Below are positions 1 through 40,497 of a stretch of DNA of 40,497 nucleotides, piece by piece; position 1 is the stretch's first letter; each line of letters opens with the position of its first letter. Origin of the DNA: Pirellulaceae bacterium (GTDB lineage: Bacteria; Planctomycetota; Planctomycetia; Pirellulales; Pirellulaceae); the NCBI GenBank assembly GCA_011087765.1, contig JAALLA010000017.1:1-40497 (forward strand), written 5' to 3'. The notes beneath the pieces were generated by a model. That model saw only the letters and a list, made by a program, of their open reading frames with translations. It searched no databases and had not been told where the DNA came from. The position numbers and the translations under genes were made by a program.

Positions 1-37
1 GAAAGGCTGTCAGGAAATATTTGATTGACAGCCCCTT
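1..37 (-). terminator. probable rho-independent terminator of the symporter gene
   Basis: Positions 5-12 (GGCTGTCA) and 26-33 (TGACAGCC) form a perfect 8-bp stem with a 13-nt loop, starting 10 bases past the symporter stop codon. Read on the minus strand the stem is followed by TTTC and then the window edge, so the length of the T tract cannot be judged. Confidence 0.55.
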
Positions 38-43
38 GCTGAG

Positions 44-1384
44 TCAGACCTCTGCCTCATTTCTAAACACATCTTCGTTTAGTTCGCCTTCCCATTTAGC
101 AACGGTGCAGGCGACAGCGATGTCCCCGGAAACGTTTGTGAGTGTTCGCATCATGTCGAGCAGGCGATCGAACGGGAATATAAAGGCGATGATCAAGAGG
201 GATTGTTCGGCGGAGATTCCGATGACACTCAACACGGTTGCCGCCAATAGCAAGCCTGCTGACGGAATTCCAGCGGCGCCGATAGAAACCAGTGTCGCGG
301 TCATGGCGACCATCACGTACTGCGACATCTCCAATTGGAGTCCATCAGCTTGAGCTGCAAAGAGCGCGACGAGTCCAAGGTAAATCGCGGTGCCGTCCAT
401 GTTGATCGTAGCGCCAAGCGGAAGCACCGAACCGGCAACCGATTTATCGACTCCCAGATTCGTCTCTGCACATGAGATTGTAACAGGGAGCGTCGCGCTG
501 GAAGAAGCGGTTGAAAATGCGACTCCCTGAGCGTCGGCAATGCCTCGAAAGAATTGCTTAAGCGGCAGGCCGAGAAACAGCCGGATGATCATGAATCCGT
601 AAACGAATATGATCTGGAAAATACAGGCAGCGTACAAGGCAATCGCCAGCCACAGCAAGTTGCTCAAAACTTCAATACCTTTGGTAGCCATCACCCAGGC
701 CATTAGCGCACAGACGCCGTAGGGAGCCAATTCCATCACCATCATTGTGATTCGCATCACAACTTCCGCTGCCGCATCAAAAAAATGACGAACAGGATCA
801 GCTGCTTTTCCAACAAATAAAATCCCAATTCCGATCATCAACGAGAAGAAAATGGTGGGCAGCACCTGGCCATCCGAAAGTGCCGCGACTGGATTGCTGG
901 GAATGATGTTGAGCAACCGGTCGACGAACCCCCCCGCCTCCTCTGCGGCAGCCATCTTTCCGGTGACTGAGGCAAGGTCTTCCGCAGAGGCGGTATTGTA
1001 TTCAACGCCGACTCCCGGTTTGATGAGCGTTCCCATCGCCAAACCCAGACTGACCGCAAACAGGGTCGTCAACATGTAAAGGCCGATGGTACGGGCGCCT
1101 AGCGAACCCAGCTTTTTTGGATCTCCCATGGCTGTCACTCCGGAGACCAAAGTGGTAACGATCAACGGAATGATCAGCATTTTGATCAATCGGACGAAAG
1201 CATCACCGAAGGGTTTGAACCAAGTGTCGCCAATGGCAGCGGCTCGTTCGAACCCAGAAAGAGTGGTCTCTGCGTTGACGGATTCCGGGGTGCCGTAACG
1301 GACGGCGAGCCCGAGGCCCAGGCCAAGGACCAGACCGACTAATACCCGTTTCCAAAGCGTTAACGCCTGCCATGATTTAAACAT
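44..1384 (-). CDS. dicarboxylate/amino acid:cation symporter (DAACS/GltP-DctA family)
   Basis: A 446-residue inner-membrane secondary transporter predicted to import glutamate, aspartate or C4-dicarboxylates with sodium or protons. The family signatures are all visible: the serine-rich hairpin STASSSATLP (residues 291-300), NMDGT (328-332), and the last-helix motif with D410, R413, T414, N417 and D421. These correspond to GltPh D394, R397, T398, N401 and D405. Retaining the Arg favours an acidic substrate over a neutral amino acid; the exact substrate cannot be read. Many hydrophobic helices and a length close to the family norm suggest an intact gene. A loop of about 30 polar residues (125-155) precedes the fourth helix region. 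It starts with ATG and is followed by a likely terminator, so it is probably transcribed alone or as the last gene of a unit. Confidence 0.93.
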   Translation of the reverse strand: MFKSWQALTLWKRVLVGLVLGLGLGLAVRYGTPESVNAETTLSGFERAAAIGDTWFKPFGDAFVRLIKMLIIPLIVTTLVSGVTAMGDPKKLGSLGARTIGLYMLTTLFAVSLGLAMGTLIKPGVGVEYNTASAEDLASVTGKMAAAEEAGGFVDRLLNIIPSNPVAALSDGQVLPTIFFSLMIGIGILFVGKAADPVRHFFDAAAEVVMRITMMVMELAPYGVCALMAWVMATKGIEVLSNLLWLAIALYAACIFQIIFVYGFMIIRLFLGLPLKQFFRGIADAQGVAFSTASSSATLPVTISCAETNLGVDKSVAGSVLPLGATINMDGTAIYLGLVALFAAQADGLQLEMSQYVMVAMTATLVSIGAAGIPSAGLLLAATVLSVIGISAEQSLLIIAFIFPFDRLLDMMRTLTNVSGDIAVACTVAKWEGELNEDVFRNEAEV

Positions 1385-1488
1385 GTTTTCTCGGGGAAGG
1401 AGTGTTCCAACTGTTGTTTAATTTGGTCGATTCGCCAAATCCAAAACACAGTTTAAACCAAGTTGAGGCAGGAGTCATCTACGGGGAG

Positions 1489-3348
1489 TCATTGGCCAAA
1501 ATTATAAAATTCACTCACTGTTACTGTTGGAACGGTGTCCCCCGCTGAGAGTTTTAGATTGATCGTCTTGGGAGTTTCCGCGGTTTTAATGAAGAATAGG
1601 CATTTTGATTCTGGCCTTATTGGTTCATCCGTTTGAACAAATGGGGCGCGGATGTAGGTGGAGGTGCCCTCGAGCCGCACGAGAATCTCATCACTCCCAA
1701 TTTGGATTTGGATAAATTCACCGTAGATCGGGAGATGTTGATTTGGTTTCTTCAATGCGGATTCAGCGAACGACTTATTCATTTGTTTCAATGCAGACTG
1801 GTCGTCGCCGGAAAATAGAAGCGCGCGTTGATTAAGAGAGGTTTCAAGTTGGGTCAGTTGGCTTATTACCTGTCTGCCCGTTTCGGTTGTGGGTTCCTTT
1901 TTCGCTTGTTTTTTGAGCTCGGTATAAGCAGCTATCAACGACTGTAACGTTTCAAATTCAGTTTCTTTTTTCGGAATCCAGTCGAATTCTTTGCACGCAT
2001 CGGTGAGCTGGTTTAGCTTCACAACCGCTTCACGCAGCGGGTTGTCATCGCTGATAGAGATAAAATCTGACGTTTCTGAGAGAGGAGAGAGTTCTTTCAG
2101 CGGTTTGATTTCTCCATTCGCGTTTTTCTTCAACGCATTGGCTGAATTGGCGGGTACGAAAAAATTATTTTCATCGATCCGAAAAGAAAGCAAGGCAGCG
2201 AGACCACCATCAATTTTGAATAAGGGAGTGCCTGGCAGGCCAAGCGTTGAGGTTTGGGCGGAGAACCAAACCAAGTCAGTGTTTTTCAATTTCATCCTGT
2301 CGGCCATTGCTTGCGCTACAGGGCTGAGGGAGTTGAGCGTTCCCCTCGATTGGATTCTTGTTTCGAGGCCTCCGTAAAGGTTGTCCAGAGACGGTGGCGC
2401 ACACTGCAGCAAGAATTCACTTTTTACAACGTTGTTCCGGGGGATCGGATCGACTGTTTTGAACGCGACAACGAAACGCCGGTTGACTGACAAAATGATA
2501 AGGTCTTCTTCTTTATTGACCGCGATATATCCCCGTACCAGGTCATTCAATAATTCAGTTTCGCCAAGATACTGGATTGTTTTTAAACTGGATGAAACTT
2601 CAATTTTTGAAGCTCCCTTGACGGCGCTGTAGTTCGTCAACACCCAGCCGCGTGAATCGATAATGGTGCCAACCGCATTGTGCGTGCCTTTGCCGTCATA
2701 AACTTTAAGACTGAGTAGATTGGGCTGAACTGCCTCCCAGCAATTTTGGGCGGACTTGGGGTTGAGTTGTACGAACTGTTGGTCGGGGATGTTATTGGGG
2801 ACTTGCTGTTTCAATGGCTGCGGGGGTGGTTTGGGTTCGCTGGGTAAGGCTTCTTTTCCCGGTTCAATCAAAGAGGTGGAGGTGGGTTCGGCATCCAATA
2901 CGGAGGGTTCGCCATTTTTTGCAACCTTGTCCTGCCTCATTTGCTTGACCAACAAGCCAGTCAGAATTCCGATGGCGATTGTCAAAACCGCCGTGGTAAT
3001 CAAGGTCGAGATAAACCTCCGCTTTCTTCTTTTTCGTAATTGGAGTGCAAGTTTGTATTTGGTAGTTGATTGCGAAGTTTGGTTGGCTTGAGTTTCGGTT
3101 TTTCCAAGTGGATTTTCAACCGCATCAGAAATAGCTTGAGAAGAAGGCTTGCCGATAGCATTGGGAACCGAGAGACGATCTGGGTCTGCGGTTTGTTTTT
3201 TTTCGGTTGACAGCGGTGGAGAAACTTTGGCGGCGGTTGAAAATCGAAACTTGCGGGAACAACTTGGGCAGATGACCTTTTTGTCAGGAGGCAGTTCCGG
3301 CGTGGTGATGTGCTGCTCGCATATGGGACATTCAATATGAAGTTGCAT
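1489..3348 (-). CDS. zinc-ribbon, membrane-anchored HtrA-like pseudoprotease
   Basis: A 619-residue protein with three visible parts. Residues 7-30 carry a CxxC...CxxC zinc ribbon (C7, C10, C27, C30). A basic stretch (104-111) precedes one membrane helix at about 112-134, so the ribbon should be cytoplasmic and the rest outside. A Pro-rich linker leads to a trypsin/HtrA-like domain at about 205-395. In it, VGTIIDSRGWVLTN aligns with the region before the catalytic His, EDLIILSV with the catalytic Asp, and GLPGTPLF with GNSGGPL. The His position is S241 and the Ser position is P372, while D282 remains, so hydrolysis is unlikely. No PDZ domain is evident; residues 420-540 are helical and charged, and the C-terminus is beta-rich and unrecognised. 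The gene lies 106 bp downstream of nth on the same strand. A binding or sensory role is inference only. Confidence 0.8.
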   Translation of the reverse strand: MQLHIECPICEQHITTPELPPDKKVICPSCSRKFRFSTAAKVSPPLSTEKKQTADPDRLSVPNAIGKPSSQAISDAVENPLGKTETQANQTSQSTTKYKLALQLRKRRKRRFISTLITTAVLTIAIGILTGLLVKQMRQDKVAKNGEPSVLDAEPTSTSLIEPGKEALPSEPKPPPQPLKQQVPNNIPDQQFVQLNPKSAQNCWEAVQPNLLSLKVYDGKGTHNAVGTIIDSRGWVLTNYSAVKGASKIEVSSSLKTIQYLGETELLNDLVRGYIAVNKEEDLIILSVNRRFVVAFKTVDPIPRNNVVKSEFLLQCAPPSLDNLYGGLETRIQSRGTLNSLSPVAQAMADRMKLKNTDLVWFSAQTSTLGLPGTPLFKIDGGLAALLSFRIDENNFFVPANSANALKKNANGEIKPLKELSPLSETSDFISISDDNPLREAVVKLNQLTDACKEFDWIPKKETEFETLQSLIAAYTELKKQAKKEPTTETGRQVISQLTQLETSLNQRALLFSGDDQSALKQMNKSFAESALKKPNQHLPIYGEFIQIQIGSDEILVRLEGTSTYIRAPFVQTDEPIRPESKCLFFIKTAETPKTINLKLSAGDTVPTVTVSEFYNFGQ

Positions 3349-3454
3349 CAGATTCGAGCTTTCGAGTTCAGTCTTTGAAAGGTTGTTTAGAATCGAAAAT
3401 GAAAAGTAATTATTAACACGGCTGGCTTTTCGCAGCTTGAATCAGATTCCCCTG

Positions 3455-4108
3455 TCAAGCTTTGCGAGTGACTTTGGGAGATCGCCGACGCGGATAACAG
3501 GTCTGGCAAATTTCACATTTCGTGCCGTCGCACCCGCGGGCTGAACAAAACTCCCGTCCGTAGAAGATGATCTGTAAGTGTAGGTCATTCCATCTTGATT
3601 CGGGAAATAACTTTTTTAAATCAAGCTCAGTTTGTTTAACATTCTTACCGTTGGTGAGTCCCCACCTTTGAGCGAGTCGGTGGATGTGAGTGTCCACAGG
3701 AAATGCTGGTACGTCAAACGCTTGAGCCATCACGACGCTTGCTGTCTTGTGTCCGACTCCCGGTAAATCTTCAAGTGCCTCGAAGTCGGCAGGAACTTCG
3801 GAATCGTATTTATTAATCAGGATTTTGGAAAGTTCCGAGATCGCTTTTGATTTTTTAGGTGAGAGTCCGCAGGGGCGAATAATATTGAGGATTTTTTCAA
3901 CGGGTAGTTTTGCCATCTTGACGGGCGTATCAGCAAGTTGAAAGAGCGCAGGAGTAACTTGGTTGACCCTTTCGTCGGTACATTGGGCACTCAGTAATAC
4001 GGCGATCAAGAGCGTAAAGGGATCGTGGTGGTCTAAAGGGACTGGAGGGTTCGGGTAGAGTTCTTCAAGTCTTTGCTGGATAAACTTGACCCGTTCGCTT
4101 TTTATCAT
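3455..4108 (-). CDS. nth: endonuclease III (DNA glycosylase/AP lyase)
   Basis: A 217-residue base-excision repair enzyme that removes oxidised pyrimidines and cleaves the abasic site. The helix-hairpin-helix is LPGVGHKTASVV with catalytic K121, and the catalytic Asp is D139 in VDTHIHRLAQR. The length matches the family. The C-terminal cysteines are C188, C193, C198, C201 and C204, a spacing unlike the usual C-x6-C-x2-C-x5-C iron-sulfur loop, so cluster ligation is uncertain even though four or more Cys are present. It starts with ATG and lies 95 bp downstream of the intact cyclophilin gene, separated from it by a large imperfect inverted repeat. Confidence 0.95.
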   Translation of the reverse strand: MIKSERVKFIQQRLEELYPNPPVPLDHHDPFTLLIAVLLSAQCTDERVNQVTPALFQLADTPVKMAKLPVEKILNIIRPCGLSPKKSKAISELSKILINKYDSEVPADFEALEDLPGVGHKTASVVMAQAFDVPAFPVDTHIHRLAQRWGLTNGKNVKQTELDLKKLFPESRWNDLHLQIIFYGREFCSARGCDGTKCEICQTCYPRRRSPKVTRKA

Positions 4109-4134
4109 ATTGGATTTCTCGATCAGACTTCCGT

Positions 4135-4191
4135 CGACCCGCCTTGCGATAGACTTTCTAAAACCAAAAAAGGTCTACGCCAAGGCGGTCG
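4135..4191. other. large imperfect inverted repeat between the cyclophilin and nth genes
   Basis: The left arm starting CGACCCGCCTTGCG and the right arm ending CAAGGCGGTCG pair with small bulges, followed inwards by AGAC/GTCT, giving close to 18 paired bases around an A-rich loop. It lies just after the cyclophilin stop on the minus strand. There is no T tract after the stem, so it is either a weak terminator, an mRNA 3'-end stabiliser or an intergenic palindrome. Confidence 0.5.
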
Positions 4192-4203
4192 AATAATATG
4201 CTG

Positions 4204-5316
4204 CTATTTTCCGTCCGCACTCGATTCCGTTTTTATTTTGTTGGGTTTGTAGTCGTGCTCCCGTTTTCGGATAACTTCCGCGCTAATAATTTTATCCTTT
4301 TCGACACCTTCAATCGGCTGTTCGGCCATCGGGGTTGAAATGTGAGTTTTTTTGATTGCGGCTAAGACATCCATTCCTTTGATAATGCGTCCGAAGCAAG
4401 TGTGCCGTCCGTCAAGCATGTCCGTTCGGGAAAATGTGAGAAAGAATTGTGCTCCTCCCGTGTTGGTTCCGGCGTGCGCCATGCTAATGCAATTAGTAAA
4501 GTGCAGTCTTTTTTCAGGTGAATTACATTCGCATGGAATCGCATAGCCCGGCCCGTTGCCATCGACTTCTACTCCCCCCTGAAGTTTGAATCCACCGCCT
4601 TGAGCCATGAAGCCATCGATTACTCGGTGAAATAGTCTGTCTTTGTAATAACCAGCTTCGACGAGGCTAATGAAATTGCCAACGGTGTCCGGCGCCTCGT
4701 TCTCGTAGAGTTCAATGATGATGTCTCCTTGCGTGGTGGCGAGGCGAACTTGAGGGAGGTCGTTTTGTTTTGCTTCGGCGTGTCTAAGTAGGAGTTCATC
4801 GAATAGCTCACGTGCGGGGATGGAAAGCCGTTCCGAGCGAGATGCCATGACGAAATACTCAGGGTTGATATTTTGGTTGATCAGGGTGTCGCCGAGTTGG
4901 AGTACTCTGGCGTCCCGGCCGAATTGAGCGTCATTCAGCATGATGCCCAATAAGGTTCTGGTTGCTTCGGAGTCGTTCGGGTTCGCCACCATTTGAGCTT
5001 TAGCCTGAGTCTCAAGTTTGATGATCAGCGCTTCTGCCTGTGCCAATAATTCGGTGTACTCTGCAATCAACTTTTCGCGGTCTTGAGGCTCTGACGGAGG
5101 TGTGTCAGTTGGCTCTGCCGCGTTGGGTGCGGTCGATTTCAGTTCCGCTTCTTTTACAGAAATGTTCCCATCGAGCGTCTGCCACTGTTGGAGAAGTTCC
5201 TTCAGTGTGGTTGCATCCTCCTGGCTTTGCAGGAGGGCGAAACTTGGCATTGGCAGGGAACCAATGACGAAAAAGAGGACGGTCAAAGAAATTGAAAAAG
5301 ATCTTGAAGGGTTCAC
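4204..5316 (-). CDS. exported cyclophilin-type peptidyl-prolyl isomerase with intact active site
   Basis: A 370-residue protein with a signal peptide ending near PMPSFA, a helical N-terminal region rich in Glu and Ala, and a C-terminal cyclophilin domain (about residues 190-345 here). Key residues, numbered from the longer TTG start at 5328, are F233-H234-R235 (R55 of human CypA), Q243 in FMAQGG, and QFF at 294-296. All are present, so prolyl cis-trans isomerase activity is expected in the periplasm. I chose the GTG at 5316 because GGAG (5323-5326) sits 6 nt upstream; the TTG at 5328 would add four residues and has no clear SD. It is the third and last of three cyclophilin genes transcribed in the same direction, 132 bp after the second. 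Confidence 0.9.
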   Translation of the reverse strand: MNPSRSFSISLTVLFFVIGSLPMPSFALLQSQEDATTLKELLQQWQTLDGNISVKEAELKSTAPNAAEPTDTPPSEPQDREKLIAEYTELLAQAEALIIKLETQAKAQMVANPNDSEATRTLLGIMLNDAQFGRDARVLQLGDTLINQNINPEYFVMASRSERLSIPARELFDELLLRHAEAKQNDLPQVRLATTQGDIIIELYENEAPDTVGNFISLVEAGYYKDRLFHRVIDGFMAQGGGFKLQGGVEVDGNGPGYAIPCECNSPEKRLHFTNCISMAHAGTNTGGAQFFLTFSRTDMLDGRHTCFGRIIKGMDVLAAIKKTHISTPMAEQPIEGVEKDKIISAEVIRKREHDYKPNKIKTESSADGK

Positions 5317-5460
5317 CAGAGACTCCAATAGATTTTGAAGGTCACTGAATGAGCAGATATCAATTCTGCTTTCAGTTACTGTTCAGCGGTTGTTTCTAAT
5401 CGATCATTGTAGCGAGTTATCACTAAACAGTTGAAGATTACTTCGATTCTGAATTACCGG

Positions 5461-6711
5461 TTACTGAGTTTTTTTCTCTGTTATTTTTGTTGGCAGATAA
5501 TCATGGTCCCGCTTTCGGGTGACCGTTGCCGTTAAGATTTTTGAGTAATTACTTTGTTTACCCGGATTCATTGTTAATGACGCGGTGCCAGTGACCCGGT
5601 TGAGTCGCCGGACAGCGTCCATCCCGGAAATTACACGGCCGAATACCGTTTTTTTGCCGTCAAAGTTCTTATTTCGTTGATAAGAAATGAAAAATTGAGA
5701 ACCACCAGTGTCGGCTCCTGAGTTTGCCATGCTCAGCGTCCCTGAGAAATGGTGTCGGACATTATCTCCTGCAGTTTCACACGGAATTTTGTAACCAGGG
5801 TCGCCCGTTCCGCGGTCATTTTTACATCCAGTTTGCGCGAGCCGTCCCGGAAGAACGAGAAAGAAGTTCATTTGGTCATAGAACTTGTTTTCGACTAAGT
5901 GAATAAAGTTTCCCACGGTTTTTGGAGCTTCATTTTCGAACAGTTCGACAACAATTACACCTTCGCTGGTTTCCAATGTAACGCGTGGCAAATCGTTAGA
6001 AACCGCTTCCCGCTGGCGTATCTCTTGTTCACGATTCCACTTGGAGACGGAATCATTGAAATCATTTCGGATGGATGATCGCAGGGCCACCTTTTTATCC
6101 TCAATTCGTTTAAGCATCGCTTCGGCATCGGGATAATTCTCGGTCGCATTTGCCGCCAAAAAACCTTGATAAGCGATGTCTTCCTGGCGGAGTGTAACTG
6201 AAAGCTCACTCCCCTGATCAATTTTAGTTAGCATCAGCTTGGCAACTTCTAAAGCTTTTTCAGGGTCAAAATTGGATCCGCCTCGCGAAAGGTCTATTTT
6301 TTTCGAGATAATATTGAAAACGGTCCGACAGACGCGTGGGCTAGGATTGACTGACTGTTGAAAAGAAAGCAACGCCGCTTCGTCGAGTTGGTTTTTAAGT
6401 TGCCGGTTCTTCTCTTTTAACCGGTCGATTTTTGCCATGTGTTCAATCTGCCGTTTTGGGAATCCAATCGGGCTGGAACTGAAAAGGCGGGTAATCACAA
6501 TTTCGTTTTCGTTATATTGCTCGAGCACCTGTTCGAACGTCAGCGCGTCGTCTACGGGCTGGGAGTCCAACAAAGGCGTTTCATTAACTGCGGAACCGGG
6601 ATTGGACGTCGGTGTTGGAGCGGGGATTTCCTGCGCAACCACTGGCAGGCAAGAAACCATTGCGATTGTAATCGCAGGCAGTAGAACATTTCGGTAAAGC
6701 GTAAGCATCAT
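5461..6711 (-). CDS. exported cyclophilin-like protein lacking the catalytic Arg
   Basis: A 416-residue protein with a signal peptide (cleavage near VVAQ, about residue 27), a helical middle region with a coiled-coil-like stretch at about 88-115, and a cyclophilin domain at about 240-400. The domain is well conserved overall (VVELFENEAPKTVGNF, SMANSGADTGGSQFFISY, VFGRVISGMD). The FHRV motif, however, is FFLV, so the catalytic Arg is L285 and the preceding His is F284. Q293 and the QFF triplet are kept. Proline binding may survive but isomerase activity should be strongly reduced, so it may serve as a chaperone or scaffold (inference). It starts ATG-ATG, 33 bp after the first cyclophilin gene, and probably shares its transcript. 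Confidence 0.87.
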   Translation of the reverse strand: MMLTLYRNVLLPAITIAMVSCLPVVAQEIPAPTPTSNPGSAVNETPLLDSQPVDDALTFEQVLEQYNENEIVITRLFSSSPIGFPKRQIEHMAKIDRLKEKNRQLKNQLDEAALLSFQQSVNPSPRVCRTVFNIISKKIDLSRGGSNFDPEKALEVAKLMLTKIDQGSELSVTLRQEDIAYQGFLAANATENYPDAEAMLKRIEDKKVALRSSIRNDFNDSVSKWNREQEIRQREAVSNDLPRVTLETSEGVIVVELFENEAPKTVGNFIHLVENKFYDQMNFFLVLPGRLAQTGCKNDRGTGDPGYKIPCETAGDNVRHHFSGTLSMANSGADTGGSQFFISYQRNKNFDGKKTVFGRVISGMDAVRRLNRVTGTASLTMNPGKQSNYSKILTATVTRKRDHDYLPTKITEKKTQ

Positions 6712-6744
6712 ATCACCAAATCTTACGAATGATCGTAACCCTGA

Positions 6745-7932
6745 CTATTTCTTTTTGACTCGATTGGGTTCGTACTCGTGGTCTCTTAAATTAGTGATTG
6801 TGATTGACTCAATGACGTCTGGAACAGCGTCCTTAATAAACTCTTCTTTGTCCTCTTCTTCGTTTACTTGAAACGTCTCCTGAATATTGTCGAGGATGCT
6901 CATGTCAGAGATCACCCGCCCAAAGACGGTGCTCTTACCGTCGAGATTGGGGCCGGGAACGAGCATGATGCGAAATTCAGCAGCCGCTGAATTAGGTTCG
7001 TTGTTTTTGGCAACCATGGCGACAGATCCCCGAAAGTGATGCCGAGAATCGGGTCTTTGGTGTTCGTCGTAGATTGTATATCCAACCGGTTGAGGGCGAC
7101 TCATAGTCATAAGTCCCGTGTCAGCAATAAGGTTTCTTAGAACGTGGTGAAAAATCATGCCATCATAAATTCCAGTTTGGACGAGGCTGACAAAGTTCCC
7201 AACTGTTTCCGGCGCTTGATTTTCAAACAGCTCAATCACGATTTCACCGCGATTGGTTTTTATGATCGCTTTTGGCAATGGATCTCCTTTGGCATCCGAG
7301 TCACGCAGGGCTAGTTCTCGTTTATAACCAGTCACAAGTTTGTCCATTGAGTTGCCATACAACGCACCTTCGGGAACACCGAGCTGTTCGGCTTGTTCTT
7401 TGTTGGTCTCGTAGTACTGTTGAGCAAAAGTGAAATCGTTATTCAGGATTGAAACACGCCCCATGAGATTGTAGAGGTCTTTGTTATCGGGATAGATTTT
7501 GAGAAGTTTTTTGGTTGTTAGATAACATTTTGCGAGTTGTCCCTGGGCGATGAGATCTTGATTCATCATCGAAACAATTTCATTCACCTGGTTGCCGGGG
7601 TTATCGGTTTCAAAAAACAGGGCAAATGAGGCTTCCCGGACTCGTTTGTAAGCATCTTGAGCGACGACTGCCTCCGCTTTCCATTTGCTGCGATATTCAT
7701 GAGCAACGGTGCTCTTATTTTCGTAGAACTCGTGTCCGGTTTTCTTAATCGCTTTGATAGCTTCCTTTAATTCGAGAATGGCGGCGTCGAATTCGGATTG
7801 CATTTCTTGAACACGCTGCGGAGAATTATTTTCCAATTCCTGGCCGGTGGATACGGTCGTTAGCACCGTTGCCGCGATGATCAAGCAGGTCTTAGTAAGC
7901 CAAATGGAACTCAGATTAGGAAGTCGAAGCAT
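6745..7932 (-). CDS. exported, strongly degenerate cyclophilin-like protein with a TPR-like region
   Basis: A 395-residue protein with an N-terminal signal segment (about 12-30), a helical region, a TPR-like stretch at about 130-185 (LAKCYLTTKKLLKIYPDN, then YNLMGRVSILNNDF), and a cyclophilin-like domain at about 220-365. The fold signature IVIELFENQAPETVGNFVSL is clear. Against CypA the active site has R55 replaced by H263, Q63 by D271, and the QFF triplet changed to E319-F320-R321. Isomerase activity is therefore unlikely. It is the first gene of the three-cyclophilin run, read away from the rsmD-like gene across a 200-bp divergent intergenic region that should hold promoters in both directions. 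Confidence 0.85.
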   Translation of the reverse strand: MLRLPNLSSIWLTKTCLIIAATVLTTVSTGQELENNSPQRVQEMQSEFDAAILELKEAIKAIKKTGHEFYENKSTVAHEYRSKWKAEAVVAQDAYKRVREASFALFFETDNPGNQVNEIVSMMNQDLIAQGQLAKCYLTTKKLLKIYPDNKDLYNLMGRVSILNNDFTFAQQYYETNKEQAEQLGVPEGALYGNSMDKLVTGYKRELALRDSDAKGDPLPKAIIKTNRGEIVIELFENQAPETVGNFVSLVQTGIYDGMIFHHVLRNLIADTGLMTMSRPQPVGYTIYDEHQRPDSRHHFRGSVAMVAKNNEPNSAAAEFRIMLVPGPNLDGKSTVFGRVISDMSILDNIQETFQVNEEEDKEEFIKDAVPDVIESITITNLRDHEYEPNRVKKK

Positions 7933-8132
7933 AATTGTAGTTGCTCTAATTATGTGGGATTAGCAAATATCGCGGTGGTCAATCGGACGTGGACGGTGAA
8001 CGGGTTACAGAATTGGTAAACCCGCGGATCAAACTCCGGTTTTCGACTGGTATTTCAGGTATATCAATCATAGTATAGCGGTTCGAGATGTTTTAGACCG
8101 TATTCCAGACTTTCCCTTAAAAGAAAACTTCG

Positions 8133-8810
8133 ATGCCAAGGTTCAAGCGTGGAAAAAATCTGGCGAAATGGAATTCCAATCGCGCTGAAGCCGGACAGGG
8201 GAAGTTAAGAATTGTCGGTGGTTCCTTTCGGGGGAGATTAATCGATTATTCCGGTGATCCGGTGACGCGTCCAATGAAAGACCACACGCGCGAGGCCGTT
8301 TTTAACCTCGTTGGCGGTTGGGTGAAAGACAAAACCGTTTTTGACCTATTCGCGGGCACTGGAGCGATGGGATTGGAAGCGCTCAGCCGCGGTGCAACGA
8401 AATGTATCTTTGTGGAACGTCACTTCCCTACCGTACGGATTATTCGAGAAAATGTTCTTAGCCTCGATCCAGATCTCCCCGTGGACGTGAATTCATCGGA
8501 TACATTTTTCTGGGTGAGGCAGTTTTTGAAGAACCCTGACTTATGGCCGTCCGAGCCATGGGTGGTATTTTGCTGCCCTCCCTACGCACTCTACGTTGAA
8601 AAGCCGACTGAAATTGTTGGAATGGTTGAAAGCCTGATGAAGATCGCGCCTCCGGAGAGTGTGTTTGTGGTTGAATCTGACAGCCGATTTGATCCTGAAC
8701 TGCTGCCAGAGCCTCAGTCATGGTTTGTTCGCAAGTACGCCCCGGCGCTCGTTGCTGTCCGGCGAGAGCGTGAATCAGGCGGTCACCAGGCGATGGATGA
8801 AACGAGCTAG
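8133..8810 (+). CDS. rsmD: RsmD-family 16S rRNA (guanine-N2)-methyltransferase
   Basis: A 225-residue cytoplasmic SAM-dependent methyltransferase. LRIVGGSFRGR (25-35), the TRPMKDHTREAVFNL block (about 45-59) and the SAM-binding DLFAGTGAMG (71-80) are typical of RsmD, which modifies G966 of 16S rRNA. The catalytic [DN]PP[YF] motif reads CPPY (C148-Y151), with a Cys where the family has an acidic or amide residue. This is unusual and could alter catalysis. The ATG at 8133 leaves a 24-residue lead-in before the conserved core and has no good SD. It is divergent from the cyclophilin genes and 222 bp upstream of a large exported orphan. Confidence 0.87.
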   Translation: MPRFKRGKNLAKWNSNRAEAGQGKLRIVGGSFRGRLIDYSGDPVTRPMKDHTREAVFNLVGGWVKDKTVFDLFAGTGAMGLEALSRGATKCIFVERHFPTVRIIRENVLSLDPDLPVDVNSSDTFFWVRQFLKNPDLWPSEPWVVFCCPPYALYVEKPTEIVGMVESLMKIAPPESVFVVESDSRFDPELLPEPQSWFVRKYAPALVAVRRERESGGHQAMDETS

Positions 8811-9032
8811 AGGCGACTAAATCAGACTCTGTGGAGGACCACAGCGCATTTTCGCCTGAACTTCCCAAATAATCGACAAAGTTTTAATTTTTCGATTCGG
8901 TTCAAGAGAATTCCCTATTTTCTTTAGGAATTACAGTTTGACTTTGCCGGACTGAGCCTCCGATGAGCTAAATAGCCCATTTTAAACCGTCCAGTACGGT
9001 CTAGCCGCCGGTTTCTCGGAGATCATTGTTCG

Positions 9033-11306
9033 ATGCTCACACGATTCGCAAGGAATGCGTTTCTCGGTCTTCTGCTTGCCACCGCTTCGATGTACAGCAA
9101 TGGATTGGCAAAGCAGACTGCTCAGCATGCCCATTTCAATGATGGCACAGCATCGTTGTCGAACCAGCATGGACCGGTTTGGGTGACGTTTCAAAGTGAT
9201 CTAAAGGATTACCGTCCCTCCGCAGATGCGTTAATTCAGCAAATTGAATCACTGGATTCAATTCCCGAATTAGATTCGTGGTCGACGGAGACGCTCGCCA
9301 TTCTTGGGCAGTTGTCGAAGGAGGAGTTGAGTTGCGATCAGACTCGTGTTCTTTATGAACAATTGGAATCGCAAGCGAATGTCGCGAGTGAACTTTCAGA
9401 GATTGTTCGGGAACGTTGCGAAAATTCTCCAGAGACGCAATACGATTATTGTGATGTCGCTCGACTTTCCTATCGAATCAAACGACGGCTTGCGATTTGG
9501 AATTCGATTTTAGATTCTAAAGCCGGACATGAGACCGCTCAACAAGCGGTAACCCACTCATTTGGAACGGGGACTGATTTACAGCAGAGATTGCTGGATG
9601 ACCTTGCTGCCAGCAAAATTGATCCAGTCTGGCGTGATTATTTGATGCTGGAGTCACTGGAGTCGGTGATTGCGACTGCATCGCCCGGGTCTTCTAAAAT
9701 TAGGACTGCCGCTCGCGAGGTTTTAGCGCGGATTTATTCCCCCGTTCTGGATAAAGAGCAGGCGAATTATGTGAAAAGCGTGATTAACCCTTACTCGCTT
9801 CAGTTGCTAAAGGATACGGCCAGGTTGCCATTTGATGAAATGGAACTGCTTCGTCGAATCGAAAACTATGAAACAAAACCGTCTTCTTTGACGGGTTATT
9901 ATTTGAATGACCAATATCAGAATTTATTATGGTCTGAAAATCCGGACGAGGTCGCAATGGCGAGAGCGATCGAGACACACTACCGAAACGCGAATATTCG
10001 TTTGGCTTTTTCTGAGCGTCTCATCAATCGATTGCTTCCTCAGCTCCCTGAAATCGAGCAACCGGTAGATCAAAAGATCAAGGGTGCTCGTGTCCTGGGA
10101 AAGAGTCGGGTGTCGAATCAGCTCCGTGTGAATTTGATTCCTGATGATTCGCAAATTCAATTGAATGTAGAAACTCGAGGCGATGTTCAATCGGACACCG
10201 TGGCAAAAACAAAAGTCTTTCGGGTAACCAATCTTGGCAGGGCTAATTTCGAGGTCTTCCAAAATATAATGATCAACGAGGAAGGCATCGAAGCGGTCGG
10301 AGATCCCTATGCTCGCTCGAAAGCAAACCAGTTAGTGGTCGGAGTGGAGTCTGGATTGGATAACCATCCAATTCTTGGCGGGCTGGCTCGGAAGATTGCA
10401 AAAAATAATTTGAAGCGGGATGCATCCGAAACCGACCGGATGTACAAGCGGACAGTGGAATCGTCTGCAGAGGAGCAAATGCGAACCCAGGTCAGCGAGC
10501 AGTTACAGATGGTTCGCGAATTGGCTTACACAAAATTGTTCCAACCATTGTTTGGAATGGATCTCGAGCCGGAGCCTAAACAGTTGGCGACAACTGAGGA
10601 CCAAATGGTGGTGCGTTACCGGATCGGGGGACGCGATCAAATGGCCGCCAATACAGCGAGGCCACTGGACAGTGCGAGCAGCTTAATGAGTTTCCAGTTG
10701 CACCAATCCGCCGTCAATAATGCGATTTCTCGCATTGGCCTCAATGGCAACCAATTTACAGTTGATGAACTTGTTGAGCACCTAAGGGGTTTCGTTGGTG
10801 CCGAGGATACAGCGGAGCCGCCAGCGAAAAGTGACCAGCACGCCGAAATCGGATTTGCTTATTTTGATCCGATCCTGGTTGAGTTTCAAGAAGACCAGTT
10901 ACGGGTAACTCTCAATCTGAGATCATTGAAGATTGGCGAGAGGGGAAAAGTTTGGAAAAACATCTCGCTCACCGCGGCCTATCGGTTTGTCAGAGATGGC
11001 ATGAAGATTCAATTGCAGCAAAACGACGACGGTACTCGTATTCGTGGGAAACGCCTTAGGTTTGGTGATAAAGCAGCGATCAGTACCGTCATGAAAGTGT
11101 TGTTTAAGAAAGAATACTCTGTCGCATCGCTTCCCGAGAAGATAGCTCAGCGGATTGATACAAGCCAACTGGAGATTTCCCAACTCTCTGTCTCAGATGG
11201 TTGGCTTGCCGTTTCAGTTGACGACCGAGAATTCAACACCGCTCAAGAGACGGTTCTGGATATGTTGCGAACCAGTACTAATCGAAAATTGATCAACCGC
11301 CGCTAG
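9033..11306 (+). CDS. large exported protein of unknown function
   Basis: A 757-residue protein with a signal peptide (hydrophobic core about residues 10-22, cleavage near GLA-KQ). I recognise no domain. The first half is helical and rich in Leu, Glu and Arg. The second half (about 345-480) has beta-strand-like segments (QLRVNLIPDDSQIQLNVETR) and the C-terminal 150 residues are mixed. No catalytic motif, lipobox or further membrane helix stands out. It follows rsmD after 222 bp and converges tail to tail with the lipoprotein gene, with only 29 bp between the stops. A periplasmic location is predicted from the signal peptide; the function is unknown. Codon use looks like that of its neighbours. 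Confidence 0.75.
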   Translation: MLTRFARNAFLGLLLATASMYSNGLAKQTAQHAHFNDGTASLSNQHGPVWVTFQSDLKDYRPSADALIQQIESLDSIPELDSWSTETLAILGQLSKEELSCDQTRVLYEQLESQANVASELSEIVRERCENSPETQYDYCDVARLSYRIKRRLAIWNSILDSKAGHETAQQAVTHSFGTGTDLQQRLLDDLAASKIDPVWRDYLMLESLESVIATASPGSSKIRTAAREVLARIYSPVLDKEQANYVKSVINPYSLQLLKDTARLPFDEMELLRRIENYETKPSSLTGYYLNDQYQNLLWSENPDEVAMARAIETHYRNANIRLAFSERLINRLLPQLPEIEQPVDQKIKGARVLGKSRVSNQLRVNLIPDDSQIQLNVETRGDVQSDTVAKTKVFRVTNLGRANFEVFQNIMINEEGIEAVGDPYARSKANQLVVGVESGLDNHPILGGLARKIAKNNLKRDASETDRMYKRTVESSAEEQMRTQVSEQLQMVRELAYTKLFQPLFGMDLEPEPKQLATTEDQMVVRYRIGGRDQMAANTARPLDSASSLMSFQLHQSAVNNAISRIGLNGNQFTVDELVEHLRGFVGAEDTAEPPAKSDQHAEIGFAYFDPILVEFQEDQLRVTLNLRSLKIGERGKVWKNISLTAAYRFVRDGMKIQLQQNDDGTRIRGKRLRFGDKAAISTVMKVLFKKEYSVASLPEKIAQRIDTSQLEISQLSVSDGWLAVSVDDREFNTAQETVLDMLRTSTNRKLINRR

Positions 11307-11335
11307 GTGCTGGTTGAGTTTGCCCAGACAGTCCG

Positions 11336-12322
11336 TTAATTGCGAACGGGACTCCAAGTCGGCTTGGCAGGAATCACTGGTGGTGGGTTCTTAGTTTTCG
11401 GTGTCGGTTTCTTGATCTTGGCAGGCTGTTGTTTGCTGCTAGTCCAGGCCTTGTTAGCAATTGGCTTTGATTCTTCCAGGGCCTCTTCGACTACATCGGA
11501 TTCACCGGAGGCAGGAAGCCAGCGTGGATCTTCACGCGTCCAGCGACGAATTGCTGAATGATCCACAGAATATTCAGCGGCAGGTGGAGTAATCGTAAGT
11601 TGATGCTTGGTTTTCAAACTGCGGCCGTCGGGTGTCACGAGTCGTACATGTAAATCCAGAGAGCTGTTGATAGGAATAGACTGTTCCCAGGGAAGGTGCA
11701 AAAGGATTCCTCTTTCACCGGATGGATTCTTCGCAAAGAATAACTTTGTTTCCTCAGGAACAAACTTCCATAGCCCGATTCTTTGTCGTTCGGGGGAGGC
11801 GGTTGGGTCGATCAAGCTGACCGTAAGTTCGCCATCGGAGTGGACTGTTTCTCCCGATTCGTCTTGAGGGGTGATGAAGATTTCAACACCCTCATCGCCG
11901 TCGATTTTGTCGAGATTGATTCCAATGGTCGGTGGCGAGTATACGGAAATAGATTCGGCCCTTTTTATCCTGAGTGCAGGCTCAGGTGGTGCCAATGTGG
12001 GGATTTCGGCGTTGTACGCGACTTGCCCGATGGTAGCGCTGTCCCGACGGGGCTGGGTGGAATCGCTTTGATCCGTTTTGCCACCATCCTGCATTTCCTC
12101 GGACGGCGGTGAATCGGTTTCAGGTTTCTGGTTATCTAACTGGTCTTGGAGTTCCGAGTTTTCCTGCCTCAAGCGCTGTAAGTCTGCTTCATTGATAAAG
12201 GAGTATTCTTCCCAATCAAGGATTTCCTGTCGCAGCTCAACAATTTCCTTTTGGTTGGACGGGTTGGACCGACAGCCAATTGCTAAAAGTGAACAGGTTA
12301 TTGCCAAGAAAAACAGGCGCAT
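11336..12322 (-). CDS. putative lipoprotein with N-terminal coiled coil
   Basis: A 328-residue protein with a lipoprotein signal: MRLFFLAITCSLLAIGC puts the lipidated Cys at residue 17. Heptad-like residues at about 24-64 suggest a coiled coil, followed by a Ser/Asp/Gln-rich linker, a beta-rich middle domain (about 115-240, containing VEIFITPQDE and LTVSLIDP), and a Lys/Pro-rich basic tail (IKKPTPKTKNPPPVIP). Family unknown. A GTG directly before the ATG is also possible; GAGG lies upstream of both. The basic tail may contact nucleic acid or peptidoglycan, but that is speculation. It is convergent with the 757-residue orphan and 190 bp downstream of the OsmC gene on the same strand. Confidence 0.75.
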   Translation of the reverse strand: MRLFFLAITCSLLAIGCRSNPSNQKEIVELRQEILDWEEYSFINEADLQRLRQENSELQDQLDNQKPETDSPPSEEMQDGGKTDQSDSTQPRRDSATIGQVAYNAEIPTLAPPEPALRIKRAESISVYSPPTIGINLDKIDGDEGVEIFITPQDESGETVHSDGELTVSLIDPTASPERQRIGLWKFVPEETKLFFAKNPSGERGILLHLPWEQSIPINSSLDLHVRLVTPDGRSLKTKHQLTITPPAAEYSVDHSAIRRWTREDPRWLPASGESDVVEEALEESKPIANKAWTSSKQQPAKIKKPTPKTKNPPPVIPAKPTWSPVRN

Positions 12323-12514
12323 CACTAAAATGCCTCATGAGAGAGAAATCGAAAGACTGTCTTTAGATGATTTCTTCGAGTGGCATCAATCCCAATTCGT
12401 GCCCACACCGGTATTGGCAGGGCCTGATTCGAGACTGCTTGTCCGGTAACCGCTAGCACAAAGCTTAACCTAGACCAGATTCAATAATGGCAGACTCTGC
12501 TTTGCTGCGGTTGA

Positions 12515-12940
12515 TTAACCGACTGAGACTTGAATTTCGAGTGTGGCCGCAAAATTCAATGAGTTAGTAATAAAGCAGGCATGTTCAGCCTTTTCTAATA
12601 GGCGTTCGGCTCGGCTGACGTCTGCATCGGCGGGGATTGTCAGATTTGCAAGAATTTTCATCTCGGTAAATTGCATCCCCCGGTCGACCTTATCCAGCGT
12701 GCCGGTGACGTCGCACTGCAGTGCCGTCCACGAAAATCGTGAAGCGGTAGCGATCGCTTTAAAGGACAACGTGAAGCAGTCAGCAACTGCAGCGACAAGC
12801 AGGTCTTCGGGGGACCACTCGTTGCCGGAGCCACCGAATTCGGTAGGTGGTCCGGATACCAACGTGGGAAGTCCGTTGGCGGTTAAGTCGACGAGTTGTT
12901 CCGGTTTCGAAGTTGCGCTGACTGAATACGGGTGTGCCAT
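12515..12940 (-). CDS. OsmC/Ohr-family peroxide-handling protein
   Basis: A 141-residue OsmC-family protein. Two conserved cysteines, C55 in VADCFTLSF and C122 in AEHACFITNSL, match the peroxidatic and resolving pair of OsmC/Ohr thiol peroxidases, which reduce organic hydroperoxides. The preceding GNEWSPEDLLVAAVADC block is the typical signature. It is probably cytoplasmic. The start lies 13 bp after the clpP stop on the same strand, so co-transcription with the two clpP genes is likely and would tie peroxide defence to protein turnover. The SD is not clear. The choice between OsmC, Ohr and YhfA-like subgroups cannot be made here. Confidence 0.88.
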   Translation of the reverse strand: MAHPYSVSATSKPEQLVDLTANGLPTLVSGPPTEFGGSGNEWSPEDLLVAAVADCFTLSFKAIATASRFSWTALQCDVTGTLDKVDRGMQFTEMKILANLTIPADADVSRAERLLEKAEHACFITNSLNFAATLEIQVSVG

Positions 12941-12953
12941 GAGAGTCTTTGTC

Positions 12954-13547
12954 TTATTGGGTTTCGCCGAGGCTTGTTACGACTTGATCGATCAAGTTGA
13001 ACTCTTGTGCTTCTTCGGCCGTCATGAAGTTATCACGATCTGTGTTAGCTTCTATTTCTTCGAGTGTTTTACCTGTGTGTTTTACTTGAAGAAGATTCAG
13101 CCGCTCTTTAACGCGACGCAGTTCTTTGCGGTGGATCATGATTTCTTCGGCGGTGCCCTGCATTCCGGCAAGCGGTTGGTGGATCATGATACTTGCGTTA
13201 GGCAGTGCGTAACGTTTGCCGGCAGTGCCGGCGGTCAACAGCATTGCACCCATCGATGCGGCTTGGCCGAGGCAATAGGTTGCGACGTCACACGAGATGA
13301 ATTGCATCGTATCGTAGATTGCCAGTCCCGCTGTGACACTTCCACCCGGCGAGTTGATGTAGAGGTGGATATCTTTTTTGGGGTCTTCCGATTGCAGGAA
13401 CAGCATTTGTGCAACCAACGAGTTCGCCAGGTCGGCGGTTACCTGTTGGCCGAGAAAAATGATGCGGTCCCTCAAAAGTCGACTGTAAATGTCGTAAACC
13501 CGTTCTTCGCGACCTGAATTATCGACCACGTAGGGAACGTATGACAT
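12954..13547 (-). CDS. clpP: ATP-dependent Clp protease proteolytic subunit (first paralogue)
   Basis: A 197-residue serine peptidase subunit of the Clp barrel. The catalytic triad S98 (GQAASMGA), H123 (IMIHQP) and D172 (TDRDNF) is complete and the length is standard. It would form a heptameric ring with a ClpX or ClpA/C ATPase, and degrade unfolded or tagged proteins in the cytoplasm. It lies 131 bp downstream of a second complete clpP gene. Paired ClpP subunits in other bacteria can form mixed rings, so a hetero-oligomer is plausible (inference). No ClpX gene is in the window. Confidence 0.97.
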
Positions 13548-13678
13548 AATCTTCTACTCCGATTGACCGTTTGAATATAAATGAAAATAAAAATTTGCTG
13601 TGTGTGCCGACGTTAAATCGTCACGGTCGTCCAAGGTATTGAAAACTCATTGGCCGATTGGTTTGAATCATTTTGAAA

Positions 13679-14368
13679 TTAATCTTCGTCTTCGTCTTCG
13701 GTGGCTTTGCGAATCGTAATTTCGTCAACCACTCCGTAGGCTTTGGCCTCTTCGGCGGTGAGGAAAAAGTCGCGATCGGTATCCTCGGCAATTTTCTCAA
13801 CCGTTTGCCCGGTGTGTTTGGCCAAAATTTCGTTGAGCACAGTTCGATTGCGAAGGATTTCGTCGGCCTGAATTTCAATGTCGCTTACCTGGCCTCCAAC
13901 ACCTCCGTGAGGCTGGTGAATCATAACTCTCGAGTTGGGCAAGCAGAATCGCTGGCCCTTTGTTCCGCCGGCGAGCAAGACTGCGGCGCCGCTGGCCGCC
14001 TGGCCAACGCAAAACGTTGCTACCGGGCAAGACATGATCTGCATCACGTCGTAGATTGCCATGGTGGCAATGACGTCGCCTCCGGGAGAGTTAAGATAAA
14101 AGTTAATTGGCTTTTTCTTATTTTCGCTTTGCAAGTAAAGCAATTTCATGACTAATTCATTGGCATTCCCCGTGTGGATCTCGCCCTGCAGAAATACAAT
14201 TCTGTTTTCCAGCAGCAGATCGCCCAGCGTCATTTGGCGTTGGCGTTGGTACGAGGCTGTGGAGTATGAATTTTGTATTTCGGAAAGTGGATCCCGCATA
14301 ACTGATCCTGTGGTTGAACCGAAGTTACTCATGACTGATCCGTTTTTAGTTTGTGAAATGCCGTTCAA
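13679..14368 (-). CDS. clpP: ATP-dependent Clp protease proteolytic subunit (second paralogue)
   Basis: A 229-residue ClpP with a longer N-terminus and an acidic tail (ATEDEDED). The triad is S126 (GQAASGAA), H151 (VMIHQP) and D200 (TDRDFF). The usual Met after the catalytic Ser is Gly here. The TTG start at 14368 has AAGGA (14376-14380) 7 nt upstream; an ATG at 14332 would give 217 residues and is the main alternative. It is the first gene after the repeat-bearing 445-bp gap downstream of tig. The two ClpP proteins differ clearly in sequence, so this is not a recent duplication. Confidence 0.96.
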   Translation of the reverse strand: MNGISQTKNGSVMSNFGSTTGSVMRDPLSEIQNSYSTASYQRQRQMTLGDLLLENRIVFLQGEIHTGNANELVMKLLYLQSENKKKPINFYLNSPGGDVIATMAIYDVMQIMSCPVATFCVGQAASGAAVLLAGGTKGQRFCLPNSRVMIHQPHGGVGGQVSDIEIQADEILRNRTVLNEILAKHTGQTVEKIAEDTDRDFFLTAEEAKAYGVVDEITIRKATEDEDED

Positions 14369-14428
14369 GACAAAGTCCTTTACAAGCGTAATGATTGGAT
14401 TGCGTGGTTCCGGCTAAAGACCCTAATG

Positions 14429-14467
14429 AATCAGTTCCATAAATCAGTTCTAGTTCTGAATCAGTTC
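14429..14467 (-). promoter_or_regulatory. three GAACTGATT motifs upstream of clpP, possible operator
   Basis: AATCAGTTC occurs at 14429-14437, 14442-14450 and 14459-14467, that is GAACTGATT three times on the minus strand, 61-99 bp upstream of the TTG start of clpP. The offsets are 13 and 17 bp, and partial copies (AGAACT, AGAACC) lie between and beside them. The same-strand, near-promoter clustering suggests a regulator-binding site; no known regulator is matched. Confidence 0.4.
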
Positions 14468-14484
14468 TGGTTCTTAGATCTGGT

Positions 14485-14526
14485 TTTTTCTCTTAACCGA
14501 ACATTTTTTTCTCTTAACCGAACATT
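14485..14526. repeat. two perfect 21-bp tandem repeats upstream of clpP
   Basis: Copies at 14485-14505 and 14506-14526 are identical: five T, then CTCTTAACCGAACATT. They lie between the GAACTGATT motifs and the tig end. A 21-bp period is two helical turns, so both copies face the same side of the DNA, as for paired binding sites. A recent slippage duplication is the alternative. Confidence 0.7.
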
Positions 14527-14715
14527 TAAGCTATCGAGAATCTAAAACGGAGACAAGGTGAGATACGGTTTCGGTGGACACACTCTTGGCATTTACCGGA
14601 TATTTTAGGGACACTCTCACGGCGTGACCGAATTGAGAATTCGAACCCCAAAGAATACGGGACACAGAAAGGTTTGGTTCATCGTTGTGGCCGCTGATTT
14701 TGGCTTAATAACGAG

Positions 14716-14743
14716 CCAATGGATGCCGCTTGGCATCCATTGG
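14716..14743. other. perfect 12-bp hairpin downstream of tig
   Basis: CCAATGGATGCC (14716-14727), a GCTT loop, then GGCATCCATTGG (14732-14743). It starts 70 bases beyond the tig stop on the minus strand. No T tract follows on either strand, so it is either a factor-assisted terminator or a 3' stabilising hairpin. Confidence 0.65.
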
Positions 14744-14813
14744 GAGTCGTTTAATCAATCGGTCATTCGAGCGGGGAGCCCTGCCACAGCACTGCGTAAG
14801 CAGCGGACTGGCG

Positions 14814-16274
14814 TTAGTCTTTTTTCATGCCCGGAATAGGCTCAGCGTCTCCGCCTTCGTATTTAGCTTCTGGGATGCTTCCTTTGCGGCCCGCAGCAAA
14901 ATAGGTCAGCGCTGAAGAGTCAGCTTTTTCATCGGTTTCGTAATCCGTGCCTTTAAAGTTGGCACTCTCTGTGATGAGATCAATTACTTTTCGCTCGATG
15001 ATCATATTCCGCAGCGAGTCCATCTGGCCGGCTCTTTCAAGTCGGGCACGAACTCTTCGCGGTGAATCGTTTTGCTGCATCGCGATTCGAGCGATTTCAA
15101 TTTCGTAATCTTGCGGTTCGTCTTCGACAGATTCCTGCTCAGCGATTCGCTCAAGAATAAAGTGTTCTTTCAGCAGCGTTTCGGTTTTCTCAAGAATATT
15201 TTTCCGAAGCGTGTTTTCACGAGCAACGAGTTCCTGTTCGGAGAATCCGCTGGACCGCATTTCCATCACGGCCCGGTCGAGCTCACGGCCTGATTGGCGG
15301 CGTAGGAGATCCGGTGGCAATTCCCAGTCAGCTGATTCGGTAAGAACTTTGCTAATTTGATCTCGAATGGTCTCGCGTTGAGCATACTGCAGCCGTTCTT
15401 CCATCGATGAGCGGACGAGTTCTTTCAGTTTGTCAACCGATTCAAGACCGAGTTGGGTAGCGATTTCTTCGGGGTTTTTGCTTTCAACTCGTTTAACATC
15501 GAGTACTTCGAATTCAACTTCGACTGTTTTTCCACGAAGGTCTTCATTTTCAGCGTGTTCGCTGATTTCGACATTGGCGGTTTTCTTGTCTTCAGCTTTG
15601 GTGCCAATCATCAACTTGTCAAAGTCTCCGATGGTAGCGTCAGATAGGCTGAGCGTTGGTCGAACCTGAATCAACTGCTCTTCATTGGTGTTGATTTCTT
15701 CGCCTTCGAATCGACTTACAATGTTGCAAACGATGTGGTCGCCGGCCTGAACGGCTTCGTCGACAGGAGCTAAATCTGAGAATTGCTGCGATAGATTACC
15801 GATGTGAGTATCGATATCTTCATCTGTGAATTCACGTTCTGGTCTCTCGAGGGAGAGGCCTTTCCATTCAGGAAGATCGAATTCAGGCCGTACCTCGATG
15901 TTGAATTCATAGGTCAGGTCACCCTCTTCCGGGATGACGACCTGCTCGAAATCAAGATCTGGTTCACTGATCGCAGAGAAATCCTGTGAGTCGCTTACCT
16001 GAGACAGGCTATCCATCAGGATCGAGCCCTTGACTTGTCCAGTGAGCTGTTTGCGAAACTTTTTCTCGACCAATTGACGAGGTGCTTTGCCGACGCGGAA
16101 TCCGGGGACTTCCGCACGGGGCACAAGTTCGTCGAACTGCTTATCGAAATACTTTTCGATGTCCGAGCGTGGAACCGTGACGGTGACGTGACGTTCGCAA
16201 GCACTTGTTTCTTTGACCTCAACGGCAAGATCCAGTTTCTCTTTTTCTTCAGTTTCGATGGTCTCAGTATTCAC
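14814..16274 (-). CDS. tig: trigger factor, ribosome-associated chaperone
   Basis: A 486-residue trigger factor that binds nascent chains at the ribosome exit. The ribosome-docking signature GFRVGKAP is at residues 58-65 within the N-terminal domain (about 17-150). A central FKBP-like region (about 170-265, VQAGDHIVCNIVSRFEG) and a long helical C-terminal chaperone domain follow, and an acidic/lysine tail ends the protein. The length is slightly above the 430-450 common in other phyla because of the first 15 acidic residues and the tail. It starts with GTG, with AAGGA at 16283-16287 and an 8-nt spacer. It lies upstream of the two clpP genes, as in the common tig-clpP-clpX order, but with a 445-bp gap and no clpX here. 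Confidence 0.95.
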   Translation of the reverse strand: MNTETIETEEKEKLDLAVEVKETSACERHVTVTVPRSDIEKYFDKQFDELVPRAEVPGFRVGKAPRQLVEKKFRKQLTGQVKGSILMDSLSQVSDSQDFSAISEPDLDFEQVVIPEEGDLTYEFNIEVRPEFDLPEWKGLSLERPEREFTDEDIDTHIGNLSQQFSDLAPVDEAVQAGDHIVCNIVSRFEGEEINTNEEQLIQVRPTLSLSDATIGDFDKLMIGTKAEDKKTANVEISEHAENEDLRGKTVEVEFEVLDVKRVESKNPEEIATQLGLESVDKLKELVRSSMEERLQYAQRETIRDQISKVLTESADWELPPDLLRRQSGRELDRAVMEMRSSGFSEQELVARENTLRKNILEKTETLLKEHFILERIAEQESVEDEPQDYEIEIARIAMQQNDSPRRVRARLERAGQMDSLRNMIIERKVIDLITESANFKGTDYETDEKADSSALTYFAAGRKGSIPEAKYEGGDAEPIPGMKKD

Positions 16275-16622
16275 AAATCTTTTCCTTGGCAGGAGACTTG
16301 GCTGTCGTTCCGCTTGTGGGAACGGTCAGCGATTCAAAATTTATAGTTTGCAAAGCAGTTTAGGAATTTCAACTTCGAAATTCAGTTGGTGCCGAGCAGT
16401 TATGTGTGTTCGTTCGAACCTGAAGCATTCAACAATGAATGTGAATTCAACGAGTCCAACAGAGTTGGAGAAAGCCTAAGTGGATTTCTATCGGGTTCGA
16501 CATTGTAGCCAATCCGATTGGTTTTTATAGGCCTTTTGGTCATGAAATTAACCACAAAACCATTTTTAGAGCAGTTCAGTCGATCGACAGTCTCGGGGAG
16601 TGCCACCGCGGTGAGGGAAAAG
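16275..16622. other. 348-bp gap between tRNA-Gly and tig
   Basis: No gene is visible. It holds the tig SD and presumably its promoter at the left, and the tRNA 3' flank at the right. A minus-strand reading frame crossing the tRNA is spurious. Confidence 0.5.
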
Positions 16623-16697
<75 letters not shown>

Positions 16698-17198
16698 ATT
16701 AATCCATTCCAGTTGATTTTAGATCCTTGCGGGATCCAAATTCTGCAAGCTCGGATTATACGTGGGAAAATGAGTGCTGCAAGTGCTACCGCGTCCCACG
16801 CCATCAAATGGCTCGAAGGCCATTTATTTCATGACTTTCGGCTTTTATTTTGGCGATCGTCCAGCCTTAGGTACCAATAAACTCGGATTTTTCCAAGTTT
16901 GTTGTTTTCTTCCCGCCGGAGCACCCTTGCGCACTTTAGGTTAATTTTCATCGACGTTTTGGACTTCCTGGTAATGAAGTGCAAGCCGCAGGCGAAGATT
17001 CCGGAAATTCGTCATTTGATCCTCGCCTCGAATCCCTTATGATGGCGATCGCTCCGATATTCGGTTTTAACGGAGTACTGAATGCCTGTGTGGTTTTTCA
17101 GTAGATCAGCCTTGGAAAGTATTCTAAGTTTTAGGAATTCTAGGGTATGATTTTGCGGCGGCGTCTGAACATCAACTGTTGGATATTTAGGAATATAT
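16698..17198. other. 501-bp divergent gap between tRNA-Gly and the FHA gene
   Basis: No gene is convincing. It contains the tRNA promoter and a 7-bp hairpin AAATGGC-TCGAAG-GCCATTT (16806-16825). Near the right end is AGGA before the FHA start. A 96-residue minus-strand frame overlapping the FHA start has no family look and is ignored. Confidence 0.5.
16755..16782 (-). promoter_or_regulatory. likely promoter of tRNA-Gly
   Basis: A perfect -10 box TATAAT lies at 16755-16760 on the minus strand, with TTGCAG (16777-16782) 16 bp upstream as a weak -35. Transcription would begin about 50 bases before the tRNA. Confidence 0.5.
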
Positions 17199-17984
17199 AT
17201 GCTCGAAGCCAAGCTCGTAGTGGTCGGTGGTGATGCGAAGAAAACAGAGGTGAGTCTGGACCTTCCGGTCGTGATTGGTCGGGGAAAAGAGGCGGGCCTC
17301 ACCGTTCCTCATGCGTTAGTCAGTCGGAAGCACACGGAAATTTACGAGCATGGTGGGCGGCTTTTCGTACGAGATCTCGGGTCCCTCAACGGAACCTACC
17401 TTAACAATACTCGAATTGAGTGTGACCAACCTTTGGATCCCAATCAATTGCTGACGCTCGGAAATATTACGTTTCGTGCTGTTTATGAGTTAAGCCCTGC
17501 CGCAGTGACCAGCCCTGCCGGGGACGAAACACTCGCCGACTTAGGAAGTCAATCAGAGACCTCGGCTATTCCCGTCGTAAAAGAGGTTGTTTTCAATGAT
17601 GCCGCCGAGGTTGGCCTGCCTCAGTCGGTCGAGCCAATTCCACTTGCCTCCGCACACCCGCTTGGCGATGGTTCGTTTAGCGAGTTGCCAGTAGCGACCT
17701 CATTGCCAGTGACCGAAGTTCCCGAACCTGCTGAAATCGTTTCAAGTCAACCGACCGACCCGGTTTTGTTTGAGGATCCGAGTGGCAGCGCTCCACCGTC
17801 GGACACCGCGGCTAGTTTTGTTGGGCGAGATACTCTCACCGATAGTTCGGTGTTTCAATTTAGTTCGGATGGTCAAACAGCCCCCCCAAAATCGACTGAA
17901 GTTCCAGAAGGCCCGCGAGAAGAACAAGCGGACGACCAAAGCGACTCAACGCTAAAGAATTTTCTCAAAAATTTTCCTAAATAG
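17199..17984 (+). CDS. FHA-domain protein
   Basis: A 261-residue protein with an N-terminal forkhead-associated domain at about 5-98, which binds phosphothreonine peptides. The conserved points are GR (27-28), SRKH (42-45) and NGTYLNN (64-70). The remaining 160 residues are rich in Pro, Ser, Glu and Asp with no motif and look disordered, apart from a final helical stretch (STLKNFLKNF). No membrane segment is present. AGGA precedes the ATG by 7 nt. The next gene encodes an ECF-type sigma factor, 232 bp downstream on the same strand, and FHA proteins usually act with Ser/Thr kinases, so a phosphorylation-linked signalling role is inferred. No kinase gene is in the window. Confidence 0.9.
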   Translation: MLEAKLVVVGGDAKKTEVSLDLPVVIGRGKEAGLTVPHALVSRKHTEIYEHGGRLFVRDLGSLNGTYLNNTRIECDQPLDPNQLLTLGNITFRAVYELSPAAVTSPAGDETLADLGSQSETSAIPVVKEVVFNDAAEVGLPQSVEPIPLASAHPLGDGSFSELPVATSLPVTEVPEPAEIVSSQPTDPVLFEDPSGSAPPSDTAASFVGRDTLTDSSVFQFSSDGQTAPPKSTEVPEGPREEQADDQSDSTLKNFLKNFPK

Positions 17985-18216
17985 CGTTGTTGAATTTTAC
18001 GCATTTTCTAGAAGCTCTGTCGTGCGGAAATGTAGACGCTGCGAACGCTATCTTACCTGAGTGTGGTATTCGCCTGCGAATTGTGTTGTTTCCGTTCCGC
18101 TGTGGTAGTGGAGGCGGTAAATCTCAGATAAATACAAGTCATTTTTTCACTTTGCCTTGCATTTTCATGGAGTGTGGGACACGATCGGGGAATCCAATTT
18201 TCAACAAAACAGGCTT

Positions 18217-18858
18217 ATGAAACGTTCCAACGAAATCGACCGAATTTTAATTGCCAGGATTCGTTCTGGTGATTCGGATGCTTGGACCGATCTAATTGCC
18301 CGGTATGAAGGGCGACTGCAGTCTTTTGTTGACAGCCGTTTGTCGAACCGATCGGCAAGTGAGGACATTGTTCAGGAAGCGTTTGTCGGGTTTTTGAACA
18401 GCCTTCCAAATTATGATGGTCGTCGAGCTTTAGAGTCTTATTTGTTTTCAATCTGCGCTTACAAGTTGACGGATCATTTGCGAAGAGAGGGGCGAAGGCC
18501 GGCGATTCCATTATCTTCTGGCTCGGACTCCAGCGGCCAATGGCAGCTTCCAGGCCCCGCGCGTCCAGCAAGCAGTATTGCTCGAAGCGTCGAGCGTAAG
18601 CGAATCGAAGAGGATGCCATTACCGAAGCAATCGCAGCTCAAGTTGATAAGTGGCAGGCGAAAGGCGATTGGGAAAAACTAAAGTGCATCGAGTTGTTGG
18701 TTGTACGTGGCTACCCCAACAAAGAAGCAGCAGAAATATTGAACATGACTGAACAGCAAGTTGCGAACTTCAAGTTTGATTTTCTCTCGAGATTGAGAAC
18801 ATTGATCAAGCGACAGGGATTGTCTCAAGAAGTTTTTCCTGAGCTTTACCAAGATTAG
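18217..18858 (+). CDS. ECF-type RNA polymerase sigma factor
   Basis: A 213-residue sigma-70 family protein. Region 2 spans about 24-93 (SEDIVQEAFVGFLNSL, then LESYLFSICAYKLTDHLRR) and region 4 about 137-198, with a helix-turn-helix PNKEAAEILNMTEQQVANFKF. A Ser/Gly/Pro linker joins them. No anti-sigma gene is adjacent, unlike many ECF systems. A TTG at 18157 could add 20 residues, but they do not look conserved; the ATG at 18217 starts a normal sigma N-terminus. The downstream neighbour is a small membrane protein on the opposite strand, with only 15 bp between the stops. Confidence 0.9.
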   Translation: MKRSNEIDRILIARIRSGDSDAWTDLIARYEGRLQSFVDSRLSNRSASEDIVQEAFVGFLNSLPNYDGRRALESYLFSICAYKLTDHLRREGRRPAIPLSSGSDSSGQWQLPGPARPASSIARSVERKRIEEDAITEAIAAQVDKWQAKGDWEKLKCIELLVVRGYPNKEAAEILNMTEQQVANFKFDFLSRLRTLIKRQGLSQEVFPELYQD

Positions 18859-18873
18859 GTTTTGTTTCCGGCG

Positions 18874-19269
18874 TCATGCCGTGGCAATCGATTCTTCCAG
18901 GCGAACACTACGTTGTCGCAATGGAAGATGGTGATAGGTCAGGAAAACGATCCAAAACCCGGCGGCACAATAGTAGAACGAATATCCCGCGTGCCCGGCC
19001 ACAAGCGATTCAAAGCAGAAGTCCAGCGTCAGTAGTGTGTGAATACTGAATTCAAAACGATTTCTGAAACAGTTTTGAAAAACAAAACAGCTTGAGAGCC
19101 AAATCCCTGAGAACGCCGCGCCGAGTCTCTGGACTTGTTCCGCGTCTGCAGCGTTGAGCAGGTAAAAAAAGGTCAGGTAAATCGCAAGCAGGTAAACGCT
19201 GAGCAGATACCAGGCGGTTCGTTTTAAAACGTTGGTCATTGCGGTTCGCCTTTCCATGGTTGCGGACAT
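18874..19269 (-). CDS. small integral membrane protein of unknown function
   Basis: A 131-residue hydrophobic protein with about three to four membrane segments (near 19-39, 47-65 and 98-113, perhaps one at 75-92). It is rich in Phe, Tyr and Cys and ends in a basic/acidic soluble tail (PLRQRSVRLEESIATA). No family is recognised. Three ATG codons lie near the start (19269, 19257, 19239); the first is used here, but the third, just before the first helix, is equally plausible. It is 65 bp downstream of the start side of the beta-oxidation gene region and converges with the sigma factor gene. Confidence 0.6.
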   Translation of the reverse strand: MSATMERRTAMTNVLKRTAWYLLSVYLLAIYLTFFYLLNAADAEQVQRLGAAFSGIWLSSCFVFQNCFRNRFEFSIHTLLTLDFCFESLVAGHAGYSFYYCAAGFWIVFLTYHHLPLRQRSVRLEESIATA

Positions 19270-19334
19270 CGTCGTGGCACCTGTACCGCAGCGAGTTCGG
19301 CTGCTTAACTCGGGCGAAAAGGTTCAGATCAAGT

Positions 19335-21461
19335 TTAGGTTTTTTCCGAAGATATTAATTCGGGGTAAAAGCGGGTTTGATTTTTTGCTTGCTGCTGAAT
19401 CACTGCGTTTGGAGCAATGCGGGGTTCAACCTTGCTAATGTTCTCGAGTGTTTGCAGAACTGTCTCGATCCCGACCTGATCAGCCCAGAATAAAATGCCC
19501 CCGTGGTGTGCCGGAAATCCAAAACCCTCGATGATGCAAAGATCAATGTCTCGGAAGTCTTCGACGATTTCCTCTTCGATTATTCGAGTTGCCTCGAGCA
19601 CGATGGCTGAGAGGATTTGAGTGACAATTTGTTTTTCGTTCGGCTTGGAGGATTCGCCTTTGTCGTTGCGATAGATTTCAATTATCGAAAGCAGATTGTC
19701 GTCCCATTGCCGTTCTCCCTGCATGTCTGGGTAGGCGTAGAATCCCTTCCCTTGTTTGCGACCCAGAAAACCGGTTTTTACTAATCGGGGCAGAATGGGT
19801 GAAAGGGTTACGCACTGCGAGCCAGATTCCCACATGGTACGACCGGCGTAGAGGCAGGTGTCAATTCCAATGACGTCGATGATCTCGAATGGCCCGCCAG
19901 GGAATCCAAAGTCTCTCATCGCCAGATCGATGGTTTCGATCGAAGTTCCATTGGTGAAAATTCGAAGGGACTGGTCGATCATGGCAGCGAGCAACCGGTT
20001 CACTACAAAGCCCGCTCCGTCGTTCATGGCAACCGGCATTTTGCGGAGGTTTTTCACGAATTTGACGGCGGTCGCAATGGTCTGTTCGGAGGATTGAGGG
20101 CCACATACGACTTCGACCAGGGACATCAATTCTGGATGGCAGAAGTGAATGCCACAGAAGTTTTCTGGCCGTTGAAGATGGTTGGCGAGCGTCTCAATTG
20201 GGATTGCCGAGGTGTTGGAAGCGATCACGGTTGAGTCGTCGATAGCAGACTCAATTTTTTGAAGGACTTGAGATTTGACAGCAACTGTTTCAACAACTGA
20301 TTCAATTACCAGTTCACAGCTGGCAAAGGAGTCGTAGTTTTCGCAAGACTGGATCGAGCGATCGGGGTAATCGCATTTCAATTGGCTGGTGACTGCTTGT
20401 TGGGCTTGAGTGTTCGCATCGAGAAGCATGACATCGAGGCCTCGGTTCAAGCAGTTGTTGGCGATGGCCTTTCCCATCAATCCTGCCCCAACAATACCAA
20501 CGGTGTTAATTTTGGCCGGTGACAAGTTCATGTCGACTAAGCCAGGTTGTTTTTTGTTGTGGTCGATGAGGAAAAAATGATTGATTAATCCGCGACTGGC
20601 GGGACTGCCGTAAACTTGTGACATTGCGACAGATTCCGAATTCCAGGCTGCTTTGATTGGCAGACTGGCTGAGCGAGTCATGTGTTCTAGAGCAACGGTT
20701 GGTGCGAATGGAAAGATTTTTTTGTTTTCAATGATTCGCTTGCCATGCTTTTGGACGATCGCTTCCATGTCGCCAATATTTTCGACGGGCCCCATGATTT
20801 TTTTTCGATCGAAGATGAACGACTCAGAGGTAGAGACGCGGTGGATCATTTTGATCGCTTCTTCGATTAATAATTCCTGAGGTACGATCGCATCGATCAA
20901 GTCGATTGAGTTCGCTTCCGCGGCGGGGATCAGTCTTCCGCTGGTAACTAAGTCTACGGCGACGTCCAGGTTTGTGATGCGGGGGAGTCGAGCAGTGCCG
21001 GCCCAACCTGGCACCAGCCCTAGCTTGACTTCGGGCAGTCCCAGGATTGTGCGGCGGTCATCCGAGGCAATGCGGCAGTCGCACCACATTGGGAGTTCGA
21101 GTCCGCCTCCGACACAGGCACCATGAATGGCAGCGATGGAGACAAAAGGACAGCGGCTAAACCGGGCCATGACCGCCCTGCCCCGTTGGCAGAATTCAAC
21201 AATTTTTTTCTCCGGCCAATCGAGTGTCGCGGCAATGCTCTTTAGGTCTGCACCTGCGACAAAAATCGTCGGTTTGGCGGAAATGAGAATGACACCTTTT
21301 AAGTCCGTCTGTTCTGCTAGTTCGGCCATCGTGCGATCGAGTTCTGAAAACAATTGCTCGTCCAGAATATTAGCCGCTGATTCCGGTGCATCCATGGTGA
21401 TCATGGCGATACCCTCTTGCGGGTAGGTGACCTTGGTAATCGTGTTGGTTAGGTTTGACAT
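19335..21461 (-). CDS. fadJ: bifunctional enoyl-CoA hydratase/3-hydroxyacyl-CoA dehydrogenase (FadJ/FadB type)
   Basis: A 708-residue fatty acid beta-oxidation enzyme that hydrates enoyl-CoA and oxidises 3-hydroxyacyl-CoA with NAD+. The N-terminal crotonase domain (about 10-200) keeps FVAGADL, GGGLE with E122, and GLPEVKLG with E144, the two catalytic Glu. The dehydrogenase part starts at about 320 with VGIVGAGLMG and contains the catalytic H439 in GIHFCHPE, E450 in SLVEVV and N488 in GFVVNRL. The usual HFFNP reads HFCHP. A second C-terminal domain carries GRKQGKGFYAY. No thiolase gene is adjacent, so its partner is encoded elsewhere. It starts with ATG and has no clear SD. Confidence 0.94.
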   Translation of the reverse strand: MSNLTNTITKVTYPQEGIAMITMDAPESAANILDEQLFSELDRTMAELAEQTDLKGVILISAKPTIFVAGADLKSIAATLDWPEKKIVEFCQRGRAVMARFSRCPFVSIAAIHGACVGGGLELPMWCDCRIASDDRRTILGLPEVKLGLVPGWAGTARLPRITNLDVAVDLVTSGRLIPAAEANSIDLIDAIVPQELLIEEAIKMIHRVSTSESFIFDRKKIMGPVENIGDMEAIVQKHGKRIIENKKIFPFAPTVALEHMTRSASLPIKAAWNSESVAMSQVYGSPASRGLINHFFLIDHNKKQPGLVDMNLSPAKINTVGIVGAGLMGKAIANNCLNRGLDVMLLDANTQAQQAVTSQLKCDYPDRSIQSCENYDSFASCELVIESVVETVAVKSQVLQKIESAIDDSTVIASNTSAIPIETLANHLQRPENFCGIHFCHPELMSLVEVVCGPQSSEQTIATAVKFVKNLRKMPVAMNDGAGFVVNRLLAAMIDQSLRIFTNGTSIETIDLAMRDFGFPGGPFEIIDVIGIDTCLYAGRTMWESGSQCVTLSPILPRLVKTGFLGRKQGKGFYAYPDMQGERQWDDNLLSIIEIYRNDKGESSKPNEKQIVTQILSAIVLEATRIIEEEIVEDFRDIDLCIIEGFGFPAHHGGILFWADQVGIETVLQTLENISKVEPRIAPNAVIQQQAKNQTRFYPELISSEKT

Positions 21462-21695
21462 GTTTTGGCTTTAAGGAATTTCATCTTCGAATGGCAATCT
21501 CCGAACGCCGTTATCCTAGTTCGATCCTTCTGCCGTTTAAAGAACGCCGTCCTTGGAAAAGTTGAATCGAATATCAGCAAGGTTTGTTTGTGCTATAGTG
21601 CGTTTTGAGAATTGACCTAAAAAGGTCTTCATGACGCATGGCGGCATGGATTGCCTGCGAGAAGTATTCAACGTGGTGAAAAGGCGAGCAAGCTG

Positions 21696-22136
21696 ATGAA
21701 ACAGAGGATAACGGTGGCAAAGTTGTTGGTATTTGTAGCTCTTTTGGCATTGTCGGGCTGTACCGATTCAGCGGGAGTTGGAACGAACCAGCAAAACCCG
21801 AACCCTGAGTTGGCAATCGGTACCGTGCAGGTGGAAATCATGTTTGGCTCTGACCGGGAAAGTATTGAGAGCGAGGTCGACTGCCTGAACGATTCAACTG
21901 TATTTTCGGTGCTTCAGGCTGCTTCGGACCAGGCCGAGTTTGTTTTCGAGTCGACCGGTGTGTTAAAGGGTGATAAATTCATCACCTCGATCGGAGGAGT
22001 CGAAAATCTCGCCGGAGATGGTAAAAATTGGATATATCGGGTCAATGGAGAGCTCGGTGATAAAGGAGCCGGGGTGTTTGCCGTGAAACCGCAGGACCGG
22101 GTTGTCTGGTCGTTTGGCAAATACGAACCCGAGTAA
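21696..22136 (+). CDS. DUF4430 (transcobalamin-like) lipoprotein
   Basis: A 146-residue protein with a lipobox LALSGC (lipidated C22) and, after a short Asn/Pro linker, a DUF4430 domain at about 43-143. That domain is related to the C-terminal domain of transcobalamin and intrinsic factor. The family pattern is clear: DSTVFSVLQAA, then SIGGVEN...GKNWIYRVNGE...KGAGVF...QDRVVWSFG. It should be anchored in a membrane facing the periplasm. The next gene, 141 bp downstream, encodes a DUF6580 membrane protein, which supports a cofactor-binding or uptake role (inference). The ATG at 21696 is chosen because it begins the signal peptide; an in-frame TTG at 21651 would add an implausible 15 residues. 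Confidence 0.88.
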   Translation: MKQRITVAKLLVFVALLALSGCTDSAGVGTNQQNPNPELAIGTVQVEIMFGSDRESIESEVDCLNDSTVFSVLQAASDQAEFVFESTGVLKGDKFITSIGGVENLAGDGKNWIYRVNGELGDKGAGVFAVKPQDRVVWSFGKYEPE

Positions 22137-22139
22137 TCC

Positions 22140-22165
22140 GATTCTGTGTTGGGATTCTGTGTTGG
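22140..22165. repeat. 13-bp tandem duplication between the DUF4430 and DUF6580 genes
   Basis: GATTCTGTGTTGG occurs at 22140-22152 and again, immediately adjacent, at 22153-22165, three bases after the DUF4430 stop. A short TTGGG...CCCAA hairpin overlaps the second copy. It is most likely a slippage duplication. Confidence 0.7.
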
Positions 22166-22277
22166 GATTCCCCCAAACTCGCATAGCGAAGCACTGGCGG
22201 GTTGTTATACTACCAGACCTGTTGTAAACCTCCGTTTTAACGCTAACCGCCTCGCGCATGAAGCGAGATTTTGAACC

Positions 22278-22916
22278 ATGAAACAGCCTCGATCAGAAAA
22301 GTCAGCTTTCTTTCAAGCTTGGGATCAAGAGAGATGGATTCAAATTGCTTTTTTTGCGGTTGTGGTTTCCATCGGGGTGGCTAGTCGGTTTTGGTTAGTT
22401 GACTGGCCAAACGTTAAGCCCGTCGCCGCATTGGTTTTGTTCAGTGCTTTCTTTTTTCGCCGCGTTAGCTTTGCTTTACTGGCCTTAGTGCTGATTATGG
22501 TAATTAGCGACTTGGGTATTGGAGCTTACGACTGGCGCTTGATGGCGAGTGTTTACCTTAGCCTCGCGATTGCTGCCGGTTTGGGCTGTTGGGTGAAAGC
22601 GTCTGTAAGTCCGACTGCACCTACGCGGCTGGGCATCGGTCAGATCGGGCGATTTACGATCGCATCGTTGATCATGTCGACGGTTTTCTTTGTTTTGACA
22701 AACGGTGTCGTGTGGTGGTTTGGGCAGTGGTACCCGGCCAGCTGGTCAGGGTTGGCGAGTTGCTATGCCGCTGGATTACCGTTTTATCGAGCAACGATGA
22801 TTGGCGACTTGTTTTTCACCGGTGCCTTAGTGGGTGGTTATATGGCAATCGATGCCATTTGTGCCCGAGCTTCGCTTTGGCGAGGTAGGGTCGCAATCGC
22901 TGTTTCTGATTCTTGA
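22278..22916 (+). CDS. DUF6580-family membrane protein, putative substrate-capture component
   Basis: A 212-residue integral membrane protein with about five to six helices. The DUF6580 signatures are present: PNVKPVAALVLFSAFFF (44-60), ISDLGIG (76-82), FFVLTNGVVWWFGQWYP (137-153) and GLASCYAAGLPFYRATMIGDLFF (about 158-180). This family resembles the S components of ECF vitamin transporters. Next to the DUF4430 lipoprotein it suggests a two-protein capture and uptake system for a cobalamin-like or other cofactor, using energising ATPases elsewhere. No B12 riboswitch box was seen upstream. The ATG has no strong SD. Downstream is a 314-bp gap, then a convergent gene. Confidence 0.85.
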   Translation: MKQPRSEKSAFFQAWDQERWIQIAFFAVVVSIGVASRFWLVDWPNVKPVAALVLFSAFFFRRVSFALLALVLIMVISDLGIGAYDWRLMASVYLSLAIAAGLGCWVKASVSPTAPTRLGIGQIGRFTIASLIMSTVFFVLTNGVVWWFGQWYPASWSGLASCYAAGLPFYRATMIGDLFFTGALVGGYMAIDAICARASLWRGRVAIAVSDS

Positions 22917-23230
22917 ACGCTGGCGAGTTCCTTGGCAGGTAAAATTGCCAACGCAGGCTTGCTGATCATGTTTCAGTGTTCTGCCTTTGCTGGGTGGTCC
23001 TCTGAGTTGCCGGTCAGGCTTCAACGGTGCATGGTGTCGCCGTGCGATCTTTATCTCGCGAGAAACCCGTTACTGTACCGGATCTTCGTGGCAGGTTGGG
23101 AAGTCCAAACTCGCTGGCCAGTTGAGCACTGGAGTTGTGAGTCTATCGCGCAATAAAAAACCTCCGATGGAATCGGAGGTTATGAAAGTGTTCTTCTGGT
23201 TCCAGCTTCTCAGCGATGGACGGTCGAGAA
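22917..23230. other. 314-bp convergent gap
   Basis: Apart from the terminator of the minus-strand gene at 23152-23181 I see nothing: no frame here has a family look, and no promoter is needed because both flanking genes end here. Confidence 0.5.
23152..23181 (-). terminator. rho-independent terminator of the Gly/Met-rich exported protein gene
   Basis: AACCTCCGAT (23159-23168) and ATCGGAGGTT (23172-23181) form a perfect 10-bp stem with a 3-nt loop. On the minus strand the stem is followed by a run of T (complement of the A-rich 23152-23160). It lies 50 bases past the stop. Confidence 0.9.
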
Positions 23231-24925
23231 TTAGTTTGCTGCGCCACCGAGGGGATCTGCTTCCGCAGGAGCCTTTTCGGCAGGAGCCTCTTTACCGAGC
23301 ACCTTGTCAATTTTCTTGCTTGATTCGTCGCATAGTTCGGCAAGCTGGTTGGCAACGCTTTTAGGTTCGACGTCTTCGTCCTCATCATCCGTCTTGCGGG
23401 CGTCGAGGTCGACAATCCCAACATTGGACTCTTGAAGGAGTGAAGACAGTTCGCCGTTCAGCTTCTTGATAAGATCCTTGCCTGACTCGTCGACAAGCTT
23501 GGACATACCGCCGGTGCCATCTGCACCGCCGAGGATTTGTGATGTGGTGAACGCGATTGTCTTAATGCGTCGCCGAAAAACGTTTAATTGATAAACGGGT
23601 AGTTCGAGAATTTCACCCGTAGGTGCCTCGTCGCCTCCCCCGAAGCCACCGGCACCTGCACCCATGCCGGCACCCATGCCCATGCCCATGCCAGAGCCGC
23701 CAGTGAATTCGCCGGAATTGCCACCGCCACCAGAGCGACCGCCGTCAGTGCCGCCGCCACCGCTGGAGTTAGCGACTGAGTTGCCACTCGAGTAATCGGT
23801 TGGCGTTGCTATTAGATCGAGATCTTGAAAAAGGATTTGGTCGTAAACAAGTTGCTTGATCGCCCCTTTAATGGCTTCGGATTCTTGCAGAAGAGACGAA
23901 GAGGCGAACTCGGCAATGGCTTTCGTTGCTTCGAGATTTTCAGCGGCGTTACTGCCGGCTAAATTGAGTTTCCCAATGGCTTCCATGGCATCAAATTTAA
24001 CCCAAAACCCTGCGTCCTCGGACTGCATGACCGAGACAGCTTTTTTGAGCGTTGTGGCGGATCCCAGTTCGCCGAGCAGTTGCATTCCTCGTCGTTTCAG
24101 CCAATAGCTGAGTTCGTCGTTGGTGGGTGCATCCAGGTACTCGTTTCCCTTGTCATTGAGGAAAGTCTTGTCGGCATCGGATAGCTGGCCGTTGTTGGTG
24201 ATGTTATCAATTTCGACGTGTCGTTGGATTCCAGCAAGGGCTGCGACTTTCAAAAACGGAGGTAAGTCGGCTGATTTGAGGATGTCACCCAGTGAAGTGA
24301 AAGCGGATTTGGAAGGTACTGGAAATTGAGGCGGTAAACGGACGCCGGGCGTTTGGTCAAGCATTCCAATTAAATACACCATGTTCAGCCGTGCGGCCGG
24401 GTGGAGTTTGTTGTTCCGGTAAGCTTCGCGAGCCTGTTGAATCGTCAAGTCAATCAGAGCGCTGCGGGTAGCTGGGCTGATTTTTGGGCCAAAGAAATCT
24501 TTCAGGAATTTTGCACGCATGTTGCCGAGTTGCGAGAGTACGCGATTGTCGACCACGGTCATCGAGGGAAACACGAAACCCTTGAAATATTGTTCCACAA
24601 GTGGATTGTCCGCTGGATTTCCGCCGGTGCTTAAGAAGGCCCGAACCTTCGAGAGGTCATCTCGCTGGTTCTTTTCGACGGCTCGATTTGCCTTTTTGAT
24701 TTCATCCATCTCGTCCTGTTCGGCATCAAATGGAATCAACTCGGCTGCGTAGCGAGGGTTCATTGGAATGGATTCGAACTGGCCCAGCGCAGATTGGTTG
24801 CAGGCTGCAATCGCAAACACTGCAATTCCGGCGACGATCACCTTGGTCATCATCTTGGTCAGGCAGGATTGGAAACCGGAAGTTAAAGCGGGTTTTACGG
24901 AGTTCGAAGAACTGGAAATGGCCAT
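23231..24925 (-). CDS. exported protein with a Gly/Met-rich low-complexity segment, unknown function
   Basis: A 564-residue protein. An N-terminal Ser-rich stretch precedes a hydrophobic segment (VIVAGIAVFAIAACNQSALG), suggesting export with cleavage near ALG-Q. The middle (about 60-360) is helical with regularly spaced short helices, possibly HEAT-like. Then comes a Gly/Met/Ser-rich stretch (nt about 23630-23770, motifs GMGMGMGAGMGAG). A mixed C-terminal region ends in an Ala/Glu/Pro/Lys tail. No family is recognised. The ATG at 24925 is chosen because GAGG (24931-24934) lies 5 nt upstream; an upstream in-frame start at 24964 is less likely. A strong terminator follows the gene. Confidence 0.78.
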   Translation of the reverse strand: MAISSSSNSVKPALTSGFQSCLTKMMTKVIVAGIAVFAIAACNQSALGQFESIPMNPRYAAELIPFDAEQDEMDEIKKANRAVEKNQRDDLSKVRAFLSTGGNPADNPLVEQYFKGFVFPSMTVVDNRVLSQLGNMRAKFLKDFFGPKISPATRSALIDLTIQQAREAYRNNKLHPAARLNMVYLIGMLDQTPGVRLPPQFPVPSKSAFTSLGDILKSADLPPFLKVAALAGIQRHVEIDNITNNGQLSDADKTFLNDKGNEYLDAPTNDELSYWLKRRGMQLLGELGSATTLKKAVSVMQSEDAGFWVKFDAMEAIGKLNLAGSNAAENLEATKAIAEFASSSLLQESEAIKGAIKQLVYDQILFQDLDLIATPTDYSSGNSVANSSGGGGTDGGRSGGGGNSGEFTGGSGMGMGMGAGMGAGAGGFGGGDEAPTGEILELPVYQLNVFRRRIKTIAFTTSQILGGADGTGGMSKLVDESGKDLIKKLNGELSSLLQESNVGIVDLDARKTDDEDEDVEPKSVANQLAELCDESSKKIDKVLGKEAPAEKAPAEADPLGGAAN

Positions 24926-25284
24926 GAATGCCTCAAGTGGGGAAATCGTCTCAATACAAAACACGATGGACGGGGAATTTCTCCTCGTACACTACACAGA
25001 TGTCTATTTCTAAGATACTCGTTGAACGAGCAAAATGTCAATTTTTTGTGGCTTTTCTGTCCGATGTGCGGCGAATGAAGTCCGAATAATTCGTTCGCAT
25101 TGATTTGGCTTTGATCATTGAAAATGCTGGCGTACTAAAAACTCGAACAATGGTCGGTTCAAATTGAGGTTTCGGAAAAAAACGGTCATTCCTTATATTC
25201 GTTATGTCGGGAAAGCGAAATTTAGGTGCTTCGCTCTGGCCGGCGCACATTAACGGCGAAACGAAAGTGAAAGAGGCACGGCTT
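24926..25284. other. 359-bp divergent gap
   Basis: It holds the SD of the minus-strand gene and probably promoters in both directions. A 13-bp palindrome CTCGTT-G-AACGAG is at 25018-25030, and an extended upstream reading (in frame from 25204) of the next gene is possible but unlikely. Nothing else is seen. Confidence 0.5.
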
Positions 25285-25848
25285 ATGCTACTGGAATCCA
25301 AAAAGTTGCGAGTCATTTTTGGTTGGAATGTATTCGTTTTTGCAGCCTTTTGCGGGACTTTAGAGGCTCAGTCGAATTCACCACAGTCTCGAGAGCAGGC
25401 GGCCAGGATTGCCGAAATTGAAGAGTTGCGGAAAAAAATTGGGGGTGGTGTGGCGGAATCACTTGGTGAGTTGCTTGACCCCAAGGCCGCCCAACAGGAA
25501 TTTGCTCTCGAATTGGAAAGGCTTTCCGGTGAGAGTGCCCCACCGCTAGTCAAATCAAAAGACGATTTAACAACAGGGGTAATTCCCTTGGGTCCGACTC
25601 CGGTGGTTGGGAAACCCAGGTTGCTTTCCCCGCGTCCAAAGCTCAGTGGTCGTTCGCTCTGTCAATCCATTGCGAGGAAACTCGATGGGATCACCGCAGA
25701 TTTGGAAGAAGCCAGTTATTACGAGGACGCAGATTCGATGCGAAAATTGGCGGAGAGCTACTGGCGAAAAGCACGTAAAATGCAACCTGTGCCCGGGAAG
25801 TCAGCGTTGCGCGTGCTCCCGTTGGGCGCTCTCGAGGAAAAAAAATAA
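25285..25848 (+). CDS. small exported protein of unknown function
   Basis: A 187-residue protein with a signal-like hydrophobic segment (VIFGWNVFVFAAFCGTLEA, cleavage near LEA-QS), then a helical, Glu/Arg-rich region (about 30-80), a Pro/Ser linker, and a helical C-terminal part (LCQSIARKLDGITADLEEASYYEDADSM). No family is recognised. The ATG at 25285 begins a normal signal peptide and has GAGG about 9 nt upstream; an ATG at 25204 would add 27 residues before it. It precedes the pilus cluster by 359 bp on the same strand, but no functional link is visible. Confidence 0.65.
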   Translation: MLLESKKLRVIFGWNVFVFAAFCGTLEAQSNSPQSREQAARIAEIEELRKKIGGGVAESLGELLDPKAAQQEFALELERLSGESAPPLVKSKDDLTTGVIPLGPTPVVGKPRLLSPRPKLSGRSLCQSIARKLDGITADLEEASYYEDADSMRKLAESYWRKARKMQPVPGKSALRVLPLGALEEKK

Positions 25849-26045
25849 GCTTCCCTTTTGCCGGGATGGTTTTCGTAATTTGGCGAATTAATAAGAAAAG
25901 CCGTTTCAGAGCGTTTTTGGGTCGAAGAAACCGGATTTGATTGAGCTTATTCCTCGATTAATTGAAGCTAACCGTTCGTGAGACCGTTATAATTGATCCA
26001 TGCGGTCTAAATTTCCACGGTCCAATTGGCGTTTTAGGGGACTGT

Positions 26046-26060
26046 ATCAAAAGTTTTGAT
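26046..26060. promoter_or_regulatory. perfect 15-bp palindrome upstream of the pilus cluster
   Basis: ATCAAAA (26046-26052), a central G, then TTTTGAT (26054-26060). It lies about 33 bp upstream of the TTGACA box and could be an operator. A chance AT-rich palindrome is the alternative. Confidence 0.35.
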
Positions 26061-26092
26061 CAATCCGAGAACTTAATCGGATGGGGATTTGA

Positions 26093-26121
26093 TTGACAAG
26101 GATGACGAAAATGGATCAATA
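26093..26121 (+). promoter_or_regulatory. candidate promoter of the pilus cluster
   Basis: A perfect -35 box TTGACA at 26093-26098 is followed, after 17 bp, by TCAATA (26116-26121), a poor -10. TATACA at 26120-26125 is a better box but would need a 21-bp spacer. The first ATPase gene starts about 85 bp downstream. Confidence 0.35.
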
Positions 26122-26207
26122 TACAGTTGATTTTAGATATCAAATAAGGCGTCGCGGCTGTTTCGTTTGAAAATGAAACAGGCTGCGAATCGAAAGCTCA
26201 GCGAGAT

Positions 26208-27932
26208 ATGGCAACAAACAAAATTCAGGGGTTTGTAAAACTCCTTTTAGATTCCGGATCGATCACCCAAGACCAAGTCGTCGACGCCGAGAATCTGGCA
26301 AAGCAAACGGATAAGGCGATTGCGCAGACATTGGTTCAGCTCGGTTATTCTACCGAAGAAGAAGTGATGCGCGCTCAGGCAGAGCATAATCGCATGGAGT
26401 ACGTCGACCTTAGTGAGGTCGAGATTCCAGAGATGGTAATCGAGTTAATGCCCGAAGCGGTCGCCCGTGAGAACACCGTTTTGCCGATGAGCGAAGTCGA
26501 CGGCGGCTTGAAGGTCTTGATGAGCGAGCCAGGTGACGTTGATACGATTGAGAAGTTGAGGTTCATTCTCAATCGCGATGTGACCGTTGCGTTGGCGACA
26601 AGGTCCAGTATCACCCTCGCGATCAACCGAATGTATGGTCAGGTCGAAGGTGAATCGGCTGACTCAATTTTGCAAGAATTTACCGACACGGCGATCGACT
26701 TTACCGAAACAGTTGATGACGACGGCGGCAGTGACGGGAAGGGAGATGAAGAGTCGAGCGCCCCTATCGTGCGGCTTGTTCAGCTCATGATCACCGAAGC
26801 GGTTCAGTTGAGGGCTTCGGATATCCATGTCGAACCATTTGAGGATCGTGTCCGGATTCGCTATCGAATTGACGGTGTGCTTCACGAGCGTGATCGCCTG
26901 CCGAAGCGTCAGTTGGGTGCCATCATTTCCCGCATCAAAATTTTGTCATCGATCGATATTGCCGAGAAACGGCGACCGCAGGATGGGCGGATCAAGGTAA
27001 ACGTTGGTGAAAAAGAGCTGGATCTCCGAGTCAGTATCATTCCCACCAGCATGGGGCAGTCGGCGGTGTTGCGATTGCTCGATAAAGACAATATTCGAAT
27101 CGGTGTTCGACAACTCGGGTTCTCCGAGGAGATGTATAAGAAATTTAACAATCTGATTCGCCGTCCGAACGGAATTATTCTGGTTACCGGGCCGACGGGT
27201 TCTGGAAAAACGACGACCCTCTACGCGGCCCTCAATGGTCTCAATCGGCCTGATCGAAAGATCATCACCGCGGAAGACCCGGTCGAATACTATCTGCCGG
27301 GAATCAATCAGGTGGAGGTTAAGCACCGCATCGGGTTGGACTTTGCCCGGATCATTCGCTCGATGTTGCGGCAGGCCCCCAACGTCATTCTAGTCGGTGA
27401 AATGCGAGACGCTGAGACGGTTTCCATGGGAATCCAAGCCAGTCTCACTGGACACTTGGTTTTCAGTACACTGCATACGAACGATGCGCCCACTGCTGTA
27501 ACGCGGATGATTGACATGGGCGTGCCGGGATATTTGGTGGCCAGTAGTGTGGTCGCGATCTTGGCTCAGCGTTTAGTTCGAACGATTTGCCCCAAGTGTC
27601 GGGCGAGGCATATACCTGGAGAGGCTGCGATTAAAGAGGCGGGTTTGACGCCAGAGCAGATTGAGGGTGCGACGTTTATGCGGGGTAAAGGCTGTAATAG
27701 CTGTCAAAAATCAGGGTTTCGCGGCCGAGTCGGCATTTACGAGATGTTGATCGTGGATTCCAAGGTTCGCGAGATGATTTTCGCTAATTCCCCGGCACAG
27801 GAGATTCGGACCTACGCGATGTCGGCGGGAATGACCACGCTGTATCAGGATGGTATCGACAAAGTATTGAAGGGTTTTACGACATTCGACGAAGTCTACC
27901 GGGTAGCGAAGCGAACAGAGCAAGACGTGTAA
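26208..27932 (+). CDS. pilB: type IV pilus/type II secretion assembly ATPase (PilB/GspE family), first copy
   Basis: A 574-residue cytoplasmic secretion ATPase that powers pilin polymerisation. The N-terminal GspE-type domain is at about 5-145, followed by an acidic linker (150-183). The ATPase core has Walker A GPTGSGKT (328-335), an Asp-box region (EDPVEYY, 356-362), Walker B VILVGEMRDAET (393-404) and the His-box TLHTND. A zinc tetracysteine (C461, C464, C496, C499) is typical of PilB/GspE. The family RQDPD before Walker B reads RQAPN and the family VGEIRDLET reads VGEMRDAET, unlike the second ATPase of the cluster. It starts with ATG and is the first gene of the cluster. Confidence 0.95.
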   Translation: MATNKIQGFVKLLLDSGSITQDQVVDAENLAKQTDKAIAQTLVQLGYSTEEEVMRAQAEHNRMEYVDLSEVEIPEMVIELMPEAVARENTVLPMSEVDGGLKVLMSEPGDVDTIEKLRFILNRDVTVALATRSSITLAINRMYGQVEGESADSILQEFTDTAIDFTETVDDDGGSDGKGDEESSAPIVRLVQLMITEAVQLRASDIHVEPFEDRVRIRYRIDGVLHERDRLPKRQLGAIISRIKILSSIDIAEKRRPQDGRIKVNVGEKELDLRVSIIPTSMGQSAVLRLLDKDNIRIGVRQLGFSEEMYKKFNNLIRRPNGIILVTGPTGSGKTTTLYAALNGLNRPDRKIITAEDPVEYYLPGINQVEVKHRIGLDFARIIRSMLRQAPNVILVGEMRDAETVSMGIQASLTGHLVFSTLHTNDAPTAVTRMIDMGVPGYLVASSVVAILAQRLVRTICPKCRARHIPGEAAIKEAGLTPEQIEGATFMRGKGCNSCQKSGFRGRVGIYEMLIVDSKVREMIFANSPAQEIRTYAMSAGMTTLYQDGIDKVLKGFTTFDEVYRVAKRTEQDV

Positions 27933-28313
27933 GTGGTCCTTATGGGTGGTTATTTCCTGTTTTGAGGCGCTTGAGTGGCAAAATGGGAAGATTTTTGGAC
28001 GTCGAGAGGTTAGATGCGAACAATAAGGGCGATCTTCGGATTTATATTCATTCAATTAACAAGAAGATCACCAATCCCTCCTCGTCTCCCGAAAAGCCAC
28101 GAACAACTCACTTATCCTTTCTTGGTCCTAACTCAACGCTTCCCTTGTTTGGATTTAAGCACGTCCTTGGAACTGGACGCTCGCTTTGAACTGGACGCTA
28201 GACAACTGGAAACAACACGAGCCGGCCTCCATCACTGGGATGAGGCTGGAGTTTGAGTGACGCGATCTCCAATTGGAAATCGGTTAAACAGGAAACGTTA
28301 AAGAAAAAGACTT
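27933..28313. other. 381-bp gap between the first ATPase gene and pilT
   Basis: No gene is convincing. It holds a pair of 12-bp direct repeats, GAACTGGACGCT at 28170-28181 and 28188-28199 (period 18). Its length suggests that pilT has its own promoter, but I could not place one. Confidence 0.5.
28170..28199. repeat. 12-bp direct repeats upstream of pilT
   Basis: GAACTGGACGCT at 28170-28181 and 28188-28199, 18 bp apart, about 115-145 bp before the pilT start. They may be a regulator-binding pair or a slippage product. Confidence 0.6.
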
Positions 28314-29447
28314 ATGGCAACCGTACTTATCGACAAACTGCTTGAGGCCTGCGTGAAGCAGGGTGCGAGCGATATTCACATTACGACTGGCCAACCGCCG
28401 GTTTTCCGTCTGCATGGTCGATTGCGAAAACTGGAAACCAAGGTTCTCGATTCTGAAGACACCGTTGCGTTGATGAAGAGTATCGCGCCGGAGCGATGTC
28501 AGCGTGAATTGCAGGAAATCGGAAGCTCGGACTTTGGATTTGCCTACGCCGACAAGGCGCGATTTCGCGTGTCCATTTTCAAGCAGCGCGGCGACATTGC
28601 GATGGTGCTGCGTCAGATTCCGAATGAGATGCTCCCTCCTGAGGTGCTCGGCGTTCCCGACATCTTCACAAAACTGTGTATGCGTCCACGTGGATTGATT
28701 CTGGTAACCGGACCGACGGGATCGGGAAAGAGTACAACGCTGGCCAGTATGGTCAATTTTATTAACGAGCGGGTGGATCACCATATCATTACGATTGAAG
28801 ACCCGATTGAGTTTTATCACTATCACAAGAAGTCAACGGTCAACCAGCGAGAAGTCGGTGTTGACGTTCCCTCGTTTTCTGAAGCGATCAAGCGAGCGTT
28901 GCGTCAGGATCCGGACGTGATCCTGGTGGGTGAGCTTCGCGATTTGGACACCATCGAAGCTGCGATTTCGGCCGCGGAAACAGGTCACATCGTGTTTGGT
29001 ACTCTGCACACCAATAGTGCTCAGGGTACGGTGAACCGAATCATTGACGCCTTCCCCGGTCAGCTTCAGGAGCAAATTAGAACACAACTTTCGACGTCCT
29101 TAATCGGCGTGCTCGCCCAGACTTTGTTGCCGCGGATTGGCGGCGGTCGAATTGCTGGATTCGAATCGTTGGTAGTAACGCCGGGTGTGGCTAACCTGAT
29201 TCGCGAAAACAAGACCTTTCGAATTAACTCAGCGATTCAGACGGGTGCCAAGTTTGGCATGATGCTAATGGACGATTGCCTGTTTGAGCATTGGGTCAAT
29301 GAGAAAATTGAGATGGAAGATGCCCTTGGTAAGGCGCAGGATCCGGACGCACTTGCCAAACGGATTGCAACCGCTCGTCGGCAGATGGAAGAAGGCATGC
29401 CGTTGGGTGAGGGTGATTTGGAAATGGACGACGAGGAAGATTACTAG
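28314..29447 (+). CDS. pilT: type IV pilus retraction ATPase
   Basis: A 377-residue PilT-family ATPase that depolymerises pilins and drives retraction and twitching motility. Walker A is GPTGSGKS (133-140), the Asp box IEDPIEFYH follows (161-169), Walker B is DVILVGELRD (201-210), and the His box is TLHTNS (230-235). The N-terminal PAS-like part includes ASDIHITTGQPP. The family C-terminal AIRNLIRE reads GVANLIRE. It lacks the N-terminal GspE-type domain and the zinc tetracysteine, which separates it from the PilB copies. Its tail after residue 330 is acidic and about 30 residues longer than usual (GEGDLEMDDEEDY). It lies between the two PilB-type genes. Confidence 0.95.
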   Translation: MATVLIDKLLEACVKQGASDIHITTGQPPVFRLHGRLRKLETKVLDSEDTVALMKSIAPERCQRELQEIGSSDFGFAYADKARFRVSIFKQRGDIAMVLRQIPNEMLPPEVLGVPDIFTKLCMRPRGLILVTGPTGSGKSTTLASMVNFINERVDHHIITIEDPIEFYHYHKKSTVNQREVGVDVPSFSEAIKRALRQDPDVILVGELRDLDTIEAAISAAETGHIVFGTLHTNSAQGTVNRIIDAFPGQLQEQIRTQLSTSLIGVLAQTLLPRIGGGRIAGFESLVVTPGVANLIRENKTFRINSAIQTGAKFGMMLMDDCLFEHWVNEKIEMEDALGKAQDPDALAKRIATARRQMEEGMPLGEGDLEMDDEEDY

Positions 29448-29474
29448 AGAAAATTTAGCTCCCTGTTTTGCAAC

Positions 29475-29501
29475 ACTGAAATTCACAAAACTGAAATTCA
29501 C
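29475..29501. repeat. 12-bp direct repeats upstream of the second pilB
   Basis: ACTGAAATTCAC at 29475-29486 and 29490-29501 (period 15), in the 90-bp gap between pilT and the second PilB-type gene. They may be a binding-site pair or a slippage product. Confidence 0.6.
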
Positions 29502-29537
29502 GAATCAATAACTAAATATTAAAGAATTAGGTGTCCT

Positions 29538-31256
29538 ATGGCCGTCCGAAGACTCGGTCAAATTTTTGTCGACTTAGGTTTTATCACCGACGATCAGCTG
29601 GAAATGCTCGTCGAAGAGCAAGCTCAAAATCCAGGTCAATTGATTGGCCGGGTGGCTGAGGATATGGGACTGGTTTCTGATGACGAATTGATCCAGGCGC
29701 TTGGCGAGCAATTTGGGCTCAATCACGTCGATATCGAGGGTGTGGTGCCGCCCGACGCTGCTCGGGAATCGGTTTCCGATGCGATGGCACAGCTGTATCG
29801 CGTCATTCCGCTGCAACTCAATGAGAACGTCTTGACCCTTGCGACTTGCGACCCGCAGAATCTTTCGATGCAGGATGAGTTGCGACGCTTTTTGGGTTAC
29901 GACATTCGGTTGTTAGTAGCCACAGAATCTCAGATTCTAAAATCGATTGACAAGTTCTTTAATGAAGAGTCAGAGAGTATCGAGAAGATCATTAGCGATC
30001 TCGAAAACGATGACGATCTCAAGCGCGCGACCGAAGCTCTTTCTGCCGACGGCCCGATTAACCTTTCGGATGTGAATGAATTGGTTGAGAGTGCACCGGT
30101 TCGGAAACTACTCAATATGGTGTTGTTGTTGGCGATTAAAGATCACGCCAGTGACATTCACTTTGAGCCGTTTGAAGACGAATTCCGGATTCGAATTAAA
30201 GCCGACGGTGTATTGTTCGAGATGGTTCCGCCGCCACGTCACCTCGCGTTTGCGATCACAACGCGGATTAAAGTGATGGCGAATCTAAATATTTCCGAGC
30301 GACGCCTGCCGCAGGACGGTCGAATCGAACTGATGGTGGGTGGTCACCCGGTTGACCTGCGTGTCAGTGTCTTGCCGACCATGTTTGGTGAGAGTGTTGT
30401 TTGTCGAGTGCTTGATCGTTCCGTGGTCTCACTCGATCTCCACAACGTCGGGATGGACGCACATATTATGGAAGAGTTCCGTGAGGTCATTGCGAAGCCG
30501 AACGGAATTATTTTAGTTACCGGGCCAACGGGTTCCGGCAAAACCACGACGCTCTACTCGGCCCTGTCTGAATTGAATGTGATCGAAGACAAACTCATCA
30601 CAACGGAGGATCCGGTTGAGTATGACATTGACGGCATTATTCAAATTCCAATCAATCATGATATTGACGTGACGTTTGCCAAGGCGTTGCGAGCTATTTT
30701 GCGGCAGGATCCGGATAAAATTCTGGTCGGCGAGATTCGAGATCTCGAGACTGCGGAGATTGCCGTTCAGGCATCTCTAACTGGCCACACTGTTTTCAGT
30801 ACTTTGCACACCAACGATGCTCCCAGTACGGTGACGCGAATGAAGGATATGGGCGTTCCGACATTCTTGATTACCGCGACCGTCGAGGCAATTTTGGCTC
30901 AACGGCTAGTACGGCGGATTTGCGCTGAGTGCCGCGAGGAAGTGGCTGTCAGCGAAGAGATGATGCTCGAACTTGATTTGAGTTCCGAGCAATGCGAAGG
31001 CAAGAGTTTTTACCGCGGAGCTGGCTGTGCCAGTTGCAGCAACACGGGCTACAAGGGGCGTGTCGGACTGTTTGAGTTGATGATCATGGACGACGAATTG
31101 CGCGACATGATTAATGAGAATTGCAACACCGACGATTTGCGTACCAAGGCTCAGTCCAAGGGGATGCGTTTGTTGCGTGACATGGGTGTCGGACTTGCAT
31201 TTGAAGGTACGACGACGGCAGAAGAAGTGGTTCGCGAGACGGTGCTGGACGCGTAA
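29538..31256 (+). CDS. pilB: type IV pilus/type II secretion assembly ATPase (PilB/GspE family), second copy
   Basis: A 572-residue assembly ATPase with an N-terminal GspE-type domain (about 1-145), an acidic linker, Walker A GPTGSGKT (329-336), Asp box TEDPVEYD, Walker B RQDPDKILVGEIRDLET (389-405), His box TLHTND and a zinc tetracysteine (C462, C465, C497, C500). Every family residue I can check is canonical, in contrast to the first copy. AGGTG lies about 6 nt before the ATG. It directly precedes the platform protein gene, as gspE precedes gspF in type II secretion operons, so it is the likelier partner of PilC/GspF here. Confidence 0.95.
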   Translation: MAVRRLGQIFVDLGFITDDQLEMLVEEQAQNPGQLIGRVAEDMGLVSDDELIQALGEQFGLNHVDIEGVVPPDAARESVSDAMAQLYRVIPLQLNENVLTLATCDPQNLSMQDELRRFLGYDIRLLVATESQILKSIDKFFNEESESIEKIISDLENDDDLKRATEALSADGPINLSDVNELVESAPVRKLLNMVLLLAIKDHASDIHFEPFEDEFRIRIKADGVLFEMVPPPRHLAFAITTRIKVMANLNISERRLPQDGRIELMVGGHPVDLRVSVLPTMFGESVVCRVLDRSVVSLDLHNVGMDAHIMEEFREVIAKPNGIILVTGPTGSGKTTTLYSALSELNVIEDKLITTEDPVEYDIDGIIQIPINHDIDVTFAKALRAILRQDPDKILVGEIRDLETAEIAVQASLTGHTVFSTLHTNDAPSTVTRMKDMGVPTFLITATVEAILAQRLVRRICAECREEVAVSEEMMLELDLSSEQCEGKSFYRGAGCASCSNTGYKGRVGLFELMIMDDELRDMINENCNTDDLRTKAQSKGMRLLRDMGVGLAFEGTTTAEEVVRETVLDA

Positions 31257-31368
31257 CAAATCAAAAAGCAAATTACCAAACGAATTTTTAATATTTAATT
31301 TTACGAACGACCTGAAAAATGACTCGGCGAATTGAGCGAGTCGACCTAAGTCGAAAAGGAAACTGAAA

Positions 31369-32775
31369 ATGCCAACTTATCAGTTTGAAGCGATGGACCC
31401 ACAGGGTCAGGAAATCAAGGATATCATCGAAGCGGCCACGCAGGATGATGCCCAGGCCACGATTCGATCGATGGGCTATTTCGTGACCAAAATTGCGGTT
31501 CAAAAACAGGCCAAAGGTGCTGCGGCCTCGTCTGGAAAAAATCGTAAATCCTTCGCGGTCGGTGGTGCCGGTGGTAAAAAGATCGTGACGTTCACGCGTC
31601 AGCTATCGATTTTGCAGGACGCTGGACTTCCGATTCTTCGAAGTTTGAAAATTCTTGAAGAGCAAGCCAAGCCGGGTGCGTTGAAGAACGGCCTGATTGA
31701 CGTTTGCGATGAAATTGAAGGTGGAGCTTCATTGTCCGAAGCGCTGGCAAAATCACCTAAGGTTTTTGACCGGCTGTACGTCAACATGATCAAGGCGGGT
31801 GAAGCGGGTGGATCGCTGGAAGTGATTCTTCGTCGTTTAGCCGAATTTAAAGAGCGGACTCAGTCGCTGAAGAACAAAGTCATCGGTGCGATGATGTATC
31901 CGATCATGGTCGTCTTGTTCACGATCGGTATTTTGACATTCATCATGCTCAAAATTATTCCTGAATTCCAGAAGATGTTCACCGAGTTTGGAATTGAGCT
32001 GCCAGCGATGACTCAGTTGTTGATGGCGATTTCAGATCGTGTTGTGAACCTCTGGTTCCTGTTTCCATTGATGCCGATTGCGGTCATTCTGTTTATCTCA
32101 TTGGTTTGTAAGTTTCGAGCTGGACGCATGGGTTGGCACCTGTTCCTGCTCAAATTGCCAGTGATGGGTAAGTTGGTTGAAAAATCAAATCTCGCGAGAA
32201 CGACCCGAACCCTTGGAGCCTTGATCGCTTCGGGTGTTCCCATTATCGAAGGATTGACCATTACCCGAGAAACATCCGGTAATGCGATGTATGAAAAAGT
32301 TTACAGTAAAGTGACCGATTCGATTCGCGAAGGTGATACGATCGCCAACCCGATGAAGGCGAACTCATTTCCTGCGTTCCATCCGGTAACGGCATTCTTC
32401 TTTTTGATCAGTGTTTCTTTGCCGCCATTGTCGATCTTGTTTGTCAAACCGGATCTCTGGTTCTTTGTGATGTACGGCTGTGCATTCATGTCGCTGATTG
32501 GCGGTGCGTGGTACTTCCTGAACTACAAAAAGCCTGTGGTGGAAGATCTGGTCGTCAACATGGTGGCGGTGGGTGAAGAGACTGGTGAGCTCGATACGAT
32601 GCTCTACAAAGTCGCCGACTACTACGAAGAAGAAGTCGAGCAGTTGACCGAAGGAATGATGAAGATGATCGAACCGTTGATGATTATTTTCCTTGGACTG
32701 GTGGTGTTGTTCATTGTGGCATCCCTGTTCATGCCGCTGATCGCGATCATTTCCGGTTTGACCAGTAACAAGTAA
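31369..32775 (+). CDS. pilC: type IV pilus/type II secretion inner-membrane platform protein (PilC/GspF) with an extra membrane hairpin
   Basis: A 468-residue integral membrane protein around which the ATPase and pilins assemble. Both T2SSF domains are present: the first at about 73-197 (FTRQLSILQDAGLPILRSL; MIKAGEAGGSLE at 140-151) with a helix at 177-197, the second from about 275 (ARTTRTLGALIASGVPIIEGL) to the end. The second domain is interrupted at about 336-391 by a 55-residue hydrophobic insertion with two helices; the family normally goes straight from FPP to M.AVGEETG. The core resumes with MVAVGEETGELDTML (398-412). That explains a length above the usual ~405. AAAGGA precedes the ATG with good spacing. 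A perfect hairpin follows the gene. Confidence 0.95.
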   Translation: MPTYQFEAMDPQGQEIKDIIEAATQDDAQATIRSMGYFVTKIAVQKQAKGAAASSGKNRKSFAVGGAGGKKIVTFTRQLSILQDAGLPILRSLKILEEQAKPGALKNGLIDVCDEIEGGASLSEALAKSPKVFDRLYVNMIKAGEAGGSLEVILRRLAEFKERTQSLKNKVIGAMMYPIMVVLFTIGILTFIMLKIIPEFQKMFTEFGIELPAMTQLLMAISDRVVNLWFLFPLMPIAVILFISLVCKFRAGRMGWHLFLLKLPVMGKLVEKSNLARTTRTLGALIASGVPIIEGLTITRETSGNAMYEKVYSKVTDSIREGDTIANPMKANSFPAFHPVTAFFFLISVSLPPLSILFVKPDLWFFVMYGCAFMSLIGGAWYFLNYKKPVVEDLVVNMVAVGEETGELDTMLYKVADYYEEEVEQLTEGMMKMIEPLMIIFLGLVVLFIVASLFMPLIAIISGLTSNK

Positions 32776-32784
32776 TGAAATCTC

Positions 32785-32817
32785 GGAGCGATTGCCCGAA
32801 TGAACAGCAATCGCTCC
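32785..32817 (+). promoter_or_regulatory. perfect 11-bp hairpin between pilC and the pilin genes
   Basis: GGAGCGATTGC (32785-32795) and GCAATCGCTCC (32807-32817) with an 11-nt loop, nine bases after the pilC stop. There is no T tract, so it is more likely a processing or stabilising hairpin that lets pilin mRNA outlast ATPase mRNA, or a leaky terminator. Confidence 0.5.
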
Positions 32818-32898
32818 CTGTTCCGTATAGTAAGAATTTAACGCAAGAATCCAGCCCGCTTTTCCAACCTATTGAAGAAACTCTTCCGGAGAAATGAA

Positions 32899-33798
32899 AT
32901 GACTAATCAACGCCGCTTTCGATCGAGATCCGGTTTCACGTTAACCGAAATAATGGTCGCCATCACGGTCATGGCTATTTTAGCGGGCATGTTGATGGCT
33001 GCGGTCATTCCGGCGATGTCATCCGCCCGGCGGACTGCCATCTTGATGGAGATGAAACAGATCGAACAGTCGCTTGAGAATTTCAAAACGCATCACGGTT
33101 TTTATCCTCCAAGTTGGGTCAGGATTAGTAACTCTGCCAACCCTCCCACAACGCTGTTGAAATACATCAATCGGCTTGCCCCGAACAACCGCGAGGGTGA
33201 AGTGGTCAGTGGTTCCAACCGCCGGATCGATTTGTGGTGGCAGAACGTCGGTCAAAATATCAATCATGCTTCGGGGCAGGATTTGGTTTTTTGGCTGTCT
33301 GGTTTACTTAAAAACAAGCAATACCCACTTACCAACGGGGTGGGTCCCGGTTCGTATCCCACGACTTATGACGACGCGACCTTGGAGCGGGATGTGTTTT
33401 ACGAATTCAAAGGAGATCAGTTGATCGAGAATGGCCTGGTTGCCTCTTACGTCCAACAAGCCAACACAGAAGCCCCGTTCCTTTACATTGATGCTGGGAG
33501 TTACAACAACGGGACTTCGTACGATGGTTACTACGTTCAAAATAATATTGGTACACCGTTCCGGTCTTATGAAAATCCAAAATCATTCCAACTGATAACC
33601 TGGGGTTTGGATAAGTTGGCTGTCGATCCAGACAATCCTCCGGCAAACCCAACCCAGTGGGGAGTTCAGACTGCTTCAGGGCTCGTCAATCCGGTTCTCG
33701 CCAGTGACAAGTACGCGTCGGACAACCTTTGCAATTTCTGCGATGGAATGTTGGATCGCTATCTTTCCGGCACCTTCGATAGTTCGGCGGTGAAATAA
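32899..33798 (+). CDS. type IV pilin/pseudopilin-like protein, first of the set
   Basis: A 299-residue prepilin. The class III signal is RSRSG (G12) followed by FTLTEIMVAITVMAILAGML, with Glu at mature position 5; a prepilin peptidase should cut after G12. The hydrophobic helix is followed by a typical amphipathic stretch (SSARRTAILMEMKQIEQSLENF). The soluble region (about 55-299) has no family I can name. Near the C-terminus is a CxxC pair (CNFC), possibly a disulfide or metal site. The ATG at 32899 has GGAG 7 nt upstream; a TTG at 32872 is less likely. At about 300 residues it is longer than most major pilins. Confidence 0.88.
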   Translation: MTNQRRFRSRSGFTLTEIMVAITVMAILAGMLMAAVIPAMSSARRTAILMEMKQIEQSLENFKTHHGFYPPSWVRISNSANPPTTLLKYINRLAPNNREGEVVSGSNRRIDLWWQNVGQNINHASGQDLVFWLSGLLKNKQYPLTNGVGPGSYPTTYDDATLERDVFYEFKGDQLIENGLVASYVQQANTEAPFLYIDAGSYNNGTSYDGYYVQNNIGTPFRSYENPKSFQLITWGLDKLAVDPDNPPANPTQWGVQTASGLVNPVLASDKYASDNLCNFCDGMLDRYLSGTFDSSAVK

Positions 33799-33842
33799 CC
33801 GCGGGTCCGCTCTTCTCATTCCCTCCTTACGGCTCTTCGAAC

Positions 33843-34832
33843 ATGAAACATAAACCCAGAAAACGAATCATCCCTCGCGATTCCGGTCGATGTGGTTTCA
33901 CATTGATTGAGTTGTTGTTGGTGATTGCGATTGTGACCGTGCTCTCAACGATGGCGTTGGGTGTCATGCGTCAGGCTCAGACCGATGCCAAGATTTCGGC
34001 AACCGAAGCGCGGATTACGCAAATCAATGCGATCATGGAAGTCGTGATGGAAGATTATTCGGTTCGGCGAATGCCAATCGATTTGAATACTATTCCCGCG
34101 GGTCCCGATATTCCTCCGCGAACATGGCTTCGCCAACTGCGCTATCAAATCCTGTCAGAATTGCTCGATGTCGAATTGCCACGTCCGTTGTTTGATAATG
34201 CTCAGGGGAGCTACATCCCCAATTCAAACCGGGGGATAAGTCCCTTTTTTGATGGCCCGGGGTATGTTGGCCTGGGAGTGTCTTCGGGGGCTTGGGATCC
34301 GATTGGTAACTATCGTGCTGATTCGGTTTTAGGTGACGCGAATGCCCCAAGATCCGCGATCATGAGGCGCTGGGAACTACTCGCCCAGCAATATCAAAAC
34401 GACTTGGATTTGCCCGGCGAATATCTTTATCAGTTTCTTTATAGCTATGATTTTGACGGGGCGCCTGCGGTTGAGGCGCTCGGTGCTCAGGCGATTGCCG
34501 ACACCGATGGGGATCAGTTGATGGAGGTTGTGGACGCGTTTGGCGAACCGCTTCTTTACGAGATTCAGCAGCGTGCTCCCGAGAATCAAAACACTGATGG
34601 GGATACCACATTGTACCCCGATGGAGACACGACTCCCGACGTTGATGACACGGATGACGACGCCGACGGCATTAGCGATCTTGAGGACCTCGATGATGAC
34701 GGCGATGGGATGCCTGACTTCCGTGATGAGAACGGAACCTACGACTACCTTTTTCACGAACAAAGGTTTCAGGTCATTAACAATATTCGAATCATTGTCT
34801 TTTCCAGTCGTGACACCCAGGATTTTAATTGA
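33843..34832 (+). CDS. type IV pilin/pseudopilin-like protein with Asp-rich calcium-type repeats
   Basis: A 329-residue prepilin with signal SGRCG (G18) then FTLIELLLVIAIVTVLSTMA, Glu at mature position 5, GspG-like in the N-terminal helix. Residues 249-300 are extremely Asp-rich with thrombospondin type-3/EF-like spacing (TDGDTTLYPDGD, DDADGISDLEDLDDDGDGMPD), and a separate TDGDQLMEVVD is at 221-231. This implies calcium binding on the outside of the cell. GspG pseudopilins also bind calcium, but by a single different site. It starts with ATG 44 bp after the first pilin and 18 bp before the third, so these genes form a tight run. Confidence 0.88.
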   Translation: MKHKPRKRIIPRDSGRCGFTLIELLLVIAIVTVLSTMALGVMRQAQTDAKISATEARITQINAIMEVVMEDYSVRRMPIDLNTIPAGPDIPPRTWLRQLRYQILSELLDVELPRPLFDNAQGSYIPNSNRGISPFFDGPGYVGLGVSSGAWDPIGNYRADSVLGDANAPRSAIMRRWELLAQQYQNDLDLPGEYLYQFLYSYDFDGAPAVEALGAQAIADTDGDQLMEVVDAFGEPLLYEIQQRAPENQNTDGDTTLYPDGDTTPDVDDTDDDADGISDLEDLDDDGDGMPDFRDENGTYDYLFHEQRFQVINNIRIIVFSSRDTQDFN

Positions 34833-34850
34833 TCCGCTAACGAGAGAAAT

Positions 34851-36026
34851 ATGATGAAAAAATCTTTCAAAAGAAATAGCGGGATCACCTTGGTTGAACT
34901 CTTGGTTGTGATTTCAATCCTTGCTGTAATTACGGCGGTGATGCTGCCACGGTTGCGAACGATTAACAAAGATCGGAACATTCGTGAATCGGCGCGTGTG
35001 CTCGGCAGTCTATTGGCCAAAGCAAGTCAAAATGCGGTCAATGATGGAACCGCCGGTGTGATTATCGAACGGAACGAAAACTTCGTCGATGATGAAGGCG
35101 TGATTTACGGTGCTTCTACCATGTACTTGATGCGCAAAGTGCCGGCCTTCACTGGCGACTTTGCGACAGGTGATCCTAAAGGTCAGGCGACGCCATTGGC
35201 GGATTATGCCTTGGAGATCTATCCTCCGTTTGAGCCAGATGCAATTCTGGTTAACGATTACATCAGTTTGAATTTTAATTCGGTAAAATACCGGATCATC
35301 GGGATTGAGGATTCGGAAACGACATTTACTGATCCCCCGGAATCAGTGCCCTATAAAGTCCTGACTCTCAGTTCTGGTATGGGGGGAGCAGTCTTGCCTG
35401 CGTTACCGCCTGTTGGAGCTTCGGTTCCTTTCATTGTTCACCGGCAACCACGTAAGCTGGCGTCCAGTCGTGTCGATCTTCCCAATGGATTCTTAGTTGA
35501 CCTGCGTTATTCGGGGCCGATTAATGAGAATGCCAACACAGCCGGACCGCTAGTAGAACCATCGCGAAGTTGGTTCGATGAAATAATCTTGCCACCCAAT
35601 CCAAACCTTAACTCTGTTGCTAAGTTGAATACGAGTTACGCGTCACGGACGGTGCAGATCATTTTCAATTCGAACGGCGGCGTGGATCGAGTTTACTACT
35701 ACAATCCTTATCTCGATGTGAACTACGTCGACGAATTTGAGAACCCCGCTGATTTTCCCGACGTAAATAAATTCGGCTTTGGTTTTATTGACTCACGCAT
35801 TCCTAATGGTCCCCTTTTCTTTTACGTCTCCGAGTATGAAATTGAATCATTGCCGAATAATGGCGTGCTTGATTCGCCGGCGAATTTATGGGTCACCCTC
35901 AACAACAGTACAGGCGCGACCAACGTAGCCTCTAGCACAGTCCCAACTGATCCCACTGCTACCCTTGGTGCTCGCATTGAGTATGCCCGCGGAATTGCCA
36001 AAGAATTTCAGAGTGCTGCTCAGTAA
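34851..36026 (+). CDS. GspH/FimT-like minor pilin
   Basis: A 391-residue prepilin with signal RNSG (G10) then ITLVELLVVISILAVITAVMLPRL, Glu at mature position 5. The segment after the helix (ESARVLGSLLAKASQNAVNDGTAGVII) resembles GspH/FimT minor pseudopilins, and the rest is a beta-rich soluble domain much larger than GspH. It starts ATG-ATG with GAGAG upstream, 18 bp after the previous gene. It is expected in the pilus or pseudopilus tip complex. Confidence 0.88.
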   Translation: MMKKSFKRNSGITLVELLVVISILAVITAVMLPRLRTINKDRNIRESARVLGSLLAKASQNAVNDGTAGVIIERNENFVDDEGVIYGASTMYLMRKVPAFTGDFATGDPKGQATPLADYALEIYPPFEPDAILVNDYISLNFNSVKYRIIGIEDSETTFTDPPESVPYKVLTLSSGMGGAVLPALPPVGASVPFIVHRQPRKLASSRVDLPNGFLVDLRYSGPINENANTAGPLVEPSRSWFDEIILPPNPNLNSVAKLNTSYASRTVQIIFNSNGGVDRVYYYNPYLDVNYVDEFENPADFPDVNKFGFGFIDSRIPNGPLFFYVSEYEIESLPNNGVLDSPANLWVTLNNSTGATNVASSTVPTDPTATLGARIEYARGIAKEFQSAAQ

Positions 36027-36052
36027 CGCTTCTCCTCATCCGGATTCCTTCC

Positions 36053-37171
36053 ATGAAAAAAATAATAACCAACCAACCTAGAAACGGTCTTTCGATTATC
36101 GAGGTTCTGACTTCGATCGTGGTCGCCATGATTGGCGTTTTCGGAGTCATGGTCCTGATCCCTTTTGCAGTCAAGCAAGCCAAGGTGGGGATGGATAGTG
36201 ATGCCGCAGTCCAATTGGCGCGGAATGCGTACTCGCAGTTTGAAATTAGTGGTTACCGCAATCCTGAAAACTGGTGGATCCCGGCACAGAACCGAGCTTA
36301 TGATCCAGCGACTGATGGTCCCCAAGTATTCTCGCTTGATCCGTTAGGCGTGATTGAGAATGGGTCGGGAAGCTTTCCCTTGAATCCAGCGATCAATGGA
36401 GGAACGCTACCGGCTGAGTTGCAGTTTCCCGTACTTAATCTCGCGATCCCTGCCGGTCTACAAGACAATAATGGCCAATGGGTGTTTGGCAAGACGGGAA
36501 TGACAAAAGGTATTGCCCAGAGGTTTTTTAGAGGTGGCAATGATCTTTCATTCGGAGGTGGGGTAGACGATCTTTCCCCGCCACTGCAGATTTTCGACCG
36601 TGATGATAACGGGGCCGCCATCATACGCCAGTCAAAAGGTCGGATCTCCTGGAGTGCAATCGTTGTTCCTTATATCAATCAGGCCGTGACAACGGACAGT
36701 GACGAGTGGTCTTATAAACTCTATATCCTGGCCTACAAGATTCGTAAGACACGGGCGGACGATGAAGACGGGCAAATGGCGGTCACACAACTCTCCGAAG
36801 CGAACGCTGGTCCTCAAGCTCCACTTACCAATGTCGTTATTGACCAAAGTGTTTCGGTGGCTGATGGCAGTCTTAAGCGAGATGACTGGGTCATGCTGAT
36901 CAATCAAGATCCCAATGCAGACGCGAGCACACCAGACGCGTTCAAAAAACAAATTGCGTTTTGTCGCATCGTAAATCTGATGGCAAATTCAGAGGAATTA
37001 CCCGCTCCGGTCGATACGCTGCTTACCTTAGACGGACCCGATTTTAATTTCTTCGATCCGACTGGACCGCAAGGCACTCCAACGTACATCGTTCATCTCA
37101 AGGATGTGATCGGCGTGTTTGAGCATACGTTTACTCCTGAAACCGAATCCAATTGGACGGTTAATTTTTAA
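36053..37171 (+). CDS. PilV/GspI-like minor pilin
   Basis: A 372-residue prepilin with signal QPRNG (G12) then LSIIEVLTSIVVAMIGVFGVM, Glu at mature position 5. The LSIIEVL start and the Gly/Val-rich helix resemble PilV/GspI-type minor pilins. The soluble part carries Asn/Asp/Pro-rich loops; no family is named. It starts with ATG, 26 bp after the third pilin and 72 bp before the giant GspK-like gene, so it belongs to the same unit. Confidence 0.85.
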   Translation: MKKIITNQPRNGLSIIEVLTSIVVAMIGVFGVMVLIPFAVKQAKVGMDSDAAVQLARNAYSQFEISGYRNPENWWIPAQNRAYDPATDGPQVFSLDPLGVIENGSGSFPLNPAINGGTLPAELQFPVLNLAIPAGLQDNNGQWVFGKTGMTKGIAQRFFRGGNDLSFGGGVDDLSPPLQIFDRDDNGAAIIRQSKGRISWSAIVVPYINQAVTTDSDEWSYKLYILAYKIRKTRADDEDGQMAVTQLSEANAGPQAPLTNVVIDQSVSVADGSLKRDDWVMLINQDPNADASTPDAFKKQIAFCRIVNLMANSEELPAPVDTLLTLDGPDFNFFDPTGPQGTPTYIVHLKDVIGVFEHTFTPETESNWTVNF

Positions 37172-37243
37172 CGCTCCCCCCTACTTCTCTCCTCACTTAG
37201 ACTTCTCTCAATTCCAACCGAAACCTGTCCATTGGAGGCAGCC

Positions 37244-40200
37244 ATGAAAATCAGAAATCCGAAAAATCGCCAGGGAATCACGCTGCTGTTTGTTGTCAGC
37301 ATGATTGTTCTGTTCTTGTTGATGGGTACGACGTTTGTTGTGATCTCGAATGACTATTTCAAGGCCGCCAGAAAGCGTGGACAGTCGAAACTCCATGTCG
37401 TCGATCACGAAGCGACGATTCGTCGAGCTTTTTACGACGTCGTTCGTGGCCCCAGTTTACTCAACCAGTCATCTCCCTTGAGGGCGCATGATTTATTGTC
37501 GGATCAGTATGGTTATGGATTCAAAGCATTTGTTACCGACGCTTATGATTTCGCTGATTCAAATCTAGATGGCAATATCGACAATAATGATAATGGTGTA
37601 GAGCCAGAGCAATTCTTGCGGCTTGTTTTGGGTTCAAATACCGGGATTAAAAATCAGGTTCAGGATTTGCGTAAATCGGATGACGCCTACGCAGACTTTC
37701 TTAGTCAAGCGGAGTCCGCTAGCCCTAATACTTTTGACGTGCCAGTCGCCGGTTTATACAACGGTCTAGTTTTCTCGTTCGTTACAAAATCAGCGACCGG
37801 TTACTCAACAAGAATTGTCGAGCATTCATTCAACGAAGATACGGGAAACCATGAGTTTATCATTCCCTTTCCGCGCGTTGGGCAATTTGGCGGTGTAGGT
37901 GGTTCGATAGCGGACTTGGTTGAATCACAGGTGATCGTGAATGGTCGTGATTTTTCAGGCACCGGTGCGGGTGGCCAAAAAGCTGATCCGGTACGAGAAT
38001 TGGGTGATTCGGCACTACAGCCTAATCGCGTTGGTGAAGCTGGTGCCGATTTTCTAAGTAATTACTTGGATGGAGGAGATCACAGCCCCAACGAGTCTTA
38101 TGACGCTGCTGATTTTCAGAACATGTTTTTGAGTGGCCGCGATCGGAACGGATCTGTAATTCCGAGTTTTCATCGAGAGTCATTGGGTGATTTTAATGGA
38201 GGTGGCGTTGTTGTCGTGCCTGATCCGGGCGGAGAAAATGATTTTCGGGTATTTCAAAATAATACTTTAGACGTCGATTCTGATAACGACGGTGAAAAAG
38301 ATGCGGTGTTTATCGACAATGGTTACGAAGTCCTCACGGATGCCGATGGTAGACGTTTTAAACCATTGGTCGCCTACAAGGTGGTCGACCTTGATGGTCG
38401 GCTGAACCTGAATGCTCACGGCAGTCTGGTGCAAGCCAAGGATGATTACTTCATCTCGCAGCAAATTCATAATTCCGATCTGCCACGTGGTCAGGGATAT
38501 GGTCCCCCCGAAATTTCTTTCGCGGGAATTGTGTTCAATGATGATCTCAATCGCGATGCCAGTCTTCCCTCCCTCGACGCCAATCTGATATTAGAAAAAT
38601 ATCAATACTTGATGGAAGGTCGGTACGGCCAAAGCGGGACGCCAGGATATTACAATGATCCGGAACCGGATACACTGCGAAAGCTATTTGGTTATCCGCG
38701 CGGGGTCGTGAATTGGCCAGTCGCCGTTGGAACCGTGAATCGCGATGCGGCAGACAATGGATCGCTGTTTGCCTCGAGCGCGATGGATATTCACGGCCGA
38801 TTTAGTTTTGGCTTTCCTGAGTTGTCGGTCGTTCTCAACGGCAATACCACTGATGATTTTCGGGATCCCAATGTTGCGGGCTTTCCTAACAGTCTGCCTG
38901 TGATTGATATGGTCGATTCTGAGTTTGGGAATGATACCGAGTACGCTAACAACCCGTATGAAATGACATTCGATTCTCAGTCAGGTTCAAGCCACTCGAA
39001 TTCTCCGTTCTCTCCAGCAGATTTGGAGCGACATTTGCGACCGTTCGACGTCGATACAAATGTTCTCTCCAAACGCATTCCGTTTGATAGTGAAACCGAC
39101 AGTGAGACCAACGTAAACAACGGCATTGTTGGTGGAATTCCCAGATCGAAACGTAATTTGATTACGACTGAGAGTTGGGATGTCCCCATGATTCCTGACA
39201 ATTTTAAAGCGAAATTGATCTCGCGGTTGCCCATTTTGGCGTCGGACCTGGGAGCAAATTCAACCCTGGCTCAGATCAATCAACGAGCTGATTCGTTAAT
39301 CGATCAAGGTTTGTTCGCGCCCGAGTTGCTGGCCGGTTTGAAGATGAATATCAATCGGCCATTGGGCAATGGATGGGACGATAACGGCAACGGACTTGTG
39401 GATGAACCCGCCGAGGCGAATCTCGAATCCAATCGCGATTTTACCAAGTTTAAAAATCCCGGATTCGATCTTGATAATGATCTCACTCCCAATGGTGGTT
39501 GGAATAACGAGTCGAAGGCGCGCATTATTTTTACAAGGCAGCTTTATATGTTGGCCCTGTTATTATCCGATGTGGTTCCGGTGGATTTGGACGGCGATGG
39601 GACTCCGACGGCTCCGGAATATTCAGAAGTGATTGCGCAGTGGGCCGTTAATGTGGTCGACTTTCGGGACCCTGATAACATCAATACAAGATTTGCGTTT
39701 GACCCGAATCCCTGGGACGGAAATTGGAACCCTACTCCTGCGAATGTGGTATGGGGTGCCGAGCGGCCTGAGCTATTGATTACAGAGACGTTGGCGGTAC
39801 ACGCAAGAAGAACCGAAGATCTTGGCGATCCAGGTGGAAATGCCAACGGTAACGCGAATGGACAACAGAATGGTAATCCAAATCCTGGAACGCCACCTGG
39901 ACAAAATAATGAACTGTTCGACCAACGACTGCGTCCGGAGGCATTTTCTTACATCGAGCTTTATAATCCTTGGACACAGAACAGCTTAAATCAGCGGCTA
40001 GACCCGAGTCTATACAATGATACTCAAAGTGTTGCGTTGGATCGTTTTGTTTCGGAAGCGAACGGGACCAGCAGTCCTGTTTGGAGACTTTCCATTGATC
40101 GCCCTGATCGGGATGGGGATGGAATCGATGGAAACGATACCGAGGCAGGGACCAAAAGGGTCATCTATTTCACGAATTCAGCCGATGTGTCTGATGACAT

Positions 40201-40497
40201 TATCAACGATCACGGAAATGGTGTAGAGGTTTATTTTTCAGATCGAGACAACGCCTGGAACCCATATTTATTGAAGCCAGGTAGTCAGGCATTGGTTGGA
40301 ACGCTCGGTATTCAAGAGGGTGACTGGTATCGATCGTTTATGGGCAGAAGAACCGGCGAAACGGAACTTAATCTGACGCTGGATGACCCTGATGATGCCT
40401 TGAATACGCAGAATATCCCAATCAATCCCGGGGCGGGGGCTGGTGGGGGGGGGGGGGGGGGGGGGGGGGGGGGTGTGTTTTTTTTTGTGTTTTTTTT
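37244..40497 (+). CDS. giant GspK/PilX-like pseudopilin, partial at the right edge
   Basis: The frame is open from 37244 to the window end, at least 1084 codons (the last ~18 read through homopolymers and are unreliable). GGAGG precedes the ATG by 6 nt. The N-terminus has a class III signal (NRQG, G11) then ITLLFVVSMIVLFLLMG, with Phe instead of Glu at mature position 5, as in GspK and PilX-type tip pilins. GspK is about 300 residues, so this is more than three times larger. Five Asp loops resemble EF-hand/dockerin calcium sites, at residues 105-116, 343-354, 712-724, 781-792 (DLDGDGTPTAPE) and 955-967 (DRDGDGIDGND region). A Gly/Asn/Gln/Pro-rich linker is at about 865-890. It is last in the pilin run, as GspK is last in GHIJK operons. 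Confidence 0.85.
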   Translation, partial: MKIRNPKNRQGITLLFVVSMIVLFLLMGTTFVVISNDYFKAARKRGQSKLHVVDHEATIRRAFYDVVRGPSLLNQSSPLRAHDLLSDQYGYGFKAFVTDAYDFADSNLDGNIDNNDNGVEPEQFLRLVLGSNTGIKNQVQDLRKSDDAYADFLSQAESASPNTFDVPVAGLYNGLVFSFVTKSATGYSTRIVEHSFNEDTGNHEFIIPFPRVGQFGGVGGSIADLVESQVIVNGRDFSGTGAGGQKADPVRELGDSALQPNRVGEAGADFLSNYLDGGDHSPNESYDAADFQNMFLSGRDRNGSVIPSFHRESLGDFNGGGVVVVPDPGGENDFRVFQNNTLDVDSDNDGEKDAVFIDNGYEVLTDADGRRFKPLVAYKVVDLDGRLNLNAHGSLVQAKDDYFISQQIHNSDLPRGQGYGPPEISFAGIVFNDDLNRDASLPSLDANLILEKYQYLMEGRYGQSGTPGYYNDPEPDTLRKLFGYPRGVVNWPVAVGTVNRDAADNGSLFASSAMDIHGRFSFGFPELSVVLNGNTTDDFRDPNVAGFPNSLPVIDMVDSEFGNDTEYANNPYEMTFDSQSGSSHSNSPFSPADLERHLRPFDVDTNVLSKRIPFDSETDSETNVNNGIVGGIPRSKRNLITTESWDVPMIPDNFKAKLISRLPILASDLGANSTLAQINQRADSLIDQGLFAPELLAGLKMNINRPLGNGWDDNGNGLVDEPAEANLESNRDFTKFKNPGFDLDNDLTPNGGWNNESKARIIFTRQLYMLALLLSDVVPVDLDGDGTPTAPEYSEVIAQWAVNVVDFRDPDNINTRFAFDPNPWDGNWNPTPANVVWGAERPELLITETLAVHARRTEDLGDPGGNANGNANGQQNGNPNPGTPPGQNNELFDQRLRPEAFSYIELYNPWTQNSLNQRLDPSLYNDTQSVALDRFVSEANGTSSPVWRLSIDRPDRDGDGIDGNDTEAGTKRVIYFTNSADVSDDIINDHGNGVEVYFSDRDNAWNPYLLKPGSQALVGTLGIQEGDWYRSFMGRRTGETELNLTLDDPDDALNTQNIPINPGAGAGGGGGGGGGGGVFFFVFF
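40445..40497. other. homopolymer tail, probable sequencing or contig-end artefact
   Basis: A 29-base G run (40445-40473) is followed by T runs interrupted by G. Such runs are typical of failed base calls at read or contig ends, and nothing in the gene before suggests a real poly-G. The coding sequence should be considered to break near 40430. Confidence 0.85.

Follow-up and report, generated by a model that had tools for sequence, protein, structure and literature searches.

The downstream end of the window (the whole stretch of 40,497 nucleotides that was analysed, from a Pirellulaceae bacterium) raises the question of whether a gene cluster combining two assembly ATPases, a retraction ATPase and a giant pilin-like protein encodes a secretion device or a pilus, and which envelope conduit could serve it. 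The nine ORFs were searched with Pfam and NCBIfam profiles, and each ORF was located where the preliminary description had placed it, with all nine on the forward strand between positions 26208 and 40438. The cluster begins with PilB1 (26208 to 27932), an assembly ATPase carrying an MshEN domain with a degenerate c-di-GMP motif (T2SSE 448 bits, E 2.4e-134; MshEN 75 bits, 3.6e-21). A PilT/PilU-family protein follows (28314 to 29447), and its 441.1 bits against TIGR01420, above the cut-off of 319.1, identify it as a retraction ATPase. PilB2 (29538 to 31256) is a second assembly ATPase (T2SSE 443 bits, 1.1e-132; MshEN 73 bits, 1.8e-20) in which the c-di-GMP-binding MshEN motif is apparently intact. 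Downstream lie a PilC/GspF platform with an additional hydrophobic insertion (31369 to 32775; T2SSF 196 bits, 2.3e-58), four large pilins and the giant pilin-like protein K. These family matches, along with synteny in relatives, support the earlier proposal of a hybrid type IV filament machine that has a second assembly ATPase as well as one for retraction.

The two assembly ATPases belong to separate lineages. In the tree, PilB1 sequences fall on one side of a branch (92/99) and PilB2 sequences likewise (98/100), with T2SS GspE separate from both, and the Walker A, Walker B and Cys4 motifs are retained in nearly all members of either lineage. The NCBIfam model NF053729 also scores them differently, with PilB2 over its cut-off of 38 bits (43.7) and PilB1 below it (25.7). 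Using a relaxed form of the 24-residue c-di-GMP motif given in the available text on the MshE ATPase (PMC5013675), sequence matches in the class set were found in 38 of 47 PilB2 proteins and 0 of 15 PilB1 proteins; outside the class set the counts were 3/13 and 3/11, respectively. PilB2 thus shares the MshEN motif of MshE, while its cluster partner PilB1 is without it in the class set. By this pattern PilB2 may be gated by c-di-GMP and PilB1 is probably ungated. Across the phylum sample, two assembly ATPases that differ in this motif are kept as neighbours, and the pair offers a natural setting in which to ask why a single filament should require two motors for extension. Both score below the cut-off of the PilB equivalog TIGR02538 (603.8 bits for PilB1 and 605.4 for PilB2 against 675.65), a miss that may reflect divergence only, because the genome's true T2SS ATPase is also under its own cut-off. 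The platform insertion, at approximately residues 332 to 380, was present in 7/7 aligned members of the order and absent from the genome's two other platforms in the same alignment.

The four pilins measure 308 to 391 residues, in agreement with the large pilins described earlier, and the N_methyl pilin motif exceeds the Pfam cut-off in the first three. Pilin 1 (32872 to 33798) has a GspG-like N-terminus with Glu+5 present and a single hydrophobic segment, which is N-terminal; its match to the GspG model TIGR01710 (1.5e-8, 34.8 bits) is below cut-off, compared with 87.8 bits for the GspG of the genome's T2SS. Pilin 2 (33843 to 34832; N_methyl 5.4e-7) carries Asp-rich DxDxDG-type loops close to its C-terminus, and at least one such loop was found in 11/13 of its homologues, compared with 6/19 for pilin 1, 5/19 for pilin 3 and 8/14 for pilin 4. 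Pilin 3 (34851 to 36026) has a GspH/ComGE-like N-terminus, with NF041013 (1.6e-8) and TIGR01708 (3.6e-6) both below cut-off, and pilin 4 (36053 to 37171), with a PilV/GspI-like N-terminus, gave a weak PilV match only (TIGR02523, E 0.0015, below cut-off). The Verru_Chthon cassette families of NCBIfam were considered and set aside, their matches being confined to the N-terminal pilin helix region; a literature search for the cassette name gave no match.

The gene for K (37232 to 40438) runs to the end of the contig, where a poly-G/poly-T run (40446 to 40497), probably an assembly or sequencing artefact, lies outside it. The best matches to relatives end at residue 1069, and K is therefore genuine only to about that residue and truncated. 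In 41 relatives whose frame reaches a stop, K spans 1535 to 2589 residues, measured from where the match begins. GspK pseudopilins typically have no Glu at +5 of the mature pilin, and the pilin N-terminus of K is missing this residue in 40/40 rows spanning the position (14 of 54 rows do not span it). A DxDxDGxxD calcium-type loop at residues 349 to 357 is conserved, which makes calcium dependence, as raised in the preliminary description, plausible from the sequence. The 1088-residue frame gave no Pfam or NCBIfam match at E up to 1, including T2SSK_1st (PF21687) and the NCBIfam GspK model. Against GspK profiles, weak short matches were collinear: the N-terminus (P 1.7e-4), an NLN strand (0.04), GWDDNGNG (0.01 to 0.02), PGKINLNT (0.004 to 0.013, a stretch that additionally matches two other places in GspK) and a C-terminal VGYFE (0.001 to 0.009); a reversed control, made for one C-terminal part only, gave P 0.37. 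When K was compared with three GspKs, the N-terminus alone aligned, at a probability of 8.7%. A K profile found no match in the Protein Data Bank at E up to 1, while an alignment of true GspK retrieved two GspK sequences, and the predicted structure of residues 1 to 1069 had a mean pLDDT of 65.7; none of the 50 matches listed for it is a pilin or GspK, a result that does not speak against either. The label of a giant GspK-like protein holds in this sense, with a weak kinship to GspK.

Comparison of gene order in other planctomycetes, which had been proposed as a check, revealed synteny in relatives. PilB1-PilT-PilB2-PilC was kept in all nine readable order-level genomes, and within the order the arrangement extends through the pilins to K. 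Among 20 class- and phylum-level loci, the ATPase-platform core was complete in 12, PilT was missing between the PilBs in four, and PilC alone matched in three. With K as the anchor, 43 loci had at least 6.5 kb upstream, and in these pilC was found in 39 and a pilin in 40; no K match was found in 17 of 60 relatives, including 13 of 27 from the same genus. Because the order is conserved across the order-level genomes and the ATPase-platform core is kept in much of the phylum sample, the linkage is not due to chance, and since synteny holds in relatives the outcome that would have refuted the preliminary description did not arise, although the genome has a separate T2SS. The suggestion of a device particular to this group suits K, with its giant size, and the insertion in the platform; the PilB-PilT-PilB-PilC core was found across the phylum sample. 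Two neighbouring genes (23231 to 24964 and 25204 to 25848) were omitted from the cluster because their homologues are restricted to same-genus loci.

The cluster contains no secretin. The preliminary description had noted that secretin and PilM were absent from the window, and this absence is not merely a matter of view: when the genome's own PilM, 574-residue, 871-residue and secretin proteins were searched against 113 fetched loci, a search that distant homologues may escape, they produced a single hit, to a secretin in one genome (G041). That secretin begins about 3.8 kb past the final pilin of the cluster. Its GspD score of 350 bits lies just under the cut-off of 351, and its best match is the T2SS-type C21 secretin. 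A candidate conduit is encoded at an unlinked locus (L067 and L042) in the order PilM (783 residues), two large single-pass proteins (574 and 871) and secretin (1103), with no ATPase. The PilM protein is a fusion of PilM, a transmembrane segment and a periplasmic part, a GspL-like topology, and exceeds the cut-off of TIGR01175 (138.2 against 133 bits). Its best NCBIfam match is the Amuc_1101 family (178.2 bits, cut-off 650), and the secretin scores 59.6 bits as Amuc_1098 (cut-off 750), ranking that family fourth behind PilQ, GspD and MshL. The 574- and 871-residue proteins matched no NCBIfam model at E 0.01, and counterparts of PilN, PilO and PilP are indicated by topology, position or weak matches only. 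PilM and the secretin were each present in 7/7 relatives fetched for them; they are linked in five of ten genomes (this one, G020, G024, G025 and G049) and lie 0.2 to 1.9 Mb apart in the other five. A second orphan secretin occurs on C6. Co-occurrence of PilM with the cluster across the phylum was discarded as evidence of pairing because PilM was found in 23/23 genomes, including seven with no PilC match at 1e-60, and one genome (G093) has a PilC match with a weak PilM only. Elimination, family resemblance and one array in R. baltica, in which pilM, pilT, pilB and pilC were co-induced according to the available text (PMC2754498), point to this locus as the candidate partner.

The genome also encodes a separate, ordinary T2SS with its own true GspK (PF21687 3e-18; NF037980 1e-21). 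As a control, its components scored below the equivalog cut-offs (GspE 618.6, GspF 342.3 and GspG 87.8 bits) just as those of the cluster did (GspE 604.7 for PilB1 and 596.6 for PilB2, GspF 361, GspG 34.8), so a miss of these cut-offs was no longer taken to prove that the cluster differs from a T2SS; the GspG score alone clearly tells the two apart. A second, specialised T2SS, in which the pilins would build a short pseudopilus in the periplasm and K, as an outsized GspK, would be part of it to push particular exoproteins through a secretin, would suit the platform-pilins-K order, which resembles gspF-G-H-I-K, the G/H/I-like pilin N-termini, the K protein without Glu+5 and with collinear weak GspK matches, the GspL-like topology of the PilM fusion and the GspD-type secretin a few kilobases downstream in G041. 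We consider it unlikely. T2SSs are not known to possess a dedicated retraction ATPase, whereas PilT is embedded in this cluster; K matches neither T2SSK_1st nor the NCBIfam GspK; the genome already has an ordinary T2SS, complete with a GspK; pilin 1 falls far behind the T2SS GspG; and neither PilB prefers the GspE model (GspE-minus-PilB scores of +0.9 bits for PilB1 and -8.8 for PilB2), unlike the T2SS ATPase (+56). The presence of PilT, together with a separate T2SS in the genome, makes a pilus likelier than a secretion device.

A standard type IVa pilus with merely scattered genes, an idiosyncratic minor pilin and no distinctive mechanism seems more improbable still. The assembly and retraction ATPase, platform, pilin, PilM and secretin families are all shared with such pili, whose genes are described as multi-locus and very diverse in the available text of PMC6668835, but here PilT is flanked by two PilB lineages that stay separate across the phylum sample, the platform bears an insertion, the pilins are large, K exceeds 1500 residues in relatives, and PilM is fused to a transmembrane-periplasmic part in an unlinked conduit locus. 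K recalls the modular type IV pilins, in which extra domains on a pilin N-terminus are expected at the tip; the extreme multi-domain example in the available text has 860 residues (PMC8179133), well short of the K relatives, and unlike those pilins K showed no added domain of a known kind.

We therefore favour, as the probable reading, that the motors, platform and fibre encoded by the cluster belong to a planctomycete lineage of type IV filament machine, retractable and with its conduit at the unlinked PilM locus. A prepilin peptidase would mature pilins 1 to 4 and K; K and pilin 4, with an unlinked PilW/GspJ-like pilin, would initiate the fibre and form its tip; assembly via PilC would be powered by PilB2 under c-di-GMP gating and by PilB1, which is probably ungated; and PilT would retract the fibre. 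The PilM fusion, the 574- and 871-residue single-pass proteins and the 1103-residue secretin would form the envelope conduit. The likely use would be as a retractable surface pilus that attaches to and captures glycans and other macromolecules.

The conduit locus may also bear on the crateriform structures, described as unique to planctomycetes and possibly serving an uptake system that "has still to be characterized" in the available text of Boedeker et al. 2017 (PMC5394234). Tentatively, and with less than even odds in our estimate, the cluster and the unlinked PilM-secretin locus may be the machine of these structures and their 12-nm fibres. The oversized conduit proteins would form the press-stud contact from inner to outer membrane, the large pilins would form 12-nm fibres binding dextran, and two assembly motors, one gated by c-di-GMP, would work with a retraction motor pulling the bound polysaccharide in to the cell surface, where it would be taken up into the wide periplasm. 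This idea gains weight from the Amuc_1101 match and the gene order of the PilM locus. In the Amuc_1098-1102/MUL2 type IV pilus locus of Akkermansia, Amuc_1101 to Amuc_1098 comprise PilM, two proteins and a secretin in the same order (PMC10688800, PMC13174399), and the available text describes the Amuc_1101 locus of Akkermansiaceae as a type IV-like pilus system used in attachment to glycans (PMC13174399); the partner proteins are far below the Amuc-family cut-offs, and two match no NCBIfam model. If true, the machine would correspond, in planctomycetes, to the pilus system with which Akkermansia and its relatives capture glycans, and a named, conserved gene set of motors, platform, fibre and candidate conduit makes the crateriform question open to gene deletion, a technique that Boedeker et al. 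mention for the laboratory planctomycete Planctopirus limnophila. The Amuc_1101-family link suggests that glycan-capturing pili may be common to planctomycetes and verrucomicrobia.

The window spans the full contig (G000:C240, from the source genome G000), whose plus strand carries nine open reading frames between 26208 and 40438, encoding an assembly ATPase with an MshEN domain (PilB1), the retraction ATPase PilT, a second MshEN-type assembly ATPase (PilB2), a PilC/GspF platform, four pilins and the giant GspK-like pilin K. Among named relatives, a locus labelled Mariniblastus (L107) comes closest to the cluster, with 85% identity to K in the best segment, which marks the source as a Pirellulaceae-type planctomycete. 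Eleven order-level genomes were fetched, and the order PilB1-PilT-PilB2-PilC was present in all nine that were readable upstream (G020, G024, G025, G033, G041, G042, G049, G052 and G059); in G008 and G017, the contig begins within the cluster. Among the 74 K loci, 43 were chosen for having at least 6.5 kb of sequence ahead of K, and these showed pilC upstream in 39 (missing in L114, L116, L128 and L176) and a pilin in 40. A PilC search of the class and phylum matched 104 of 119 genomes. The four-gene order was complete in 12 of 20 loci taken from this search, with PilT-PilB2-PilC at a contig start in one, PilB1-PilB2-PilC without PilT between them in four and PilC alone seen in three. One locus harboring pilC, pilins and K (L129) is labelled Candidatus Nealsonbacteria and is probably a misbinned planctomycete contig.

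The two assembly ATPases were distinguished by best hit with more than 44% identity and more than 350 bits, yielding 26 PilB1 and 60 PilB2 sequences. In a midpoint-rooted tree of 70 ATPases (26 PilB1, 37 of the 60 PilB2, four GspE of type II secretion systems (T2SS) and three others), a branch (92/99) set PilB1 off, another (98/100) did so for PilB2, and GspE lay apart. On the basis of this separation, the split between PilB1 and PilB2 sequences appears older than the sampled phylum. The Walker A motif is kept in 25/26 PilB1 and 55/60 PilB2, Walker B in 25/26 and 59/60, and the Cys4 motif in 26/26 and 59/60. A relaxed form of the c-di-GMP motif in the accessible text of PMC5013675 was also scored. 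Within a class set comprising the own order, family f21 and the 74 K loci, this motif was found in 38 of 47 PilB2 (two of the nine misses being frames truncated by the limits of the retrieved sequence) versus none of 15 PilB1. The contrast was absent from the rest of the phylum, where the motif occurred in 3/13 PilB2 and 3/11 PilB1. A curated c-di-GMP model agreed with the motif count for the window's own pair, scoring PilB2 at 43.7 bits versus 25.7 for PilB1, with a cut-off of 38.

A long poly-G and then poly-T stretch (40446-40497) closes the contig and cuts K short at about residue 1069; it is probably an artefact that contributes spurious Gly and Phe codons. Full lengths were read from 41 of the 74 K loci, picked for a frame reaching a stop and covering most of K, and ranged over 1535-2589 aa with a median of 1719, measured from the match start and in some cases without the first residues. 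K was matched in 43 of 60 relatives and not detected in 17, including 13 of 27 from the same genus, although more distant families possess it. As five of these 13 genomes are more than 90% complete, K is lost or too diverged in the same-genus genomes without a match. The N-terminus is pilin-type, with Glu at +5 absent in all 40 rows covering the position. Between 50 and 54 of 54 rows retain the loop D349-D351-D353-G354-D357, and 39 of 41 ORFs carry a second NhN strand motif close to the C-terminus. An AlphaFold model of residues 1-1069 (mean pLDDT 65.7) showed a long N-terminal helix, and its fold comparison included neither a pilin nor a GspK among the 50 matches listed.

Comparison of the K profile with 31 GspK rows (own GspK entered twice) gave short, weak matches at the N-terminus (P 1.7e-4), an NLN strand (0.04), GWDDNGNG (0.01-0.02), PGKINLNT (0.004-0.013) and a C-terminal VGYFE strand (0.001-0.009), several of them from sub-ranges chosen by the analyst and with the PGKINLNT stretch also fitting two other GspK places; a reversed control of one part gave P 0.37. 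The order of the matches is the same in both proteins, and this collinearity suggests that K may be a greatly expanded GspK. A second K paralogue (L035:11145-15845, on contig C181) is not accompanied by cluster genes; its neighbours resemble folP and gyrA in their motifs. In G024 (L045), two K copies lie in tandem with a gyrA-like gene after them. The shared proximity to a gyrA-like gene suggests a K duplication that was later split.

In the platform protein PilC, a hydrophobic insertion in the second cytoplasmic domain was present in all seven order members aligned and absent from both other platforms of the source genome in the same alignment. The insertion spans about 30 residues in three members and is longer in the four of the window's family; by hydropathy, the PilC of the window and that of G052 have an extra membrane-like segment, which stayed below threshold in G041.

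The source genome harbors other filament and secretion machines. Contig C176 encodes an ordinary T2SS composed of E, F, four pilins, a GspK matching T2SSK_1st at 3e-18 and two further genes, read by position as L and M. As a control, five proteins of this system went through the same scoring as those of the cluster, and GspE (618.6 bits; 562.4 for PilB), GspF (342.3), GspG (87.8), GspK (77.8) and an H-like protein all fell below curated cut-offs; missing a cut-off thus proves nothing here. The T2SS ATPase preferred the GspE model over PilB by 56 bits, PilB1 was tied (GspE 604.7 versus PilB 603.8 bits) and PilB2 leaned to PilB (605.4 versus GspE 596.6 bits). Contig C102 holds a third ATPase-PilT-secretin locus, a C216 locus with an A24 peptidase is read as Tad, and four further ATPases (C159, C220, C330 and C371) are read as CpaF-like. 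On contig C18 (L038:7573-11977), a PilT-like gene is followed by two divergent T2SSE-family ATPases, and relatives show low-scoring neighbouring matches of this kind. A T2SS GspK match was found in 42 of 59 class-sample genomes; those without were three others and all 14 of family f87, which may therefore be without an ordinary T2SS.

Five secretin genes were identified in the source genome (C102, C216, C21, C6 and C115). Those on C102 and C216 sit within their own loci and that on C21 is of the type adjoining the T2SS in G059, leaving C6 and C115 as candidates for the cluster's conduit. The C115 locus, unlinked to the cluster, encodes a 783-aa PilM (L067:6883-9234), a 574-aa protein, an 871-aa protein and a 1103-aa secretin (L042:9504-12815). 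This PilM scored 138.2 bits with TIGR01175 (cut-off 133), and its best model was the Amuc_1101 family (178.2 bits; cut-off 650). Its hydrophobic segment at 385-403, followed by about 380 residues, gives the same topology as GspL. The 574-aa protein matched T2SSM marginally (E 0.045), and no NCBIfam model matched it or the 871-aa protein at E 0.01. PilM was present in 10/10 genomes, and PilM and the secretin were each matched in 7/7 relatives fetched for it. The two lie 7-10 kb apart in the own genome, G020, G024, G025 and G049, and 0.2-1.9 Mb apart in G033, G041, G042, G052 and G059, the secretin being located by coordinates only in G020 and G042. Both its PilM family and its gene order make the C115 locus similar to Akkermansia Amuc_1101-1098. 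Accessible passages assign Amuc_1098 (secretin), 1099, 1100, 1101 (PilM) and 1102 (pilin) to a type IV pilus locus (PMC10688800) and place this cluster, under the name MUL2, within a type IV-like pilus system for glycan attachment (PMC13174399). A pilus conduit common to planctomycetes and verrucomicrobia is possible.

In the available part of a Rhodopirellula baltica array study (PMC2754498), pilM, pilT, pilB and pilC were induced together, and a second pilC (RB11597, type 4 fimbrial assembly protein) was repressed by heat shock. The gene numbers of pilT, pilB and pilC lie close together, consistent with the gene order in Rhodopirellula loci L168 and L170, and pilM is far away; this assignment uses gene names and numbers for one condition in one study. 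Planctomycete crateriform structures are described, in the passages available, as unique outer-membrane complexes that connect with the inner membrane and bear dextran-binding, pili-like fibres of 12 nm (Boedeker et al. 2017, PMC5394234), and tubules in two relatives have been compared with the type IV pilus apparatus of Thermus (PMC8303584). The accessible text of these two papers names no gene set for the structures, and a literature search of titles, abstract starts and passages, mostly outside subscription journals, found no description of the cluster as a machine among the papers listed. We hypothesize that the cluster builds the crateriform structures, a role for which the T2SS, the C102 machine and Tad pili also compete.

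In G025, G033 and G041, a PilW/GspJ-like pilin comes after K, and its best match in the source genome (41%, 2.3e-56) lies on contig C352, unlinked to the cluster. A long A24 peptidase (429-481-aa frames) was not found in the source genome, which is 88% complete, and occurs once in each of five single-contig relatives, besides short ones. GMGMGAG-type low-complexity stretches are common to the cluster's divergent neighbour (23231-24964) and the C-terminal part of the C115 PilM fusion. A tRNA-Gly (gcc) gene is located at 16624-16697 on the minus strand.
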